A stretch of DNA of 64,000 nt from Diphasiastrum complanatum (lineage: Eukaryota > Streptophyta > Lycopodiopsida > Lycopodiales > Lycopodiaceae): the NCBI GenBank assembly GCA_029204225.1, contig CM055107.1, positions 11,789,068-11,853,067 on the forward strand, read 5' to 3'. The notes under the pieces are model-generated. The model was not told where the DNA came from. It saw only the letters and a program-made list of their open reading frames with translations, and did no database searches. The translations under genes were made by a program, and so were the position numbers. The number at the start of each line of letters is the position of its first letter. Within the stretch, counting starts at the first letter, position 1. Positions 1-64,000 of the stretch are shown here, piece by piece.

Positions 1-3000
1 GACAAATTAGAGACACAAGAAAGAAAAGCTACAAAATAAATGTGAACATTGTTGAAAATTGGATAGAAGGCTACATTGGAGATGGGTGCTTGAGGGGTAG
101 AGTGCCACAAAATAAAGCTTTAAAAAAACTCCAACCAAAAGAAGAATGAGCCCAGGAAAGTGTTGTGCTATCAAGATATGAATAACATTCACAAATGCAA
201 CATCACAATAGCTTGGAAGATAATAAAGATTTAAAAAAAAAAAAAAGCAAGCTTTGACTAAGATTGACTACGACTAGGAAATGAACTTTAAATACAAGTC
301 ATAAAATGCCAAATTGTACCAGGATTATGATGGAGTCAAGTACAATGAGTTCCATAATTGGATCACATTAAATTGTGGTCTCAAGAGTAGCTAGTCCACC
401 ATCTATATTATGACGTGAACCTATAGGAAGCTTTGAAGAATCTCCAGGTTAAATAGTAGTTCATACAGAAAAATGGCCTACCTATGAGCTACCTTTATGA
501 CCCCTAAATATTGTGCTAAGAAATAAATATATACCTTCAAGTGTCCAAAGGTCGTATAGGCCTACAAGTTTTTCAAGTCACTTGCAATTTGACTTTCACT
601 TTGGCTAGTATCTAGAGTTTTGTCCTCATAAGATTGCACACAATTATCATCAACCATAGGTTTGAACATCAACTCTATAATTACATCCCAATTACCATTA
701 TTAAGTGAAAAGCCAAGAGGAAAACTCTTGTGATTGATTACTAGAGACACATGCTGTGGAATTTGCTTTGTTATTTTTTTTATTGGAGTAAAAGCTGGAT
801 GTAATGGTGCAAAAGTGTAGCATGAAGGAAGTAGGCATGTGTTGATATTATGGCCACTTCTCCTGCATCACAAGGGTAAATTAGGTAGTCCATGAAGATT
901 TAGTTCTTGAGAATAAAAAAATCCAGTGTTTTCCTATCCCAATTGAATGGACCAAAGTAAATTGATCAATGTTCCAAGATGCACATGCACATGGGTGAGG
1001 AGAAGGATTTTGTTATTATGAATGATCTATCCAATCGATTCAAAACAACCTTTTACCATATCAAGATATCAAAATGGGAAGTTAGAAAATTCTATCCAAA
1101 TTGGAAAATTGAGTTCATCCATTTGCTAGGGTGAACTTTTTTTTTGATATTGCATGATATAGATAAATTTTCTATTGCAATACTATGACCTTGAGGTGTT
1201 ATTCCTTTCCTAAATGGTGGGAAAAATAAAGTCATAATTTTTTTTAACTAAGGTTCATATTGTTTGAGGATATATTTCCGTCTGTTGCCAATAGAAATCA
1301 CAAAATGTGTCTAAAAATAATCTCATAAAATAATAAATGAATTAAAAACATAGGTAGACCATCACAAAATATGTCTAGAAATAATCTCATAAGATAATAA
1401 ATGAATTAAAATCATAGGTAGACCTTGAACTCTTTACTCTCACTGCTATGTTCTTGTTTCTTAGTATGTTGCCTCATCTTATGTATCTATTCCATGATTA
1501 TTGAAATGGTTAGTTGATCTCTGTCCATTGCTAGTCATTTGCCTCCAAGACATTGATTCATATAAGAACATGAGGCTTCCATCAAGATCTAAAGATTAAT
1601 TGTTATGGCCCACAAGCACTACATTATAAGTCAAAAGACTTTTATCATAGCATCTAATGTTGTTACTTTAAAGAATTCAATGGGAGACACTTCCATCTTT
1701 TGAAACTTGTCCTCTCTTTTTTCAAGTTATCGTAGTATAGATCACCAAAAGGTAGTTACAATGGTGCTCAAATACATTAAGGATGAAATTCTATTGGGCC
1801 CATTGTAGTGGGCAGATGAGAATGAGCCACACCCCTTCTCATTTCAAAATACATCACATGGTCATAATTGGTTGAAAGCTCATATCCTTGCTATAGTATG
1901 CTAACAAAAGATAAGATAATGTGCTTATTCCTTGGGTTAATCTCCTTGCCATTTAAAGCTTAGATGTAGTAGAATCTAACTAGTTTTAAGAAGAAGAAAA
2001 CATATAGCCTAAATTTGAATATCAATATGACATTTTTGAAAACTTATCATTTTTTCACCCTTGAACTTCGTATAAGTTGAAGCATGCAAGCTTATATATA
2101 TATTGTAAGCTTTTACATAATCAAGCATGTTTTTACTAAGATTTTGACCAATTTTTTGTACCTAAAAAAAAAAAGAATAAGTTTGGCAAAATAGACTTAA
2201 TAGAATGTAAAATTATGGACACATTTCTTATCATCATGACTAATGGCTTTATATGATACCCAATATAAAAGAAATAGGTAATGACCTTATGATCACCAAA
2301 ACAAAAGTAGAATTCCAATACTAACAAACTTATTCATAAAATGAATTAGTGCAGAGAGTTATTGTAACCTTTTTGAAGTTGGTTTCAAAGCTGGCCTATA
2401 GTAGCACGACCTTCGAATACACGTAACCAAGGGATCATTCACAAAAGGGTCAAGAGGCTCACAACCTATAGTGATTTGAAGCACAAAATGTCAAGACGCA
2501 TAACCATGAAAGGAAATCTTATAGACTCACATCTCCAATCAATGGTGGTACATGCTCATTTATGTACTTATATTAACTTGTATGCTAAATTTGAATGATC
2601 TTTTTATTTTAATGTTTGTTAGCTCGCCTAGAATCTTTATGTACGAGAAGAGTCATTTTGGATAAGTCATAGTCATTTGAATTGATATTAGTATATTTCT
2701 GCAAAAAAAAATGCTTAAGTACTATTGCTTTGAACAAAACAAACTTGTGCAAGAGAAGTATAATTCATGATATGAAAATTTTCCATGCTGAGAATCAGTC
2801 AACGCACAAGTCCAACAAATTCAAGCACATGAAGAGGCACTACAGAAGTATGTGTAACAACTGCAAAATTGTTTGCATAGTGCACATGATCAAGTTAATA
2901 AGCCCATCCAAGATGTAAAGCAGCAGATTTTTCCTCCTTCAAGGACAATTGGATAGCGAAATTGGAGGAGGACCGGATATCTAAAGAGTTACATGTACAA

Positions 3001-3100
3001 GAAGTCACAATACAAAGAAATCATTTAATGGCCAATCCAACAACAACTCTTCCAACATCTCAACATGAAATATCTTATCTAGTGTAGAAGGTTACAAGAA
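1..3100. other. AT-rich intergenic DNA, no gene seen
   Basis: Only short ORFs occur here, none with a recognisable domain and none joined by plausible splice sites into a longer protein. I found no microsatellite longer than a short A run (around 230-246) and no clear retroelement domain. Decayed repeats are likely but cannot be assigned. Confidence 0.5.
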
Positions 3101-3239
3101 TGTTTTAGTGGGCGTTCAATATAGATTTGATCAATACAAGATGTTGGCAATTTGTGAGCATAAATAAGGGCCAAGGAATGATTCAACAGTATAAGACAAT
3201 CCACACAAAATGCTTCTACAAATATGAGATATCGGATTT

Positions 3240-3900
3240 TGAAGTTTATAGCAAAGAGGACACTACAATGGGCATGTTTCTTACAACGCCAATGTAAAAG
3301 TAGCCTTGAGTATTAAAATTATTAATGGACAATCTGGAACTTCTTCTAGTTTTTAAAGTCTAAAGCAAAGAGGACCCTAAAATGGACATGTTTCTTGCAA
3401 CTCTAGTGCTAGAGTTATGAAATTACCCATGGACAAATCAGATATGAATTGGCTAATGTGACTATGGAGAGGTACACTCAAGGTGGTCAACATTAGGTAA
3501 TTTTCCATGGTAAAAAGCATTCTTATTAACTAGGACAACATCACACAACAGCTTTGTTAGAAATAGTTAAATATATGGCAATGCTAGCAATAAAAGTTGC
3601 ATGTGCTTGCATCCTGAATTGAGCATTGTGAGTTCATGATTCAGAATCTAGCAACTACTGATTGTGATAATCAAGGAGCAATAGCTTTTGCTTAGAATAA
3701 TATTTTTGATATAAGGACAAAACGTAAATAGATACCACTAAAGGATGTAGATGCAACCTCTACCCCATTACGCTCGATGACATGTTTGGAACTTGCTCTT
3801 GAGTTGGGTTCGACACTATGCTCTTGTTAAAACAGAAAAGACATGCTAGAAGATTTGCTAACAAAGACGTTGAGTTTGAAGCTAAAACTTGATGTGGAAG
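3240..3900 (+). mobile_element. Decayed Ty1-copia remnant (RNase H tail)
   Basis: The + strand encodes CDNQGAIAFA followed after a stop by a degenerate RTK segment at about 3667-3730, then DMLEDLLTKTL at about 3840-3875. These are the DNQ(S/G)AI catalytic patch and the D(M/Q)LAD(I/L)LTK motif at the end of copia RNase H. Stops and frame changes show it is dead. Just upstream, a stretch beginning near 3250 is repeated about 115 bp later (both copies contain GCAAAGAGGAC), an internal tandem duplication. No LTR was recognised. Confidence 0.65.
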
Positions 3901-4530
3901 TGTTGGAAAAATGTCAAAGTATGGGCATGGAAAGTTACATTGTTAGTTAGCAACGAAATGGTTAATGAAGTCCTAAGACATTGATGATTACTTAGGGGCA
4001 ATAAGTTCTACAATTACCATAAACTTGGTTCTAGGGAATTCTACAATGTTAAAAAACCATGTGTTGGCATTACACCTCGTAAAGCCTATGTATGGAACAG
4101 GTGACCAAACCCCAAGCTCATAACAAACACATAAAACCAAAATGACCTCGATAAATACACATAGCTTCACTTACATCGTGGAAAGTGTTGGCCCCTCTGG
4201 GACTTTCGACGACGTTTCAAGAACCTCCGACCTTCAGGTCGGCATTTTTAAACATGGAAATTCATCACGGCAAAGCTTTTTGTCGGTATACATATTAAAA
4301 TTTGGGGAGTAGAAAGTATTGGGTTGTGTAATCTCCCCTCAGACCTAATGGGTTGTGGCCTTTTATGGTGCCCTCAATCCGACGGTCAAGAGTGTGCATG
4401 CTTGGCTTGATGGATTGATCAAGAGCCGTTGAATGGGAAGTTAGAGACTTTTGTTCATGTCCGGGACGTGTGAAGAATTGGCCGTTGAAAGGGTCACCCC
4501 AAAAGTTCAAACGGTTACGACCCCCCGCCC

Positions 4531-4598
<68 letters not shown>
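4531..4598. repeat. (CT)n(CA)n compound microsatellite
   Basis: A run of about 22 CT units is followed directly by about 11 CA units. It produces spurious Ser-Leu and Thr-His ORFs on both strands. Confidence 0.97.
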
Positions 4599-6196
4599 TT
4601 TGCTGCTTCAATGCTTTATTCACTTTTGCTTTCTGCATTGTGTCCTTTTTGCTTTCTGAAAGAATGACATGAAGTGCTATCCTCAGCTTGACAATTGTGT
4701 GGGGGATGATGTGTAGTTAAGGCCTGAAGTTGATTGCAATCCCAGCAGCCAAAAGCTAATTCTCAATATTACAGCTTGGAAGATATGCTTCTGCAAGAGG
4801 TGGGCATAAATGCAATGGGATGATGAGCTAGGATTCATGAAAGAGTGAAGATGGTAGATGAATTGGAGAATGGAATGTCTATTTCCAGCTGATCAGGTTA
4901 TTCCGCTTACTTGGTTATGCCTTTCAAGTGCCGTGTAGGTCTGCTGCAGAAGTGATCTGCTTGGAGTTAATGCAAGGGATGGGAGTAACCAAGTTACACG
5001 TCTCAAAACTGGAAAAGCTAAGGGCTTCAAAAATGGAAGAATGTCATGCAACTATAGCCGCTAGTATATCTTTTAGCAGGTATTTCCTTACTCCTTATGC
5101 CTCAAAAGCTTCCCAAAAACAGCCCGGTCTTTATCAGCAGTGTTCTCTGCATATGAAGGACACTCTAAAGTAATGCTGCTGCTCTCAGATAAACGTGAAG
5201 TAGTTGTTTTACTAACAGATCATTCCGATCTTCAAGAGCGTTGAGTACAGTTGAATGCTGATTGTGCATCCTCTTAACCCATCACCAAAGTCTCTTCTTT
5301 TATTAGTAAGCCCGTTGTTCATCAGCACCTACTGTGGTAGCACAGTGCATCCATCTAAGGAAGTGCAGATCTAAAATATTTTAAGGACAGGTACTGCAAT
5401 GACGTATTAATAAAGAGCTTAAGCTGGTCAGTGAACTTTAGTCTTTGTTTGGCAATGTTAGGCTTCATAAGTGAGGACTCTATTTCAACAGCAATATAAA
5501 TATCCAACTCAAGACAGAGATCGTGCAGAATCTGCATGTGTCGATTCATGCAAGATCCTGAGTGTTTGGTATTTGATTATTTCGTCTTACACACATAAAT
5601 GATTTCGATACAAGGTGAACATTAAAGACAACTTCAGGACCCAATTAATCCAACTAGCCGAGGCCAAAATCAAGAAAACCCTTGAATAATTGTAGCTTAC
5701 CTTCATATATGCTTTGTTGGCTGTAACTTGTGATTGAGAGGCATACGGTTCAGTTGTTTCAGATTAATATGTCTCTAGAATCAAGCTCAAAAGAAACAAG
5801 CAAAAGTCATTCTGGAGGCACTTCGCTTGAAAATTTGAGAAACCAACCAAATGTTGGAAGCTAAATAAAGGCTAGATTTAAAACCTAGAGGTCATGGTGC
5901 AGTCATGTATTTTGCTCAACAAATGGAAGCTGGCTAAATTTCCTCTCATATCAACCTAACAAGCAGCTTTCACACCTTATCAGTGTGAGTGAGCAAGATT
6001 ACTGCAAACTTCTGTAAAACATTTGGTGAGCAGGAACTAGAGTATGGTACCAATTGCCTTTTTAATGAAAGTATACAGTTTTGAAGCTGATTTTAGGCTC
6101 TCGTGGTTCTCTTAACGCCACTCATTAGTTGCTGTGGATATGCAGAGAACTACAGTGCGGAGTACAAAATATCTTGGAAAGTAGTAGAAAAATGAA

Positions 6197-9100
6197 ATGC
6201 CACAAATGGATGCTGCCTCAAAGCATGAACACAAAATGGTGATGACAAATCATATTGACTGGGAAGAATCTTACAGGCCTCTACCATTTGTATTTTTTGG
6301 ATTGCTCATGGTTTGGACAGTTCTTCTTAGTTTCTGGATTCTGAACACCTGGTGTAAGCGGCAATGGCAGGTATTTCTATGGAATTTCCGAGTATTTTCC
6401 TCTATTAGTCATAAGGCATACTCTTAGCCCAAGAATTGATCAGATACAAGCTATGTTATACCTGTAGCACTGTACTGAAAGTTAGTTGAATGGTCTCAAG
6501 CTAATGATGTGTCTGAGAAAGCTAGTCAAATACAACAAACTATTTCTCTATCACCGAAAGTTATTTCCTGGTAGCAAGATCTTCTCTTAAATATAGCCAT
6601 TAGATCTATTTGACTCTTACATGTTGTAAGAATCGGGTTAGCTAATAAGGAATAAACACAGAGAGTGTTAACAAAGAGTGGAAGGATCTTCCTGAAATCT
6701 CTGTACATGCATGTTCCTTGTTTACACATTTAAGGCAACAGCATCCTTTCTTGTTCCTGACAAAAGCTAAATAATTTGTATTTTCAATACTGTGCAGACA
6801 GGCAACTTGCAATGGGCCTTGACCCTGGTGCCTATTCTCAAGGCCTTGGTTCTTGGGCTCTCATTTGCATTTTGGTAAAATTTTGATAGCCAGAAAGATC
6901 ATTTTCTGATGCTAGCTAATATAGTAGTGAGATTGTCAAATTTTACAGCAAAGAATACAAGCCAAAGATTGCTTTTATCAAAGTGATTTTATGTACTGAC
7001 ACAGTGATAAAATGACATCTTCCAGGTATTCTTGCCTTAATCTAAGCATGTGCTCCTTTTGGGTGGCATTTGGGGTTTTTGTATCAAGAATTTTCTTTGA
7101 AACATCATGTTTTATCGGATTCCTCTTGATATCATATGGATACTGCATCATGCACGAGCAGCTCTCTTTGTCTGAGCGCCGCAGCATTGCAGGGTTATCA
7201 TCTCTCTTGTATCTAACACTGACTGGGTACAAGGCTGCAGTCCCACAATTTGCTGTACGTATACTCCATTTCTGTGCAATGCATTTCCTATTTCTGTAAA
7301 CTGTTGCCTAAGCCTTATGAGATCTTGACAACACCTTGTCAAAGTCTCAATTAAGCCATAGGGAGACCAATAACATTAACGCCTCTTAAGTTATAGAATT
7401 GACTAAGATGATTGTGGTGTATAAATTTTTTCTGCTACAGGGATCGACTAGAAATTTTTGAAAGGTATAAGCCTGGCTATGCTAGTATTCAGCATTCTTT
7501 TTTCTTCATCTTACAAAGTTTGTCTACCATTCGCATGACATGACTGATTCATAGATCATTTAATATTTGTTAATATTGTGCAGGTTCTAGTAGTAGTCAT
7601 GTACTCGGTGCTGTTGTATGTCATTTTCCTGCATGTCTCCAGGAACCTGAATTTGCTCCAAGAACAGCTTCAGTACATCCATGATGAGGGTGTTCACATG
7701 ATGCATACTGCAATCTATACGAAGTACACAATGTTCAAGTATATGCTACAGTGGCCATTGTCTATTTTTTCTCGAGACTGATTTGATTTAGGTTTTTTTG
7801 GGTGCTTTACTATTCACCAAACATGTACAAAAGTAGCACTCTGTGCATGTATCCATAGGATGTAGTCTTCATTTAAGACTGAACATAACTGCCGACAAAA
7901 CTGCATGAAAAGACAAAGAAAGTGTTCTCTGCAGTCTGAGGACTCTATTTGTTGACTGAACTCACTTCATCATCCCTTCATCATATTGAATGCTGATTCA
8001 GGAATTTTCAAGGAGTCATGCTAATCATGATGGTGGCAGAAATTTTGGTATGAAACTCTGGTAACAAGCAAAGCAATGTAAGAACAATTGACTAATTTTT
8101 GTTGTTCTGCCCGCCAAGAATTTGAGGTATAATTTTGTGACTGTGAATCTTAAACTTAGCAGATGCATGCAAGACCAGATGGAGTTGCGAGTGAATATTG
8201 GATGCGTCTTCTTTTACGTGAATGGACAGAAATTGCTATGTTCTTCTACATTGGGTATGTAATATACGTTTGTGTACCCTTTAAAACGGCTAACTCCTAT
8301 TCAGGTTGAATGTAACTAAAAAGCTCACATTTTGCTGCGAGAGAAAAAGTTTCACCTGTTATGGGCTAGTTTTACCATTGGAGGATCATGTCTGCAGATG
8401 GACGTTCAGGTCAAGAGAGGTAACACCATTCTTTACTGTCATTCCAAGGCTTCATTCTTCAGCCCAAAGGACGCTGCCTCCTATATACAGTGTTGTAAGT
8501 TGTTTTCATTCACAAAAACCTCAATATTTTTGCTACCATTGCTGCTGACAAAAACCTCAGCTTACGTGGATAAAACCAGATTTTAACGATCCACTGATAC
8601 TGCTGCGAGTGCTGTCAGGAAATGGATGAAAAGGACTTTAACAATCTCAACTTCAAAGAATGGAATATTGGAGTGGTAGGGAAAAATTCCAATGCAGATT
8701 TTGCGACACAGAATGCAAATTTGAGCAGTATATCTGACCACATAGCATATAGATTCTTTCACAATGCTTCCATGCAATGTAGCTTAATCTAAAGCTTCAC
8801 AAATTCTAATTGCTTCCACTTGAAGTGCATTAATTTCCAATATGGACAGCAAACATTAAACCATGCTTGGATTATGCAGCCCACGTCAATTCCTGGTGAT
8901 GGAGGCATTCAAAAGACCGTTTTGGTGATTGTCCAGAATCCTGGCACAATTTCCAGCCAGGAATTTTCAGAAGAGTCTGCAATGGAACCCACCACAAGGC
9001 ATCCAGCAGCTCACGATCAAAGAAGAAGCAGCAAACCTCCTTGCAGCCTGCGCAGAACTACCTCTGTACAGACATCTTTGAGTTTAGACCCACATGACAA

Positions 9101-9332
9101 ACTCAAAGATAGTCACCATGCACAAAAACCCATTGATCGTTGCATCTCTGCATCCAGCTCAAGCCCAAAGTGGATGAGATGTTGTATCCTTGAATCGGAT
9201 GAGGTTTCTTCCACAGGATCTGATCACCAAGCATTTGAGGAGCTTTCTGATAGTTCAGAGGTTGAAAGCTCATTGATCAGCAAGAAGCATGTGGTAGTTA
9301 ACGTCATAGGTGTGAGGAACCACCCTCCATGA
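6197..9332 (+). CDS. Seven-transmembrane GOST/GPR180-like protein, 8 exons, 440 aa
   Basis: Eight exons join with GT-AG introns and unbroken phase: 6197-6370, 6798-6874, 7026-7254, 7584-7738, 8002-8047, 8163-8254, 8398-8494 and 8880-9332 (TGA). They total 1323 nt and encode 440 aa. Hydrophobic segments lie near residues 28-50, 63-84, 93-104, 110-126, 139-152, 161-178, 214-227 and 248-258; a basic loop (SERRS) sits at 133-137. After the last segment comes WTFRSREVTPFF and then a 150-residue Ser-rich, probably cytosolic tail (SASSSSP, SDSSEVESS). The layout resembles the transmembrane half of GOST/GPR180/TMEM145 proteins, which act in the secretory pathway or as orphan receptors. No large luminal ectodomain precedes TM1: two in-frame TAG codons lie at 6182-6187, just upstream of the ATG. 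Either the ectodomain is absent, or the gene has an upstream exon joining downstream of these stops. The gene structure is solid; the family name is inference from topology. Confidence 0.82.
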
Positions 9333-12300
9333 ACTCTTTTCTGGCAGTTGGTGAGAGAACATGTTAAAATAAGGAAGATTTCGTGGTCTTACTACCAACC
9401 TGGGTAAAGCTTCCCTTGTTCAAAGCTGTATAACTAAGTGCACCAACAATTACTTATCTTAGAAAATTTATTACAGCTTCAGGGTAATCAATATAGGAAA
9501 GGTGATGCTTCTATGAATGTAGGTGTAGAATGAAGCCACTCTAAGTTTAGTAGTCTCCAAGCGAGAGAGACCTCAAGAAATGAGTATATATTTGAGAAAT
9601 TGTTGCTTCTCGACCCTGAATTTGTGTGATGTGTACAGTTAGTTTGAGGCTCAGCTAAACCATCCATTCTTTACATATGGTGAAACTAGAGACCAGGGCT
9701 GTAATCTGAAAACATCTTTATGGTATTCTCTTTTTTTGGTTTAGTTTGTCATCATATTTATTTTCTTGGATAACTTATGTCAATCAGCGATGCTTTGAAC
9801 TCTGACTATATTAATATTACCTGGATTGAGGTCTATGACATCACATTGTGGCACATGCTCCAAGACCTCGATCTTTGCGATCCGATACCAATGTTGCATG
9901 TGATCCAAGATCTTGATCAAAGTGCTCTTACATCACTTACTGATTCCGGGCTTCTGATTGTCAAAGAATAAGCAAAATCTATCAGCTGGAAAATGACAAA
10001 AATGGCAAAGAGCAAGGAGTTAGACTGAACTGAATTTGTCAATTTCCAGCACCATAAGAGCATGTGCTTTAAGGGATGAAGATTACATTACAACCCATCA
10101 ATTTTAGTACAAAATCAGGTTTAATGATAACTATATGAGTAGGGATCTCCAAACTCCATCTCAATTATCAATTCATGTAAAATTTCAGCTGACACAAATT
10201 AAAGCAATAACAAGATCACAGAGAGACAAGAGAAAGGGACAATAGAATGAGAACGTCTTTCACTGATGCTTGCCCTTACAAATTTTGTTGTCTTGTCTGT
10301 TCTCATTTGTGCAACATATTAGAATCAAACTCTAACCTCAAGAAGAGGACAAGAAGTCCTTATCGGCTCATCATCGAGTTGAGTGGGAAACTACAAACCT
10401 TCCTATTTTGAGATTCTCCAGGGATGCAATCCATATTGATAACATATAGTGAGACATTATTCTCCTCTTCATGAAAGGATTACACCGAGGGAATTGATTT
10501 TGGAGGGTGGCAAAATCACATTTGCTTCCACATTTTTGTCTCAATTTAATGAGAACCTCTCTCTTTTCTCCAAGCTCTTGAAGAGCTATCTATCAACGGA
10601 GTGCCACAATGCAGGCTTGAATCCCGATCACTGTGTAGTGACATCTAAGGAGCTTAGCTCCGTAAATGGCATTGCCAAGTTGTATATGTTTTATATAATG
10701 ACCACTAGTTGCTTAACATGTATGCAGAAAAAAAAAATGTTAGGCCACAATGTAAATGAGGTGCTTTATCGTTGTCATCTAAACAAACAGCTTTCTACTT
10801 TTATGATTGCTTAATCAACACAAAATACTACATTTGATAATAATATGAATTTTGAAACAATTGCAGTTTAGCCAAAGTAATGTCGTATACCTTGAAGCTC
10901 TTGGCAAAAGTTTGATTTTTATGCAAGTTTCTTCCTTTGTTGAAGCCTCTATAGCTTCTTCATTATGTCCTTATACCTTCAAAGCCGATCATAGATTGTT
11001 GACCACCTTACGGACAAATTTTATGGAAGTTCTCATTTAGAACTGTCCATCTCAATTTACCTTTGTTTGTCCTTCCAATCTTGAAACTTTCCTCCCTAAT
11101 CTTTTGACTAGTCTTTGAAAAGTTTTGTTGTATTCTCCCTTCAAGCCCCCTCAAGCAACATCAATTATCTACTTTTGTTCAAGTTTCGTATCCTTTAGAA
11201 ACTCTTTAACCTCTTCTCAAATTTTCTTCATATCAATATGGGCCCTTTTTGCCTTCAACGAAAAGGGGATTGTTTTAGGGCTCCCAGATTTTTGTTTGTG
11301 TTATGCGATAATGAACACTTGCTACTAATTGTGCTCTTTGCCCTTACCATGAAATTCACTTCAATTTGTCTATACTCTTAAGGTGATGTCTCTTTCTAGT
11401 CCTATACTATAGTAATTGCTACACTTCGTAATGCTTCTAGTTATGATCCAAGGGCAACCACTCATTTTCATCTTCCCTCCTCCCGTCACCTTGATCCTTT
11501 CCATTGGAAATGATAATAATTTCATTTTAAAAATTCCCCTAGGACTATCCTTGACAATAACAAATATGCTTTTTAGTTCTAATAAATGGCTTTCTCCAGG
11601 AATGTTCATCTTATTGCTATTTTTTGTCCCCAAATGCTTAACACTAAGTAGAATCCTTTGGATCTTCCTTTTTCTTTTAAAATGTCATCTTTCTTGTAGC
11701 AAATGCCTAAAACTCAATCTTCTTATTATACCTATATATAATGAAAAAGAAGTGTCATCCTTATTATGGAAGTATGTAACAGAATTCAAGTGTTTGATCG
11801 CAATGTTATCTGTCCCTGCAATCTTAAGACAAGATTATGCTTCCAAGGTGCTTCCAACGTTAATGAAGTTGTTGCATTTTTTAGCATTAAAGTTTGTGAG
11901 AGATCAAAGCAAACAACAATCATTAAACATAGAAGAGAGAGAAATAAAGAAATAAAGAAAGCTTCATTAATGTCTTTTCCATGTCACAAGGCATATAAGA
12001 CAAAAGAAGTTCATCCAAGTATGATGGTGACTAGATGGAGCAATGCCACAATGACTAGAGAGGAGGTCCAAGAACCTCCTCCATGGTGACCCTCGGTTCA
12101 TGGCCCCTTAGTCCAACTTTTTAGATGCATCTAGAAGTTGAACCCTTAACAATAACAATACAAGCCTTGGGCCCCTTAGCCATTTGCCACTTATTCAATC
12201 TATCGCGAGTACAATAAACAACTAACTGGGAAGTAACTACTAAGTATATGATACATAAACTATTGCAAACAGCTTTTTTACATGCATTATCGAGACAGTA
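9333..12300. other. Region without recognised gene
   Basis: This is the 3' flank of the seven-transmembrane gene followed by AT-rich DNA. A 179-codon open frame at 11416-11955 (+) is hydrophobic and low in complexity, with no recognised motif. Its 3' end (about 11930-12020, rich in GAGAGAAATAAAG) resembles 22556-22640, so it probably belongs to a dispersed repeat and is not a gene. Confidence 0.5.
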
Positions 12301-12399
12301 TTTGTTACATCCACGTCCTGTATATAGGATTCGATATAGTTAGTACTCGAGTTTATCGGTTACGACTTGTTATTCTAGACTAGGCTAGAAATGTAATTT

Positions 12400-12600
12400 A
12401 TAACCTTGTGAGGAACCAGTCACACATATTGTGACGTGTGGATGTGAAATTGTAAAAGCCATCTATCTTGAGTTTTGGGGGTCCTCTTTCAAAACCACTT
12501 GTAAATAAGCGATTAGGCCAATTTTAGAAGTGGATTAGCTCGTGGTAGTGTAGGCTAGTTACACTTGGCTTGATGCCCATAGGTCCAAATTGTTATAGTA
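12400..12600 (+). repeat. Dispersed repeat, inverted copy at 59570-59720
   Basis: About 140 bp starting near AATTGTAAAAGCCATCTATC (12455) matches the reverse complement of 59573-59715 with few mismatches and one short indel. Its position just upstream of a copia gag ORF makes it a candidate LTR end of that family. A weaker relative of the start (GTGAGGA..CCA.TCACACAT) recurs at 47640-47680. Confidence 0.75.
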
Positions 12601-12773
12601 TTTGCGATTATTTTACAATTTTTTAGATCATTCATTAACATCTTGTGAGATCTGTTTGATCAATAAGTTCAACGATGATGATTTCCACGTGTGGAAATTC
12701 AAAATGAGGATGATACGAGAAAGAACTTTGGGGATACGTCAACAGTTCAATAGCCAAGCTGGCTGAACCTAAC

Positions 12774-13244
12774 ATGCTGACCACTTGGGAAGCTAAGGAT
12801 GGCAAAGCATTAGCCATTGTATCTCTGAATCTTAAAGATTCACAAATAGCTCATCTGGCAAATTGTTCCAGCTCCAAAGAAGCATGGGACATTCTTTCTG
12901 GTCTATATGAAACAACAAATGTATCGACTCGTCTCTTCTTGAGAAAGAAGTTCATGTCGTTCAAGATGAGTGAAGGAACCTTAGTCACTGATCATTTGAA
13001 TGAATTCAAACAACTGCTAAATCAATTAGCTGTAGTAGGTTCGCCAGTATCAAACAAAGATGCTAACATGTCTCTTCTATCCAGTCTTTCTCCCTCTTAC
13101 GACAATTTAGTATTGCTCTTGGGCAATGGTCCTGACCTGTCTCTACAAAAGTTAAAAACAAGTTTATTGCAGGAAGAAGTAAGAAGGAAAAGCTTATCCA
13201 TGTCAAATATTATGACACTCGCCCTCTATTCGAATAAGCAATAG
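12774..13244 (+). pseudogene. Copia element 1 gag fragment
   Basis: An open frame of 156 codons has the copia Gag (UBN2/DUF4219) pattern: TTWEAKDGKALAIVSLNLKD, then SSKEAWDILSGLYE, LFLRKKFMSFKM and LLQEEVRRK. It ends at a premature TAG; the same frame continues beyond it into a Lys-rich linker and the degenerate zinc knuckle. Upstream, the FHVWKFKMRMI stretch is broken by stops. Confidence 0.85.
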
Positions 13245-13559
13245 TTCCAGAAGAAGGAATCTTCAAAGGACAAGAAGACTAAAGCTAAGCAGACTGATTC
13301 AGACCATCAATCACAACCGCACAATCGACAACATCAAAAGCCTAAAACCAAACTCTTATGCAAGTACTGCAAGAGAACCAATGACAACATCAAGGACTGT
13401 CGAGTTCTCAAGCACAATGAAGCAAAGAAGAAGATGCAGCAAGATGGAGGATCTGATTCTGTTAGAACCTCTCATGAAGACCCAATATTGCTAATGGTAC
13501 AAGATCAAGAAGGTAGAGATGCCCTTCTATGGTATCTCAATTCTGGTGCTTCTCAGCAC

Positions 13560-14972
13560 TGTTGGAAGTAAATCTTGTTTGTGCGGTGGCTAGATCTACT
13601 CACGGATGTAGTATAGTGTCCACTTTCTGAGATCTACATGAAGCTTACCATGGAAATGAAAAGTGCAAACAAAAGGGGAATGAGAGCACCAAGGCTTCCC
13701 ATCTGGTGCTCAGAATGAAAGCAAACTAAGGATTGGCTAAGGCGATACCCAACTAGCCACTACTTGGAGAATAAATAAACTTGCTAAGGCTTACCCAAAT
13801 AGCAAGGGCGACTAATTTAATTCCTACTGAACACCCAAAGGGAGATAAAATATACATTGTGGCTAATACTAAGGAAGTAAGCAATAATGAAATGCTACAA
13901 TAAAAATCGATGAAAAGGAGGCAAGAGGAGGCCCGAGCACCTTCCCTCAAGCCATGCACCTTTCCAAAGGGAACACAATGAAATACAAGATAATCAAAAA
14001 GTAATTTGTCATAATCTCAAAGTGATATTTTACAAGGGAAATGCCTCTCTTCTTTTAGCAAGAAGGGCCTTCCATAAGCTTCTACTAACTTATGGGATTA
14101 GTTTCTAAAACTTACCATTCTAAGGCTTCTAAACTTCTCAACTTCTAACCTAGAAAGCCTAAGACTCTAAACTTAGAACTCAAGATAACTTAGAATCTTT
14201 TATTTTCTAAGGTTTTAAGTTCTCTAAGTTAAGTTTTCTAACTTCGAAGTTTAGAATTTAATTAAATTTCTACCCATGGATTATAACACACATGCCATGG
14301 TAGGAGTTTATTAACAAGTACTCACACGTGGACTTACAATACACATGCCACGGTGTTTTATTTTACTTTAATTTTACTTTGTTGCTAACATTATCCCCCT
14401 CCTAATTGGATTGGCGGTCCCACACCAGTGGCAATATAAAGAACCCCACTCCTTATGGTGTGGGAGGAGTCAAGGTCGGTGCAGCTTGTAGATGTGGAAC
14501 ATTTTGTAAAGTGCTACTCTGTAGGAGATGATGATTTGAAGAAGTACGAGCATCTCCAGAAGATTTGGTTCTTTGATGGGTTGTATTTCCAATTGCTCAC
14601 GCTGAGGATTCAATGGATGATGTACAAGAGCTTGGGTTGCTGAATATGGTATGAAAACAACACAAGGCCTCTTTTTTTTTTTGCATAAAGTAGTGCCATT
14701 TGAATAGTCAACAAGTGAATAACATGTCGATTTTTTAATTGCGAAAACACCATCTTTTTGATAAGGAGTTTTCACTGTCAAAATATTGATTTTTAATTTT
14801 TTTGAATTTTTTTTAAAGGACAAAATCTGCAGAGGATGTATAAAAATTGTTCAGACTTTGGGCGATTTTGTGGTATGGTCGGCGATTTCTGAAATGGAAC
14901 TTTTGTTGACAGACAAGGATAATAGTGGAAAAAGTAATTTTCTGGCAGAAAACAAGCTAAATCACCACTAGC
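13560..14972. other. Unexplained 1.4-kb interruption in copia element 1
   Basis: Copia homology stops just after the protease motif and resumes inside integrase at SYTPQQNG. The intervening DNA has no retroelement domain. A TG...CA-bounded segment of 831 bp (13560-14390) could be a nested LTR, but no target-site duplication or standard primer site flanks it. Around 14100-14270 there is a stretch of repeated CTAAG and CTTAG half-sites that could fold back. Confidence 0.4.
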
Positions 14973-16335
14973 TACACACCACAACAGAATGGAGTAGCCA
15001 AGAAGAAGAACTGAACGTTACTCAATGCAACACGATCAATGATGTCAAATGCTCAACTACCCAATATTTTTTGGGCTGAAGCAATTTCAATAGCTTGCTA
15101 TTTGCAGAATTATTCAAGCACTAAGGCAGTCGACTCAAGGACTCCCTTCGAAGCCTTTCGTGGATACAAATCGAGTCTAAAGCGCCTCTGAGTATTTGGT
15201 TGTCTTTGTTATGTGCAGATTCTGTCTAACCTGAGAAAGAAACTCGATCATGTTAGTTGCAAAAGTATCTTCATCAAATACTCGACATCACACAAAGCCT
15301 ATCGAATCTATGATGTCGAATTGGGCAGAATCACAGTCAATCGAGATGTCGTCTTCATCGAAAATAGATTTTACGATTTCAAATAGAAGCAACCAATGCA
15401 AGAGTTCATTCCAATGACTCACATCACCATCGACAGGCTTTGACGTATGACTGTTCTGACAACAATCGAAGATACCCATGAAGGAGAATCATCATCTCAG
15501 CAATCGACTATTGTTCGAAGGTCTTCTCGACACCGACAAGAGTCTGATCGCTATATCGCTCAAGCATTCATCAGTTATGATGAAGCTGCCTCAATGGTAG
15601 GAGCACTATCAAGTTCAAATGTAGACAATTGGCGCATTACCATGAACGTTGATTGATGAAAAACAAGACCTGGTGTCTTGTTGAAGCTCCTCCTAATGCA
15701 AAGATTATCGACACTAAGTGGATCTTCAAGTTGAAGCTCAAACCAGATGGATTGACAGCCAAATGGAAAGCTCGACTAGTCATCAAAGGATATGAACAAA
15801 CTTAGCGGATCGACTACATTGCGACATTCAATCCAGTAGTAAGATTTCAGTCAATTCGAATACCCCTCGGATTGATCATATATGCCATGGTCCCGATCTT
15901 GCCTATACAGTCAGCACATTTTCACAGTTTATGTCAAATCCTGGCCTACCTCACTGGAAAGCTCTATTGAGAGTATTAAGATACATTCAAGCCATGAAGC
16001 ATTATGCTCTGTGTTATAATGGAAATACAGAATTCACTCTAACTATACATGTTTATTCTGACTTTGATTGGGATGGAGATGTGGACATGCGAAAATCCAC
16101 TTTTGGCCACCTAGGCTTTTTAGCAGGAGGACCCATTTCATAGAATAGTCAAAAGCAAAAATGCATTTCTTTGTCTTCCACAGAGTCCGAATATGTTGCA
16201 ACCACCTCTGCAATGAAGAAAATTATCTGGCTTAGAAGATTCTTAGAGAGAGTGAAAGTAATTCAAGAAGAGAGACAATATTCAATTATCTGTAATTACT
16301 AACGTAGTAAGATCACAACTCAATGTGCTACTACT

Positions 16336-17133
16336 GTGTGTTAGATTTCTTATGCTCAGCCTTAAAACACATCGTTCAAGTAATGAGCATCCTGAAAGAC
16401 CGAAGGCCGATAACATATTTTTTGGCCTTCACATTTTTCCCCTTTGAGATTTTCTATGCCTTAAAAATCATTATAAGGCACCTTCGCCTTTTTTACTCCA
16501 TAGCGAAATATGCAACACACTGGCCAAGTGGCCAGGATACCTTGGAAATCATTTTTAAAGCACCTTCACTTTTTCGCCTTTTTTGCTCCATAGCAAAAAA
16601 TGCGACACACTGGCCAAGTGGCCAGAATACCTTAGAAATCATTTAAAGGCACTTTTGTCTTTTTTCGCATTTTTGCTGACCGACTTCACCAATGGATGAG
16701 TAACCCTAAAACATCTGGACAAACAAATATTCCAAAGGCGGGTGATGGTTACCAACTTTTGTACATATGCAAAGACTGGCATAAACAGCCTTAAAGGCTT
16801 GTAAGATATTTTCTCTCTTGTAAATCTCTATATTAGCTAAAACAAGCTATGTAAGTGTTAATTTTTAAAAATTCTTTTTTCAATCAAAGTTATCTGTAGT
16901 CAGCATTATCATGCTCAGCAAGTTGAAGTTATTACTTCAAGCCATTGTACTCACTATTGATTTTTTTTATCAGAGTGCAATTTTTGTCTCACTACTGCAT
17001 CGTTCATTTTTGCAAACTGTATGAATTCTTCTACTTAAATATTTCTGCTGCTAATTGTTGCGTTTCCGTTCCTACACGCCTACGCTCTGAGCAACCGAGC
17101 CTCTGCTGCGCTCACGACCACCATTTTACGACA
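16336..17133 (+). repeat. Putative 5' LTR of copia element 2
   Basis: The 3' boundary is well supported: a CA at 17132-17133 immediately precedes the primer binding site. The 5' boundary (a TG near 16336) is a guess, because the 3' LTR needed for comparison was not found. A CTTGTAAATCTC stretch near 16815 may mark the transcribed part. Confidence 0.45.
16440..16660. repeat. Imperfect tandem duplication, about 90 bp unit
   Basis: Two consecutive units each contain GCACCTTC, CTCCATAGC, ACACACTGGCCAAGTGGCCA and TACCTT.GAAATCATTT. The unit includes the palindrome TGGCCAAGTGGCCA. The duplication lies in the presumed LTR of copia element 2. Confidence 0.85.
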
Positions 17134-17145
17134 TGGTATCAGAGC
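17134..17145 (+). promoter_or_regulatory. Copia primer binding site (initiator Met tRNA)
   Basis: TGGTATCAGAGC is the plant initiator-Met tRNA complementary site used to prime reverse transcription in most plant Ty1-copia elements. It lies 133 bp before the first gag ATG at 17278. Confidence 0.92.
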
Positions 17146-17277
17146 AGACATTTCAGTAATCTGCATTTCTACTGCGGATTATCGGTCTTGTTTCTATCAA
17201 GACGACTTTCAAGCAAATGCGCAGCCAACAATATTCAAACAATTGTTGTTTCTACCAACGATCTAGTCCAACCAAAA

Positions 17278-18510
17278 TGGATCTGTCATCCAGTTCATCT
17301 CTCATTGACAAACTCGATGGAGATAACTACCATCTCTGGAAATTCAAGATGAAGGTTATACTTCTAGCCAAAGAACTATGGTACATTGTTTATGGCACAG
17401 AGCTCAAACCAAAAGGTGATGTTGCCATCATCACCAAGTGGAGACTGAGAGATGGCAAAGCATTTGCCATGATCACCCTCAATATCAAGGATACTCGGAT
17501 CAGCCACATACGTGCTGCTCAGACCGCTAAGGATGCATGGGACATCCTAGCAACTCTCTACGACATTAGAGACGTTACATCCAAGCTCCATCTGATGAAG
17601 AAATTTTTCAACCTCAGAATGTATGAAGCAGATAGTGTTTTGAGCCACCTCAACACTTTCAAAAATCTTATGGAGTAGATGACTGCAACTGGCTCAGTCA
17701 TAGAAGATTCTGATGCACTCATGACTCTATTATTGAGTCTACCTGAAGCCTACAAAAATTAAGTGATGGCAATTTCTACCCAGGAGCACCTCACTCTATC
17801 AAGAGTAATCTCGTTGTTCCTACAAGAGGAGATCAGAAGATCAACATCCTCCTCAGGCTTGGGATCGGATCCTCAAGTTCTATATTCAAAAAATCAGAAG
17901 TCTAGATCCAAGAGATTTACAAAGTTAGACTCTACTGACAAAAAGGGCAATATGCAATCTAGACCAAATTTTGGTTCAGGATTAAATTCAAGCTCTTCAT
18001 CATTCCAACCTGTGCAAAAACTAATCTGTAGATACTGTAAGAGGACTGGTCATGAAATCAAGGACTACCGAACTTTGAAGTACAACAATGAAAAAAAGAA
18101 GCAGTTCCAGCAACAAGCACATAGTCGGAGAACAACAGGATATCAATTCCTGGTATCTAGACTTTGGAGCAACACAACATATGACTCTAGCATGCTTGCT
18201 AATAATACAGCTTTCGCATGGAGAAGTTGGCTTGCTGATTGAAGGTAGGTCTTGTACTAGATTCTGAGCAGACATTTGCTAAATATTGTTATGTCAACAA
18301 GCCAACTTCTCCATGTGAAAGTTGTATAATCAGCAAGCATGCTAGAAGTCCTTTCAGTTCCGACTCGGTTCATACTTCCAAAGGCTTGCTAGATCTTGTA
18401 CATAACGACATTTGTGGCCCGATGCAGACTGCTTCCACAGACTGCTTCTAGATTCATTTGGGTTTTAGTTGTCATCTATATGAACCCCATCTATTTCCTA
18501 CACTCAAAGT
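17278..18510 (+). mobile_element. Truncated Ty1-copia element 2 (gag to integrase start)
   Basis: Gag starts at MDLSSSSSLIDKLDGDNYHL and runs with KDAWDILATLYD and LFLQEEIRR. It is broken by a TAG near 17677 and a TAA at 17761. The zinc knuckle CRYCKRTGHEIKDY (about 18030) has lost its last Cys. Protease is absent. The GAG-pre-integrase segment KPTSPCESCIISKHAR and the integrase start GLLDLVHNDICGPMQ follow to about 18480, after which all homology ends. Reverse transcriptase, RNase H and the 3' LTR are missing. Its Gag resembles that of element 1 (shared DGKA.A, KDAWDIL), so they are probably related families lying in tandem. Confidence 0.88.
18187..18349. repeat. Inverted repeat inside copia element 2
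   Basis: The GAG-pre-integrase coding stretch at about 18298-18349 (+) is present again as a reverse complement at 18187-18237, with about four mismatches over some 48 bp and about 60 bp between the arms. The + strand reads KPTSPCESCIISKHAR from the right arm, and the - strand reads the same peptide from the left arm. The left arm replaces the protease region. Confidence 0.9.
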
Positions 18511-19690
18511 TGTCCTCATCCATCTCTAGAAGAGACAACTGTAATTTTAGTCAGTTGATCTCTTTACTACATAGCCCTACTCTTGCTCCCTCCTTTTTAG
18601 CTTTTGATGATTTTTTAAATCATTCTTCTCCCTAAACGGGTTGTTTTTTCTTCTTTCTCCTCTGCAAAAAAACTTTGCAATTGCAATCTTCCTCCAACTT
18701 CTTAAAATCTATCGGATAGCCTCTTTTTGTATTCTTGTTTTCTTCTTCCTTAAGTCCAACCAGCTTGTTATCATTAACGTGTCTTGCTCTGTCTTTTTGC
18801 TCCAATTCCTTCTTGTCCTATTCGGATGTAATGGCATTAAGAAAAACTCAATTACACACCAACAAGGGCTTGAGAAAAGCTTATATTTTAGATTTCCTCA
18901 TCTTCATCTTCATTGTCACTATTGCTCCCTTCCTCAGCATCATGTTCTGGAACTAAGCATTAAAGATCATTTTTTACACCATGATGGTTTGCAGCTGATT
19001 CCTGAAGCGACTTTTGACAAATTGAATTTCCTGTAGGCCAAGATTTTCATCGTTGTTTTGATTTTTGGGATGATTCACTTACTTTGTCGTGCCTTAAATT
19101 CCGAATTTTCCTTTTGTAAAGCAGGGAGTTCCTCTTTGGTTGATACTCATTGTGATTTAACTTTTTTTCTATTTGTCATTATGACTTTTTTCTATAACTT
19201 GTAATGCTGATAATTTTGTGAACAATTGAATCAAATTGCTATGAAAATAGCTCCTTTTGACACTCCAATCAGTTTCTTCTTCTATGGATATCTCCCATTT
19301 GAACTCCTCAGATTGTTTTGTTTATCCACCAGCCACATGTGCGAATTGGTATACAATCAGATAAGTTTCAATGATTGTTTCAAACAACTATATCTGCTGA
19401 CAGAAACATTACCCAGTATGTTGATAAATTACAAACGCCAACATAATCAGATTAATTGCAGCTCATACATTATGTATATTGTTCGACTTCCTGTAGAATA
19501 ATAAAAAGCAAGGCCAAATGTAAACTTTCCACCCTGTATTAGTTCTACAAAAATCCAATCGAATGGTGTGATACACATCTGATACTGTGGTGCTCAATGA
19601 ATTATATACGTGTCCAGCTACAATATGTCTCAATCAAGATGCATATCTGCACTAATATTTTGCTAACCTGTTCAATCTAAAATAATTCTA
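18510..19690. other. No recognised gene
   Basis: AT- and pyrimidine-rich DNA downstream of the truncated copia element. Overlapping hydrophobic ORFs (18641-19036, 18735-18956) are compositional and show no domain or splice support. Confidence 0.45.

Positions 19691-19691
<1 letters not shown>

Positions 19692-19780
<89 letters not shown>
19692..19780. repeat. (TG)n(AG)n compound microsatellite
   Basis: About 20 GT units are followed immediately by about 24 GA units. Confidence 0.97.
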
Positions 19781-19783
<3 letters not shown>

Positions 19784-20590
19784 TCAATACACCCACTTTC
19801 CTATTATATAATGGATAATGTCATAACTAGCAACTACTCAAGCTGTATTTGACATATTTATCAAAATATGCACGCCGGTCTGAATTTGATCAAATTAACT
19901 AACCTTATCCATTGTCAAGTACTCAGATTGTCAAGAGCAAATGAAATAGATTTTCCAGAGATATCTCATAAGCAAAGCTTTTCAAGTCACAGAATGTGTA
20001 TGAATAGCATAGACATCAGAATATTTTAAACCTTCTAAAAGAGGTTAAGAAAAAGCTTTCAGATTGAGCATACAGGCTGAGCATACAGGCATGCCTTGCA
20101 ACTTGCAACCTCATCAGAGACTGATGCTTGCACATCAATGGGAGAAAAAATTCATGAGAAAGCAAATACTGCTAGATCGAGCCAGGCACATCATGCTGCT
20201 GTTCCAATTATCTTCCTTCAGGAGCTGGTCAATCTGTCTATTCTGACTTGAGGTATTGAAAGCACCATTTCATTGTTGAACTGGAAAAAACTAAGTTGAA
20301 TCTCTATTTGGCAGCAGTCACACATGGAAGCATACGTGTAGCCACTAGGTGGTTCGTCATCTTCTACTCTGCATGGCATAGTATTATCAGCCAAACGAAG
20401 CAGATATCATAATAATAAATTCCATAAATTTGACATTGAAAGGCAGAAAAAAGTTTTCTAACCTTGAGCAGTGGGGCTTATTCTAAGATTTTTTACCTTT
20501 ACAAAATTATTTCAGAGATAATCTGTTGTCACATTGCTAATCAAACATTCCAGAGTGCAAAGAAAATCAATACACCTAGAACAATTAGAC

Positions 20591-20625
20591 CTACTCACAT
20601 GCACGTGGAGTCTCACATATGGCAC
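20591..20625 (-). other. Alternative last exon of the HPGT gene
   Basis: If exon 11 is spliced at A/GTCGAA after LCCA (codon interrupted), an AAAAGCAG acceptor here continues in frame as SAICETPRACE and a TAG. Known HPGTs end about ten residues after the LCCS motif with a terminal Cys, which this model resembles. Read-through to the TAA at 21185-21187 is the simpler alternative. Confidence 0.35.
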
Positions 20626-21184
20626 CTGCTTTTACAACACAGCAACAAAAGAAAAATCAAGATCAGAAAGCAAAAGCCTAATTGATTTGCTAATCAAAGC
20701 CTTATAACATAGACATGCAAAGGCCACTTGACAGCATAATAGGTGTACGTGCAGCTCATTAGTACTCACATATCTTGTGACATCACTTTTCAAAACTTAC
20801 GAGAATTGTAATGTTAGAATAATACAAACATATTCAGTTTCCTTTTCAGAGTTAAAGTGTTGTGAGCTGATCCCTAAAGTGTCTGAAAAGAGAACACTTG
20901 AGACTAGACTCCTTGTCTTCCTAAAAGGATACTGTTGTTCTCCAACCCTGCTAAAAAAATAACACTTGAAGTTGAAAGTTAAGAATCAGACGGTCATAGC
21001 TGGCTTTTTTAGAGCTTAGGTGTTGTAGGTTGGCTCCATAATATCCAGTCTCAACAAGAGCCAAACTAAATAATGTCAAGTGACAGAGAGGTTAGAACTG
21101 ATTATCTGAAAGTGAACAAACACCATCTTTTGGGTGCTAGGATGGATAATGGCAAAATCTTATCCCTAAAACATTTTCAAAATT

Positions 21185-24100
21185 TTAGAGAGAGAAGAGT
21201 TCAGGAGTGTGATAATCATAGAGACCATTGGTTCGACTAGCACAACAAAGCCGCCGTTCATCCACATGCTCCACGTTGAGGCCCAGAAACCAAGCTCCCA
21301 CTGACACATCTTCATGACGATAAGTGTGCAAAAGTGCACTGCAGTAAGAAAAGTTTCAAAGAATCAACTCCATTATCGCTATTGACTTGTGTATTGACAA
21401 TCAAAAGTTAACTAGAAATGTCAACAATGCAGAAAGAAGTACAAAAGTAGCACAGTCTAAGGAGTTTGAAGTATTCATTGATGCAGTGAATAATCACCTT
21501 TCACAGTCTTCAAAATATGTCAGGATCCAAGGAAATTGGAGAATATGAAAAAAAAATTAATTTGTTGGTCACACTTGTGGTAACCTACTATTTGACCAGA
21601 GCTCCTTTGATACCATTCTCAACATGCTATTGTTTTTAGCAAAGGAAAGTCTTATACCATACAACATCCAGCTAACTCTAAAATGGACCAAAGAATGAAA
21701 AGATTAAGGGCATCACCCATTGATAGAAATATACTGTGCTAGAGCTTTTGAAATTCCAAATAATTGGCCTTCAGCATGAGTGAAGTACCTGGGAGCAAAC
21801 AGCATCATCACAGATACAAGGCCAGTTACTTAAAACATTAAATTTTGATGCAAAGAAAATAGGTACACTACAAATTATCCGACTTAGGCAATTCCAAAAC
21901 ATGATATGCTTTTTGTAAAGGCATGAGTATCTTCCTCCACACGAAATTTTACTTCCTTGAAGGTTCTTTCTATTTTAAAAGAAATGTCTCTTTCCTTCTG
22001 GTTGAAGAATTGACCATTACTATCCCATTTCAGTTATTTGAGAAACCTTTTAAATAAGATTTGAAGCTCTCTATGGTATCTCATTTTCTTTTCATATGGC
22101 TCAAACTTCTCTACAAGGCAAATTCTTGTAACCCAAGGACTGTTTGGAATTTTGAAAACCTTAACTTGTCCCCCCACGGTATGGTTTCCTCTTTGTAAAG
22201 CTTGATACGTCCTCTATGGTAGCATTTGTTAGTTACCTTCTAACTTCTTTAACTGATAACGGAATGCGTGATTCTCCCTTTTTTAAAATTACTGTTTTGC
22301 TACCAGAATATTATGTTGATTTTTTGCTCTCCTTTCTGGTAATCAGCAATTTGAAATGTCTTCCTTCTAGTAGCCCCATCCTATTCATCATAATCATATC
22401 TCATACATGTAATTTCAACAATATTAAATTACAAGTCTTTGGAGTCTTTATCATCATGGGTGTGTCCGGATTGTTCATCATTTTTCTACAAATAAGGGAA
22501 GGATCAAATGGAAAAGAACAATCTACTTATTACAAGGTCTAAGCTACCATTACACTTCTAGAGAGAGAAAGAAAGAAAGAAAGCTTTAGTAATGTCTTTA
22601 CCATGCCAAAAACAACATAAGACGAAAAAAGTACATGTCAAGTGTAAGGGAAAGCACCTTAAGATCCTACTTACAAGACAAACACAAAGGAACAACAATG
22701 GAGCAAAACCACCCAACCAATGAGAACCAATGAGAAGCCACCGATCAATCTCCAGTAGCATCACCCCCGACCCGACTAAGAGCATCCGCAACTTGATTAG
22801 AGCTGCCTCTTATATAACGGATCATGATCGAATTCTTGCATCAATTCGGCCCATCAGACTTTCCTACCTCGAAGATCATATTGATTACAAAAGTACTTCA
22901 GAGGGTGTGATCCGTCTACACTATGAATTTACTACTATACAGGTAGTGTCTCAAGGTTTTAAGTGCAAAAAAAACTGCAAATAATTCCTTTTCCTGTGTC
23001 GTAAAACGCAACTGAGGACTGGTGAATTTCTTGATTTCAAACGCTAGTGGCCTATCATTCTGTAATAGAACTGCTCCAATTGCACTATCACTTGCATCAC
23101 TTCTTATGACGTAAGGTTGATCTAGATCTGCAATGTATAAAATGGGAGCCGAAACAATCAGGGCTTTAAGTTTCTCAGAGCATTGATTCGGTTCCTCATT
23201 CCATACAATAGGTGGACTAGGTTAATTCCTCTTTTTCTTTTTGTTGACAATGCCTTTTGTCAAATTATTTAGTGGTGCCGCCACTTTGGCGTAATCCTCA
23301 ATACATCTTTGAAAGAAAACCATAAATCCTAAAAATGATTTAACTCGCTTAACAGTTTGAGGGATTGGCCAATCAGCAACTGTCTTGATTTTATCCTCAT
23401 CAATCTTGATCCCATAAGTCATGATCTTATGCCCGAGATAAACCAGCTCATGCTTAAAGAATGCACATTTTGATTCCCTAGCGTAGAATAACTCTTGCCA
23501 GACCTTCATCAAAACAATTTTGATATGCTCTACTCAAAGGTTGTAGACGAGAATATCATCTAGAAACACTACCACAAACTTCGCCAAATATGGATGAAAT
23601 AAATTGTTCATCGCTTGTTGGAGCGTTCGTTAACCCAAAAGGTAACACTAAGAACTCATAATGGCCAAATCTGGTACAAAATCTAGTCTTTTGCACATCT
23701 TCCAAATTAATTCTTATTTAATGGCACCTTGTTCTGAGATCTATCTTAGTGAAGCATTTAACCCCACCTAAGCGATATGTACAAGGTCGTCCATCCTACC
23801 TCTACATGAATCTTCAATTGCATGGAGGCCATTTTTAGGGCGAATGAGGCCATTTGACAGGGTTATAACGAGGGATATTTATTCTTAATAGTCACTATAT
23901 TTAATCCCTTGTAATCCACACACATCTGGAAACCTCCATCCTTCTTCGCTTTCAGAAGAATAAGAGCGCCCCAAGGTGATATACTGGGCTGGATATGTCC
24001 TCTCCTCAGATAGTTTTCTATTTGATTTGAAATCTCTATCTCCACTTTCTGAGAGAACCTATAAGGTTTCCTAGAGATAGGTTGACTTCTTGGAATTAAC

Positions 24101-27100
24101 TCTATCATGTGGTCTACCGAACTAGATGGCAGTAAACCATGAGGTAATTCTATTGGGAATACATCTTTAGATTCACTTATGATCTTATCTAAATTTATTG
24201 AGTTTAGAATTGCCGAGAATCACAACTATTTAGATACACATCAAAAACATCCACAATAGGAAGTACAAACATTGAAAAAACTTCATATTGTGAATAATCA
24301 AATGCTTCCATCATGTTAACTATAAAAATCGCATCCAATGGATGAACAAAATTATAGCCAAATAATGTAACTATTTTATCACCCTCCTTGAAAGTGAGAA
24401 CATGCTTTTTAAAATCAATAGCCAGAGAAGGCAACATATCCAAAAATTAAATCAATACATGCTAAGTTTAAAACATGAAAATTAACTAATTCTCTATGAT
24501 CTTGAATCTGCACTGGGAGATTCGGCACTTTAACATTCCAAGTCTCCAACTCAGCTCCTGAAGTAGTAAACTCGATATCTATGATTGTTGGCTTCGGTTG
24601 TCAGGCTGAGTTTCTGCACAAGACGAGAATTAATAAAATTAAGAGTAAAACCAATGTCTATTAGAATACTGACTTCTTGATCCTTAGCCTTTTGAACGAA
24701 ATAAATCGTTAGGCAAGAAAGTAGTACTAAAAGAACATTCACACTCACAATCACAATCATACAAGTTAATGTCCAAAGTTTTACCTTTACTACCAGGAAT
24801 TTCAATCATCTGTGCTGCAAGTTTCTTTCTTTCTAGACAAAATTTCATCATATGCCCAAGCTTGTTGCAAATGAACCATAGATTTGCCTTTTTAGCCTTG
24901 ATCCGGGACATAGAATTTTTCTTTTTCTTTTTCTTCTTCGGTTCCGATGCCATTTGATCCAATTCGTCAAATTACTTGGGAGCTCAATCTAGACCTCACT
25001 TCTTCCCCTTCTTGGTTCTCGAGGTGGATGGAATTTGTTGAAATTGCCTTTTAAGTAAGTGTAAGGTGAAACGACCTCCAGTGGCTATTCTTCAAAGATA
25101 AGCTCACATCATTGCATAAAGGCCTTGATGTAATGAAGACCATAACCTTGTTTTTCACAATGTTAGCTCCCAAACCCCATTTGGTACAAAAAGCATGAAG
25201 ATTGTCCAGCTATCTTTGTACACCCTCTCTAGTCATGGAGACTAGAACCACATCATCTACATAAAGAAGAATGGCAAGAAAACAACCCTCCTCCATGCCA
25301 GTGGTCCTCCATATCTGCTTTGAAATACCTTTGGCAATCCAGAAACAACCGAAACCTCTCTCAAAGAGTGCCATAATTACTAGAATTGTGTCATTAAAAC
25401 AACCAAGATCGCGTAGCCTCTAGATGAGTAAGGAAAGTGAGACTAAGTTAAAAGCTTTTCTAAAGTCAACGAAAGTGATCCCGCTCCCTCCTATGTCAAT
25501 CCACCTCAATGATAGCTGGGAGAGTAAAGTTATGATCTGTAGTGGAATAATGAGCCTTGAAATTTGCCTAGCCCGATGCATGTAGTCTCCTAGTCTCAAC
25601 CTCAAAACTCACCGCTGACTTGAGAATAGTACCATACAGCTTCGCAATAACATGTCCAATCATAAGTTATCCTTTCTCCTAAATCATTCTTTCAAATGGC
25701 TTATGTTGAATACAAGATGAACTCCAACTCCAACTCCAACTAGAAGATCTAGTGGCTTAGCAACCCTGCTGATTTCTATGCAACCTTGTAAGGACTAGTA
25801 CAACGAGGAGATAGCTTATGGCTTTCGAAGTATCTTAGAATCTTTTGGAATTTTAAAATACACCCAAGTTCCAACCTCAAATTCTCAAGGTGAGCAATTA
25901 CAGTTAGCAAAAAAATTGAGCTCTATCCTAAGCGGTTTTGTGCTTTCTTTGGCCACTTGTAGCATTTCTTGCATATCTTGCAAGAAATCGACTACAATTG
26001 GAACCTTAAGACCTTTTGAATCTGACAGAGTCTGGCAAATGTGGTTGAAAGCCATACATCAGCATTAAAGGATTAAAGGCAGACTACTTCACACTACTGT
26101 GCGCAAACCCAACCCTTGGGAAATACATTATCCAATCATACTAACTGTGAGATACAATGCCTGAAGCATATCCTCCATACTTTGTTTAAAACATTTTATC
26201 TGAAGAACTTGGACTAAGGCTTGTTTCAGGTTTTTCACAAACTGATTGCCAATACTTTTCAATGAACTTGGAGTCTCAAATCAATAACAATATCATTCAA
26301 CAAGCCATACAATTTAAAAAGTTGGGCTACTTCATATGCCTTAACAATAAAGTTAGTTGGTATAAATTGCACCATATTGGTTAGTCTGTCAACCACTACC
26401 CAAATAGCATCGTGACCTTCCATATTCTAGGGGTCTAGTCACAAAATCCATTGATATACTTTCCAAGTTCTTGCTGGAAATTTCCAAAGGATGTAAAAGA
26501 CTTGAAACTTTGAGTCGTTTTGCTTTGTTACACTGGCATGGTTCACAGCCTTAAACATATGCCTCAACTTGACCTCTCATCTTTGGTCAATAAAGTTGTG
26601 TCACTCATGCACTGGACCAAGTATCCCAGTGAGCATATAACCCGTGTCATGTTTGACCGGTCAACCCTGACATGTGTCGCTCATACACTGGACCAAGTGT
26701 CCCACTGAACATATGACACGTGTCCTATTGACTAGTCAACTCTCCTACTTTTTAGCAGGTCAGTCCAACCACTCCTAATAAATGACCCAGTACTCCATGC
26801 CAAAGCTAAGCACGACTCTGAGGTTCAATGCCAACTAATTACGGTTTATTTACAATTCACTTACAAAAGGTCACCATAGCCATTTCAATAATTACAAAAA
26901 TCGCAAAATGTACATCTATCTATGAAAATTGTAAATAACTAGAACAAGGAGTAAAAGTTGTAACATAGGGTGACTAGCAAAAGGTTGTCATGACACTACA
27001 ACAAGATTTGGGCCCTAAGGCCCTCCTTATCTGGCACACATAGCTTTTCCTTTTGAAAAAATAAGCCATTCCTTATGGAATATCAACTCGATACCTTATC

Positions 27101-28314
27101 TTTCGAGATTTTTTGGGATCCTACATCCCAAGGTTTGTACTATGGCATGCCCATGTTTGGGACTGATCTCGGTTAGCTATCCCGTAAAGAGGTCAGTAGG
27201 CCTACCTCAAGCCATAAATCAATTATGAATATGAGGGGTTGGAGCCCTCATGGTATTAAAGTTATCATAGGGGAAGTGGATGAGGTGGCCTAGTTTGGAT
27301 GTTGATGTGTCCAGTGTGGTGTCACAGTTCACTCCTAGTTGAGGAGGAGCCTTGGAGGGTATAAGTATATCCATAGGCCTCCCATGGAGGTGAACGAGAT
27401 TTGGAGATTGTAACTATATGCTGCTAGAGTGACATTTGTCTCCTATTGAGCATTGGTTGGTCCATAGCTTGGGGGCTAGATCTATTTGATCTCGGTTTGG
27501 TTGGGTAAGTTTGCGCACTATCCAATTTCCTTTGTGTCTATGGGTGCATCCTAGTCTTTGATCCCTGGAGGAGGACTTGAAAGTGGTATTAGAGCCAAAG
27601 CTAGTAGGAATTGTTGATGGAAAGCACATAAGAGGAATCCAAGAATTGGTGTGCGGATCTTCTGAAATGGGGTCTTGATTCCTGGAGAATGGAGCTAAAG
27701 TGGAAGAAAAAAATTGGTGGTTTGACTCACTTTGTTTTTTTCAATTTTAGGGTTTCTCGAGAGGATTTGTGTTGCAAGGTAAGTGCACTACCAAGTTTTG
27801 CAACAAAGTTAAAAATCAAGCTTGGCTTTATCTTGCTGGTTTTTTGGCAAGCTTCAGTTTCTTGTTTTTGGAAAAAGCAGAGTCAAGATTGCTATTGAAA
27901 GGAAATTTCAAGCTTATGTTGAAAGATTTCACTATACTCTTTAAATCCTTTTGCCATTTGGTTATTTTGAAGCCTTATGGCATCTATTATGTAGTTTTTG
28001 GAAGTAATAGAAACAGCAGGGGGTAAAGAGAGCAGAGAAGTAAGGCATTAGCCATATGCTGTGCCTTAACTAAAGGGCAAAAAAGTATGGATTTAAAACC
28101 TGTCAAACCAAAGACTTTCCTGCAAAATGGATCTAGTACAGTACAATAGCAAGATAAAAGATGCAAAGAAGCTGTCAAACAGCCATGAAAGGCTGTTCTT
28201 TCTTTGTATACTTCTTTTTGGCTGGAAAAAACTACTCTTGCCATGAAAAGAACAGCAATTGAAAGTGTGTTAGTACCTACTGCAGGGGCACGATCCAAAC
28301 CCAAAACAGTTTGG

Positions 28315-28376
<62 letters not shown>

Positions 28377-29229
28377 GCTGCTGGGAAAGAAGCGGGAAAA
28401 GTGTGGAGACAGGCTCGGGGCTCAGGCAGCCCGAGCTCAAGTTCTCCACGACAGAGCGACCGAGGGGGGATAGTCTTAGATAAGTTGTTTTCCCACTTAC
28501 TGAATCGATTATACAGTTTTTATTGCAGTATTATGTCAGAATGAATGAATACTTCTCTGTTTTATTGTAAAGCACAAACATTTGAATACTCTTAAGTGTT
28601 TCAAGCTTGGCTTGTAACCATATTAGGCGTGCATTAAACCAACTTGCTAGGTTCTTGGAGAAGACTTTGCTTCCTCTCCCAATATTGGACCGGTCTCTCT
28701 TGTCATGGGCGGACCGATCGATTCAAACCACTTGACACGCTAAGCCAAACGGTTATGAAATTCCATAAAAGGAATAAGTAGCGCTCTAATCATATGCAAT
28801 ACTTGTTTAACCTATTAAAATCTGTTAATTCATAATGTCCCCAAGGCAAAACGAATTTCATTGGTCCTCTTGTTTCAAGAAGGTAAAGCTTCCTCCGGGT
28901 GGAGGGAACTTCCTTCAAAACCAACAAAGTGGCCGGATTCCTTGCGGATCCCAAAAGCTTTCATTGTTGTTCTTGACTCGAAATGAATATTTGTTTTATC
29001 GAACGCCGAATTGGCAAACATGAATTAGCAACCAATGTCCAAGAATTCATGTAAATTTTGGCCAAACAATACCTACCATAGCTTTGCAATTCGTGCAATT
29101 AAGTACCAAACATGAAACACACAACCATGTTAAGATTAAAAAAAATCCATAATGTGATCTTTTCTTTCTTTGTCTTGATAATTTGAATCCTCTGCACTAT
29201 TCCTCTCCTTGAGCACTATCGACTCCACA

Positions 29230-29300
<71 letters not shown>

Positions 29301-32300
29301 GTAAGCTTATTTTACAAAGATGAGATCAATTGGTGGTAGGGGTTTAGGTGGTGTGTGTGCGGCATGTCTATACAAAGAATTCCTATGCCAAGTTCTCATA
29401 GTAGTTAGACAAGATGAGTAGGTACATTACATGTGGATCAAACACACATGGATGTGTCATTGGTCTAGAGAGGGATGTGTACATTGCAGCATGTTACCTT
29501 CCAAAGACCTCCTTGTATCAAAGATAGATGTTTCTTGTTTGCTGGTATATCATTTGCCATCATAACATTTTCAGAGAGAGGAGATGTATTCTTTTGGGTG
29601 ACTTTATCAATCAAACAAGAGGACAAAAAATTGACTGAATATCAACGTCACCAATCTAAAACACGACTTTGAAACTATAGAAACAAGGATAAAACTTGAA
29701 AATGTTAAAATCTTACGATTTTTTGTCACCAAACTTCCACCATTCTGGCTCATACCACTTATGTTTCCTGTGGATCGAACAAGAAATATGACCATGAGAA
29801 TCAATATTTAGTGTATTTTGCATGACAATCGAGTCTAACAAGCCCCTATTTATAGCATGCATTTCTAAGTCAAGCTAATAAACTCTTCAAACCCATCAAC
29901 AAAATCTTTCAAAACTCAACTGATGGCTTTGCATAAGAAATCAAAGCAAATGGGAAGAGCAAGGATATGATTGTCTCATGCTTATTGCAGATTCACCTTA
30001 CGATTGTACTCCTTTATTTATCATGCATTCATGCACACAAACAAAGCCATCTAGGCATTTGACTTACGGATCACTGAACACCTCTCCTGATTTCATACAT
30101 CCCACATAAACACGTGGTTTATCCCAATGAGTGGCTAGCATTTCTCCTAACTTATCTGCATCAATAGCAATACATGTGCCAATGTGACAAACTACCTCAA
30201 AAATATCAAAAGACAGCATGTTCCAGATTTATAGAGGACTAACGTAACTTATAACTGGATCACAATGCCTTCTAAATACATAGGATAGCCTCCAAGATGA
30301 TGAACACTAAAATTGGCCATATTTTTCAAAATTTTGTACAAGCTTGCTTGAGCAGAACTCTACAAACATTTCCAGATGAAACTTTACCAACATTTACAAA
30401 GACATTGTCATCGACTTTAACATAAAAGTCAGCATCCCATTTTTCCACTGCAATGCTGAAAAAAGCTTTTGTCTTTCTAGAAAGTGCCTCAACGTCCTCG
30501 ATATGATCACTCTGCAAAAATCATGTTGCCATGAAATGAACCAAAATGACCATTTTACTTAATTTTCCAGCTATAACTTGAATAGAATATGACACAATAC
30601 CAATAGCAATAGTATTGATATGCTATATTGCAAAGGAACAAGTTTCACCAACTACAGAATCTATCAAGCTTCACCAACCCAAGGATTTACCATTCATCTC
30701 CTTAGAAATGAATGTGCCAACTTGATTTTACAATTTGAAATCTGAAAGCAAACTTAGCCTAACTACAAATTACCTGAAAGAAATCCATGGCACGTGTGGT
30801 ACCATGTGAATCAACCCTAGCAAAAATATGCCATAGCAAAAAAGAAATTTGTCTCGACATTTTAGATGCATTTGAAACGTGGACATTTGAAACACGTTCA
30901 AAAACGTTTCAAACGTGTTTGAAGGTCATAACGATAGGCTAGTTGTTGAGGTTTGTCCTAGAGACTAGTGTTAGAGTTTCTAGAGATGGTACACCAACAA
31001 TGGACAATAGGAGGAGAAATTGCTAAGTTTAGTCGGTTAGGGACTCTTGGGCTGTGAGTATAAGTAGCCTAAGGTGAATCCATTTGTGAATCTCTAATTC
31101 CTATCATGGATCCAACATATTCGATGTGAGCGGCAGGTCTAGAGGTCATAGGACCAGTTCGAGACGGTCGATGACTCCCCATCAGAGGCACTTGAAGCCA
31201 GTAGTGTCTAGGTGTGTTGCAGTTGCAACTTGGTGTACTTGCACGGGACATGCTACGTGGCGAGTTTGGTAGAGCCGATGTACAACTGACCAAGTTAACC
31301 CGTAATTTGCCGGGCAATGACTAAGGTTATTCGGCATGTGACCGGTGTGGTTTGGTCTTATAGCCACGTGTATGGTGGGCATGGGGGTGGCATAGCATTA
31401 AGACACTGTATTCTTGGGTCAATAGGGGTAGACTTGGTAGGCGAAGTGGACTGATCACCCACATGAGCGTCAAGGGCCCTCGAACCAAAATAGCAAGCAG
31501 TGGGCTTAAAGGCTTGCCTATGGATGGGAGGAGATGCATTCTACACACTGGCTAGGTTGGGGAGAGGAGCTTGGAGCTCTTGGCTTCTAATATTTGATAT
31601 CACTGCTCAAGGTAAAACACATTCTAGAGAGAGAAAGTCCAGTTTTAGAGAGTGTGAAAAAAAACACTATTTCCTCTTCTTTCTTGGGGGGTTTTCGGAG
31701 GGAAGAGTTGTAGATGCATCTGTGGGGGTGAAAGGCAGCATTACAGGTCTAATAATTCTGTTTTTAAGAGGTGAAAATCCTGATTTTCCACAATCAGATT
31801 CACCTCTACTTAGAAGGGCAAAAATACAAAAATGTTCATAACTTCTAAACGGGTTGGTGGATCCCCACGAAATTTAGAACCCACTATTACTACTAAATCG
31901 CTGCCCTACAGGTACGACTATAACTTCTAATGAATCTATTATGATTTTTTCTATCAAATTAATCAAACAACATGGATTTTCAATTGTGACATAAGAACTG
32001 GATGTATTGCAACAACATGAATCCATGGAAATTGGATAAATCATTCAAGTTGGTATGATGTCGCGAAAGGAGACAAAAGAGGATATTGCGACAATACCCT
32101 CTACCTATTTCATGCGTAATTGTTTGCCGAAAAGCATTATGGTATTTCATCAACCTCTTCTTCATGATGGATTATCGTTCTCATTCCTTGTCACTCTAAT
32201 CTGATTTTTCATCTACATCCATTCATTTATCCAATTGTTGTAGATTAGAATTGTGTTTACAAGTATGTGGTTGCATCCACTAAGTCTTGTGCTTGTAATT

Positions 32301-35300
32301 CATCTTGTTTGTACATGCTACTTATTGAATACAACTCTATGTTTTTTATTGTATTCAGTATTATGTCAAAATGAATGTATGCTTTTCTGATCAACTGTTA
32401 TATTTTCGTTCTCTTATAGTTTTGTCAGATCTATCACTGCTCAGCAAAGCTACCCAACACATGAGAAGGAACTATATGCGATAGACATTCACTCAATGTA
32501 TGGTGACACTATTTATACAGTGCTGAATTTATGTTTATACCGATCATCATACTCTTAAGTACTTCCCCGATCAGCCAGAGTTAAAGGCTCACCAGGCACG
32601 GTGGGCTGAGCTGATGCAGGAATTTCATTTGGAGATTCTGTATCAGAAAGGGAAGGAGAATGTGGTCGTGGGTGCATTGTCTCGTATAATGTATCGAATG
32701 TCTTTCACAATTGTTGAAAGCGAGCTCATTAATGAGATTAGATAGGCTCAACAAAGAGGTGAGCATTGCCAATGTGTGTGGCCTAGTGCACGTGTCATTA
32801 CCAATATTTCGGATGGAGCAACCATGTCTATCTCCTCTAATGAGACACACATATCTTGCATGCACCATAGAGGGAGGTATGCTAAAGAGAAATGGAAAAT
32901 ATTACATGCCAGACATGAACGGAATTCGCCGTAAGATCCTTCATGAGTGTCATGATCGTCCGTGCGCAGGGCATCTTGAAATGGATAAGACATCTGAGTG
33001 AGTTAGTCAACACTTCTTTTGGCCACGTATGCGGTGAGACATTAGAGAGTACATCCAGTGTTGCATGCCTTGCCAGGTGAACAAGAGCGGAGACTTATCT
33101 ACGTAAAAATCGCTCGTACAGGGAGTTCGAGAGAGGTGATATGGTCTTTTTGCTAGTGCCACCTAGATCTAAGGTGATGAGAGTGGCAAGTGTCTATCAC
33201 CAAGGTATTGTGGACCATGGCAAATCAGTGAGCAAAAAGTACGGAATATATGAAGTGGCCAAAATTGTTTGAAACAATAATAATGTGGGCAACAGCTACA
33301 ATATCATCTATAGATTTTTTGATTCTTCAAGCATTGCATGACAAATCCACATAGTGCGTTGGCGTGAGAGAAATACAGTTCTCTCACGAATTGTGTCTTG
33401 CTTACTAGCGGACTTTTGGATCTACAGATCCTCTACAGAATTGTCTCGCACGCTGGCGGACATGTATTCTGTATTTTTCGTCTTCTGACTTCTTGTCTTG
33501 TTTACTAGCATTGGTATTATGCATCAAACATAAAGTATATAGTTTGCAAACTTTTTCGTGTCATGTCGTGTAGCTTACAGATTAGAAAGATTATACATCT
33601 ACAACTAATCGCGAATTACAAGAGTGGCAGATTAGCCACGATCTAGAATACTTCTGCTGATGTCATGATATTTGATCAAATATTTGTACCCCATGGTACT
33701 TGGCTGATCTTCTTAGCCGTTCGTGGAGCAAGAAAGATATTGTGTCGCAAAACAATTTTGTGTCGTGTGTCGCGAAATTGTTCGCGAACAATTTCGTTTC
33801 TTGTGTCTTTTTTAGTCAAAATCTGTGCATGGCTTTGGCACTAGAAACATTTTGTTTCTTCATATCCCTCTCAAAGCATGGTAGCTTGACGACTCCAAGA
33901 CTACTCCTCTGTTTCTCGAATAGACCTTTGTCTAGGGCCTTTGCGAAAATGTCAACAACCGTCTTTCGTTTCAATGAAGGTGGTCTGCAGCATCTTCTTC
34001 CTTGATCGCAATGTGTTTCGTCCTTGAGTGAAACACAGGGTCTTTTGTCAGATGTATTGCAGATGTGTTGTCCATCTGCAAAACCAGAGGTTCATTCCTC
34101 GTTTCGCCCAATTCGTCAAAAAACTGTCTGAGCCAAATTATCTCATTGGCCATCTTTCTTGCTGCAACGTACTCTGCTTCGCAGGATGACTGAGCCACAA
34201 TCGTCTGCTTCTTGCTGACCCAGACACCTGACGCGATGGTGCATCCTCTTGAGACACTTTTGCAGTCGTCCTTGAGAGATGCCCAGCTAGCATCACTGTA
34301 GGAAAGCATCTGAAACCTTGCATCATGACAATAACACAAACCATAATCCTTTGTTTATTGAAGATATTGCAAAATTTGTTTTGCAATCTTCCAATGTGTC
34401 GAGCCTGGATTTGTGCAGAATTGGCTCCTGAACACAGCATAAGCAATGTCAGGACATGTGTTATCTGCAAGGTACATCAGCAATCCTATCAATTTCCTGT
34501 ATGGTGTGAGCTGCATCAATTCTCTCTCTTCTTCAGTCCTCAAACAATTTCCGTTCATCAGTACTGTTCCTGCAAGCATTGGAGTATTCGCTCCTTTACA
34601 ATTCAGCATCCCAAAATCCTCTAGGATTTTCTGGGTGTATCTGGACTGATGAAGGTACAACTTACCTCCCTCATAGTCCCTGTCAATCTGCAAGCCAAGG
34701 TAACACCTGGCTTCTCCCAGATCTACGATCTCGAAATGTTTCGAGATGTCATTCTTCACTTCAAAAATCAGCTTCTCACTTTTGCAGAGTATCAGAGTGT
34801 CGTCCACATACACAGCCACAATGATGATCTTCCCATCTGTAATTCTCACATACACATTGGAATCAGCCATTAGTGGCTTGAATCCCAAGGATTTCAGGGC
34901 TTGATCTTTCTTTTTGTACCATTGTCGAGCTGACTACTTTAGACCATAGATACTCCTATGCATTCTACATGCATAATTAGGAAGTGAATTCAAGACATAT
35001 CCTGGGGTTTTGATCCATGTAGACCTCTTCGTCTAACTCACCATGCAAGAAGGCTATCTTCTCGTCCACAATGGGGATCCTGAGGTCATAAGCAGTTGCA
35101 TATGCAAATAGTAAACGTAGGGACGAATGTTTCACGACAGGAGAGAAGGTTTCAGAATAATCAATACCATATCTTTGAGAGAATCCCTTCGCTACAAGTC
35201 TTGCCTTATATTTCGAAACATCTCCATCTGGTCCATACTTTAGCTTGTATACCCATTTGCATTTTACAGCCTTTCGCTTATCTGGTAATGGCTGCAACGT

Positions 35301-38300
35301 CCATACCTGGTTCTTCCTCATGGATTCCATCTCCTCGTTCATGGCTTGGATCCATTTGTCCTTCTCTGGACATTCAATTGCCTCCTCGAATGTCTGTGGT
35401 TCGCCACTGAATCCACAAAACTCTTCTGATGTAGAAGCAGAGCTGCCTGGCACATATCTTGCTGGCGCTCTTCGTTGTCTTGTCAACCTTCTAGGAGATC
35501 CTCCTGGAACTGCAATGCCTTTGCCTTTGTCTGCTCTGCTAGGTCCAGAACCATCTTGGTTTACAGGCACTGTAGCAGAAGGCTGCCTCTCGAATCTTTC
35601 GTCTTCTGATTCGTCACTCGAATGCGAAGCGACTCGAAAATCTTCGTTTTCGTGTTCGTCTTCTGCTTCCTCTGTCACAGGTGGCAGATCATAGTACTGT
35701 CTTTCAAGAACTTCATAGCTGACAGGATCATCGTTGGCCATCGTTCTACTCTCATCAAATCTGACATCTCTGACTGTCTTCACAGTGTTCGTCTTTGGCA
35801 TGTACACTCTGTAGTATGACGAATTGTTGTCATATCCTACAAGATATCCATGTTCAGCTTTCTCATCAAGCTTCTTTCGAAGCTTATCAGGAATATGTGC
35901 ATAAGCTGCACAGCCAAAGATTCTGATGTGAGTCAGACTGGGTTTTCTACCCCACCATAATTTGTGTGGTGTCGTGTGAGAGACACCAAACTTTCCTGTC
36001 ATGTTCTGAATGTATGCAACTATAGCTACTGCTTCAGCCCACAGTACCCTTGAGCTTTCGAATAGGCCATCATGCATTGGGAAGCTTCCATCAGAGTCCT
36101 ATTCTTTCTTTCTGCAACACCGTTGTGCTGCGGTGTGTAAGATGCAGTCCTTCTGTGAATGATACCATGATCATTGCAGAACTCAGTGAACCGATTTGAG
36201 ATGTATTCGCCACCTCGATCTGTCCTGATCTGCTTCACTTTGTTGCCAGTGCATATCTCTGCCCAATTCACATACTCTGTGAATTTGTCAAATGCTTCTG
36301 ATTTATTCTAAATAAAATACACTCTGGCAAATTTACTGTAATCATCAATGAAGATAATGTAATATTTTGAGCCTCCTATTGAGATCACATTGAAAGACTC
36401 ACAGATGTCATAATGCACTAACTCCAGAATCTTGGTCGTTCTGTAGGAGTCCTTGACAAATGGAGTGCGTGACATCTTACCTTTCAGACATGCATCACAG
36501 GTGGTCGAATTGTTCGCATTCGAGATGCTGACCCCTGTAATTGCTCCATGATGACTTGCTTGATATAGTGCCATTGAGTTCATATGGCAGTGAACCAATA
36601 CCGTTCACATGTTCTTCCATTTGCCTTTGCTGGTCCTCTCTGCTTGCTGATCACAATCCTATTTTCAATCTGACTTCCTCTTAGGCTTGAATTGTTTATC
36701 ATTCTGTGTTTACAGACGTCGGAATCCGACTGCATTCAAAAACGTCGCAATGCGACATCCACGTCACAGTGTTTGCGAATAGATCCTTCATCTTCCTTAC
36801 AAAAGAAGTGAGGTCTTTGCCATCCCACTGCAGATTTGTCAGATTTGACTGCGTGATTTCGTTGAAATCTCGTGAGTAGTGTATCCCAAATCTCCTTTGC
36901 TTTGGAGAGTGTAGTTAGGTCAAGTGTGAGGCTATCCTCGATGGATGATGATAGCAAGGCTACTACTGCCTTGTCATTTTTCTCCCTCCATTCGCGTAGC
37001 TCCTTGCCTGTTGTTGTAGGCATCTTCTCGGTGCCATCCACCCAGGGGAATAATCCTTCACCCTTTAGCATCAGCGAGGTCCTAACTCTCCATGCTAGAA
37101 AGTTAGAAATCCAGAACTGTACAGATCTTGGATTGCATGCTGCTGATTGAAGCCATTGCTTCTGAATTTGTCTTTTCACTTCTTGATGGTTGATTGTTTG
37201 AATGCTTAGCCCCTTTGAACTGATAGCTTTTCGGCTATGTCAGACTATGCTTCTTGGTTTCCAAGGGGAGGCTCGAACCTGGCTATGTCAGACTATGACA
37301 AGGTAGGCTCTGATACCACTAATGCGAAAAAATGCAATCAGAAAATGCAAATCCCAGCTAGAACTCTGGTGACAAACTGATAAAAATAAATCTCAAACGA
37401 TTCGCGAAACTCGAATTATTTCTGTTCGAGAATAATTTGTGTTGGATCAATCAAGCTCTGAAACACAACGAAAACGAAACGAAGCAAAGCGAAGTGAAGC
37501 TTAAACGAGCCCTTACATTGATTCGTGCTGAAAGCATAGAGATCGCGAAATGACACGAAACGAAACGAAATGAAATGAAGCACAAGCATTCGCGAAAAGA
37601 TCAATTAAGCTCTGTAACAAGACGAGACGAGACGAAACGAAACAAAACTTAGGTGAGCTCTGAAATCTATTTACCCTTATGGCCAAGTGATCGCGAAGCG
37701 AAGCGAAGTGAAGCGAATTGAAGCGAAGCGAAACACGAAGCGAAAGGATTCGCGAACAAGATCAGTTCGTCAGGAATTCAGATATGATTGCTGGTCACTG
37801 CCGGCTATATCATTTCTACAATCCTTCAAAGAGTAGACAGACATTGTCGATCTACATTAACAAATTACTATAGCATTCAACAAGATCAAACCAAAGTGCA
37901 GAATTAAATGAGCAAGTGAATCAGACACACGAATTGTAGCAGACAAAAAATACATTCAAGATATAATGTGCACAACAGCTACAATATCATCTATTGATTT
38001 TCTTATTCTTCAAGCATTGCATGACAGATCCACGCGCAGTGCGTTGGCGTGAGAGAAATATAGTTCTCTCACGAATCGTGTCTCGCTTACTAGCGGACTT
38101 CTGGATCTACAGATCCTCTACAGAATTGTCTCGCACGCAGGCGGACATGTGTTCTGTATTTTTCGTCTTCTGACTTCTTGTCTTGTTTACTAGCATTGGT
38201 ATTATGCATCAAACATAAAGTATGTAGTTCGCGAACTTTTTCGTGTCGCGTCGTGTAACTTACAGATTAGAAAGATTATACATCTACAACTAATCGCGAA

Positions 38301-39520
38301 TTACAAGAGTGGCAAATTAGCCACGATCTAAAATACTTCTGCTGATGTCATGATATTTGATCAAATATTTGTACCCCATGGTACTTGGCTGATCTTCTTG
38401 GCCGTTCGTGGAGCAAGAAAGATTTTGTGTCGCGAAACAATTTCGTGTCATGTGTCGCGAAATTGTTCGCGAACAATTTCGTTTCTTGTGTCTTTTCTGT
38501 CAAAATCTGTGTAGAGAGCTAGCATGGCTTTGGCACTAGAAACATTTTGTTTCTTCATTGTAGAGATCCTTTATCCTGGTTTATTGGAAGAATATGTTGT
38601 TTGTACCAGTCTTCAACTCAACTGTTTGATTGGTGCTGACTTTACACTTCAGAGTCTTTGCATGTGCAATTCGGATACATTCAAACAATAAAACAAATTT
38701 GATAGTTTGATCAATGTTAAAAAAGACTCTTTTGTTGTGTAAGCAGTGAGATGCAATTTTAAGGGGATTCATAGATGCTTACTGTAGTTGCCTAGATCTC
38801 CCAGTCCAGTACCCCAAATGCCATTGTTGTTTTTCTTTGATACATAAAGCAAGGCATATATCTGTCCAACGGCACACTTTGTATAAATGGAGGATGTACT
38901 TTTGGCCTCAGAATCTCATTAAAAAAACTTTTTTTTCTTTCAAAAATATGTACTAAGAAAAAAATTGTCGAGGCGACGTTCTAGAACGGGTCCCCGTTCT
39001 GGAACGGGCAAGTATGGCTGCAAGGCAGCCTTATTGTCAATATTTTGTGTGTTTGAACCGTTCCGGAAGGGAACGCGTTCTGGAACACGTTCCATTTCGA
39101 AACCTGGGCAAAAAAAAAAGATTTAAAAAAACGTGAATATTTACAAAGGGTCCGTTCCGACCCAGCTTTCAGCATATATTGGTTGAGCAGATTACGGTGG
39201 AGCATCTTCAGCTGGTCAGTCTTCAAATGTCTCACCATCATGAACTCCCATAGTGATTCTGGAACGGCAACTATGCGTGTAACAGAGTTACAACCAATTT
39301 CCGGTTTGTACTAATCTTTAGACAGCAAGGATTCCTTAAGAATTCAAATTCGATACCACTTTAGCTATCACAGTTATGCATAAGTAACAAAACTTCCAAA
39401 GGTTAGCCTTTCAACAAATCTAGCCAATCAATATGCTACTGTCGCGGACAGTATCATAAACCCAGGAGATTTTAACTTCTGCCCACAAAAAACGGTTGCA
39501 GTGCGTTGGGATCTCTCTCT

Positions 39521-39556
<36 letters not shown>

Positions 39557-41732
39557 AGCTGTACCACAGCGATTCTGCTCGCAAACCCTCCTATCAGATA
39601 GCGATTCTGCTCACAAACCCTCCTATCAGATGGATCGCGGCCAGCAAGGGTCAACTTTTTTTTTAATAAAAAAAATATGTTCCGACCCAGTACGTTCCGG
39701 AACGTACTGTACAGAACGTACAGTACGTTTCGACCCAAAAGGGTTGGAACGGCCAACTCTTGATATTCAGAAAGTTTTCTCAAAGCCAAATCTCACGGTT
39801 TCACTATCTGAATAAAAGGTTACAAAGTTGGCCTTTTTCTATGTTCTAAAAAGCTTACATTTGAGTAGTCAGTAGTTTTCTCATTAAAAAAAGCTTCACT
39901 ACAAGTAGATCTGAGAGTGACCCACAAATGTGACACTTACCAATATTAGGAAGTCTTTCATTTCATCATTCTCGACCCCAATGAGCTGATCTATACTATC
40001 GCCCTTGTTTGCACTGATCAGAGGATTAGAATTGCATCTTAGAATTGCATAACAGCCAAGTACATAGTCTACAGCGCCAATTTAAAATATCTACTAGCTC
40101 ATGAAAAAATTGTCAGTTTATTTCCATTTCGAAGATGGTAGGGTAAATAATACTTCAGGTATGTACCTTCTTCCGACCACAAAACGTATAATAATCCCTT
40201 TATTAACCTCAAGTTTTTGCAATGCCGTCCCTGCTGTTGCCAAATTACTATCATCAAACAAGGGCGTCTAGGCTGGTTTAGCGTAAAGCAACTGGGATAC
40301 AATTACCACGCCTTTTCCAAGTAAGTGACTTGAAAAACCTTTTTGAAATCTAAACCAATTTGTAGCCTTACTTTCATTACTCTTACAGACCCTGATGTAC
40401 AAAGTATCCTAGAAAGTTTATCCTACAGTTTATTTGATGAGGAATTCAGAGAAGTCCTCTCACCAGTAGGCATCCAAGTTTTGCGAATAGAGTCCCTTCT
40501 AGATCGTTGACCAAACCCAGTGTTTATGCCTATCACAGCATGTAGCCGATTATTTGACGTTGCATTCGAAATTGGAGGATGTCTAGCACTATAACCTTGG
40601 CTCCTGGCAGCGGATAGCTCTATCTCCAGTTCTGCTAACCTCTTTGTTTTATCCCTAAAGCAATAAGGATGTTAGAGACTTATTCTCAGCTCAATTCCAA
40701 TGGATTTTAATAAAAATATTCTCAAAGACGCTAAAAAAGTAAAGCAAACATGCAGGAAATTGAAACTACAAAACTTACTTGCAGTCAATCCTCTTTAAGG
40801 TGTCATCAATGGATAATGTGCCTGTCCTCTGCCAGATTCAATGAAATAAAAATCGTGATGTAGAAAAATTTAATCATGCTCTATGGACAGTGAGACTGAA
40901 ATAATAGTTCATTGTTCTGTAGGTCAGCATATTAGTCATTGCCAAAATTTGCTCACACAATTTTTATCAGATCAAAGAAGATATAGTGTATATCTTGAAA
41001 GGACTAAAATGAAACTCGAGACAGGGTAATTGCTCAAAAACACATTTAAACAACGAGAAGTGATCCTGTGAAATTGCATGTATTTAGAATGTCTTGATAC
41101 ACTTTATCAGATAGTTTTACACTATTGGAATACATAACTCCCACAAAAAAGTCTCCATGTCTCACACTTTTCGACTTCAATATTGACTTCTGAATAAGAA
41201 GTGCAAAACACTTATAATTATGGTTTATACATGAGTAGCAGAGCCTGTTTTAAGATTTTCATATTCTGAAGGCCGATAAACCTCCAGCTTATTTGAGTGG
41301 AGATATATGAAACGTATAAATACGTTACATAGTAAAGAAGCTGTCTACTCAAACACTCCATTTCTGTACTGACTTTTCAACAACAAATAAGCCAAAAAAG
41401 GAACGTTTGCAGAGACGACCTGTCCATTGGTCTTCTGCAATGGACCGGAAAGGTGTACCCGCACCTCCGCATCCTGCCACAATCTGTCCACGGTAGTGGA
41501 AGACCCTACGCCAAGTTAGTCACAGAATCTATTATATGTCAGACAGTGTCTTTCTGTTCACTTTTTACTGACAAAGAGCACTCTTCAGTGAATAAAGTTG
41601 GTATTCAATGCAGAGAGAATGGCTACCATACCTGCCAGCAATGTAAAAGCAAGCCAAGAAAGAGATCATGACCATGATAAGGGAAATCATGCCACTCCGA
41701 ATCGCCCCTGACTGTGACAACCGGCTCTTCAT
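21185..41732 (-). CDS. Golgi beta-1,3-galactosyltransferase, HPGT type, 11 exons, 351 aa
   Basis: This type-II Golgi enzyme is expected to add the first galactose to hydroxyproline of arabinogalactan proteins. Exons (complement): 41632-41732 (coding part), 41420-41483, 40779-40828, 40464-40654, 40167-40230, 39941-40037, 30388-30511, 30068-30155, 29717-29767, 21717-21788 and 21185-21338. All junctions are GT-AG and in phase, totalling 1056 nt. In order they encode a signal anchor (residues 15-32) ending FYIAGRLWQDAE; a stem with [34 protein letters not shown] at the start of the GT31 domain; GDSID and [22 protein letters not shown] with D223-D224-N225 as the metal site; [41 protein letters not shown]; and [23 protein letters not shown] (E310, D311). 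The length fits HPGTs. H replaces the usual R in YFRHA (YFTHA). An alternative last exon (20591-20625) would change the C-terminus. An upstream exon near 42036-42085 could add a short N-terminal extension in frame. Confidence 0.92.
22700..24962 (-). mobile_element. Ty3-gypsy element (gag end, protease, RT, RNase H) in HPGT intron 9
   Basis: On the - strand, reading down from 24962: a Lys-rich Gag end with a partial knuckle ([11 protein letters not shown], 24840-24875); a protease-like segment with [21 protein letters not shown] (about 24600-24670), in which the expected D-S/T-G is DIG; a spacer with [14 protein letters not shown]; reverse transcriptase ([37 protein letters not shown] at 23890-24080); the thumb/connection region ([17 protein letters not shown], 23222-23512); and RNase H, with [18 protein letters not shown] and [12 protein letters not shown] ending near 22750. 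The catalytic YxDD region is frameshifted, and no integrase follows on the expected side. The element lies in the same orientation as the host gene. Confidence 0.92.
25080..25660 (-). mobile_element. LINE (non-LTR) reverse transcriptase fragment
   Basis: The - strand encodes FVDFRKAF (about 25460), the FVDF(K/R)KAFD motif of LINE reverse transcriptase. Then come [17 protein letters not shown] with the YVDD catalytic core (near 25255-25270), and [19 protein letters not shown]. The fragment is about 0.5 kb with stops, and no endonuclease domain or poly(A) tail was seen. It sits between two gypsy fragments inside the HPGT intron. Confidence 0.85.
25720..26510 (-). mobile_element. Ty3-gypsy integrase fragment
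   Basis: Reading the - strand from 26500 down, the gypsy integrase core is visible as [18 protein letters not shown]. It is followed, through stops and frame changes, by a degenerate C-terminal region with [10 protein letters not shown] and [12 protein letters not shown] near 25830-25990. It lies upstream of the gag-RNase H block at 22.7-25.0 kb in the reading direction, so it cannot be that element's own integrase in normal order. It is either a second element or a rearranged part. Confidence 0.75.
26597..26747. repeat. Tandem duplication, 76-bp unit
   Basis: Two adjacent copies begin TGTGTC(A/G)CTCAT.CACTGG and contain GACCAAGT.TCCCA and TGAC(C/T).GTCAAC. The copies are about 85% alike. 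No coding potential. Confidence 0.88.
27584..27596 (+). promoter_or_regulatory. PBS-like site with probable LTR upstream
   Basis: TGGTATTAGAGCC differs by one base from the initiator-Met primer site. It follows a relatively GC-richer stretch (27220-27580) that could be an LTR. No gag domain follows, so this is at most a solo LTR plus leader. Confidence 0.4.
28317..28373. repeat. (CT)n microsatellite
   Basis: About 28 uninterrupted CT units within HPGT intron 9. Confidence 0.97.
29232..29299. repeat. (CT)n microsatellite
   Basis: About 33 CT units in HPGT intron 9, some 420 bp downstream of exon 9 in the direction of transcription. Confidence 0.97.
30870..30930. repeat. ACGTTT-rich imperfect palindrome
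   Basis: TTTGAAACACGTTC faces AACGTTTCAAACGTGTTTGAA, so the segment can fold. It is reminiscent in style of the GTTCCGGAAC-rich segment at 38.97-39.74 kb, in the same HPGT intron. Confidence 0.6.
31000..32400. other. Unassigned part of HPGT intron 6
   Basis: 31.0-31.6 kb is GC-richer than its surroundings and has a TATA-like GAGTATAAGTAGCC near 31058, as an LTR might, but no partner LTR was found. A stretch around 32340-32390 (CAGTATTATGTCA.AATGAATG) also occurs at 28517-28550, so it is a dispersed repeat. Confidence 0.4.
32540..33272 (+). mobile_element. Ty3-gypsy RNase H/integrase fragment
   Basis: The + strand encodes [20 protein letters not shown] then [12 protein letters not shown] (RNase H end; 32544-32690). 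A spacer follows, then KYYMPDM, then the integrase H2C2 zinc finger: [17 protein letters not shown] and CMPCQ (about 32880-33080). It then jumps to [16 protein letters not shown], which looks like the integrase C-terminal part. The core with the DDE residues is missing and stops occur. It runs antisense to the HPGT gene that contains it. Confidence 0.85.
33283..33862 (-). repeat. Truncated 3' LTR of intronic copia
   Basis: About 580 bp match the 5' LTR segment 37963-38557 with scattered substitutions, many of them CG to TG or CA changes in this copy. The inner end is TGAAGAAACA next to a GAGAGGG polypurine tract. The outer 640 bp are missing; the gypsy fragment ending near 33272 abuts the break. 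Confidence 0.9.
33971..34339 (-). pseudogene. Copia RNase H domain
   Basis: It encodes [30 protein letters not shown] (the conserved S-EAEY motif) and [24 protein letters not shown]. These supply the acidic RNase H residues and the copia C-terminal signature. It is out of frame with the upstream reverse transcriptase. Confidence 0.93.
34355..34888 (-). pseudogene. Copia reverse transcriptase, C-terminal half
   Basis: It contains [11 protein letters not shown] with the YVDD catalytic motif, then [28 protein letters not shown] and [13 protein letters not shown]. It is the continuation of the ORF at 34977-36077, separated from it by a stop and about 90 bp. Confidence 0.95.
34977..36077 (-). pseudogene. 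Copia integrase C-terminus, linker and reverse transcriptase start
   Basis: At 366 codons this is the longest open frame in the window. It begins in the integrase ([35 protein letters not shown]) and passes through an acidic Ser-rich linker. It then enters reverse transcriptase with [52 protein letters not shown] and [18 protein letters not shown]; the usual D of VKTAFL is altered to I (KIAFL). It ends at a stop just before the central palm. Confidence 0.95.
36026..36598 (-). pseudogene. Copia GAG-pre-integrase and integrase core
   Basis: Two frames make up this piece. 36308-36598 encodes the pre-integrase [14 protein letters not shown] and the start of the core ([24 protein letters not shown], first acidic residues). 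36026-36271 encodes [14 protein letters not shown] and [21 protein letters not shown], with the second Asp and the Glu of the DDE triad. Confidence 0.92.
36736..37179 (-). pseudogene. Copia gag fragment
   Basis: Shows the UBN2-type Gag pattern: [41 protein letters not shown] and [13 protein letters not shown]. The zinc knuckle expected downstream is missing, as the frame ends in an unrelated stretch. Confidence 0.9.
37306..37318 (-). promoter_or_regulatory. Copia primer binding site
   Basis: The - strand reads TGGTATCAGAGCC, the initiator-Met tRNA site, four bases inside the CA end of the 5' LTR. Confidence 0.95.
37323..38557 (-). repeat. 5' LTR of intronic copia, 1235 bp
   Basis: On the - strand it runs from TGAAGAAACA to CGCA, giving TG...CA termini. 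Segment 37470-37760 is built of degenerate CGAAA, CGAAG and GAAGCGAA pentamers. The outer half is dense in TCGCGA and TTCGCGAA palindromes. Confidence 0.88.
38970..39740. repeat. GTTCCGGAAC-rich palindromic repeat region
   Basis: Two clusters of GTTCTGGAAC, GTTCCGGAAG and GGAACG motifs (38975-39170 and 39680-39745) flank a (CT)n run and ordinary intron sequence. A perfect 20-bp palindrome centred on CCGG lies at 39689-39708. The shared phrase GTTCCGACCCAG occurs in both clusters. It could be a non-autonomous transposon or one LTR; the boundaries are unclear. Confidence 0.6.
39509..39554. repeat. (CT)n microsatellite
   Basis: Slightly interrupted CT run of about 45 bp in HPGT intron 6. Confidence 0.95.
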
Positions 41733-41787
41733 TGTATAGATCTTGTTATGTCCATGCACGAGCTTAGAAAATATCTCCTTTTCTTGA
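41632..41787 (-). other. HPGT exon 1 (5' UTR end, start codon, signal anchor)
   Basis: A TTTGTAG acceptor at 41788 opens this exon; the chosen ATG is at 41732. It gives a 14-residue basic cytosolic tail and a roughly 18-residue membrane anchor, typical of plant Golgi galactosyltransferases. The frame is open upstream of the ATG, and a candidate 5' exon near 42036-42085 (encoding FESLEELSTFY, donor CAG/GTGTGA) joins in frame, so translation could start earlier. Confidence 0.75.
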
Positions 41788-43217
41788 CTACAAACATTAA
41801 AAAAAAGCATCATTGGATGGCCTATCGTTGACTTGTCACCTCGAGTAACAATGACGGAAAACCTTAAGAAATCTCACGCCCTTCAGTCTGCCCTCATTCC
41901 TAACGTTCTAATTATGCACGAACTGGACTAAGCTATTATGTTCTTTCAGTATACTTTTCGGTTTCCTTTGCAACTTCAATTACACGGAAAATTCTAGAGA
42001 GGAAGAGAAGCATGCATTCATTATCACACCTGTAGAACGTACTCAACTCTTCAAGGGACTCAAATAGCGCAACATTCATCATATGTTCAGGACTGAAAAT
42101 ACAAAATATCTTGATAAATCCAGACTACAAAGTATATTGGTATATTTCACGCCAGAACTGCAATTCCAAGTATCCTCACCCTAAAATACGTAGAGATTTT
42201 GCTCATCCAATGCTTCTTAAGTTTTCCCTGGCCTTATTTTCGGTCACCTTCACCTTACATCCTAAGAGCTTCCATCATCTTCATACAAAGAACGAATCCT
42301 TCTGACCATTGTCAATAGATAATATTCTGTATACAACCATCTTATCGACTTCAGTTTCGTAAGCCATAGACACGTCGACGCTTCAGCTAAGTAAAAACCT
42401 GTCCCTTCATCTGCCTGTCCTGATTTTACTTGATTCAGCTCAAAATACTGTAACACGGCATCGCCTCCAACATACCAAACCAGATCAAAACCCGGCCATG
42501 CACTTCCAGGTGCGATTGCCAAGCTCCCATTACCATCAAAGCCTTCAGATCACTGCCAAGAGCTGCTTTCAAGAGGGAATTCAGAAATTAAAACGCATTT
42601 AAGAGCAAAATTTGTGCACCAGATCACCTGCCAATAGCTTGCACATCAATTGACTACCTAACACCCTGCGATGGCATGCACTGACAGAGAGTTGTTAGAC
42701 CAGAGAGAACATCTGATTACTGTTCGCATTTTTTGCAGCATTGGATGACAAGTCGTAATCCCATAATATTATATAATATATGACTACGATTGGTGAGATG
42801 AATTCATTATATGGAAATAGTAGAGTTAAATAATAATATCCCTGCTTTTATTAACAAGGGATAGTGGCAAGCCACAATGGCCCTACCTTAATAAAATTTG
42901 GTGTATAAGCCATTGTAAAATTGTTTTGTTTTTATTTGGCTTTTAGGAATGGATTTTAGTCATGGTACATGTAAATGGTTGATCCAATAGTGTAATGGAT
43001 TCTTTGTGTTGATTACGCCCAGTTTTTGGGTTTTTTAAAAACCATAAAATGTCATTGAATTTTTTTTTTTAAATTTGAAATTCTGAAGCACATTCCAAAC
43101 GCGCGGCAGACTGTGCGCGTCAGACTGCCACGTGGCAGTTTCTCATTGGTCCAAAAAAACCACAGTGTTGATTATGCTTTGTAAATGGCATGTGGAAAAG
43201 CCAAAGACTCCAATACG

Positions 43218-43333
43218 CAATGGAAGGAGCCGGGCACAAGCCATTCTGCCCGGTTCGGCTTTCCATAAAAATTTAGGCTCGGCTTTTGGAAAGCCGAACA
43301 AGGCAAAATGGCCTATGCCCGGCTCCTTCCATA
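43218..43333. repeat. Foldback element 1 (MITE-like)
   Basis: The left arm starts at TGGAAGGAGCCGGGCA and continues to TTCGGCTTTCC; the right arm is its reverse complement, from GGAAAGCCGAA to TGCCCGGCTCCTTCCA. Arms are about 45 bp with a short AT-rich loop. Nearby, CTGCCACGTGGCAG at 43125-43138 is a perfect palindrome. Confidence 0.85.
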
Positions 43334-43653
43334 ATACATTAAGTTACTCCATGGAAAACATCTTAAGTTGTAAGAATTTGTTCAAAAAGTAGTGTAGTTG
43401 GCTTTTGTGATTGTTTGTTTGAGGTTATCTCGATTCATGATTGTTTGTTGGTGGTGTGTTTTTATTGAAGGATGCTCATCTTCTATATTGTGTGATGTAT
43501 TCATTTAATGTTTGATTGTTATCACAATATATAGGTGTCCCTAGAAAATACACACAAACATTTACCAATATAGCTTGCAAAGGCATTCAACATACATTTT
43601 ACACAAGGCCTAACAATTAACAATTTAATTTCCAATCCAAAAGAATGTACCAA

Positions 43654-43948
43654 GACGAGAGCTTTCCAACAATATCCGACATGACCCACTTCCAAGCAAC
43701 CGTTCAAAAGTTATAACCAGTCAAAGTTTTAAAAGACCCAATACCTCTGCTATGCATGGATTAAGGACTCTTTTGACCAAATATCGCTTTTGTGTGTGAA
43801 TAGAGCACCCTCTTAGTGAGAGGGTACTCTATGGGCGCACAAAAGCGATATTTGACTCTCTCTCTTTTCTAGAAACTTTGACTGGCTATAACTTTTTAAC
43901 AGTAGCTTAGAAGTAGGTCATGTAGGCTATCGTTCGATAGCTCTCGTC
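43654..43948. repeat. Foldback element 2, arms about 145 bp
   Basis: GACGAGAGC at the left end pairs with GCTCTCGTC at the right end. Pairing continues inward through TTATAACCAGTCAAAGTTT, AAATATCGCTTTTGTG and AGAGCACCCTCT to a five-base loop around 43816. The arms are roughly 80-85% complementary. No ORF inside. It fits a MITE or an inverted-repeat hairpin locus. Confidence 0.88.
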
Positions 43949-44269
43949 AAGAGCGCTTTCCAATAATATATTTTTCGTCTCAATCGGAATTACGGTTAAA
44001 AAGTTATACTTTTTTTTAATAATAAATTGCATATTATACTATGAATAGAATGTCATGCTTGCGAGCTGCCCATGACGCCGAATTATAGCATTATTATGAA
44101 AACTTTCTTTTCAATTTTAATGATCTACATTACGTAGATTTCAAATTTGAGTGTTTTGATTGGTCCATGTGTAAGCAAAATTTGAGAAAAAATAAAAAAA
44201 GAATCTTTACAAAGGGTCTTCTTTGGATTTAGAACTCCTTCAATAATTTTGCCAGGAACAAAGGGTACT

Positions 44270-44810
44270 TGACAACTTTTAGATTGGCAAAAGCCATAAG
44301 AAGAAAATGTCACCAATGTCGCAAATGTCTTGAGAAAAGATCTCGAGCTGAGAGGCACTATCCTCATCAAGGTCATCAGTAAAGACTAAAGGATGCGGTG
44401 ATAGAGGAGCATCAGAAACAAGAGGGGAAAGGATAGCAGGAGTAATACCATTTTTATTCTCCAAGCACATGAACACTTTTCTGATGTGCATATTACAAAA
44501 CTTTTCCTCTTCATCGAATTTTTCAACGAAATCATAAGGCGATTGTAAAGATTCTCCACTAAGATCAAAGTGTCTTTCTTCTTAACAAACTCAAGATAAA
44601 TCTTTACCCAGCCAATAGTTTCAAGCAGATCAATCAGGCAAAGAATCTTATCTTCAGGTCCAGCAGAAGAACATGTAGCCCTATCAGTGCTAATGAAAAA
44701 TTTATGCATCTCAACGACCTTTTTCATACAACAAATCAATGTTAGAACAAAATGGTTAGGTGAAGGAAGGGGCTCCCCATAACTCAATGAGACAGCATCC
44801 TGAAACCGTC
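44270..44810 (-). pseudogene. Unrecognised coding remnant
   Basis: Two overlapping - strand frames read like real protein but need a frameshift between them. The first (down to about 44540) encodes GPEDKILCLIDLLETIGWVKIYLEFV. The second encodes SPYDFVEKFDEEEKFCNMHIRKVF and an acidic DDLDEDSASQLE tail, ending about 44279. No family was recognised and no splice junction was found to join the frames. It could be a gene fragment or part of a transposon. Confidence 0.35.
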
Positions 44811-46394
44811 CTGTGTGGACTAAACCATAAAAACAAACCTTTATTAGTTTTTTCTAAATCGGATAAAAGGTAAAAGCTTCAGTACTATCCCAACCAAGGA
44901 ATAGTTGGATTTACACCACCAGGATGCATAGAGAGAGATACAAGACTGCACTTAGTTCCTTTTGACAAAGCAAGACTGAAGCTTTTTAAAGCCTTTATTC
45001 ATAATCCAACAAAGTTAAGTATAGTTGAAAAGTAAAATATAGTACTAAAAAGCACCATAAAGCATAACCACTTTCAAGACGTCCAGCTGATACCTGCTGC
45101 CACCATCCCACAAAACAAAACCGCTCAAGTTAGTTTGGTGAGGAAGACAAGTGTCATGGCTGAATGACAGACGACAATTGTCAGTTGTAATTCATGTCCA
45201 AAAGAAGTTATACTACTTAACAATTTTGCATAGCATCTTTAAATAAAAAATAGTCCAGTCTTTCCAAACAAATAGTGTTTTTGGCAATAGGCCAATCCCT
45301 GTATCAGGGTGAGTGCCATGTTGATCAGCTTATGGTCCATATCGGTTCATTTTTAGTAATACAAGAGTATGAAAAGTTTTAACCATTCTTAATTTGCTAA
45401 GCCAAAAGACTTGGTGTGGACATGTGTGTTGGTATTAGGCCAAATCCATGTCATGCTAAGCCAAGTGACCCTTGCAAAGCAAGGTATGTCACGCACTACT
45501 GTCCATACTCCTGAGCATATCCATGCTTTCTAGTTGTATCGCACTAGAAGTCTAAAGTAACATTTAAAAAGGGTGGGGTTAGTTATTACCAAGATTGCTA
45601 TACATAGATAATACCTGATATATGGACACTGTTTCAGATAGACATGATCAGTTTTTAGTAAGAAATTTTCAATATTTTTATTAGGTGTTAGGGTAGATCC
45701 GTGCCGTTCTAACCCTTTTGTAAAAACTACGTATCTTACGCATTTCCATGCTGTCTAAGACAGTTTTATTGGAGTTCCTACTGTTAGGTTTCTGACAGGG
45801 ATTTCTTTAAAAATCGTTTAGTTAATTTTGCTTTTTTGGGGAGTATTACCTTTTTTCTAAAGTTGTTTCTTTCGAAAAAGAGGGTGAAACATATCAATTG
45901 TGAAGGTGTAAGGAGATAGTTAACCCATTCTTGTTCGTGCATTGTAGAATTTGTATACGAATCGATAACGAGAAGTCATACTTGAATGTTTGTCGACGAG
46001 GCTTCTTGAGAGGCAACCATCGTTGTTTTTCCGCAAAAAGTTTATCTTTATATCATAATGACAAAAAGTAGTTTGTTTAGTCCATAGCTACGTTCAAGAG
46101 TAAAAAACATTTAGATAAAGTGCACGGAATGTGTCAAATCGTCTACTTTATGAAGTTTCAATCAATGACATACCTTTGCTTTGAGTACGATAATGCACGA
46201 TTTGAGTATGAACCAGAGCGTAGAAGGTAAAGGCCGTAGTAAGAGATGACGCTACATTATCACATGCACTGATTAACAATTTAGTATCATATAGTGAGAC
46301 TGGGAAACGTAAAAAACGTCATTTGAGAATATCAGTTCTTTGTAAGAATAGAGAGTACATCTAATTCTTAGAGGTGAGCATTCAACATTCCTTC

Positions 46395-46916
46395 TATCCA
46401 TTGTTGGATAATATAAGGTATGAGAGTGAGAAAGCAACTATTCATTAAAAGAAGAAGTGTGCTTTCTGTCCATTGCTGGACAACAAAATATATGAACCAT
46501 TACACCTTCTAAAAAACAAAAAGGGTGAACCTCTTGTCCATCGCTGGACAGTAGTGTGTATTTTCATATATAATATCAAGAAAAAGGGAACAATGGAGCT
46601 TGTTGTCCATCACTGGACAGAAAGTCCATTTCTCTTGCAAGACCATCTTCAAAAGTAAAGAAATCATGCTAGTGGACATAAGCATTCAAAAGTGCTTTAG
46701 TTTGAAGCAACCAAACTGCTACAATGTAGCTATTCCATCACTGCCCTCTGCAAGCGAAGAGGCACTCATACCTACGAAAAGATGGCAAGTAAGCAATCAC
46801 TGCCTACTAATCATTTTGAAATGATGTAGTAGGGCGCATGATATTCATCGCTAATAGGCAGAAACCACCTGTTCCATCTACACAAAGATGCATTGGAACT
46901 TGTCCATCGCTGGACT
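46395..46916. repeat. Family of five TGTCCA-N4-TGGACA hairpins
   Basis: Sixteen-base hairpins with a six-base stem and a four-base loop occur at 46395-46410 (variant TATCCA/TGGATA), 46467-46482, 46535-46550, 46604-46619 and 46901-46916. Loops are TTGT, TTGC, TCGC, TCAC and TCGC. The first four are spaced 72, 68 and 69 bp apart. The DNA between them is far less alike, sharing only A-rich tracts before each unit. Confidence 0.9.
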
Positions 46917-47448
46917 CATATCCATCCAACCAAAAAAAACCCTTACAAAGCTTTATGTCTAGAACATGATTAACCCATAGCCAGCGGTTTAAGCAAAGAA
47001 GAATGATTGAAACCCGGAAGCATAGAAAATGCACTGGAATGCCAAAGTAATGGAGAGTTGCTTAATTTACGATAGTATGTTGTCCAATCTGGAACTGGTA
47101 GGGCGCTCTTGCTATATGTGAGAGACAAGCAGACTCTTCACAGTGAAGTGAGGGAGGATCCTTGAAACTACAAGCTTTTATAGTGTTATGTAGAGTAGTT
47201 TCCCGGAAGGTAGTAAGGGAGAAAAAATTACTTTCCCTCCAGTTAGGATTTTGAGTTTAAATTTTGTAGAGTATTTTTTTAGAAATAAAACCAAAAGAGA
47301 GAAAAACTCTTTACTTTTAACAAAAGGAAAACCATTTATGCATGTGACTGTCTTTTTGAATTACAATCTTGTGTTTTTGAGGAAGCGATGATGCGTTTGT
47401 AGTCCATTTGTTTAATAGCAAAGTAGGGCAGGTATAAATGTAGAAGCA

Positions 47449-47453
<5 letters not shown>

Positions 47454-47518
<65 letters not shown>
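47454..47518. repeat. (TG)n(AG)n microsatellite
   Basis: About 12 TG units, a short TATG break, then about 17 AG units. Confidence 0.96.
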
Positions 47519-47519
<1 letters not shown>

Positions 47520-48699
47520 TCCATGTCTGGTATAGAGAAATGGGAACAATCCTTGACATGGATATTCAAAACTCCAATACACGAGTTTATTCGTTATGCC
47601 TCATTCTTCTGAATTAGCCAAAAAAATGTAATTAACAACTTTGTGAGGACCCAATCACACATCTAATGATGTGTGGAGCTATTGCATGGGTTAGGATGAT
47701 TATTGGCATGATGTACATTATCAATAGGAATGACTTGCATGTATAAGAATGTAGTAGGCTTGCATGGGCACATGCACATGCACTATAGGTGTTATCTATC
47801 TTTGTGAAAACTTGTCCTACCACCATTCACTATAGTGTGATTGATTAACAATTTTGTCTATTTCCACATTAATATTCTATGGCTTAGGGGTGATGCTATT
47901 GGAGATTGACTAGTAGCTTGTGCTTGTTTGGGTGGTTTGGCTCCATTGTTATTCCTTTGTGATGACTTGTAAGCAAAATCTTGAGGTGCTTCTCGTTACA
48001 GCGGTAACAAAACAAGTCTTATTGTTGTAAAGCTACCTTTACAAGCTTTACTTCCGGCGCCACTAGCGCCAGCAGCGCCACTGCTGCTCCCGGCGGCACC
48101 GGCGTTGGCGCCACTATGACCAAAATCCAGGCGGTGCCAAGTTCCTATGACTGAAAATCTTTGATCGGTTCTAGCGAAGTCCAGAGAGCTTGGATCGATG
48201 TGCAATCACCTCACACGATCTAGGCATGATTAAAAGAAGCCTGGGGATCAATAAATTCTAGAGAGAGAAAATGACTTTCTAGAGGGAAAATTCTAGAATC
48301 CACTATATATAATGGTACTTTGTAGCTCATTTCATGTTCAATCAAGAAGTGGAACCTTTGCCTTTATCTCTTGCTCCATCTCTCATGTTTTGTTGTTATC
48401 TTTATGTGATTTGACATGGCAAGGCCAAAAATATATATGAAGTAATTTTGTGAATGCAAATAGACAATCTTTATTTGATTTTTGTTGTCGGTGATGATGT
48501 TGATGAAGGTTGAGAGCCTAGGGATGCATGCAACAGAAAGAGAGAGAAGTGAAGTTTTTGTTATTTATGGCTCGCATATGAAGCAAAAAAAAAAGGGACA
48601 TATACATGAAACTTTTGTTATTTATGACTTGCATATAGAGGTGCATCTAAAGAAGCAATAAAGTTCTATGCGGGAAAGCTTTTTACCGAGAGAAATTGT

Positions 48700-50450
48700 G
48701 CTTTACCAGCTTGGGCAAAGCACTTGGCATGAGGGGACGTGGCGAATCCCACATTAACTATAGGGGAATGTAGGTTGCGACTCAGGGCGAGCTCCAATCA
48801 AGTCTCAGCTTCCCTTGCTGGAAAGTTGTCCTGGCACCCGCCTTGGCATGCCAGCGCCCCAGAGACTAGGGTCGGTCACACACTTGAAATGTAACCTTCT
48901 CAAATTTATTGATAACGTGGAATTTTCTTCAAACTGACTCTGATTACCTTTTGGGTTTCAGTGTTCGATAAAAGCGCCAATTGTAAGGCCTGTTCAAACT
49001 TTTTGATCTAACACATAAGTGAGGGTCGTATCTCGGGATGCCAGTGGTATTCCGTCGGGACCATTCGGTCCGAGAAGCCAGCGGTCTATTGTCGGGACCA
49101 TTCGGTCCAGAAACTGGTTGTCTTCATATCTATCACGGCTTGTGGTTCTGAGTGTTCCTTGCATGAACATGAATGGGTTAAGCTCTTGGGGAATGGGCTC
49201 TAACCTGTCGGCTGAGTTGGATGGCTTGCTTGGGTGGAAGTTACCTGTTTATGGCTGTCCAGTCTGGCGTGGCGCCAGGTTGGCTTCCAACGCTCGTGAC
49301 AAAGCTTTGAGTTGGTTAAGTCTAATGTAAGTAAGATGACTTGATTGGATTGCTCATTTGTAATGAAGCTTCGAGTTAGTTAAGTTGTTGGGCGGCTTGC
49401 TTGGAGGGAAGTCACCCACATCGGGACCTTTGGTTTGGCATGGCACCAGGTTGGATTTCAATGTTGGTTTCCGAACTTTAAGTTGGTTAAGTCTGATCGT
49501 TGTTGGCGAGTTGGCTAGTTGTATGTCAAGTGGTTTCGGACGACATGAGTTGAAAGCCGGGAAGCTAAGTCATGGTTCCCGGTTCCCTATGGGATGCCTG
49601 CACTACACTTATGAAGATCGAAAGATTTGGAGTTGGTGAGCTTTTCATCAATTCTTTGGTAGAGAGCAATCTATTTTCTCTTCCTGGTGGTGAACAATTT
49701 TCCAAGTGGGTGTTTTCTCAGTTTTTCCATTTGCTTCTTGCTAAGATCCATCAGTACAAGCGTTATCCATAGATATATTGATTGTGATTGTATCTATGCA
49801 GTGTTTATGACAGTTTTGCTAATATTCTAGTCTTTTGCTTGAATTGCGATTGAATCTATGCAATGCTTATGACAATTTTTGCTAGAATTATGGTCTTTTG
49901 CTTGAATGGCTCATAAATTACTATAATTGAGTGTTTTTAGCACATGTAGTTGCTATTAGAAAATCGTTAAGTATAGATAATGATTGCATGCCACTTTATG
50001 CTAAGGTTTTAGCTTCTAGACTGTGTTTTGTTCAAAAAGAGCTTGTGTTTGGATGTTTTTAGCTAGAAAATGGACAATAAAGGCTATGTAATGGCAAAAT
50101 TAGAATTGTTAAGTTGGAACAATTGGTATCGGAATCACCAAAGAAGAAAAGGAAGAAGTTTATGTCTCAGATTAAGGCTAAAAAAGCGAATTTTTTTTTA
50201 GATAAAAATTTTCTTTGAGAGAAAGAAACTTGCAACACAAGTGATCAAGATCCGTAGAGGAAAAGGTAAAACTTTGGAAATTAACTTGGATATTTGTGAG
50301 GGTGAATGTTCCTTAAGTACACCTTTCTTGCCTAATGATTTATTTTGTTTAAGGGGGACAATAATGGATCAAGAAGCTAGTATAAGCAAGGAATCTAGAG
50401 TCTATGAAAGTTTTCCCCAAGATGATGCTTACAGGCATAGAAACTCAAGA
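48700..50450 (+). mobile_element. Ty3-gypsy fragment, inverted copy of 60960-62145
   Basis: From about 49640 to 50390 the sequence matches the reverse complement of 61385-62145. At its 3' end it encodes a Gag-protease junction on the + strand: SPKKKRKKFMSQIKAKKANF, ERKKLATQVIKI, KGKTLEINLD and STPFLPNDLFCLRG. The same Lys-rich segment occurs in the intronic gypsy at 24.7-24.96 kb, so it is the same family. A roughly 64-bp tandem duplication (CTTTTGCTTGAATTGCGATTG) lies at 49775-49905. The GC-richer stretch 48.7-49.6 kb, with GTCGGGACCATTCGGTCC twice, may be its LTR. Confidence 0.8.
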
Positions 50451-52380
50451 TGACACAATGAAATATCAATGCATCAAATGTATCCAAGATAATAAAAAGC
50501 TTAAAAAAAGGATTGATACCCATAGACGTAGACAATGTAAATATGATAAAATGACATAAAATGAATTATTATAATCTTGATGAGATAGAGGTATTCCATG
50601 GCCTCTTTGAGGCGCATTTGAATGTAGGATGAGACCTAGGCTTGAGGCCTATCATGAAGAATGCATATTCTTTCAAAGAGTCAAGGAACCATGGAAATAT
50701 TTGTTTGGGAGAAAGAGAGACATCAAAGAGGAGATTTAAAAACCTAAGCACATGACCCACGAGAGCAATCTTGAAACCTAGGCAATAAACCTAGTCAAGA
50801 GGGTCTATATGTCTATAGAAGGGTAAAAAAATATCTAACTTTTTTCTATTGTTGTAGCAAGTTAATGGTCATTAGAGCATTATGCAAATGTACATATACT
50901 TACAAGCCATATGTATAATGAGCTTAAATTATTAGCTCCAAATACCTTCCATAGTGGTTGTGTTGAGTTGACGTACGACCCTTTGCCACAATGGGTATAT
51001 ATACGTACATGAATTGTTATGTAAGTAAACATACAAATTGGGTGAATATATCTTAATATAATGTACTACATGTGACCCAAGTAGCTTTTCTTAAAAGGGT
51101 GAATATCTATTTGAAAATAGGAAATACAATATTTCATGGTGGACTGAAATGTTGTTGCACAAAAAGCTACTCAAAATCATATACTACTCTTAGCCTTTCC
51201 TTAGGCAATAGTATTGTTTTTGCTATACTAGCATCATCATGTAAAATACTTACATTGCATCTACTTGGTAGGCATTGCTAATTTTGAGCCCATTGGCTCC
51301 TAGATGTTCATGTTTCACGTGACATAAGTCACAGAACTCAAGCCTAGGTCAATATTGCAAGAGGTAACACTCTTATCCAACTTGACTAATGCAGTGGGGT
51401 GGAGCTAGCCACCTTGAACTGGTTGTTTGAGGAGATTAGGTTGATATCTCAGTTATGAGACATCCAACCCCAATGTGAGAGTGTGATGCATTGTGTTATC
51501 CATTACTTTGAGGCTTGCAAAAGGTTCTTCAAGTAAACTCAGGCTTTTGTGTGCACACGTATGCATGTGTGTTTTGTGGGGTATCTTACAGGCATGCTCT
51601 GTGCGTGCATGTGCGCGTGCATTGGTGTGTGTGCACGCGCGTGCGTGTGTTATGGGGGTTAACTAGTTGTTTTGCCTCAGTTGCACAAATGATCTCCACA
51701 TGGATGAGTAACTTGTTGTAGCAAGTAGAACAAGTTGGAAGCCTTGCCAAGTTGAAACATGGCAAGGCTTCATCTTTTGTCCCATATCAAATGTGATCAT
51801 TTTCAAAGAGTCTTCATAGATGGGAACTGGATTTTGTCTCTCGTGAATGTACAAGGCAAGGGGAGATTCAGCTCGGTTGCATGTGCACAGTGCGATCTTC
51901 GCACTTGTATAGACAATTGTATGGAGCATGAGTGTTCCATAGTGCACGACCATCCAACCAAGCAGAGACACACTCGCTAATGCAATTTTTTGTCGACAGA
52001 GATCTGCCATGTGATGGGTCTTTTTTGGATCGTGCCCGAAGATCTCGCATGTGAGAGCGCATGCTTATAAGTTGTATCCACTGCAGGGGCGGCCATTGGT
52101 TTGAACTCAGGGGGAGAATCTGAAACCCTAGGCCCCCTTATGCACAGCGTATACATGGGACATGGTGGGAGGGCCCAACTTCCAAGGGAAGTATAGAAGC
52201 AATTTGTAGGTCCTAGACAAGGTACCAGTTAATAGCTCAAGGGGCAGCCCAAAAATGTATTTTATTACAAAATAAAGCCTGAGAAAATAAGATCTCTGCG
52301 TTTGTGTCAGGGAAAATACAGCCAAAAAGAAAACGGTAAAGAAAGGAATACTGGATATAGGCAGTGTAACGGAGGCATAC
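50450..52380. other. No recognised gene
   Basis: AT-rich sequence with a degenerate TG/CG alternating stretch at about 51545-51655 (GTGTGCACACG, GTGCACGCGCGTGCGTG). Overlapping short ORFs here show no domain. Confidence 0.45.
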
Positions 52381-52600
52381 CGGCTTGGCAGGTGACCTCT
52401 GATTTGTTATCCTTCTCTCGTGCTCCTCGATCGTGGCTATGGCGATACATCAGCAAATCGGTATCTCAGGTATGACGAGCGTCAGTGCGAAGATCTTGAA
52501 AGTTGCGTAATAGCTGATTGTTGTTCTGTTTGTGGCTTTGTTTTGCTGGTTGTATCTGACATTTGGTTGTGTCTGCAGACTCGCGTTTCGTTTGGATGGT

Positions 52601-52945
52601 GCTGATCTGAGGCTCACGGACTTCGGTATGAATATCTCTAGTGTATCATCTTTCCATGTTCTAATTCTGGTGAGCAGAGTCGGTTTTGATTGGATCTAGC
52701 TGTATATCTTAAGTTTGCTCTGGTAAGCCCGGGTTTCAGTTTCGGTGATGTATTTTCGAGACCAGCTAGTTTGCTGATCTGAAGCTCACAAACTTTGGCA
52801 CGGACATCTCTGTATTTTTTATTCTTGTTCTCATTCTGGTGAACAGAAGATGTTCTTGATGGGTTTAGCTTTTTTCCTCAAGTTTGGTAACGTTTGGATG
52901 TAGCTGGGTTTGTGGTTCGTATCGTGTACTTTCGACATTAGCCAG
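52601..52945. repeat. Diverged tandem duplication, about 172-bp unit
   Basis: Copy 1 (52601-52771) and copy 2 (52772-52945) share TGCTGATCTGA.GCTCAC, ATTCTGGTGA.CAGA, TCAAGTTTG/TTAAGTTTG and the ACCAGCTAGT/TAGCCAGTTG ends. The pair lies about 600 bp upstream of the small membrane-protein ORF, in sequence that reads like a 5' leader intron (T-rich, with GTATGA-type donor candidates). Confidence 0.8.
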
Positions 52946-53532
52946 TTGTACGTTCATCGAGTTGACGAGTATTGATTCCTTGTATTATTAGACTCTGTGA
53001 GTCTTAATAGTTTGAGAGCTTTCATACTTGTGTGAATTTTTCCAGCATTATTGTCTGAAAAAGATTTTTAATGATTGCCGTGTTTCTATTTTCCAGTGTG
53101 TCCCTTCAGCGTCCTTTTAGTCACGTTTAGTCGTACGTGATCGTTTTTCTCGTTCTATGACATGAGAAAGTTCGCTCGATAACTTGCTGTACTCATTGAT
53201 TGTAGCTATTAGTTCATCTTGTTGTTTTCCATTACATTTTCATATCAGTGTTAAGTGCTCCACATTTTCCTGAATGCGTCTACGATCTGAGATTCTCTAA
53301 GATCTGACATGGCATATCGTTGAGAGATTCAAAAACTTTATCAGTCCTTTGATATTTGAAAGCTTTTACTTCATGCTACTTGTTTCATTTTTGTTACAAG
53401 GTGTTGCGGATAACTAAGAACGTTATTTTTGAGCCAGTAGTTTTGCATTTTGACTGTGGAAAATAGGTTAAGGTCTTGTTGGAGCTTTGGACGTTCCGGC
53501 ACTACTTCTAGTAAAACAAACATCATCCATTG

Positions 53533-53880
53533 ATGGCAAGAACGATCTTGGCTACAGCTACGCCATCACCTATTGGTCCGCTGCTCATCCTTTGCTTAGT
53601 GGTGTTCATTTGGGTAATGCCATGGTATTTCTCGCACGACTCAGGGGCTGGGGAAGCTGAGACCCTACCGTTACTGCCATCGTTACCTTTGGCCCCAGTT
53701 GTATTAGTGCCCGTAGCGCTATTGATTCTGCTCCAATTTATCTCGACTCCTCGAAAAACTATTCTATCTTCTCTATTCGAAGCATCTCTGGCAAGGTCTA
53801 CTCTGCTTCTTGGCGGGACGCTCGTGTTGTTGTTGGGGCTGATATGGTTGCACTCTACATGGCAGTCCATATGGGAGTGA
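53533..53880 (+). CDS. Small multi-pass membrane protein, 115 aa
   Basis: The frame opens with ATGGCAAGAACG and closes with TGA. It encodes 115 residues with three hydrophobic segments: about 14-31 (PLLILCLVVFIWVMPWYFS), 42-64 (Leu/Val/Pro-rich, ending LLILLQFIS) and 86-104 (LLLGGTLVLLLGLIWL). A short acidic loop (HDSGAGEAE) follows the first segment, and the C-terminus ends in STWQSIWE. It looks like one of the small uncharacterised plant membrane proteins, and I assign no function. A T-rich, leader-like region precedes it, and a possible polyadenylation signal (AATAAA) lies near 54088. The frame is unusually hydrophobic, so chance cannot be excluded, but the upstream GC rise and the lack of repeat homology favour a gene. 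Confidence 0.6.
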   Translation: MARTILATATPSPIGPLLILCLVVFIWVMPWYFSHDSGAGEAETLPLLPSLPLAPVVLVPVALLILLQFISTPRKTILSSLFEASLARSTLLLGGTLVLLLGLIWLHSTWQSIWE

Positions 53881-54089
53881 CTTCGATGTTTCAAGGATTC
53901 CCTTGATGCTTGCAGCGACATTATTATATTGGCATTTATTCCTCTGTGAGATGTGCATAATACCTTGACGCCTTGGTTGGCATTTTGTTTTCGAGGGAAA
54001 GATTAAGAGGTAGTTCGGAAGTATATCATATTGTGGCCTCACCAATGTTCTTACGTGCCGACAATCGCAGGGCTCACAGCTTTCTGAAT

Positions 54090-57000
54090 AAAAGTCCGAA
54101 ATTCACTTAAGTAAATGAATATCCGGGGCCAAATTCCTCCGGACATCTGAAAAGGGACCCTGCTGCCAACAGATCTGGCTTCTTCTTTGGTTACAGCAAC
54201 AGATAGCCGAGTGCTGAGATTGCTTATTCATGTCCTGAGCTTCTCAGATATATGACATAAAGCTATAAAGCTATATTGTACGAAAACTTCCAGATTTGTT
54301 AAGCTGGGTAAATCTTAATCATTAGTAGTTCTAGTAATGTGGTTATCTATAATTTTAGTAAATCGCAGCTACTCGTGCAAAGCGAAAAATAATGTCTATC
54401 AAAATGGCAACTACCATTTCGCAGTAAAGTTATTAATGTTTTCTCGATAATAATTGGTTCTGGTGACTGTTTCCCTATTATTCCAGTTAAAGCTTTTAAT
54501 GAAACATTCTTGGACACACCCAGCAAATATTCACATGGCATTGCTCTTTTGAATCAGCTGAAACTAAGAATCAATAAGACAGTCTGCATTGTGCAACATC
54601 TGCAGGAGCTCTTTATCTTGTCAAGAATTTTTGCATAAAAATCGATGTCTCGCATGTGTGTTCTGAAATATTCATATGTAGAATACCCACCAATGATCTT
54701 AAACAGAGTAAGAGAGTAGATTGTGATGTAGAGTACTTCAGGGAGAGAGTCTGAGACTCTGAGAGATATGAAGACTATACTGCCTACCTAGCTACTAATG
54801 AGATACGCTTAAGCTGAAATGCAGATTTGTTTCCAGATTGTATCAGTTCGGAGGTGATTGCCTTATTAAACCGTCTTTTAAAACCATGTACAGAATGATG
54901 TCATCTATGATGGGACTTGATGGTTGAAGGCTATGGGAATCGACTTCCGAAGTGCTACTAGTGAGGGGGGGCTATAAGCCTATATACATAGGAACTTGGA
55001 AGTGCAGTGCATTTGGGCTGAAAAACAAAAACTACCAAGAACATTGGAGACTATTGCAGTGTGCACCATTGCACTCCCCCTCCCTGACAAAGTGACACGG
55101 AATGCATGGGGTGCAGTCCTTTACAAGAGCCTAGTTGAGGTTATACATCTCTGAATTTAGGGCCCCTAAACTTAGTGCGACTTCATCATGTAGGATCTTA
55201 CCAGCATATTGGGTTTCCTTTTACTCAAAATCTTCCACATGCAAATTTTTTTCATTAAATACTACCTTCTCTCTTGCATCTTATTAGCAAGCATCACTTT
55301 GGCTACAACACAGTTCAGCAAGTGCTGTCTTTAGATGTTTTTGGTTGCCCACACCCACCTGCCACTTTTTTTGAAGGAGTTGATGAATCTTTTACATATA
55401 TATCAAAACGAAAATAACACCAATCACTTTGCCACTTTTTTTTAAGGAGTTGATGAATCTTCTACATATATATCAACACAAAAATATATGTACAAGTGTT
55501 GGGCGGGTATTGATATTTTTTAACACCAATCGGATTTTGGTATTACACGTTTTAATTTTTTTTGATACCAGCCGGTTACGAATATAACCATGTCTGCAAA
55601 TCGGCGATTAGTATCAATTGGCCCGGTTATCGCAATTTTTGTTTTCTAAAACTAGACTTTTTTTAAAGGGTAGTATGCATTTAATGAAAAGCATGACCCT
55701 TTTAAATGGAATATGATATGATTTGAAAGATCAGTACTTTGTTTGTGTCCACCAATGTCTTTGGGGCACTGAATAATATTTATTACACTTGTAAATTTCA
55801 GATGCCAACTAAAAATGGGTACTATATTGATACCATGTTAAAATCGATCTTTTTGTTCCTAATTTGGGTATCAATATGTGCATTGATGGGCTAAAATGAT
55901 ATATGCCCTAGTTGGGTATCAACCGTAGTATCACAAAATCATATATCATCTGGGTATGTTCTCTATCCGATACCATTGTTGAATGTCAGCCCAACAATGA
56001 TATATATCCTAATGTTGGTGTGGCTGTGGGGCCCTCGCAAACACCCTTATCACTTGGATATTGTGCATAAGTGTGCGCGTGAAGCTGAAAATACTCATGG
56101 AAAATTTACAATTTTACCATCCACATGTCAGCAGCTCATTGGTACGAGGCAAAAACTATCTATCTCTCCCCCCCCCCCCCCCTTTGTATTCGCTTGGACT
56201 AATGATCATACACCCAATTGATTTTATTAGGAATTATGGTTTTGATGAAGATGACCTATTATGGTGTTCACACAATGTTAGCTTTCATATTTATTTCTCT
56301 TTATCATTTATAGGATTATCATACTTTGGGCCTAGTTTCACCAAAAGTAAACTAGAATGTTTTCTTACCAAAAGCAAAACTCCGTACTTCTTCTTGTCAC
56401 CTTACCATTCAACGGCATGAATGAATCGTACAAGTTGTTAATTAAAGGTTATGAGCCTTGTTAACGATGCCCTAAACATTCTCTTACTAACTAGTATGCA
56501 ACTTGATACCGTTTATAGTTTGCATACATGAATTATTGAGTTTGATGTTCATTCTATAATTTGTCACTTTATTTATTTGTCTTATACTACATGCGTTCAT
56601 TGACATATTAAAGACATCACAAAAAAGACATTATTCTTGGAATAAGTGTTGATAATGAGGCTCTGAATGGTGACAAAGGTATAGACAAACAATAATCCCA
56701 AATCGAATAGGGAAAAAAAATCCACATGAGAGAGTCATTGGACGAATTTGAGTCTTTCCATATCTTTTCAAATTGACATGATGTCAAGTTTAATGGATAA
56801 GCTGAGATTAGTAAGATCCAAACTTCTCTCGAGTCTCTCTCTATGCATAATGATTTAAAAAGTAGCTAAAAGAACAATGGGAAAACGACGTCTGAAGCTC
56901 AAGACAATTTTCAAAAGTAAAAGGTATTAGATGGAGAAAGAGATTTCGTAGTTTGTGCACTTCCAAAAGACGATCAATATTGATTAAGGACTACATAAAA

Positions 57001-57440
57001 ACATTGTACAATGAAGCATGGAAGAGTCTGATGATCAAGTGGAAAATGATTCAAATTGGTCAAATATGCTTGAGGGATGCTTATTTTATAATGTAAATCA
57101 CATACTGCGTGGAAAAAATCCATGAAAGTGTTAAACAAGACATCAACGAATGTGTTTTAGTGTGAGCTTTATAAACCAACCTAACAAAAGTTGGTCTGTT
57201 TAAAATAATTTGGAGGGAAATGGAATTTCCCACACCCACTCTCTCCTTCCAGGTTACTACCTTACTGGGCACTATAAGTGCATGCTCTTTTCAACCCTTT
57301 TGCTTTACAACACCGGTGAAGAACTTTGCTCCTCTGTCACTCGCTGAAAGTGCGCCCTACCTACCTACGGAGCAACGATTTGATAGCTTACGGTATGTAT
57401 CTGCTTCTCTCTTACACTCCTCTCGTATTTACTTTACTTT
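54090..57440. other. No recognised gene; local duplication and C tract
   Basis: About 65 bp are duplicated in tandem at 55362-55430 and 55431-55495 (GGAGTTGATGAATCTT, ACATATATATCAA). A run of 14 C lies at 56167-56180. ORFs at 55976-56420 cross this C run and are not convincing. Confidence 0.5.
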
Positions 57441-57449
57441 CCGGTAGTG

Positions 57450-58018
57450 AATTCAAGATGGTAGATCTAGGACTTCTTAAGTTCATACTTGGAATAGAGG
57501 TTACTAGAGGTAGTGGTTTTACTTTTATAAGTCAATCTAAGTATGCTACTTCCATTCTTGAAAGGTTTGGCATGAAAGATTGTAAGGGGATTGACACCCC
57601 TAAGGAGCAAGTTTGTATAGTTACTAATGATTGTGATGAAGCATCCTTTGAGGACATCACACTCTTTAGGAAGCTAATAGGCTCCTTAATCTATTTGACA
57701 ATCACTAGACTAGATTTGAGTTATAGTGTAAGCAAGTTAAGTCAATATATGCAAGGTCCCTTGATGCATCATTGGAAAAGTGCCAAGCGAGTGCTTAGAT
57801 ATGTCTCTTCTACTAGATTTTTTGGCATTCTCTATCAAGGATCTAACTTTTACTAAAGGTGCAATCCAAGGAGGTTCAATTTCATCATGTGCCTTCATCC
57901 GAGTGCATAGCTGATATCTTAACCAAACCTTTGGCTAAAGATTCATTTTTCAAGTTACGAGATGCTCTTGGAGTTGTAGATAGATGTACATAAGACTTGC
58001 CAAGTTAGAAGTGAGGAG
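57450..58018 (+). mobile_element. Copia 3' end (RT end, truncated RNase H, PPT)
   Basis: It encodes EFKMVDLGLLKFILGIEVTR, YATSILERFGMKDCKG, FRKLIGSLIYLTITRLDLSYSVS and WKSAKRVLRYV, that is, the reverse transcriptase C-terminal region. A deletion then joins it to the RNase H tail CIADILTKPLAKDSFFKLRDALGV, followed by a polypurine tract (AGAAGTGAGGAG, 58007-58018). The YVDD core upstream and the central RNase H are absent. Confidence 0.9.
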
Positions 58019-58750
58019 TGTTAAAATATCACTTCCAACTTGATGTATCTTGTAGATCTCAAGCTAATTGATCTCGATAGGATCTCACACGTGTGGAGTC
58101 TGTTCCCACGTGTGAAAAAATGTATCACTTTTATAAAGTTAGATTGATTTCAGCTTGATCTACACTAGTGTGAAATTGAGCTTTGGGTTAGAATCTTGAA
58201 AATGGTCAAATTGGTCAAACTTTGTATAAATAGATTGGACTTCCATGTGAATGAGTTATTATTCACACACATCAAGATACCATTCACACGTGTGGATAAG
58301 CTTCTAGAAGATAAGATAAGAAGATTCCATTAGATCCTATTTTATAGGGAATATTCCTATAAATGTGGGAGACTAGCTTTTTGTTTTCTAGCCAAAGAGA
58401 ATAGTCAACTGGACACGTGTGAAGGCTTGCTGGACAGTACACAGCTCGTGGATGTACTTCAAATCTATAAAGGGATCAACCAAATCAATAACAAGTTGAT
58501 GTGACATTGGCAAGTTCTAGTTTTGTTGTGATTTACACATTTGTCTTGAGTTTTTATGAATGAAATGCATTTGTAAGCTAATGTACTTTACTCTCTGTAA
58601 ACAGGCCATACTTGTACTGTCCTCCACACGTGTGAGGCCGCCCATCCATGTTTTTGATCATTTGATCCATTGCTCTTGCTTAAATCATAGTGTAAAGCAT
58701 CTAGATCAAGATCTAGCACCTAGAACTTGATAGATCTTTGGATTAAGCAA
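58019..58750 (+). repeat. Putative 3' LTR with repeated CACACGTGTG
   Basis: It begins TGTTAAAATATC directly after the polypurine tract. The 3' end is uncertain (AAGCA near 58750 is possible). It carries five G-box-centred sites: 58086-58095, 58107-58114, 58285-58294, 58413-58421 and 58625-58634. A TATAAA (58467-58472, TCTATAAAGGG) could be the promoter box. Confidence 0.6.
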
Positions 58751-58799
58751 CCAGTAACTCTTAATGATTGATAGTGCAATCATATTTGTCCTTTTCCTC

Positions 58800-60940
58800 T
58801 AAAAATTGACACATATTATCACTATAAATATGCTTGTTTGCACATATATGTGGGCGCTCTAATGAAGAGGCAGTTGGTCGCCCTTCTATCTCTTTATTCT
58901 CATCACTTTTTAGCTCTTTAACACATGTAGAAGGGTGCACTACCTAAAAGGTGGTAGGGCGCCACTCTCTATGTTATGACTCAATGTACATTTCGGATTT
59001 GCAAAGGAGTCTTGGATAGATTCAGCCTATTCCATTACCTAGTTTTAGTGGTGATGAATGTGTGTACTTTTCACATGTGTGAGGACATCTCAAACAATGT
59101 GAAGGATCTCCTAAGATGTGTGTGATTGCACATAGATCTATCTTGCATAAGATACAAGCAATCTAGCTCAAAAAATATAAGACAAGAGCACTCTACACAT
59201 GCATCTATCACATACCATTCATCACACACAGTGAGAGGCAAATTTAGATGAAAAAACAAAAATTAAAATTGGCTTGCTCTCGGGTAGAGAGAGAATGTGA
59301 AAAACATTCTAAGTGTTGGAGCATGCAACCTCCAAATCTCTCATCAAAAAATTGAGTGTGGACTCAATCTCACTCATCCTCATAGTAGCTCGAGATCCAT
59401 GAAGAGTGGTAATGGAGTGCAATGATTGAACCTCTCTAACATCACCTGTTATTTTGATTGGACCACCTACATGCCACATCTTAAAATGTTTGGACCATTT
59501 TGGTGCATCTTAATATGATTGGTCCAAACTGACAAATGAAATCAAGAGGTGCTATGTCACTAGATCTCTACCACCAAGCCAAGTGTAAGTAGCCTACACT
59601 ATCACGAGCTAATCCACTTCTAAATTTGGCCTAATCACTTATTTACTTACAACGAGTGGTTTTGATAGAGGACCCCCAAACCTCAAGATAGATGACTTTT
59701 ACAATTCCATAGACTCAGATTACTCTTGATATTGCAGTATTAGAATCATTTTGTTATAAGCTATTTAATGATGTAAAAAATTCTTTAAAAATAAGTACAT
59801 GGTCAAGAATAGTTCGATGAAGTTGGTTTGTCATTTTAAATGTATTTGTTAAATTTTTTTCAAGTGTTGATATACACAGTATGTGAGATGCCACGCCCAA
59901 TACAACATATGGGCTTTTTGTCATTAGATTTTCTTACTCCATTTATTATTTTGCTTTTAGCAAAAAATCACTCGTACTGTCACAGATTGCTTGAAAATCA
60001 AATTCAAGATACAATTGTTGATTATCATTAAAATTCATGAATTTTGTGTGGCACGCATTGTTGTAGTGTCTGAAAAATAAAAGGCATGATATAGCCAACA
60101 GTAAATAAGGTTCAAGGTTTTTTTTGGAAAAGTTTGGCATCCTTTTGAACCAAGTTAAGTTGCAAGTGTAGTAAACTGAGTACTTAAATGGTTGCCAATG
60201 ATTCATTTACATTTCCACAAGGTATGGTTACATCATCAACAAAAACCAACATGCATCATGTACATAACATATGTTTATGGAAGAGATCTACAAAATGGTA
60301 TGGAAGAGATCTACAAAATGGTGAACGTAGATAGTTACAGACAAGGCAAATGAAATTTGTTTGCAATTTAGTCGAAACCATTCTAAGATAAATTTTTGAA
60401 TTTGCATTATGAATGGCAAGGAACATGCATCATTTAGTACACATCTCAAACCAAATAAACAAGATTTTCTAGCTATGTTTTATAGTTCAAGTTTAGGACA
60501 ACAATAATTTGGGTGCACATCATGTTAAGCAATCCAATAAATGTTGAACATACAAAAACCTATTCACCAACGAATTAATCAACTTGGCCATTATAATAAC
60601 AAGAGTCTCTAGGAATAAAAATGCATGTACGACAAGTTAGAGTTCATTGTACTTTAAAAACTATATGGTTCAAGTGAAAGCATTTAGATTTTATGGTTCA
60701 TCTTTATGGCAATGGTTGTTGAATTCAGAGAATAAGGACCTTGAATGGATGTTTTCAATCCTCAAAAGTGATTGATTGCATAGTTAGATCTAACTCATTG
60801 ATCATCTACCTCCAATTGGTTGAGATAAGATCACAATCTTGATCAGTACTAGCAAGAGCAATCAAATGGTTGTGAAAATACACAAAGGAGACTTCACACG
60901 TGTGAAGTGCAGTCCTATGTGCTTGCAGTCCTTTATATAT
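58800..60940. other. No recognised gene
   Basis: AT-rich DNA. 59570-59720 is the inverted copy of the repeat at 12.45 kb. The 16-bp palindrome CTTCACACGTGTGAAG lies at 60892-60907. Confidence 0.5.
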
Positions 60941-60959
60941 ATTTCAGAAAAATCCAAAA

Positions 60960-62145
60960 TAGCTATTGCAAACATAGATAAAACTTCATATTGTGAATCA
61001 TCAAATGCTTTTATTATATTAACTATAGAAATCAATTAACAAAATCACTTCTAAAAAAATGTAACTACTTTTTCACTCTCCTTGAAATTGAGAACACGCT
61101 TCTCAAAATTGATTGCTAGAGAAGACAATCTACTATATTACCATTTGTAACCAAAAATTAAATAAGTATGTATGTGCCAAGTCTAAAACATGAAAATAAA
61201 CTAATTCTCTATGATCTTGAATCATCATTGGGAGATTTGGCACTTTAACGTCCAAGTCTCCATCTCGGCTCTTGAAGCTAGATAAGCTTTGTATCTTTGG
61301 TTGTTGGTTTTAATTGTCAAGCTGAGTTTTTGCACAAGACGAGAATTAATAAAGTTATGAGTTGAACCAATATCCAATAGAATACTAACTTCTTGATCCA
61401 TTATTGGCCCCCTTAAACAAAATAAATCATTAGGCAAGAAAGATTGTGTACTTAAGGAACATTCACACTCACAATTATCCAAGTTAATTTCCAAAATTTT
61501 ATCTTTTTCTCTAGGGATCTTGATCACCTATGTCGCAAGTTTCTTTCTCTCAAGAAATTTTTTTATCATATGTCTAGGCTTGTTGCAAACATGGAAAGAA
61601 ATTCGTTCTAATTCGAGAGTAAACTTCTTCTTTTTCTTCTTTGGTGGTTCCAATACGAATTGTTCCAACTTAACAATTCTGATTTTGCCATTACATGGCT
61701 CTTATTGTCCATTTCTAGCTAAAAACATCCAAAAACAAGCTCTTTTTGAACAAAACACTGTCTAGAAGCTAAAACCTTAGCATAAATTGACATGCAATCA
61801 TTACCTATACTTAAAAATTTTCTAATAGCAAGTACATGTGCTAAAAACACTCAATTATAGTAGTTTATGAGCAATTCAAGCAGAAGACCAAAATATTAGC
61901 AAAATTTGTCATAAACATTGCATACATTCAATCGCAATTCAAGCAAAAGACTAGAATATTAGCAAAAATTGTCATAAACACTACATAGATTCAATCACAA
62001 TCAATATATCTATGGAGAACGCCTGTACTGATGGATCTTAGCTAGAAGCAAATGGAAAAACTGAGAAAACACCTACTAGGAAAATTGTTCACCACCAAGA
62101 AGAGAAAATAGATTGCTCTCCACCAAAGATTTTATGAAAGCACCG
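60960..62145 (-). mobile_element. Ty3-gypsy fragment (gag end, protease) on the - strand
   Basis: 61225-61527 encodes [31 protein letters not shown] and [22 protein letters not shown], the retropepsin-like segment with DIGST. 60960-61220 matches 24260-24440 of the intronic gypsy in direct orientation. Upstream (61640-62145) is the noncoding leader shared in inverted form with 49640-50120, including the same internal tandem duplication. The element stops after the protease; no reverse transcriptase is present. Confidence 0.85.
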
Positions 62146-62739
62146 GAGAGCCTATGTACTTTTTCTCTCTCTACCCAAGAGCTTGGATAATCATAAGGTT
62201 AAGGAAGTGTTGCGTCGGTGCCTCAAAAGGGTGCTGGGACTTAGCGGTTTCCCCAACATGCGCTTAAGTCTAACATTCATCCATCATGAACTTACGTAAA
62301 AGCCAACTTAGAAAACATAACAAGCTTAACCATTCAAACTTAAGAAAACTGGAATCCCAACCAACCCGAAAGCCAACTTAGAATCCGTCCCCAAAAGGTA
62401 ACCAAAGGCAAAGACAATCCACACATGAAACCCAAGGCATAGTGGTCGCCAAACTGACCAAATGGCATAGCGACGAGCCACACGTCGGTGATGTGGACCC
62501 TTAGGCACCAGCAACGCAAAAAGATTGTAGTAAGGGTCCTTCCACTTGGACCAGTCCCGAAGGCAAGACTGAAATGGTAATCCCCAAGAATCAACTTTAT
62601 TAATTCTAGAAGAGGCATTCATACATAGACTGACTGGTCTCGGGGCCACCAACACATGCTGGGCATTGTGTCTGGCTTGCGCTGGTAGAGGGAGCTGAGA
62701 CCTGGCGACTAGATTTCTGGCACTGGTTGAGTTGCCCAA

Positions 62740-63513
62740 GTTTCTGTCTGTCGGACTCCTCCTATAGTTCTAGTGTGATTCGGCGCCCCCTCTCTGTTCT
62801 GGAATATAGTGCTTTATGGTAAAGCATGCTTTTCTGGACTTAGTTTTTATTTTGCTGATTAAGCCTGGCAAGCTAGCAGAATCAGTCTAGCTCTTGGACA
62901 TGGTCCTAGGAGCCGTCTTGGCGAGCAGAATCAACTGGACTCCTGGACCTGGGTCCCAGAAGTTGACTAGGCCAGGCTTCGAGCTCCAGGGCTAGCTTAG
63001 GACTTTTGACTACTTGACTGGCTCACCACAGGTCGAAGGCTCAGTCCTTGACTTTAACGGTACGCCCTTCAGTGACGGCCTCGCAAGGGGCATGACACAG
63101 GACTGGAGTTTTCGACATGTTTGGGTGCCACACGTCACCATCCTAGGTGGTCACGTGTCGCCAGCAGGACCGTGCTTGATGAGACCCACTATGCTATGCC
63201 TATATAGTGGCGGGGTTTCCCTCTTTCCATTCACTCAATCTACCTGAGAGTTGGTGGATGGAGAACACATGCATTTGCCAAGATGTATCTCCAGGCCAGG
63301 AGATGTGCGCTAGTGAGAGCCGAGTGCGATGGCTGGTGGTATGGGGCGCCAGTTATCGTAGGAGGCTTGACCGGACATGATTATGTCGATTGCTCCAGAG
63401 CATGGGGGTGAGTCAGTTGTGACCCTACGGTTGGGTAGTTACGGTGCGTCGTCATTGGTATGGGGTGTGCGGAACCTTTAAGGCAGTCGATGATCCTAGG
63501 GAGTTGTAACAGT
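62740..63513 (+). repeat. Probable gypsy LTR
   Basis: The GC-richer stretch ends just before a PBS-like site. It contains a TATA-like CTATATAGTGG (63200-63210) and an internal, diverged duplication of about 50 bp starting AGCAGAATCA (62875 and 62925). The left boundary is not defined and the matching LTR lies outside the window or is lost. Confidence 0.45.
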
Positions 63514-63524
63514 TGGTATCAAAG
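63514..63524 (+). promoter_or_regulatory. PBS-like site
   Basis: TGGTATCAAAG is a variant of the initiator-Met primer site following GTTGTAACAGT. The internal leader then runs to the window end without an ORF. Confidence 0.5.
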
Positions 63525-64000
63525 TTGTCGATTTCCTTAATGTGCACATGTTCTCTTTTTTACCTTTGCGTTGGTATTCCTTATTGGAATGTGGCTGGTT
63601 GTGTTTTATAGCCTTGGCTCAAATTTATTTTTAAAAAGGTTGAAATTTTGTTGTTGGGGATTAAAACTAGTTGGTTGTTAATTAGTAATCTTCTTAACAA
63701 TGGCTTTTCTTTTCCCTTTAACCTTTAAAACTTGTAAAATTTTAGGTTTTTTGGGTTTATTGGAAAAGATTTGGTTTTACTAAGTTTCTGTAATTAGACT
63801 GAAGGTTTAAAAGAAAGCTGTAGGTTTGTTCCTAGAGTTTTCTTGGTTCCTTTGTTTGGAAATAGTTGGATAGTTAAACTTTTTATAAATGTTAGCTCAA
63901 AGCTTGCTTAAACTCAAGGTTTACCTTAGTTTTGGGCTAAGATTTTTTCTTCAATTCGTGAACCAGACAGGCCCAAGTTTTGGAGGTTAACAGGGTATCG

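Follow-up and report, generated by a model that had tools for sequence, protein, structure and literature searches.

Gene architecture

The window, a 64,000-nucleotide stretch of DNA that forms part of contig C16 in a 1.74 Gb assembly of 5176 contigs, carries a GT31-family glycosyltransferase gene on its minus strand. Eleven coding exons, extending from 41732 to 21185, join in phase across ten introns, all of which have GT-AG borders. The joined coding sequence is 1032 nt long and contains 343 open codons and a stop, with no internal stop or frameshift. Exon 1 (41632..41732, 101 nt) begins with the ATG at 41732 and encodes a hydrophobic stretch at about residues 13-33, with a mean hydropathy of 2.3 over 19 residues. 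It is followed by exon 2 (41420..41483, 64 nt), exon 3 (40779..40828, 50 nt), exon 4 (40464..40654, at 191 nt the longest), exon 5 (40167..40230, 64 nt), and exon 6 (39941..40013, 73 nt). Intron 6 (30512..39940) then occupies 9429 bp. Exon 7 (30388..30511, 124 nt), which bears the DxD position, exon 8 (30068..30155, 88 nt), and exon 9 (29717..29767, 51 nt) lie close together and are separated by intron 9 (21789..29716, 7928 bp) from exon 10 (21717..21788, 72 nt) and from exon 11 with the stop codon (21185..21338, 154 nt).

A paralogue on contig C10 (25065223-25078544) also has 11 exons. All phases are equal and nine of the 11 exon lengths are identical, the exceptions being exon 4 (197 nt in the paralogue) and exon 11. 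Approximately the first 38 codons of exon 11 align well between the two genes, and the tails that follow do not (the last 12 residues here, 20 in the paralogue). The exon join is not a product of chance because the paralogue shares this organization. As a control, fragments matching the exons in length were drawn at random from introns 6 and 9 and joined; none of 20,000 such joins was open. Codon content of the exons is ignored in this control, and the comparison with the paralogue carries more weight. The locus is also no pseudogene of the processed or broken kind, since introns are present and the join has neither a stop nor a frameshift. An exon 2 start at 41505, using an acceptor 22 nt upstream, was rejected because it breaks the frame, which requires exon 2 to start at 41483.

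The best-supported coding start is the ATG at 41732, from which the C10 paralogue protein aligns. Further in-frame ATGs, at 41810 and 41813, precede it without an intervening stop. The original prediction described 11 in-phase minus-strand exons ending at 21185, with undamaged coding sequence, a longest exon of 191 nt, and long introns at 21789-29716 and 30512-39940, all of which were reproduced. It also gave a protein of 351 aa starting at 41787. The joined protein has 343 aa, and position 41787 is not a start codon but the first base after an AG, by eye a possible 5'-UTR acceptor.

Copies elsewhere in the genome

A protein search of the genome contigs, with all 71 candidates scored, returned 70 matches at an E value of 1 or less. 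These correspond to the window locus, a second copy on contig C235, the C10 paralogue, and GT31 genes of greater divergence. In the C235 copy, the coding sequence is identical to that of the window gene, and identity over the five main aligned blocks is 99.4-99.8%; this copy is therefore probably the other haplotype. Exon 9 and its flank match at 100%. Introns 6 and 9 measure 9474 and 8043 bp in this copy, and one colinear block (21905-39057) spans most of both; the element remnants in these introns are therefore common to the two copies. This intron block contains 39 mismatches in 17164 columns, a rate that predicts only about two differences in 1032 nt, so the absence of coding differences is uninformative.

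The C10 paralogue is far more divergent, with 242 of 343 aligned residues identical (71%). The comparison gives a dN of 0.19, a dS of 1.34, which is near saturation, and a dN/dS of 0.14 (bootstrap range 0.09-0.20, with 999 of 1000 resamples defined). Purifying selection, averaged over the two genes and the time since their duplication, is thus shown. The original prediction had named, as one case that would count against it, silence of the window locus combined with a better copy, itself intact, at another place. An intact paralogue does exist, and the window copy is equally intact.

Retrotransposons in the long introns

Intron 6 contains a copia-type LTR retrotransposon at 33280..38558, in the minus orientation, whose coding frames run in the direction of the gene. 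The gag, integrase, and reverse transcriptase (RT) pieces occur in separate frames, and the element is decayed, as RT itself is split over two frames. Its LTRs lie at 33280-33863 and 37963-38558 (minus strand). The alignment of the pair has 597 columns, of which 555 are identical, with 14 gaps, and the K2P distance is 0.050. This corresponds to an age of 1.9 My at 1.3e-8, which we take to be a grass rate, or about 16.6 My at the Liriodendron rate of 1.51e-9, valid only if the source species is close. LTR divergence in Liriodendron likewise peaks at 0.05, at around 16 Ma (PMC6784881). Inspection of the flanks by eye revealed no matching target-site duplication.

Of the 49 stop-to-stop frames of at least 70 aa listed for introns 6 and 9, 20 were scanned for domains. 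At E 0.01, copia-type or integrase domains were found in five of the ten frames scanned in intron 6, three of them above the curated cut-off. RVT_2, SH3_retrovirus, and Retrotran_gag_2 are above the cut-off, and rve and gag_pre-integrs are below it. Intron 6 of the C10 paralogue, 8242 bp long, carries a separate set of direct repeats that total about 0.35 kb and are probably LTRs. Copia domains lie between them, detected in three of the six frames scanned (nine listed).

In intron 9, matches at the same threshold were obtained in two of the ten frames scanned. One is a gypsy-type reverse-transcriptase RNase H fragment at 22919..23221 on the minus strand (Pfam RT_RNaseH_2, 1.3e-25); the other is weak, falls just below the cut-off, and comes from a frame spanning a CT repeat. 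The RNase H domain lies within a repeat at about 22770-25050, which has 85 matching pieces on many contigs, the window locus and C235 included, among the 40 of 11425 candidates that were scored. Intron 9 is only 805 bp long in the C10 paralogue, so it either grew here alone or shrank there. The original prediction counted at least five retroelement pieces in the two introns. This count is verified only in part. What was identified is one copia element, represented by two LTRs together with pieces of gag, integrase, and RT, and a single gypsy-type fragment; reaching five requires the parts of a single element to be counted separately.

How unusual the architecture is

According to PMC8626473, genes and introns of great length are prevalent among magnoliids and Chloranthales, and in Chloranthus LTR elements contribute most to this. 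Within the genome studied here, further GT31 genes are also widely spread, with outermost-match spans of about 8.6 kb (C2), 11 kb (C12), and 17 kb (C11), and of 15 kb for a C9 gene, a span bounded by weak matches (E 0.2 and 1). Compact loci occur as well, spanning 2.3 and 2.5 kb (C10 at 61.47 Mb and C3). By the standards of such a genome, the architecture of the window gene is therefore ordinary, though at the long end. Transposable elements in Liriodendron are described as preferring intergenic to genic regions and, inside genes, introns over exons (PMC6784881); because of the intergenic preference, introns this full need not typify every gene.

Overall, the locus looks ordinary: intact genes whose introns have been swollen by retrotransposons are common in plants that have such genomes. 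The suggestion that it is remarkable is not borne out, given how common long LTR-rich introns are in magnoliids and Chloranthales (PMC8626473) and that intron 6 of the C10 paralogue is also long and copia-bearing. Gene finding by ORF length would indeed miss the gene, as had been proposed, but the same is true of many plant genes and does not distinguish this one.

Family assignment

The protein matches Pfam Galactosyl_T (PF01762) at 8.8e-39 over profile positions 1-193 of 195, scoring 133.8 bits where the cut-off is 23. The domain is thus matched above its curated cut-off across its length, as in members of CAZy family GT31. DUF4094 is also matched (5.1e-6, 27.3 bits against a curated cut-off of 24.5), and the Fringe profile gives a weak match (1e-4). 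A galectin domain is absent among the three Pfam families matched at E 0.001, so DUF4094 stands in its place, the arrangement seen in GT31 clades I-III. Two Protein Data Bank sequences match, beta-1,3-galactosyltransferase 6 (1.2e-10) and beta-1,3-galactosyltransferase 5 (1.5e-4).

Comparison with two reference sequences gives a lead toward HPGT1. Against the sequence that we take to be HPGT1, the window protein scores 377 bits with 53.1% identity over 311 residues, and against a presumed clade I protein, 268 bits with 53.3% identity over 274 residues. These two presumed references tie in percent identity, and bit scores alone separate them. The C10 paralogue shares 52.4% identity over 336 residues with the presumed HPGT1 and 45.1% over 359 with the presumed clade I protein. 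HPGT1-3 are described as GT31 members lacking a galectin domain and are cited as Hyp-galactosyltransferases (PMC4687291). The HPGTs form clade III, and in clades I-III DUF4094 is reported to stand where the galectin domain would (PMC9321575). The gene is likely an HPGT-type GT31 (clade III), a label taken from the two presumed references above. Of the claim that it encodes an HPGT-like galactosyltransferase, the intact GT31 gene with Galactosyl_T and DUF4094 stands, and the HPGT label comes only by way of those references.

The metal-site motif

At the DxD position, residues 215-217 are Asp-Asp-Asn (DDN). The canonical motif has Asp at positions 1 and 3, and the window gene departs from it at the third. 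DDD is found in all eight other GT31 genes examined in the genome, including the C10 paralogue, a count that leaves out the C15 match and the second copies on small contigs. The DDN motif is the oddest feature of the gene. The sequence that we take to be HPGT1 also carries Asn at the third position, in which case DDN would be a feature of the clade. DDD is reported for six GALTs, GALT31A, and At1g77810, and DxD is tied to metal binding (PMC4687291). The DxD residues of HPGT1-3 were not found in the available portions of that article (PMC4687291) nor by literature search. The window gene and its DDD paralogue on C10 could form a natural pair in which the DDN enzyme, under purifying selection, may have altered metal dependence or no transfer activity, a suggestion that we consider improbable.

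Proposed function and alternatives

The locus is probably a plant GT31 gene that is functional and most likely belongs to the HPGT type (clade III), with two introns enlarged by LTR retrotransposons. The exon join, the family domains, the averaged purifying selection, the remnants of the elements, and the copy on C235 form the basis for this reading. Insertion of the copia element in intron 6 and of a gypsy-type element in intron 9 would have lengthened both introns. The primary transcript would then be at least 20.5 kb long and would be spliced across both. The hydrophobic N-terminal stretch would suit the most likely product, a type II membrane enzyme of the Golgi. It may transfer galactose from UDP-galactose, most likely to the hydroxyproline of arabinogalactan-proteins.

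The gene could instead belong to another DUF4094-bearing clade (I or II) and encode a beta-1,3-galactosyltransferase whose role is to lengthen arabinogalactan chains rather than to start them on hydroxyproline. The equal percent identities to the two presumed references (53.3% and 53.1%) are consistent with this, and the C-terminal ERRLCCAS is similar to the DRxxCCGTP with which other genes in the genome end. However, the bit scores favor the presumed HPGT1 (377 vs. 268), with which the stretch AGRLWQ and another stretch of 24 residues also agree, and the CCGTP genes, which we take to be clade I, match at 39-65% per exon, compared with 71% for the C10 paralogue. DUF4094 itself is reported from clades I-III (PMC9321575) and fits this assignment too, which we nonetheless consider unlikely.

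The remaining alternatives question the activity of the gene or of its product. It may be intact on paper yet silent or mis-spliced, with its intronic retroelements causing premature polyadenylation or heterochromatin. A dN/dS of 0.14 and 1032 nt without a lesion, despite an LTR divergence that indicates an old intron 6 insertion (1.9 My at the presumed grass rate or 16.6 My), argue against this, although recent silencing would be compatible with a dN/dS that averages over both copies since duplication. Intragenic elements can affect transcription in Arabidopsis (PMC4417168, PMC10241880). Even so, silencing is very improbable here. Slightly less probable still is an expressed protein whose metal-dependent catalysis has been lost or changed, for example one acting as the partner of an active enzyme. 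The contrast of DDN with DDD in the eight other genes, paralogue included, points in this direction, but the presumed HPGT1 shares the Asn, and HPGT1-3 are cited as Hyp-galactosyltransferases (PMC4687291).

Comparison with known systems

The locus offers a clean example of a cell-wall glycosyltransferase whose exons have stayed intact while its introns took up retrotransposons; otherwise, its value is for annotation. The DDN/DDD paralogue pair can be used to ask whether HPGT-type enzymes need a canonical DxD site. In size and content, the gene resembles the long-intron genes of magnoliids and Chloranthales, being longer than 20 kb with LTR elements in its introns, and no clear difference from them was found in what PMC8626473 describes. 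It is unlike Arabidopsis genes in that two of its ten introns measure 7.9 and 9.4 kb, compared with a mean intron length of 153 bp given for Arabidopsis in one ortholog set (PMC8626473).

At the protein level, the gene resembles Arabidopsis HPGT1-HPGT3, the hydroxyproline O-galactosyltransferases of GT31 clade III, in having Galactosyl_T, no galectin match, and a hydrophobic N-terminal stretch. It shares 53% identity over 311 residues with the presumed HPGT1 and differs from it in the C-terminal tail. It is also like the DUF4094-bearing clade I beta-1,3-galactosyltransferases (GALT8/B3GALT type), with Galactosyl_T, DUF4094, and a conserved EDVS region, and has 53% identity over 274 residues with the presumed clade I member. 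The CCGTP-ending genes of the same genome, which presumably belong to clade I, carry DDD, whereas the window gene combines DDN with a CCAS end.

Structural Difference Between the Two Copies

The window and the second copy of the locus (contig C235; identical coding sequence, probably the other haplotype) differ structurally at window positions 18290-19552. Except for 78 bp at 86% identity, this stretch of approximately 1.26 kb lacks a colinear counterpart in the C235 copy, which instead carries approximately 1.97 kb (44897 to 42928) between flanks matching those of the window stretch. Copia gag frames adjoin the stretch where the copies differ. Further copia gag and RT pieces lie outside the gene at 12774-13241, 17217-17675, and 57326-57853. 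Searches against Pfam (E 0.001) returned no match for the open frames at 8820-9329 (170 aa), 11416-11952 (179 aa), and 17763-18239 (159 aa).

Repeats and the DxD Motif

Two repeats of approximately 750 bp, 49643-50383 and 61382-62139, are inverted, 88% identical, and separated by 11 kb. The second overlaps a stretch (60932-61589) that matches part of the gene's intron 9 (24229-24871) at 77%. Within the coding sequence, exon 7 (30388-30511) encodes a DxD metal-site motif whose third residue is Asn, whereas Asp occupies this position in all eight other GT31 genes examined in the same genome.
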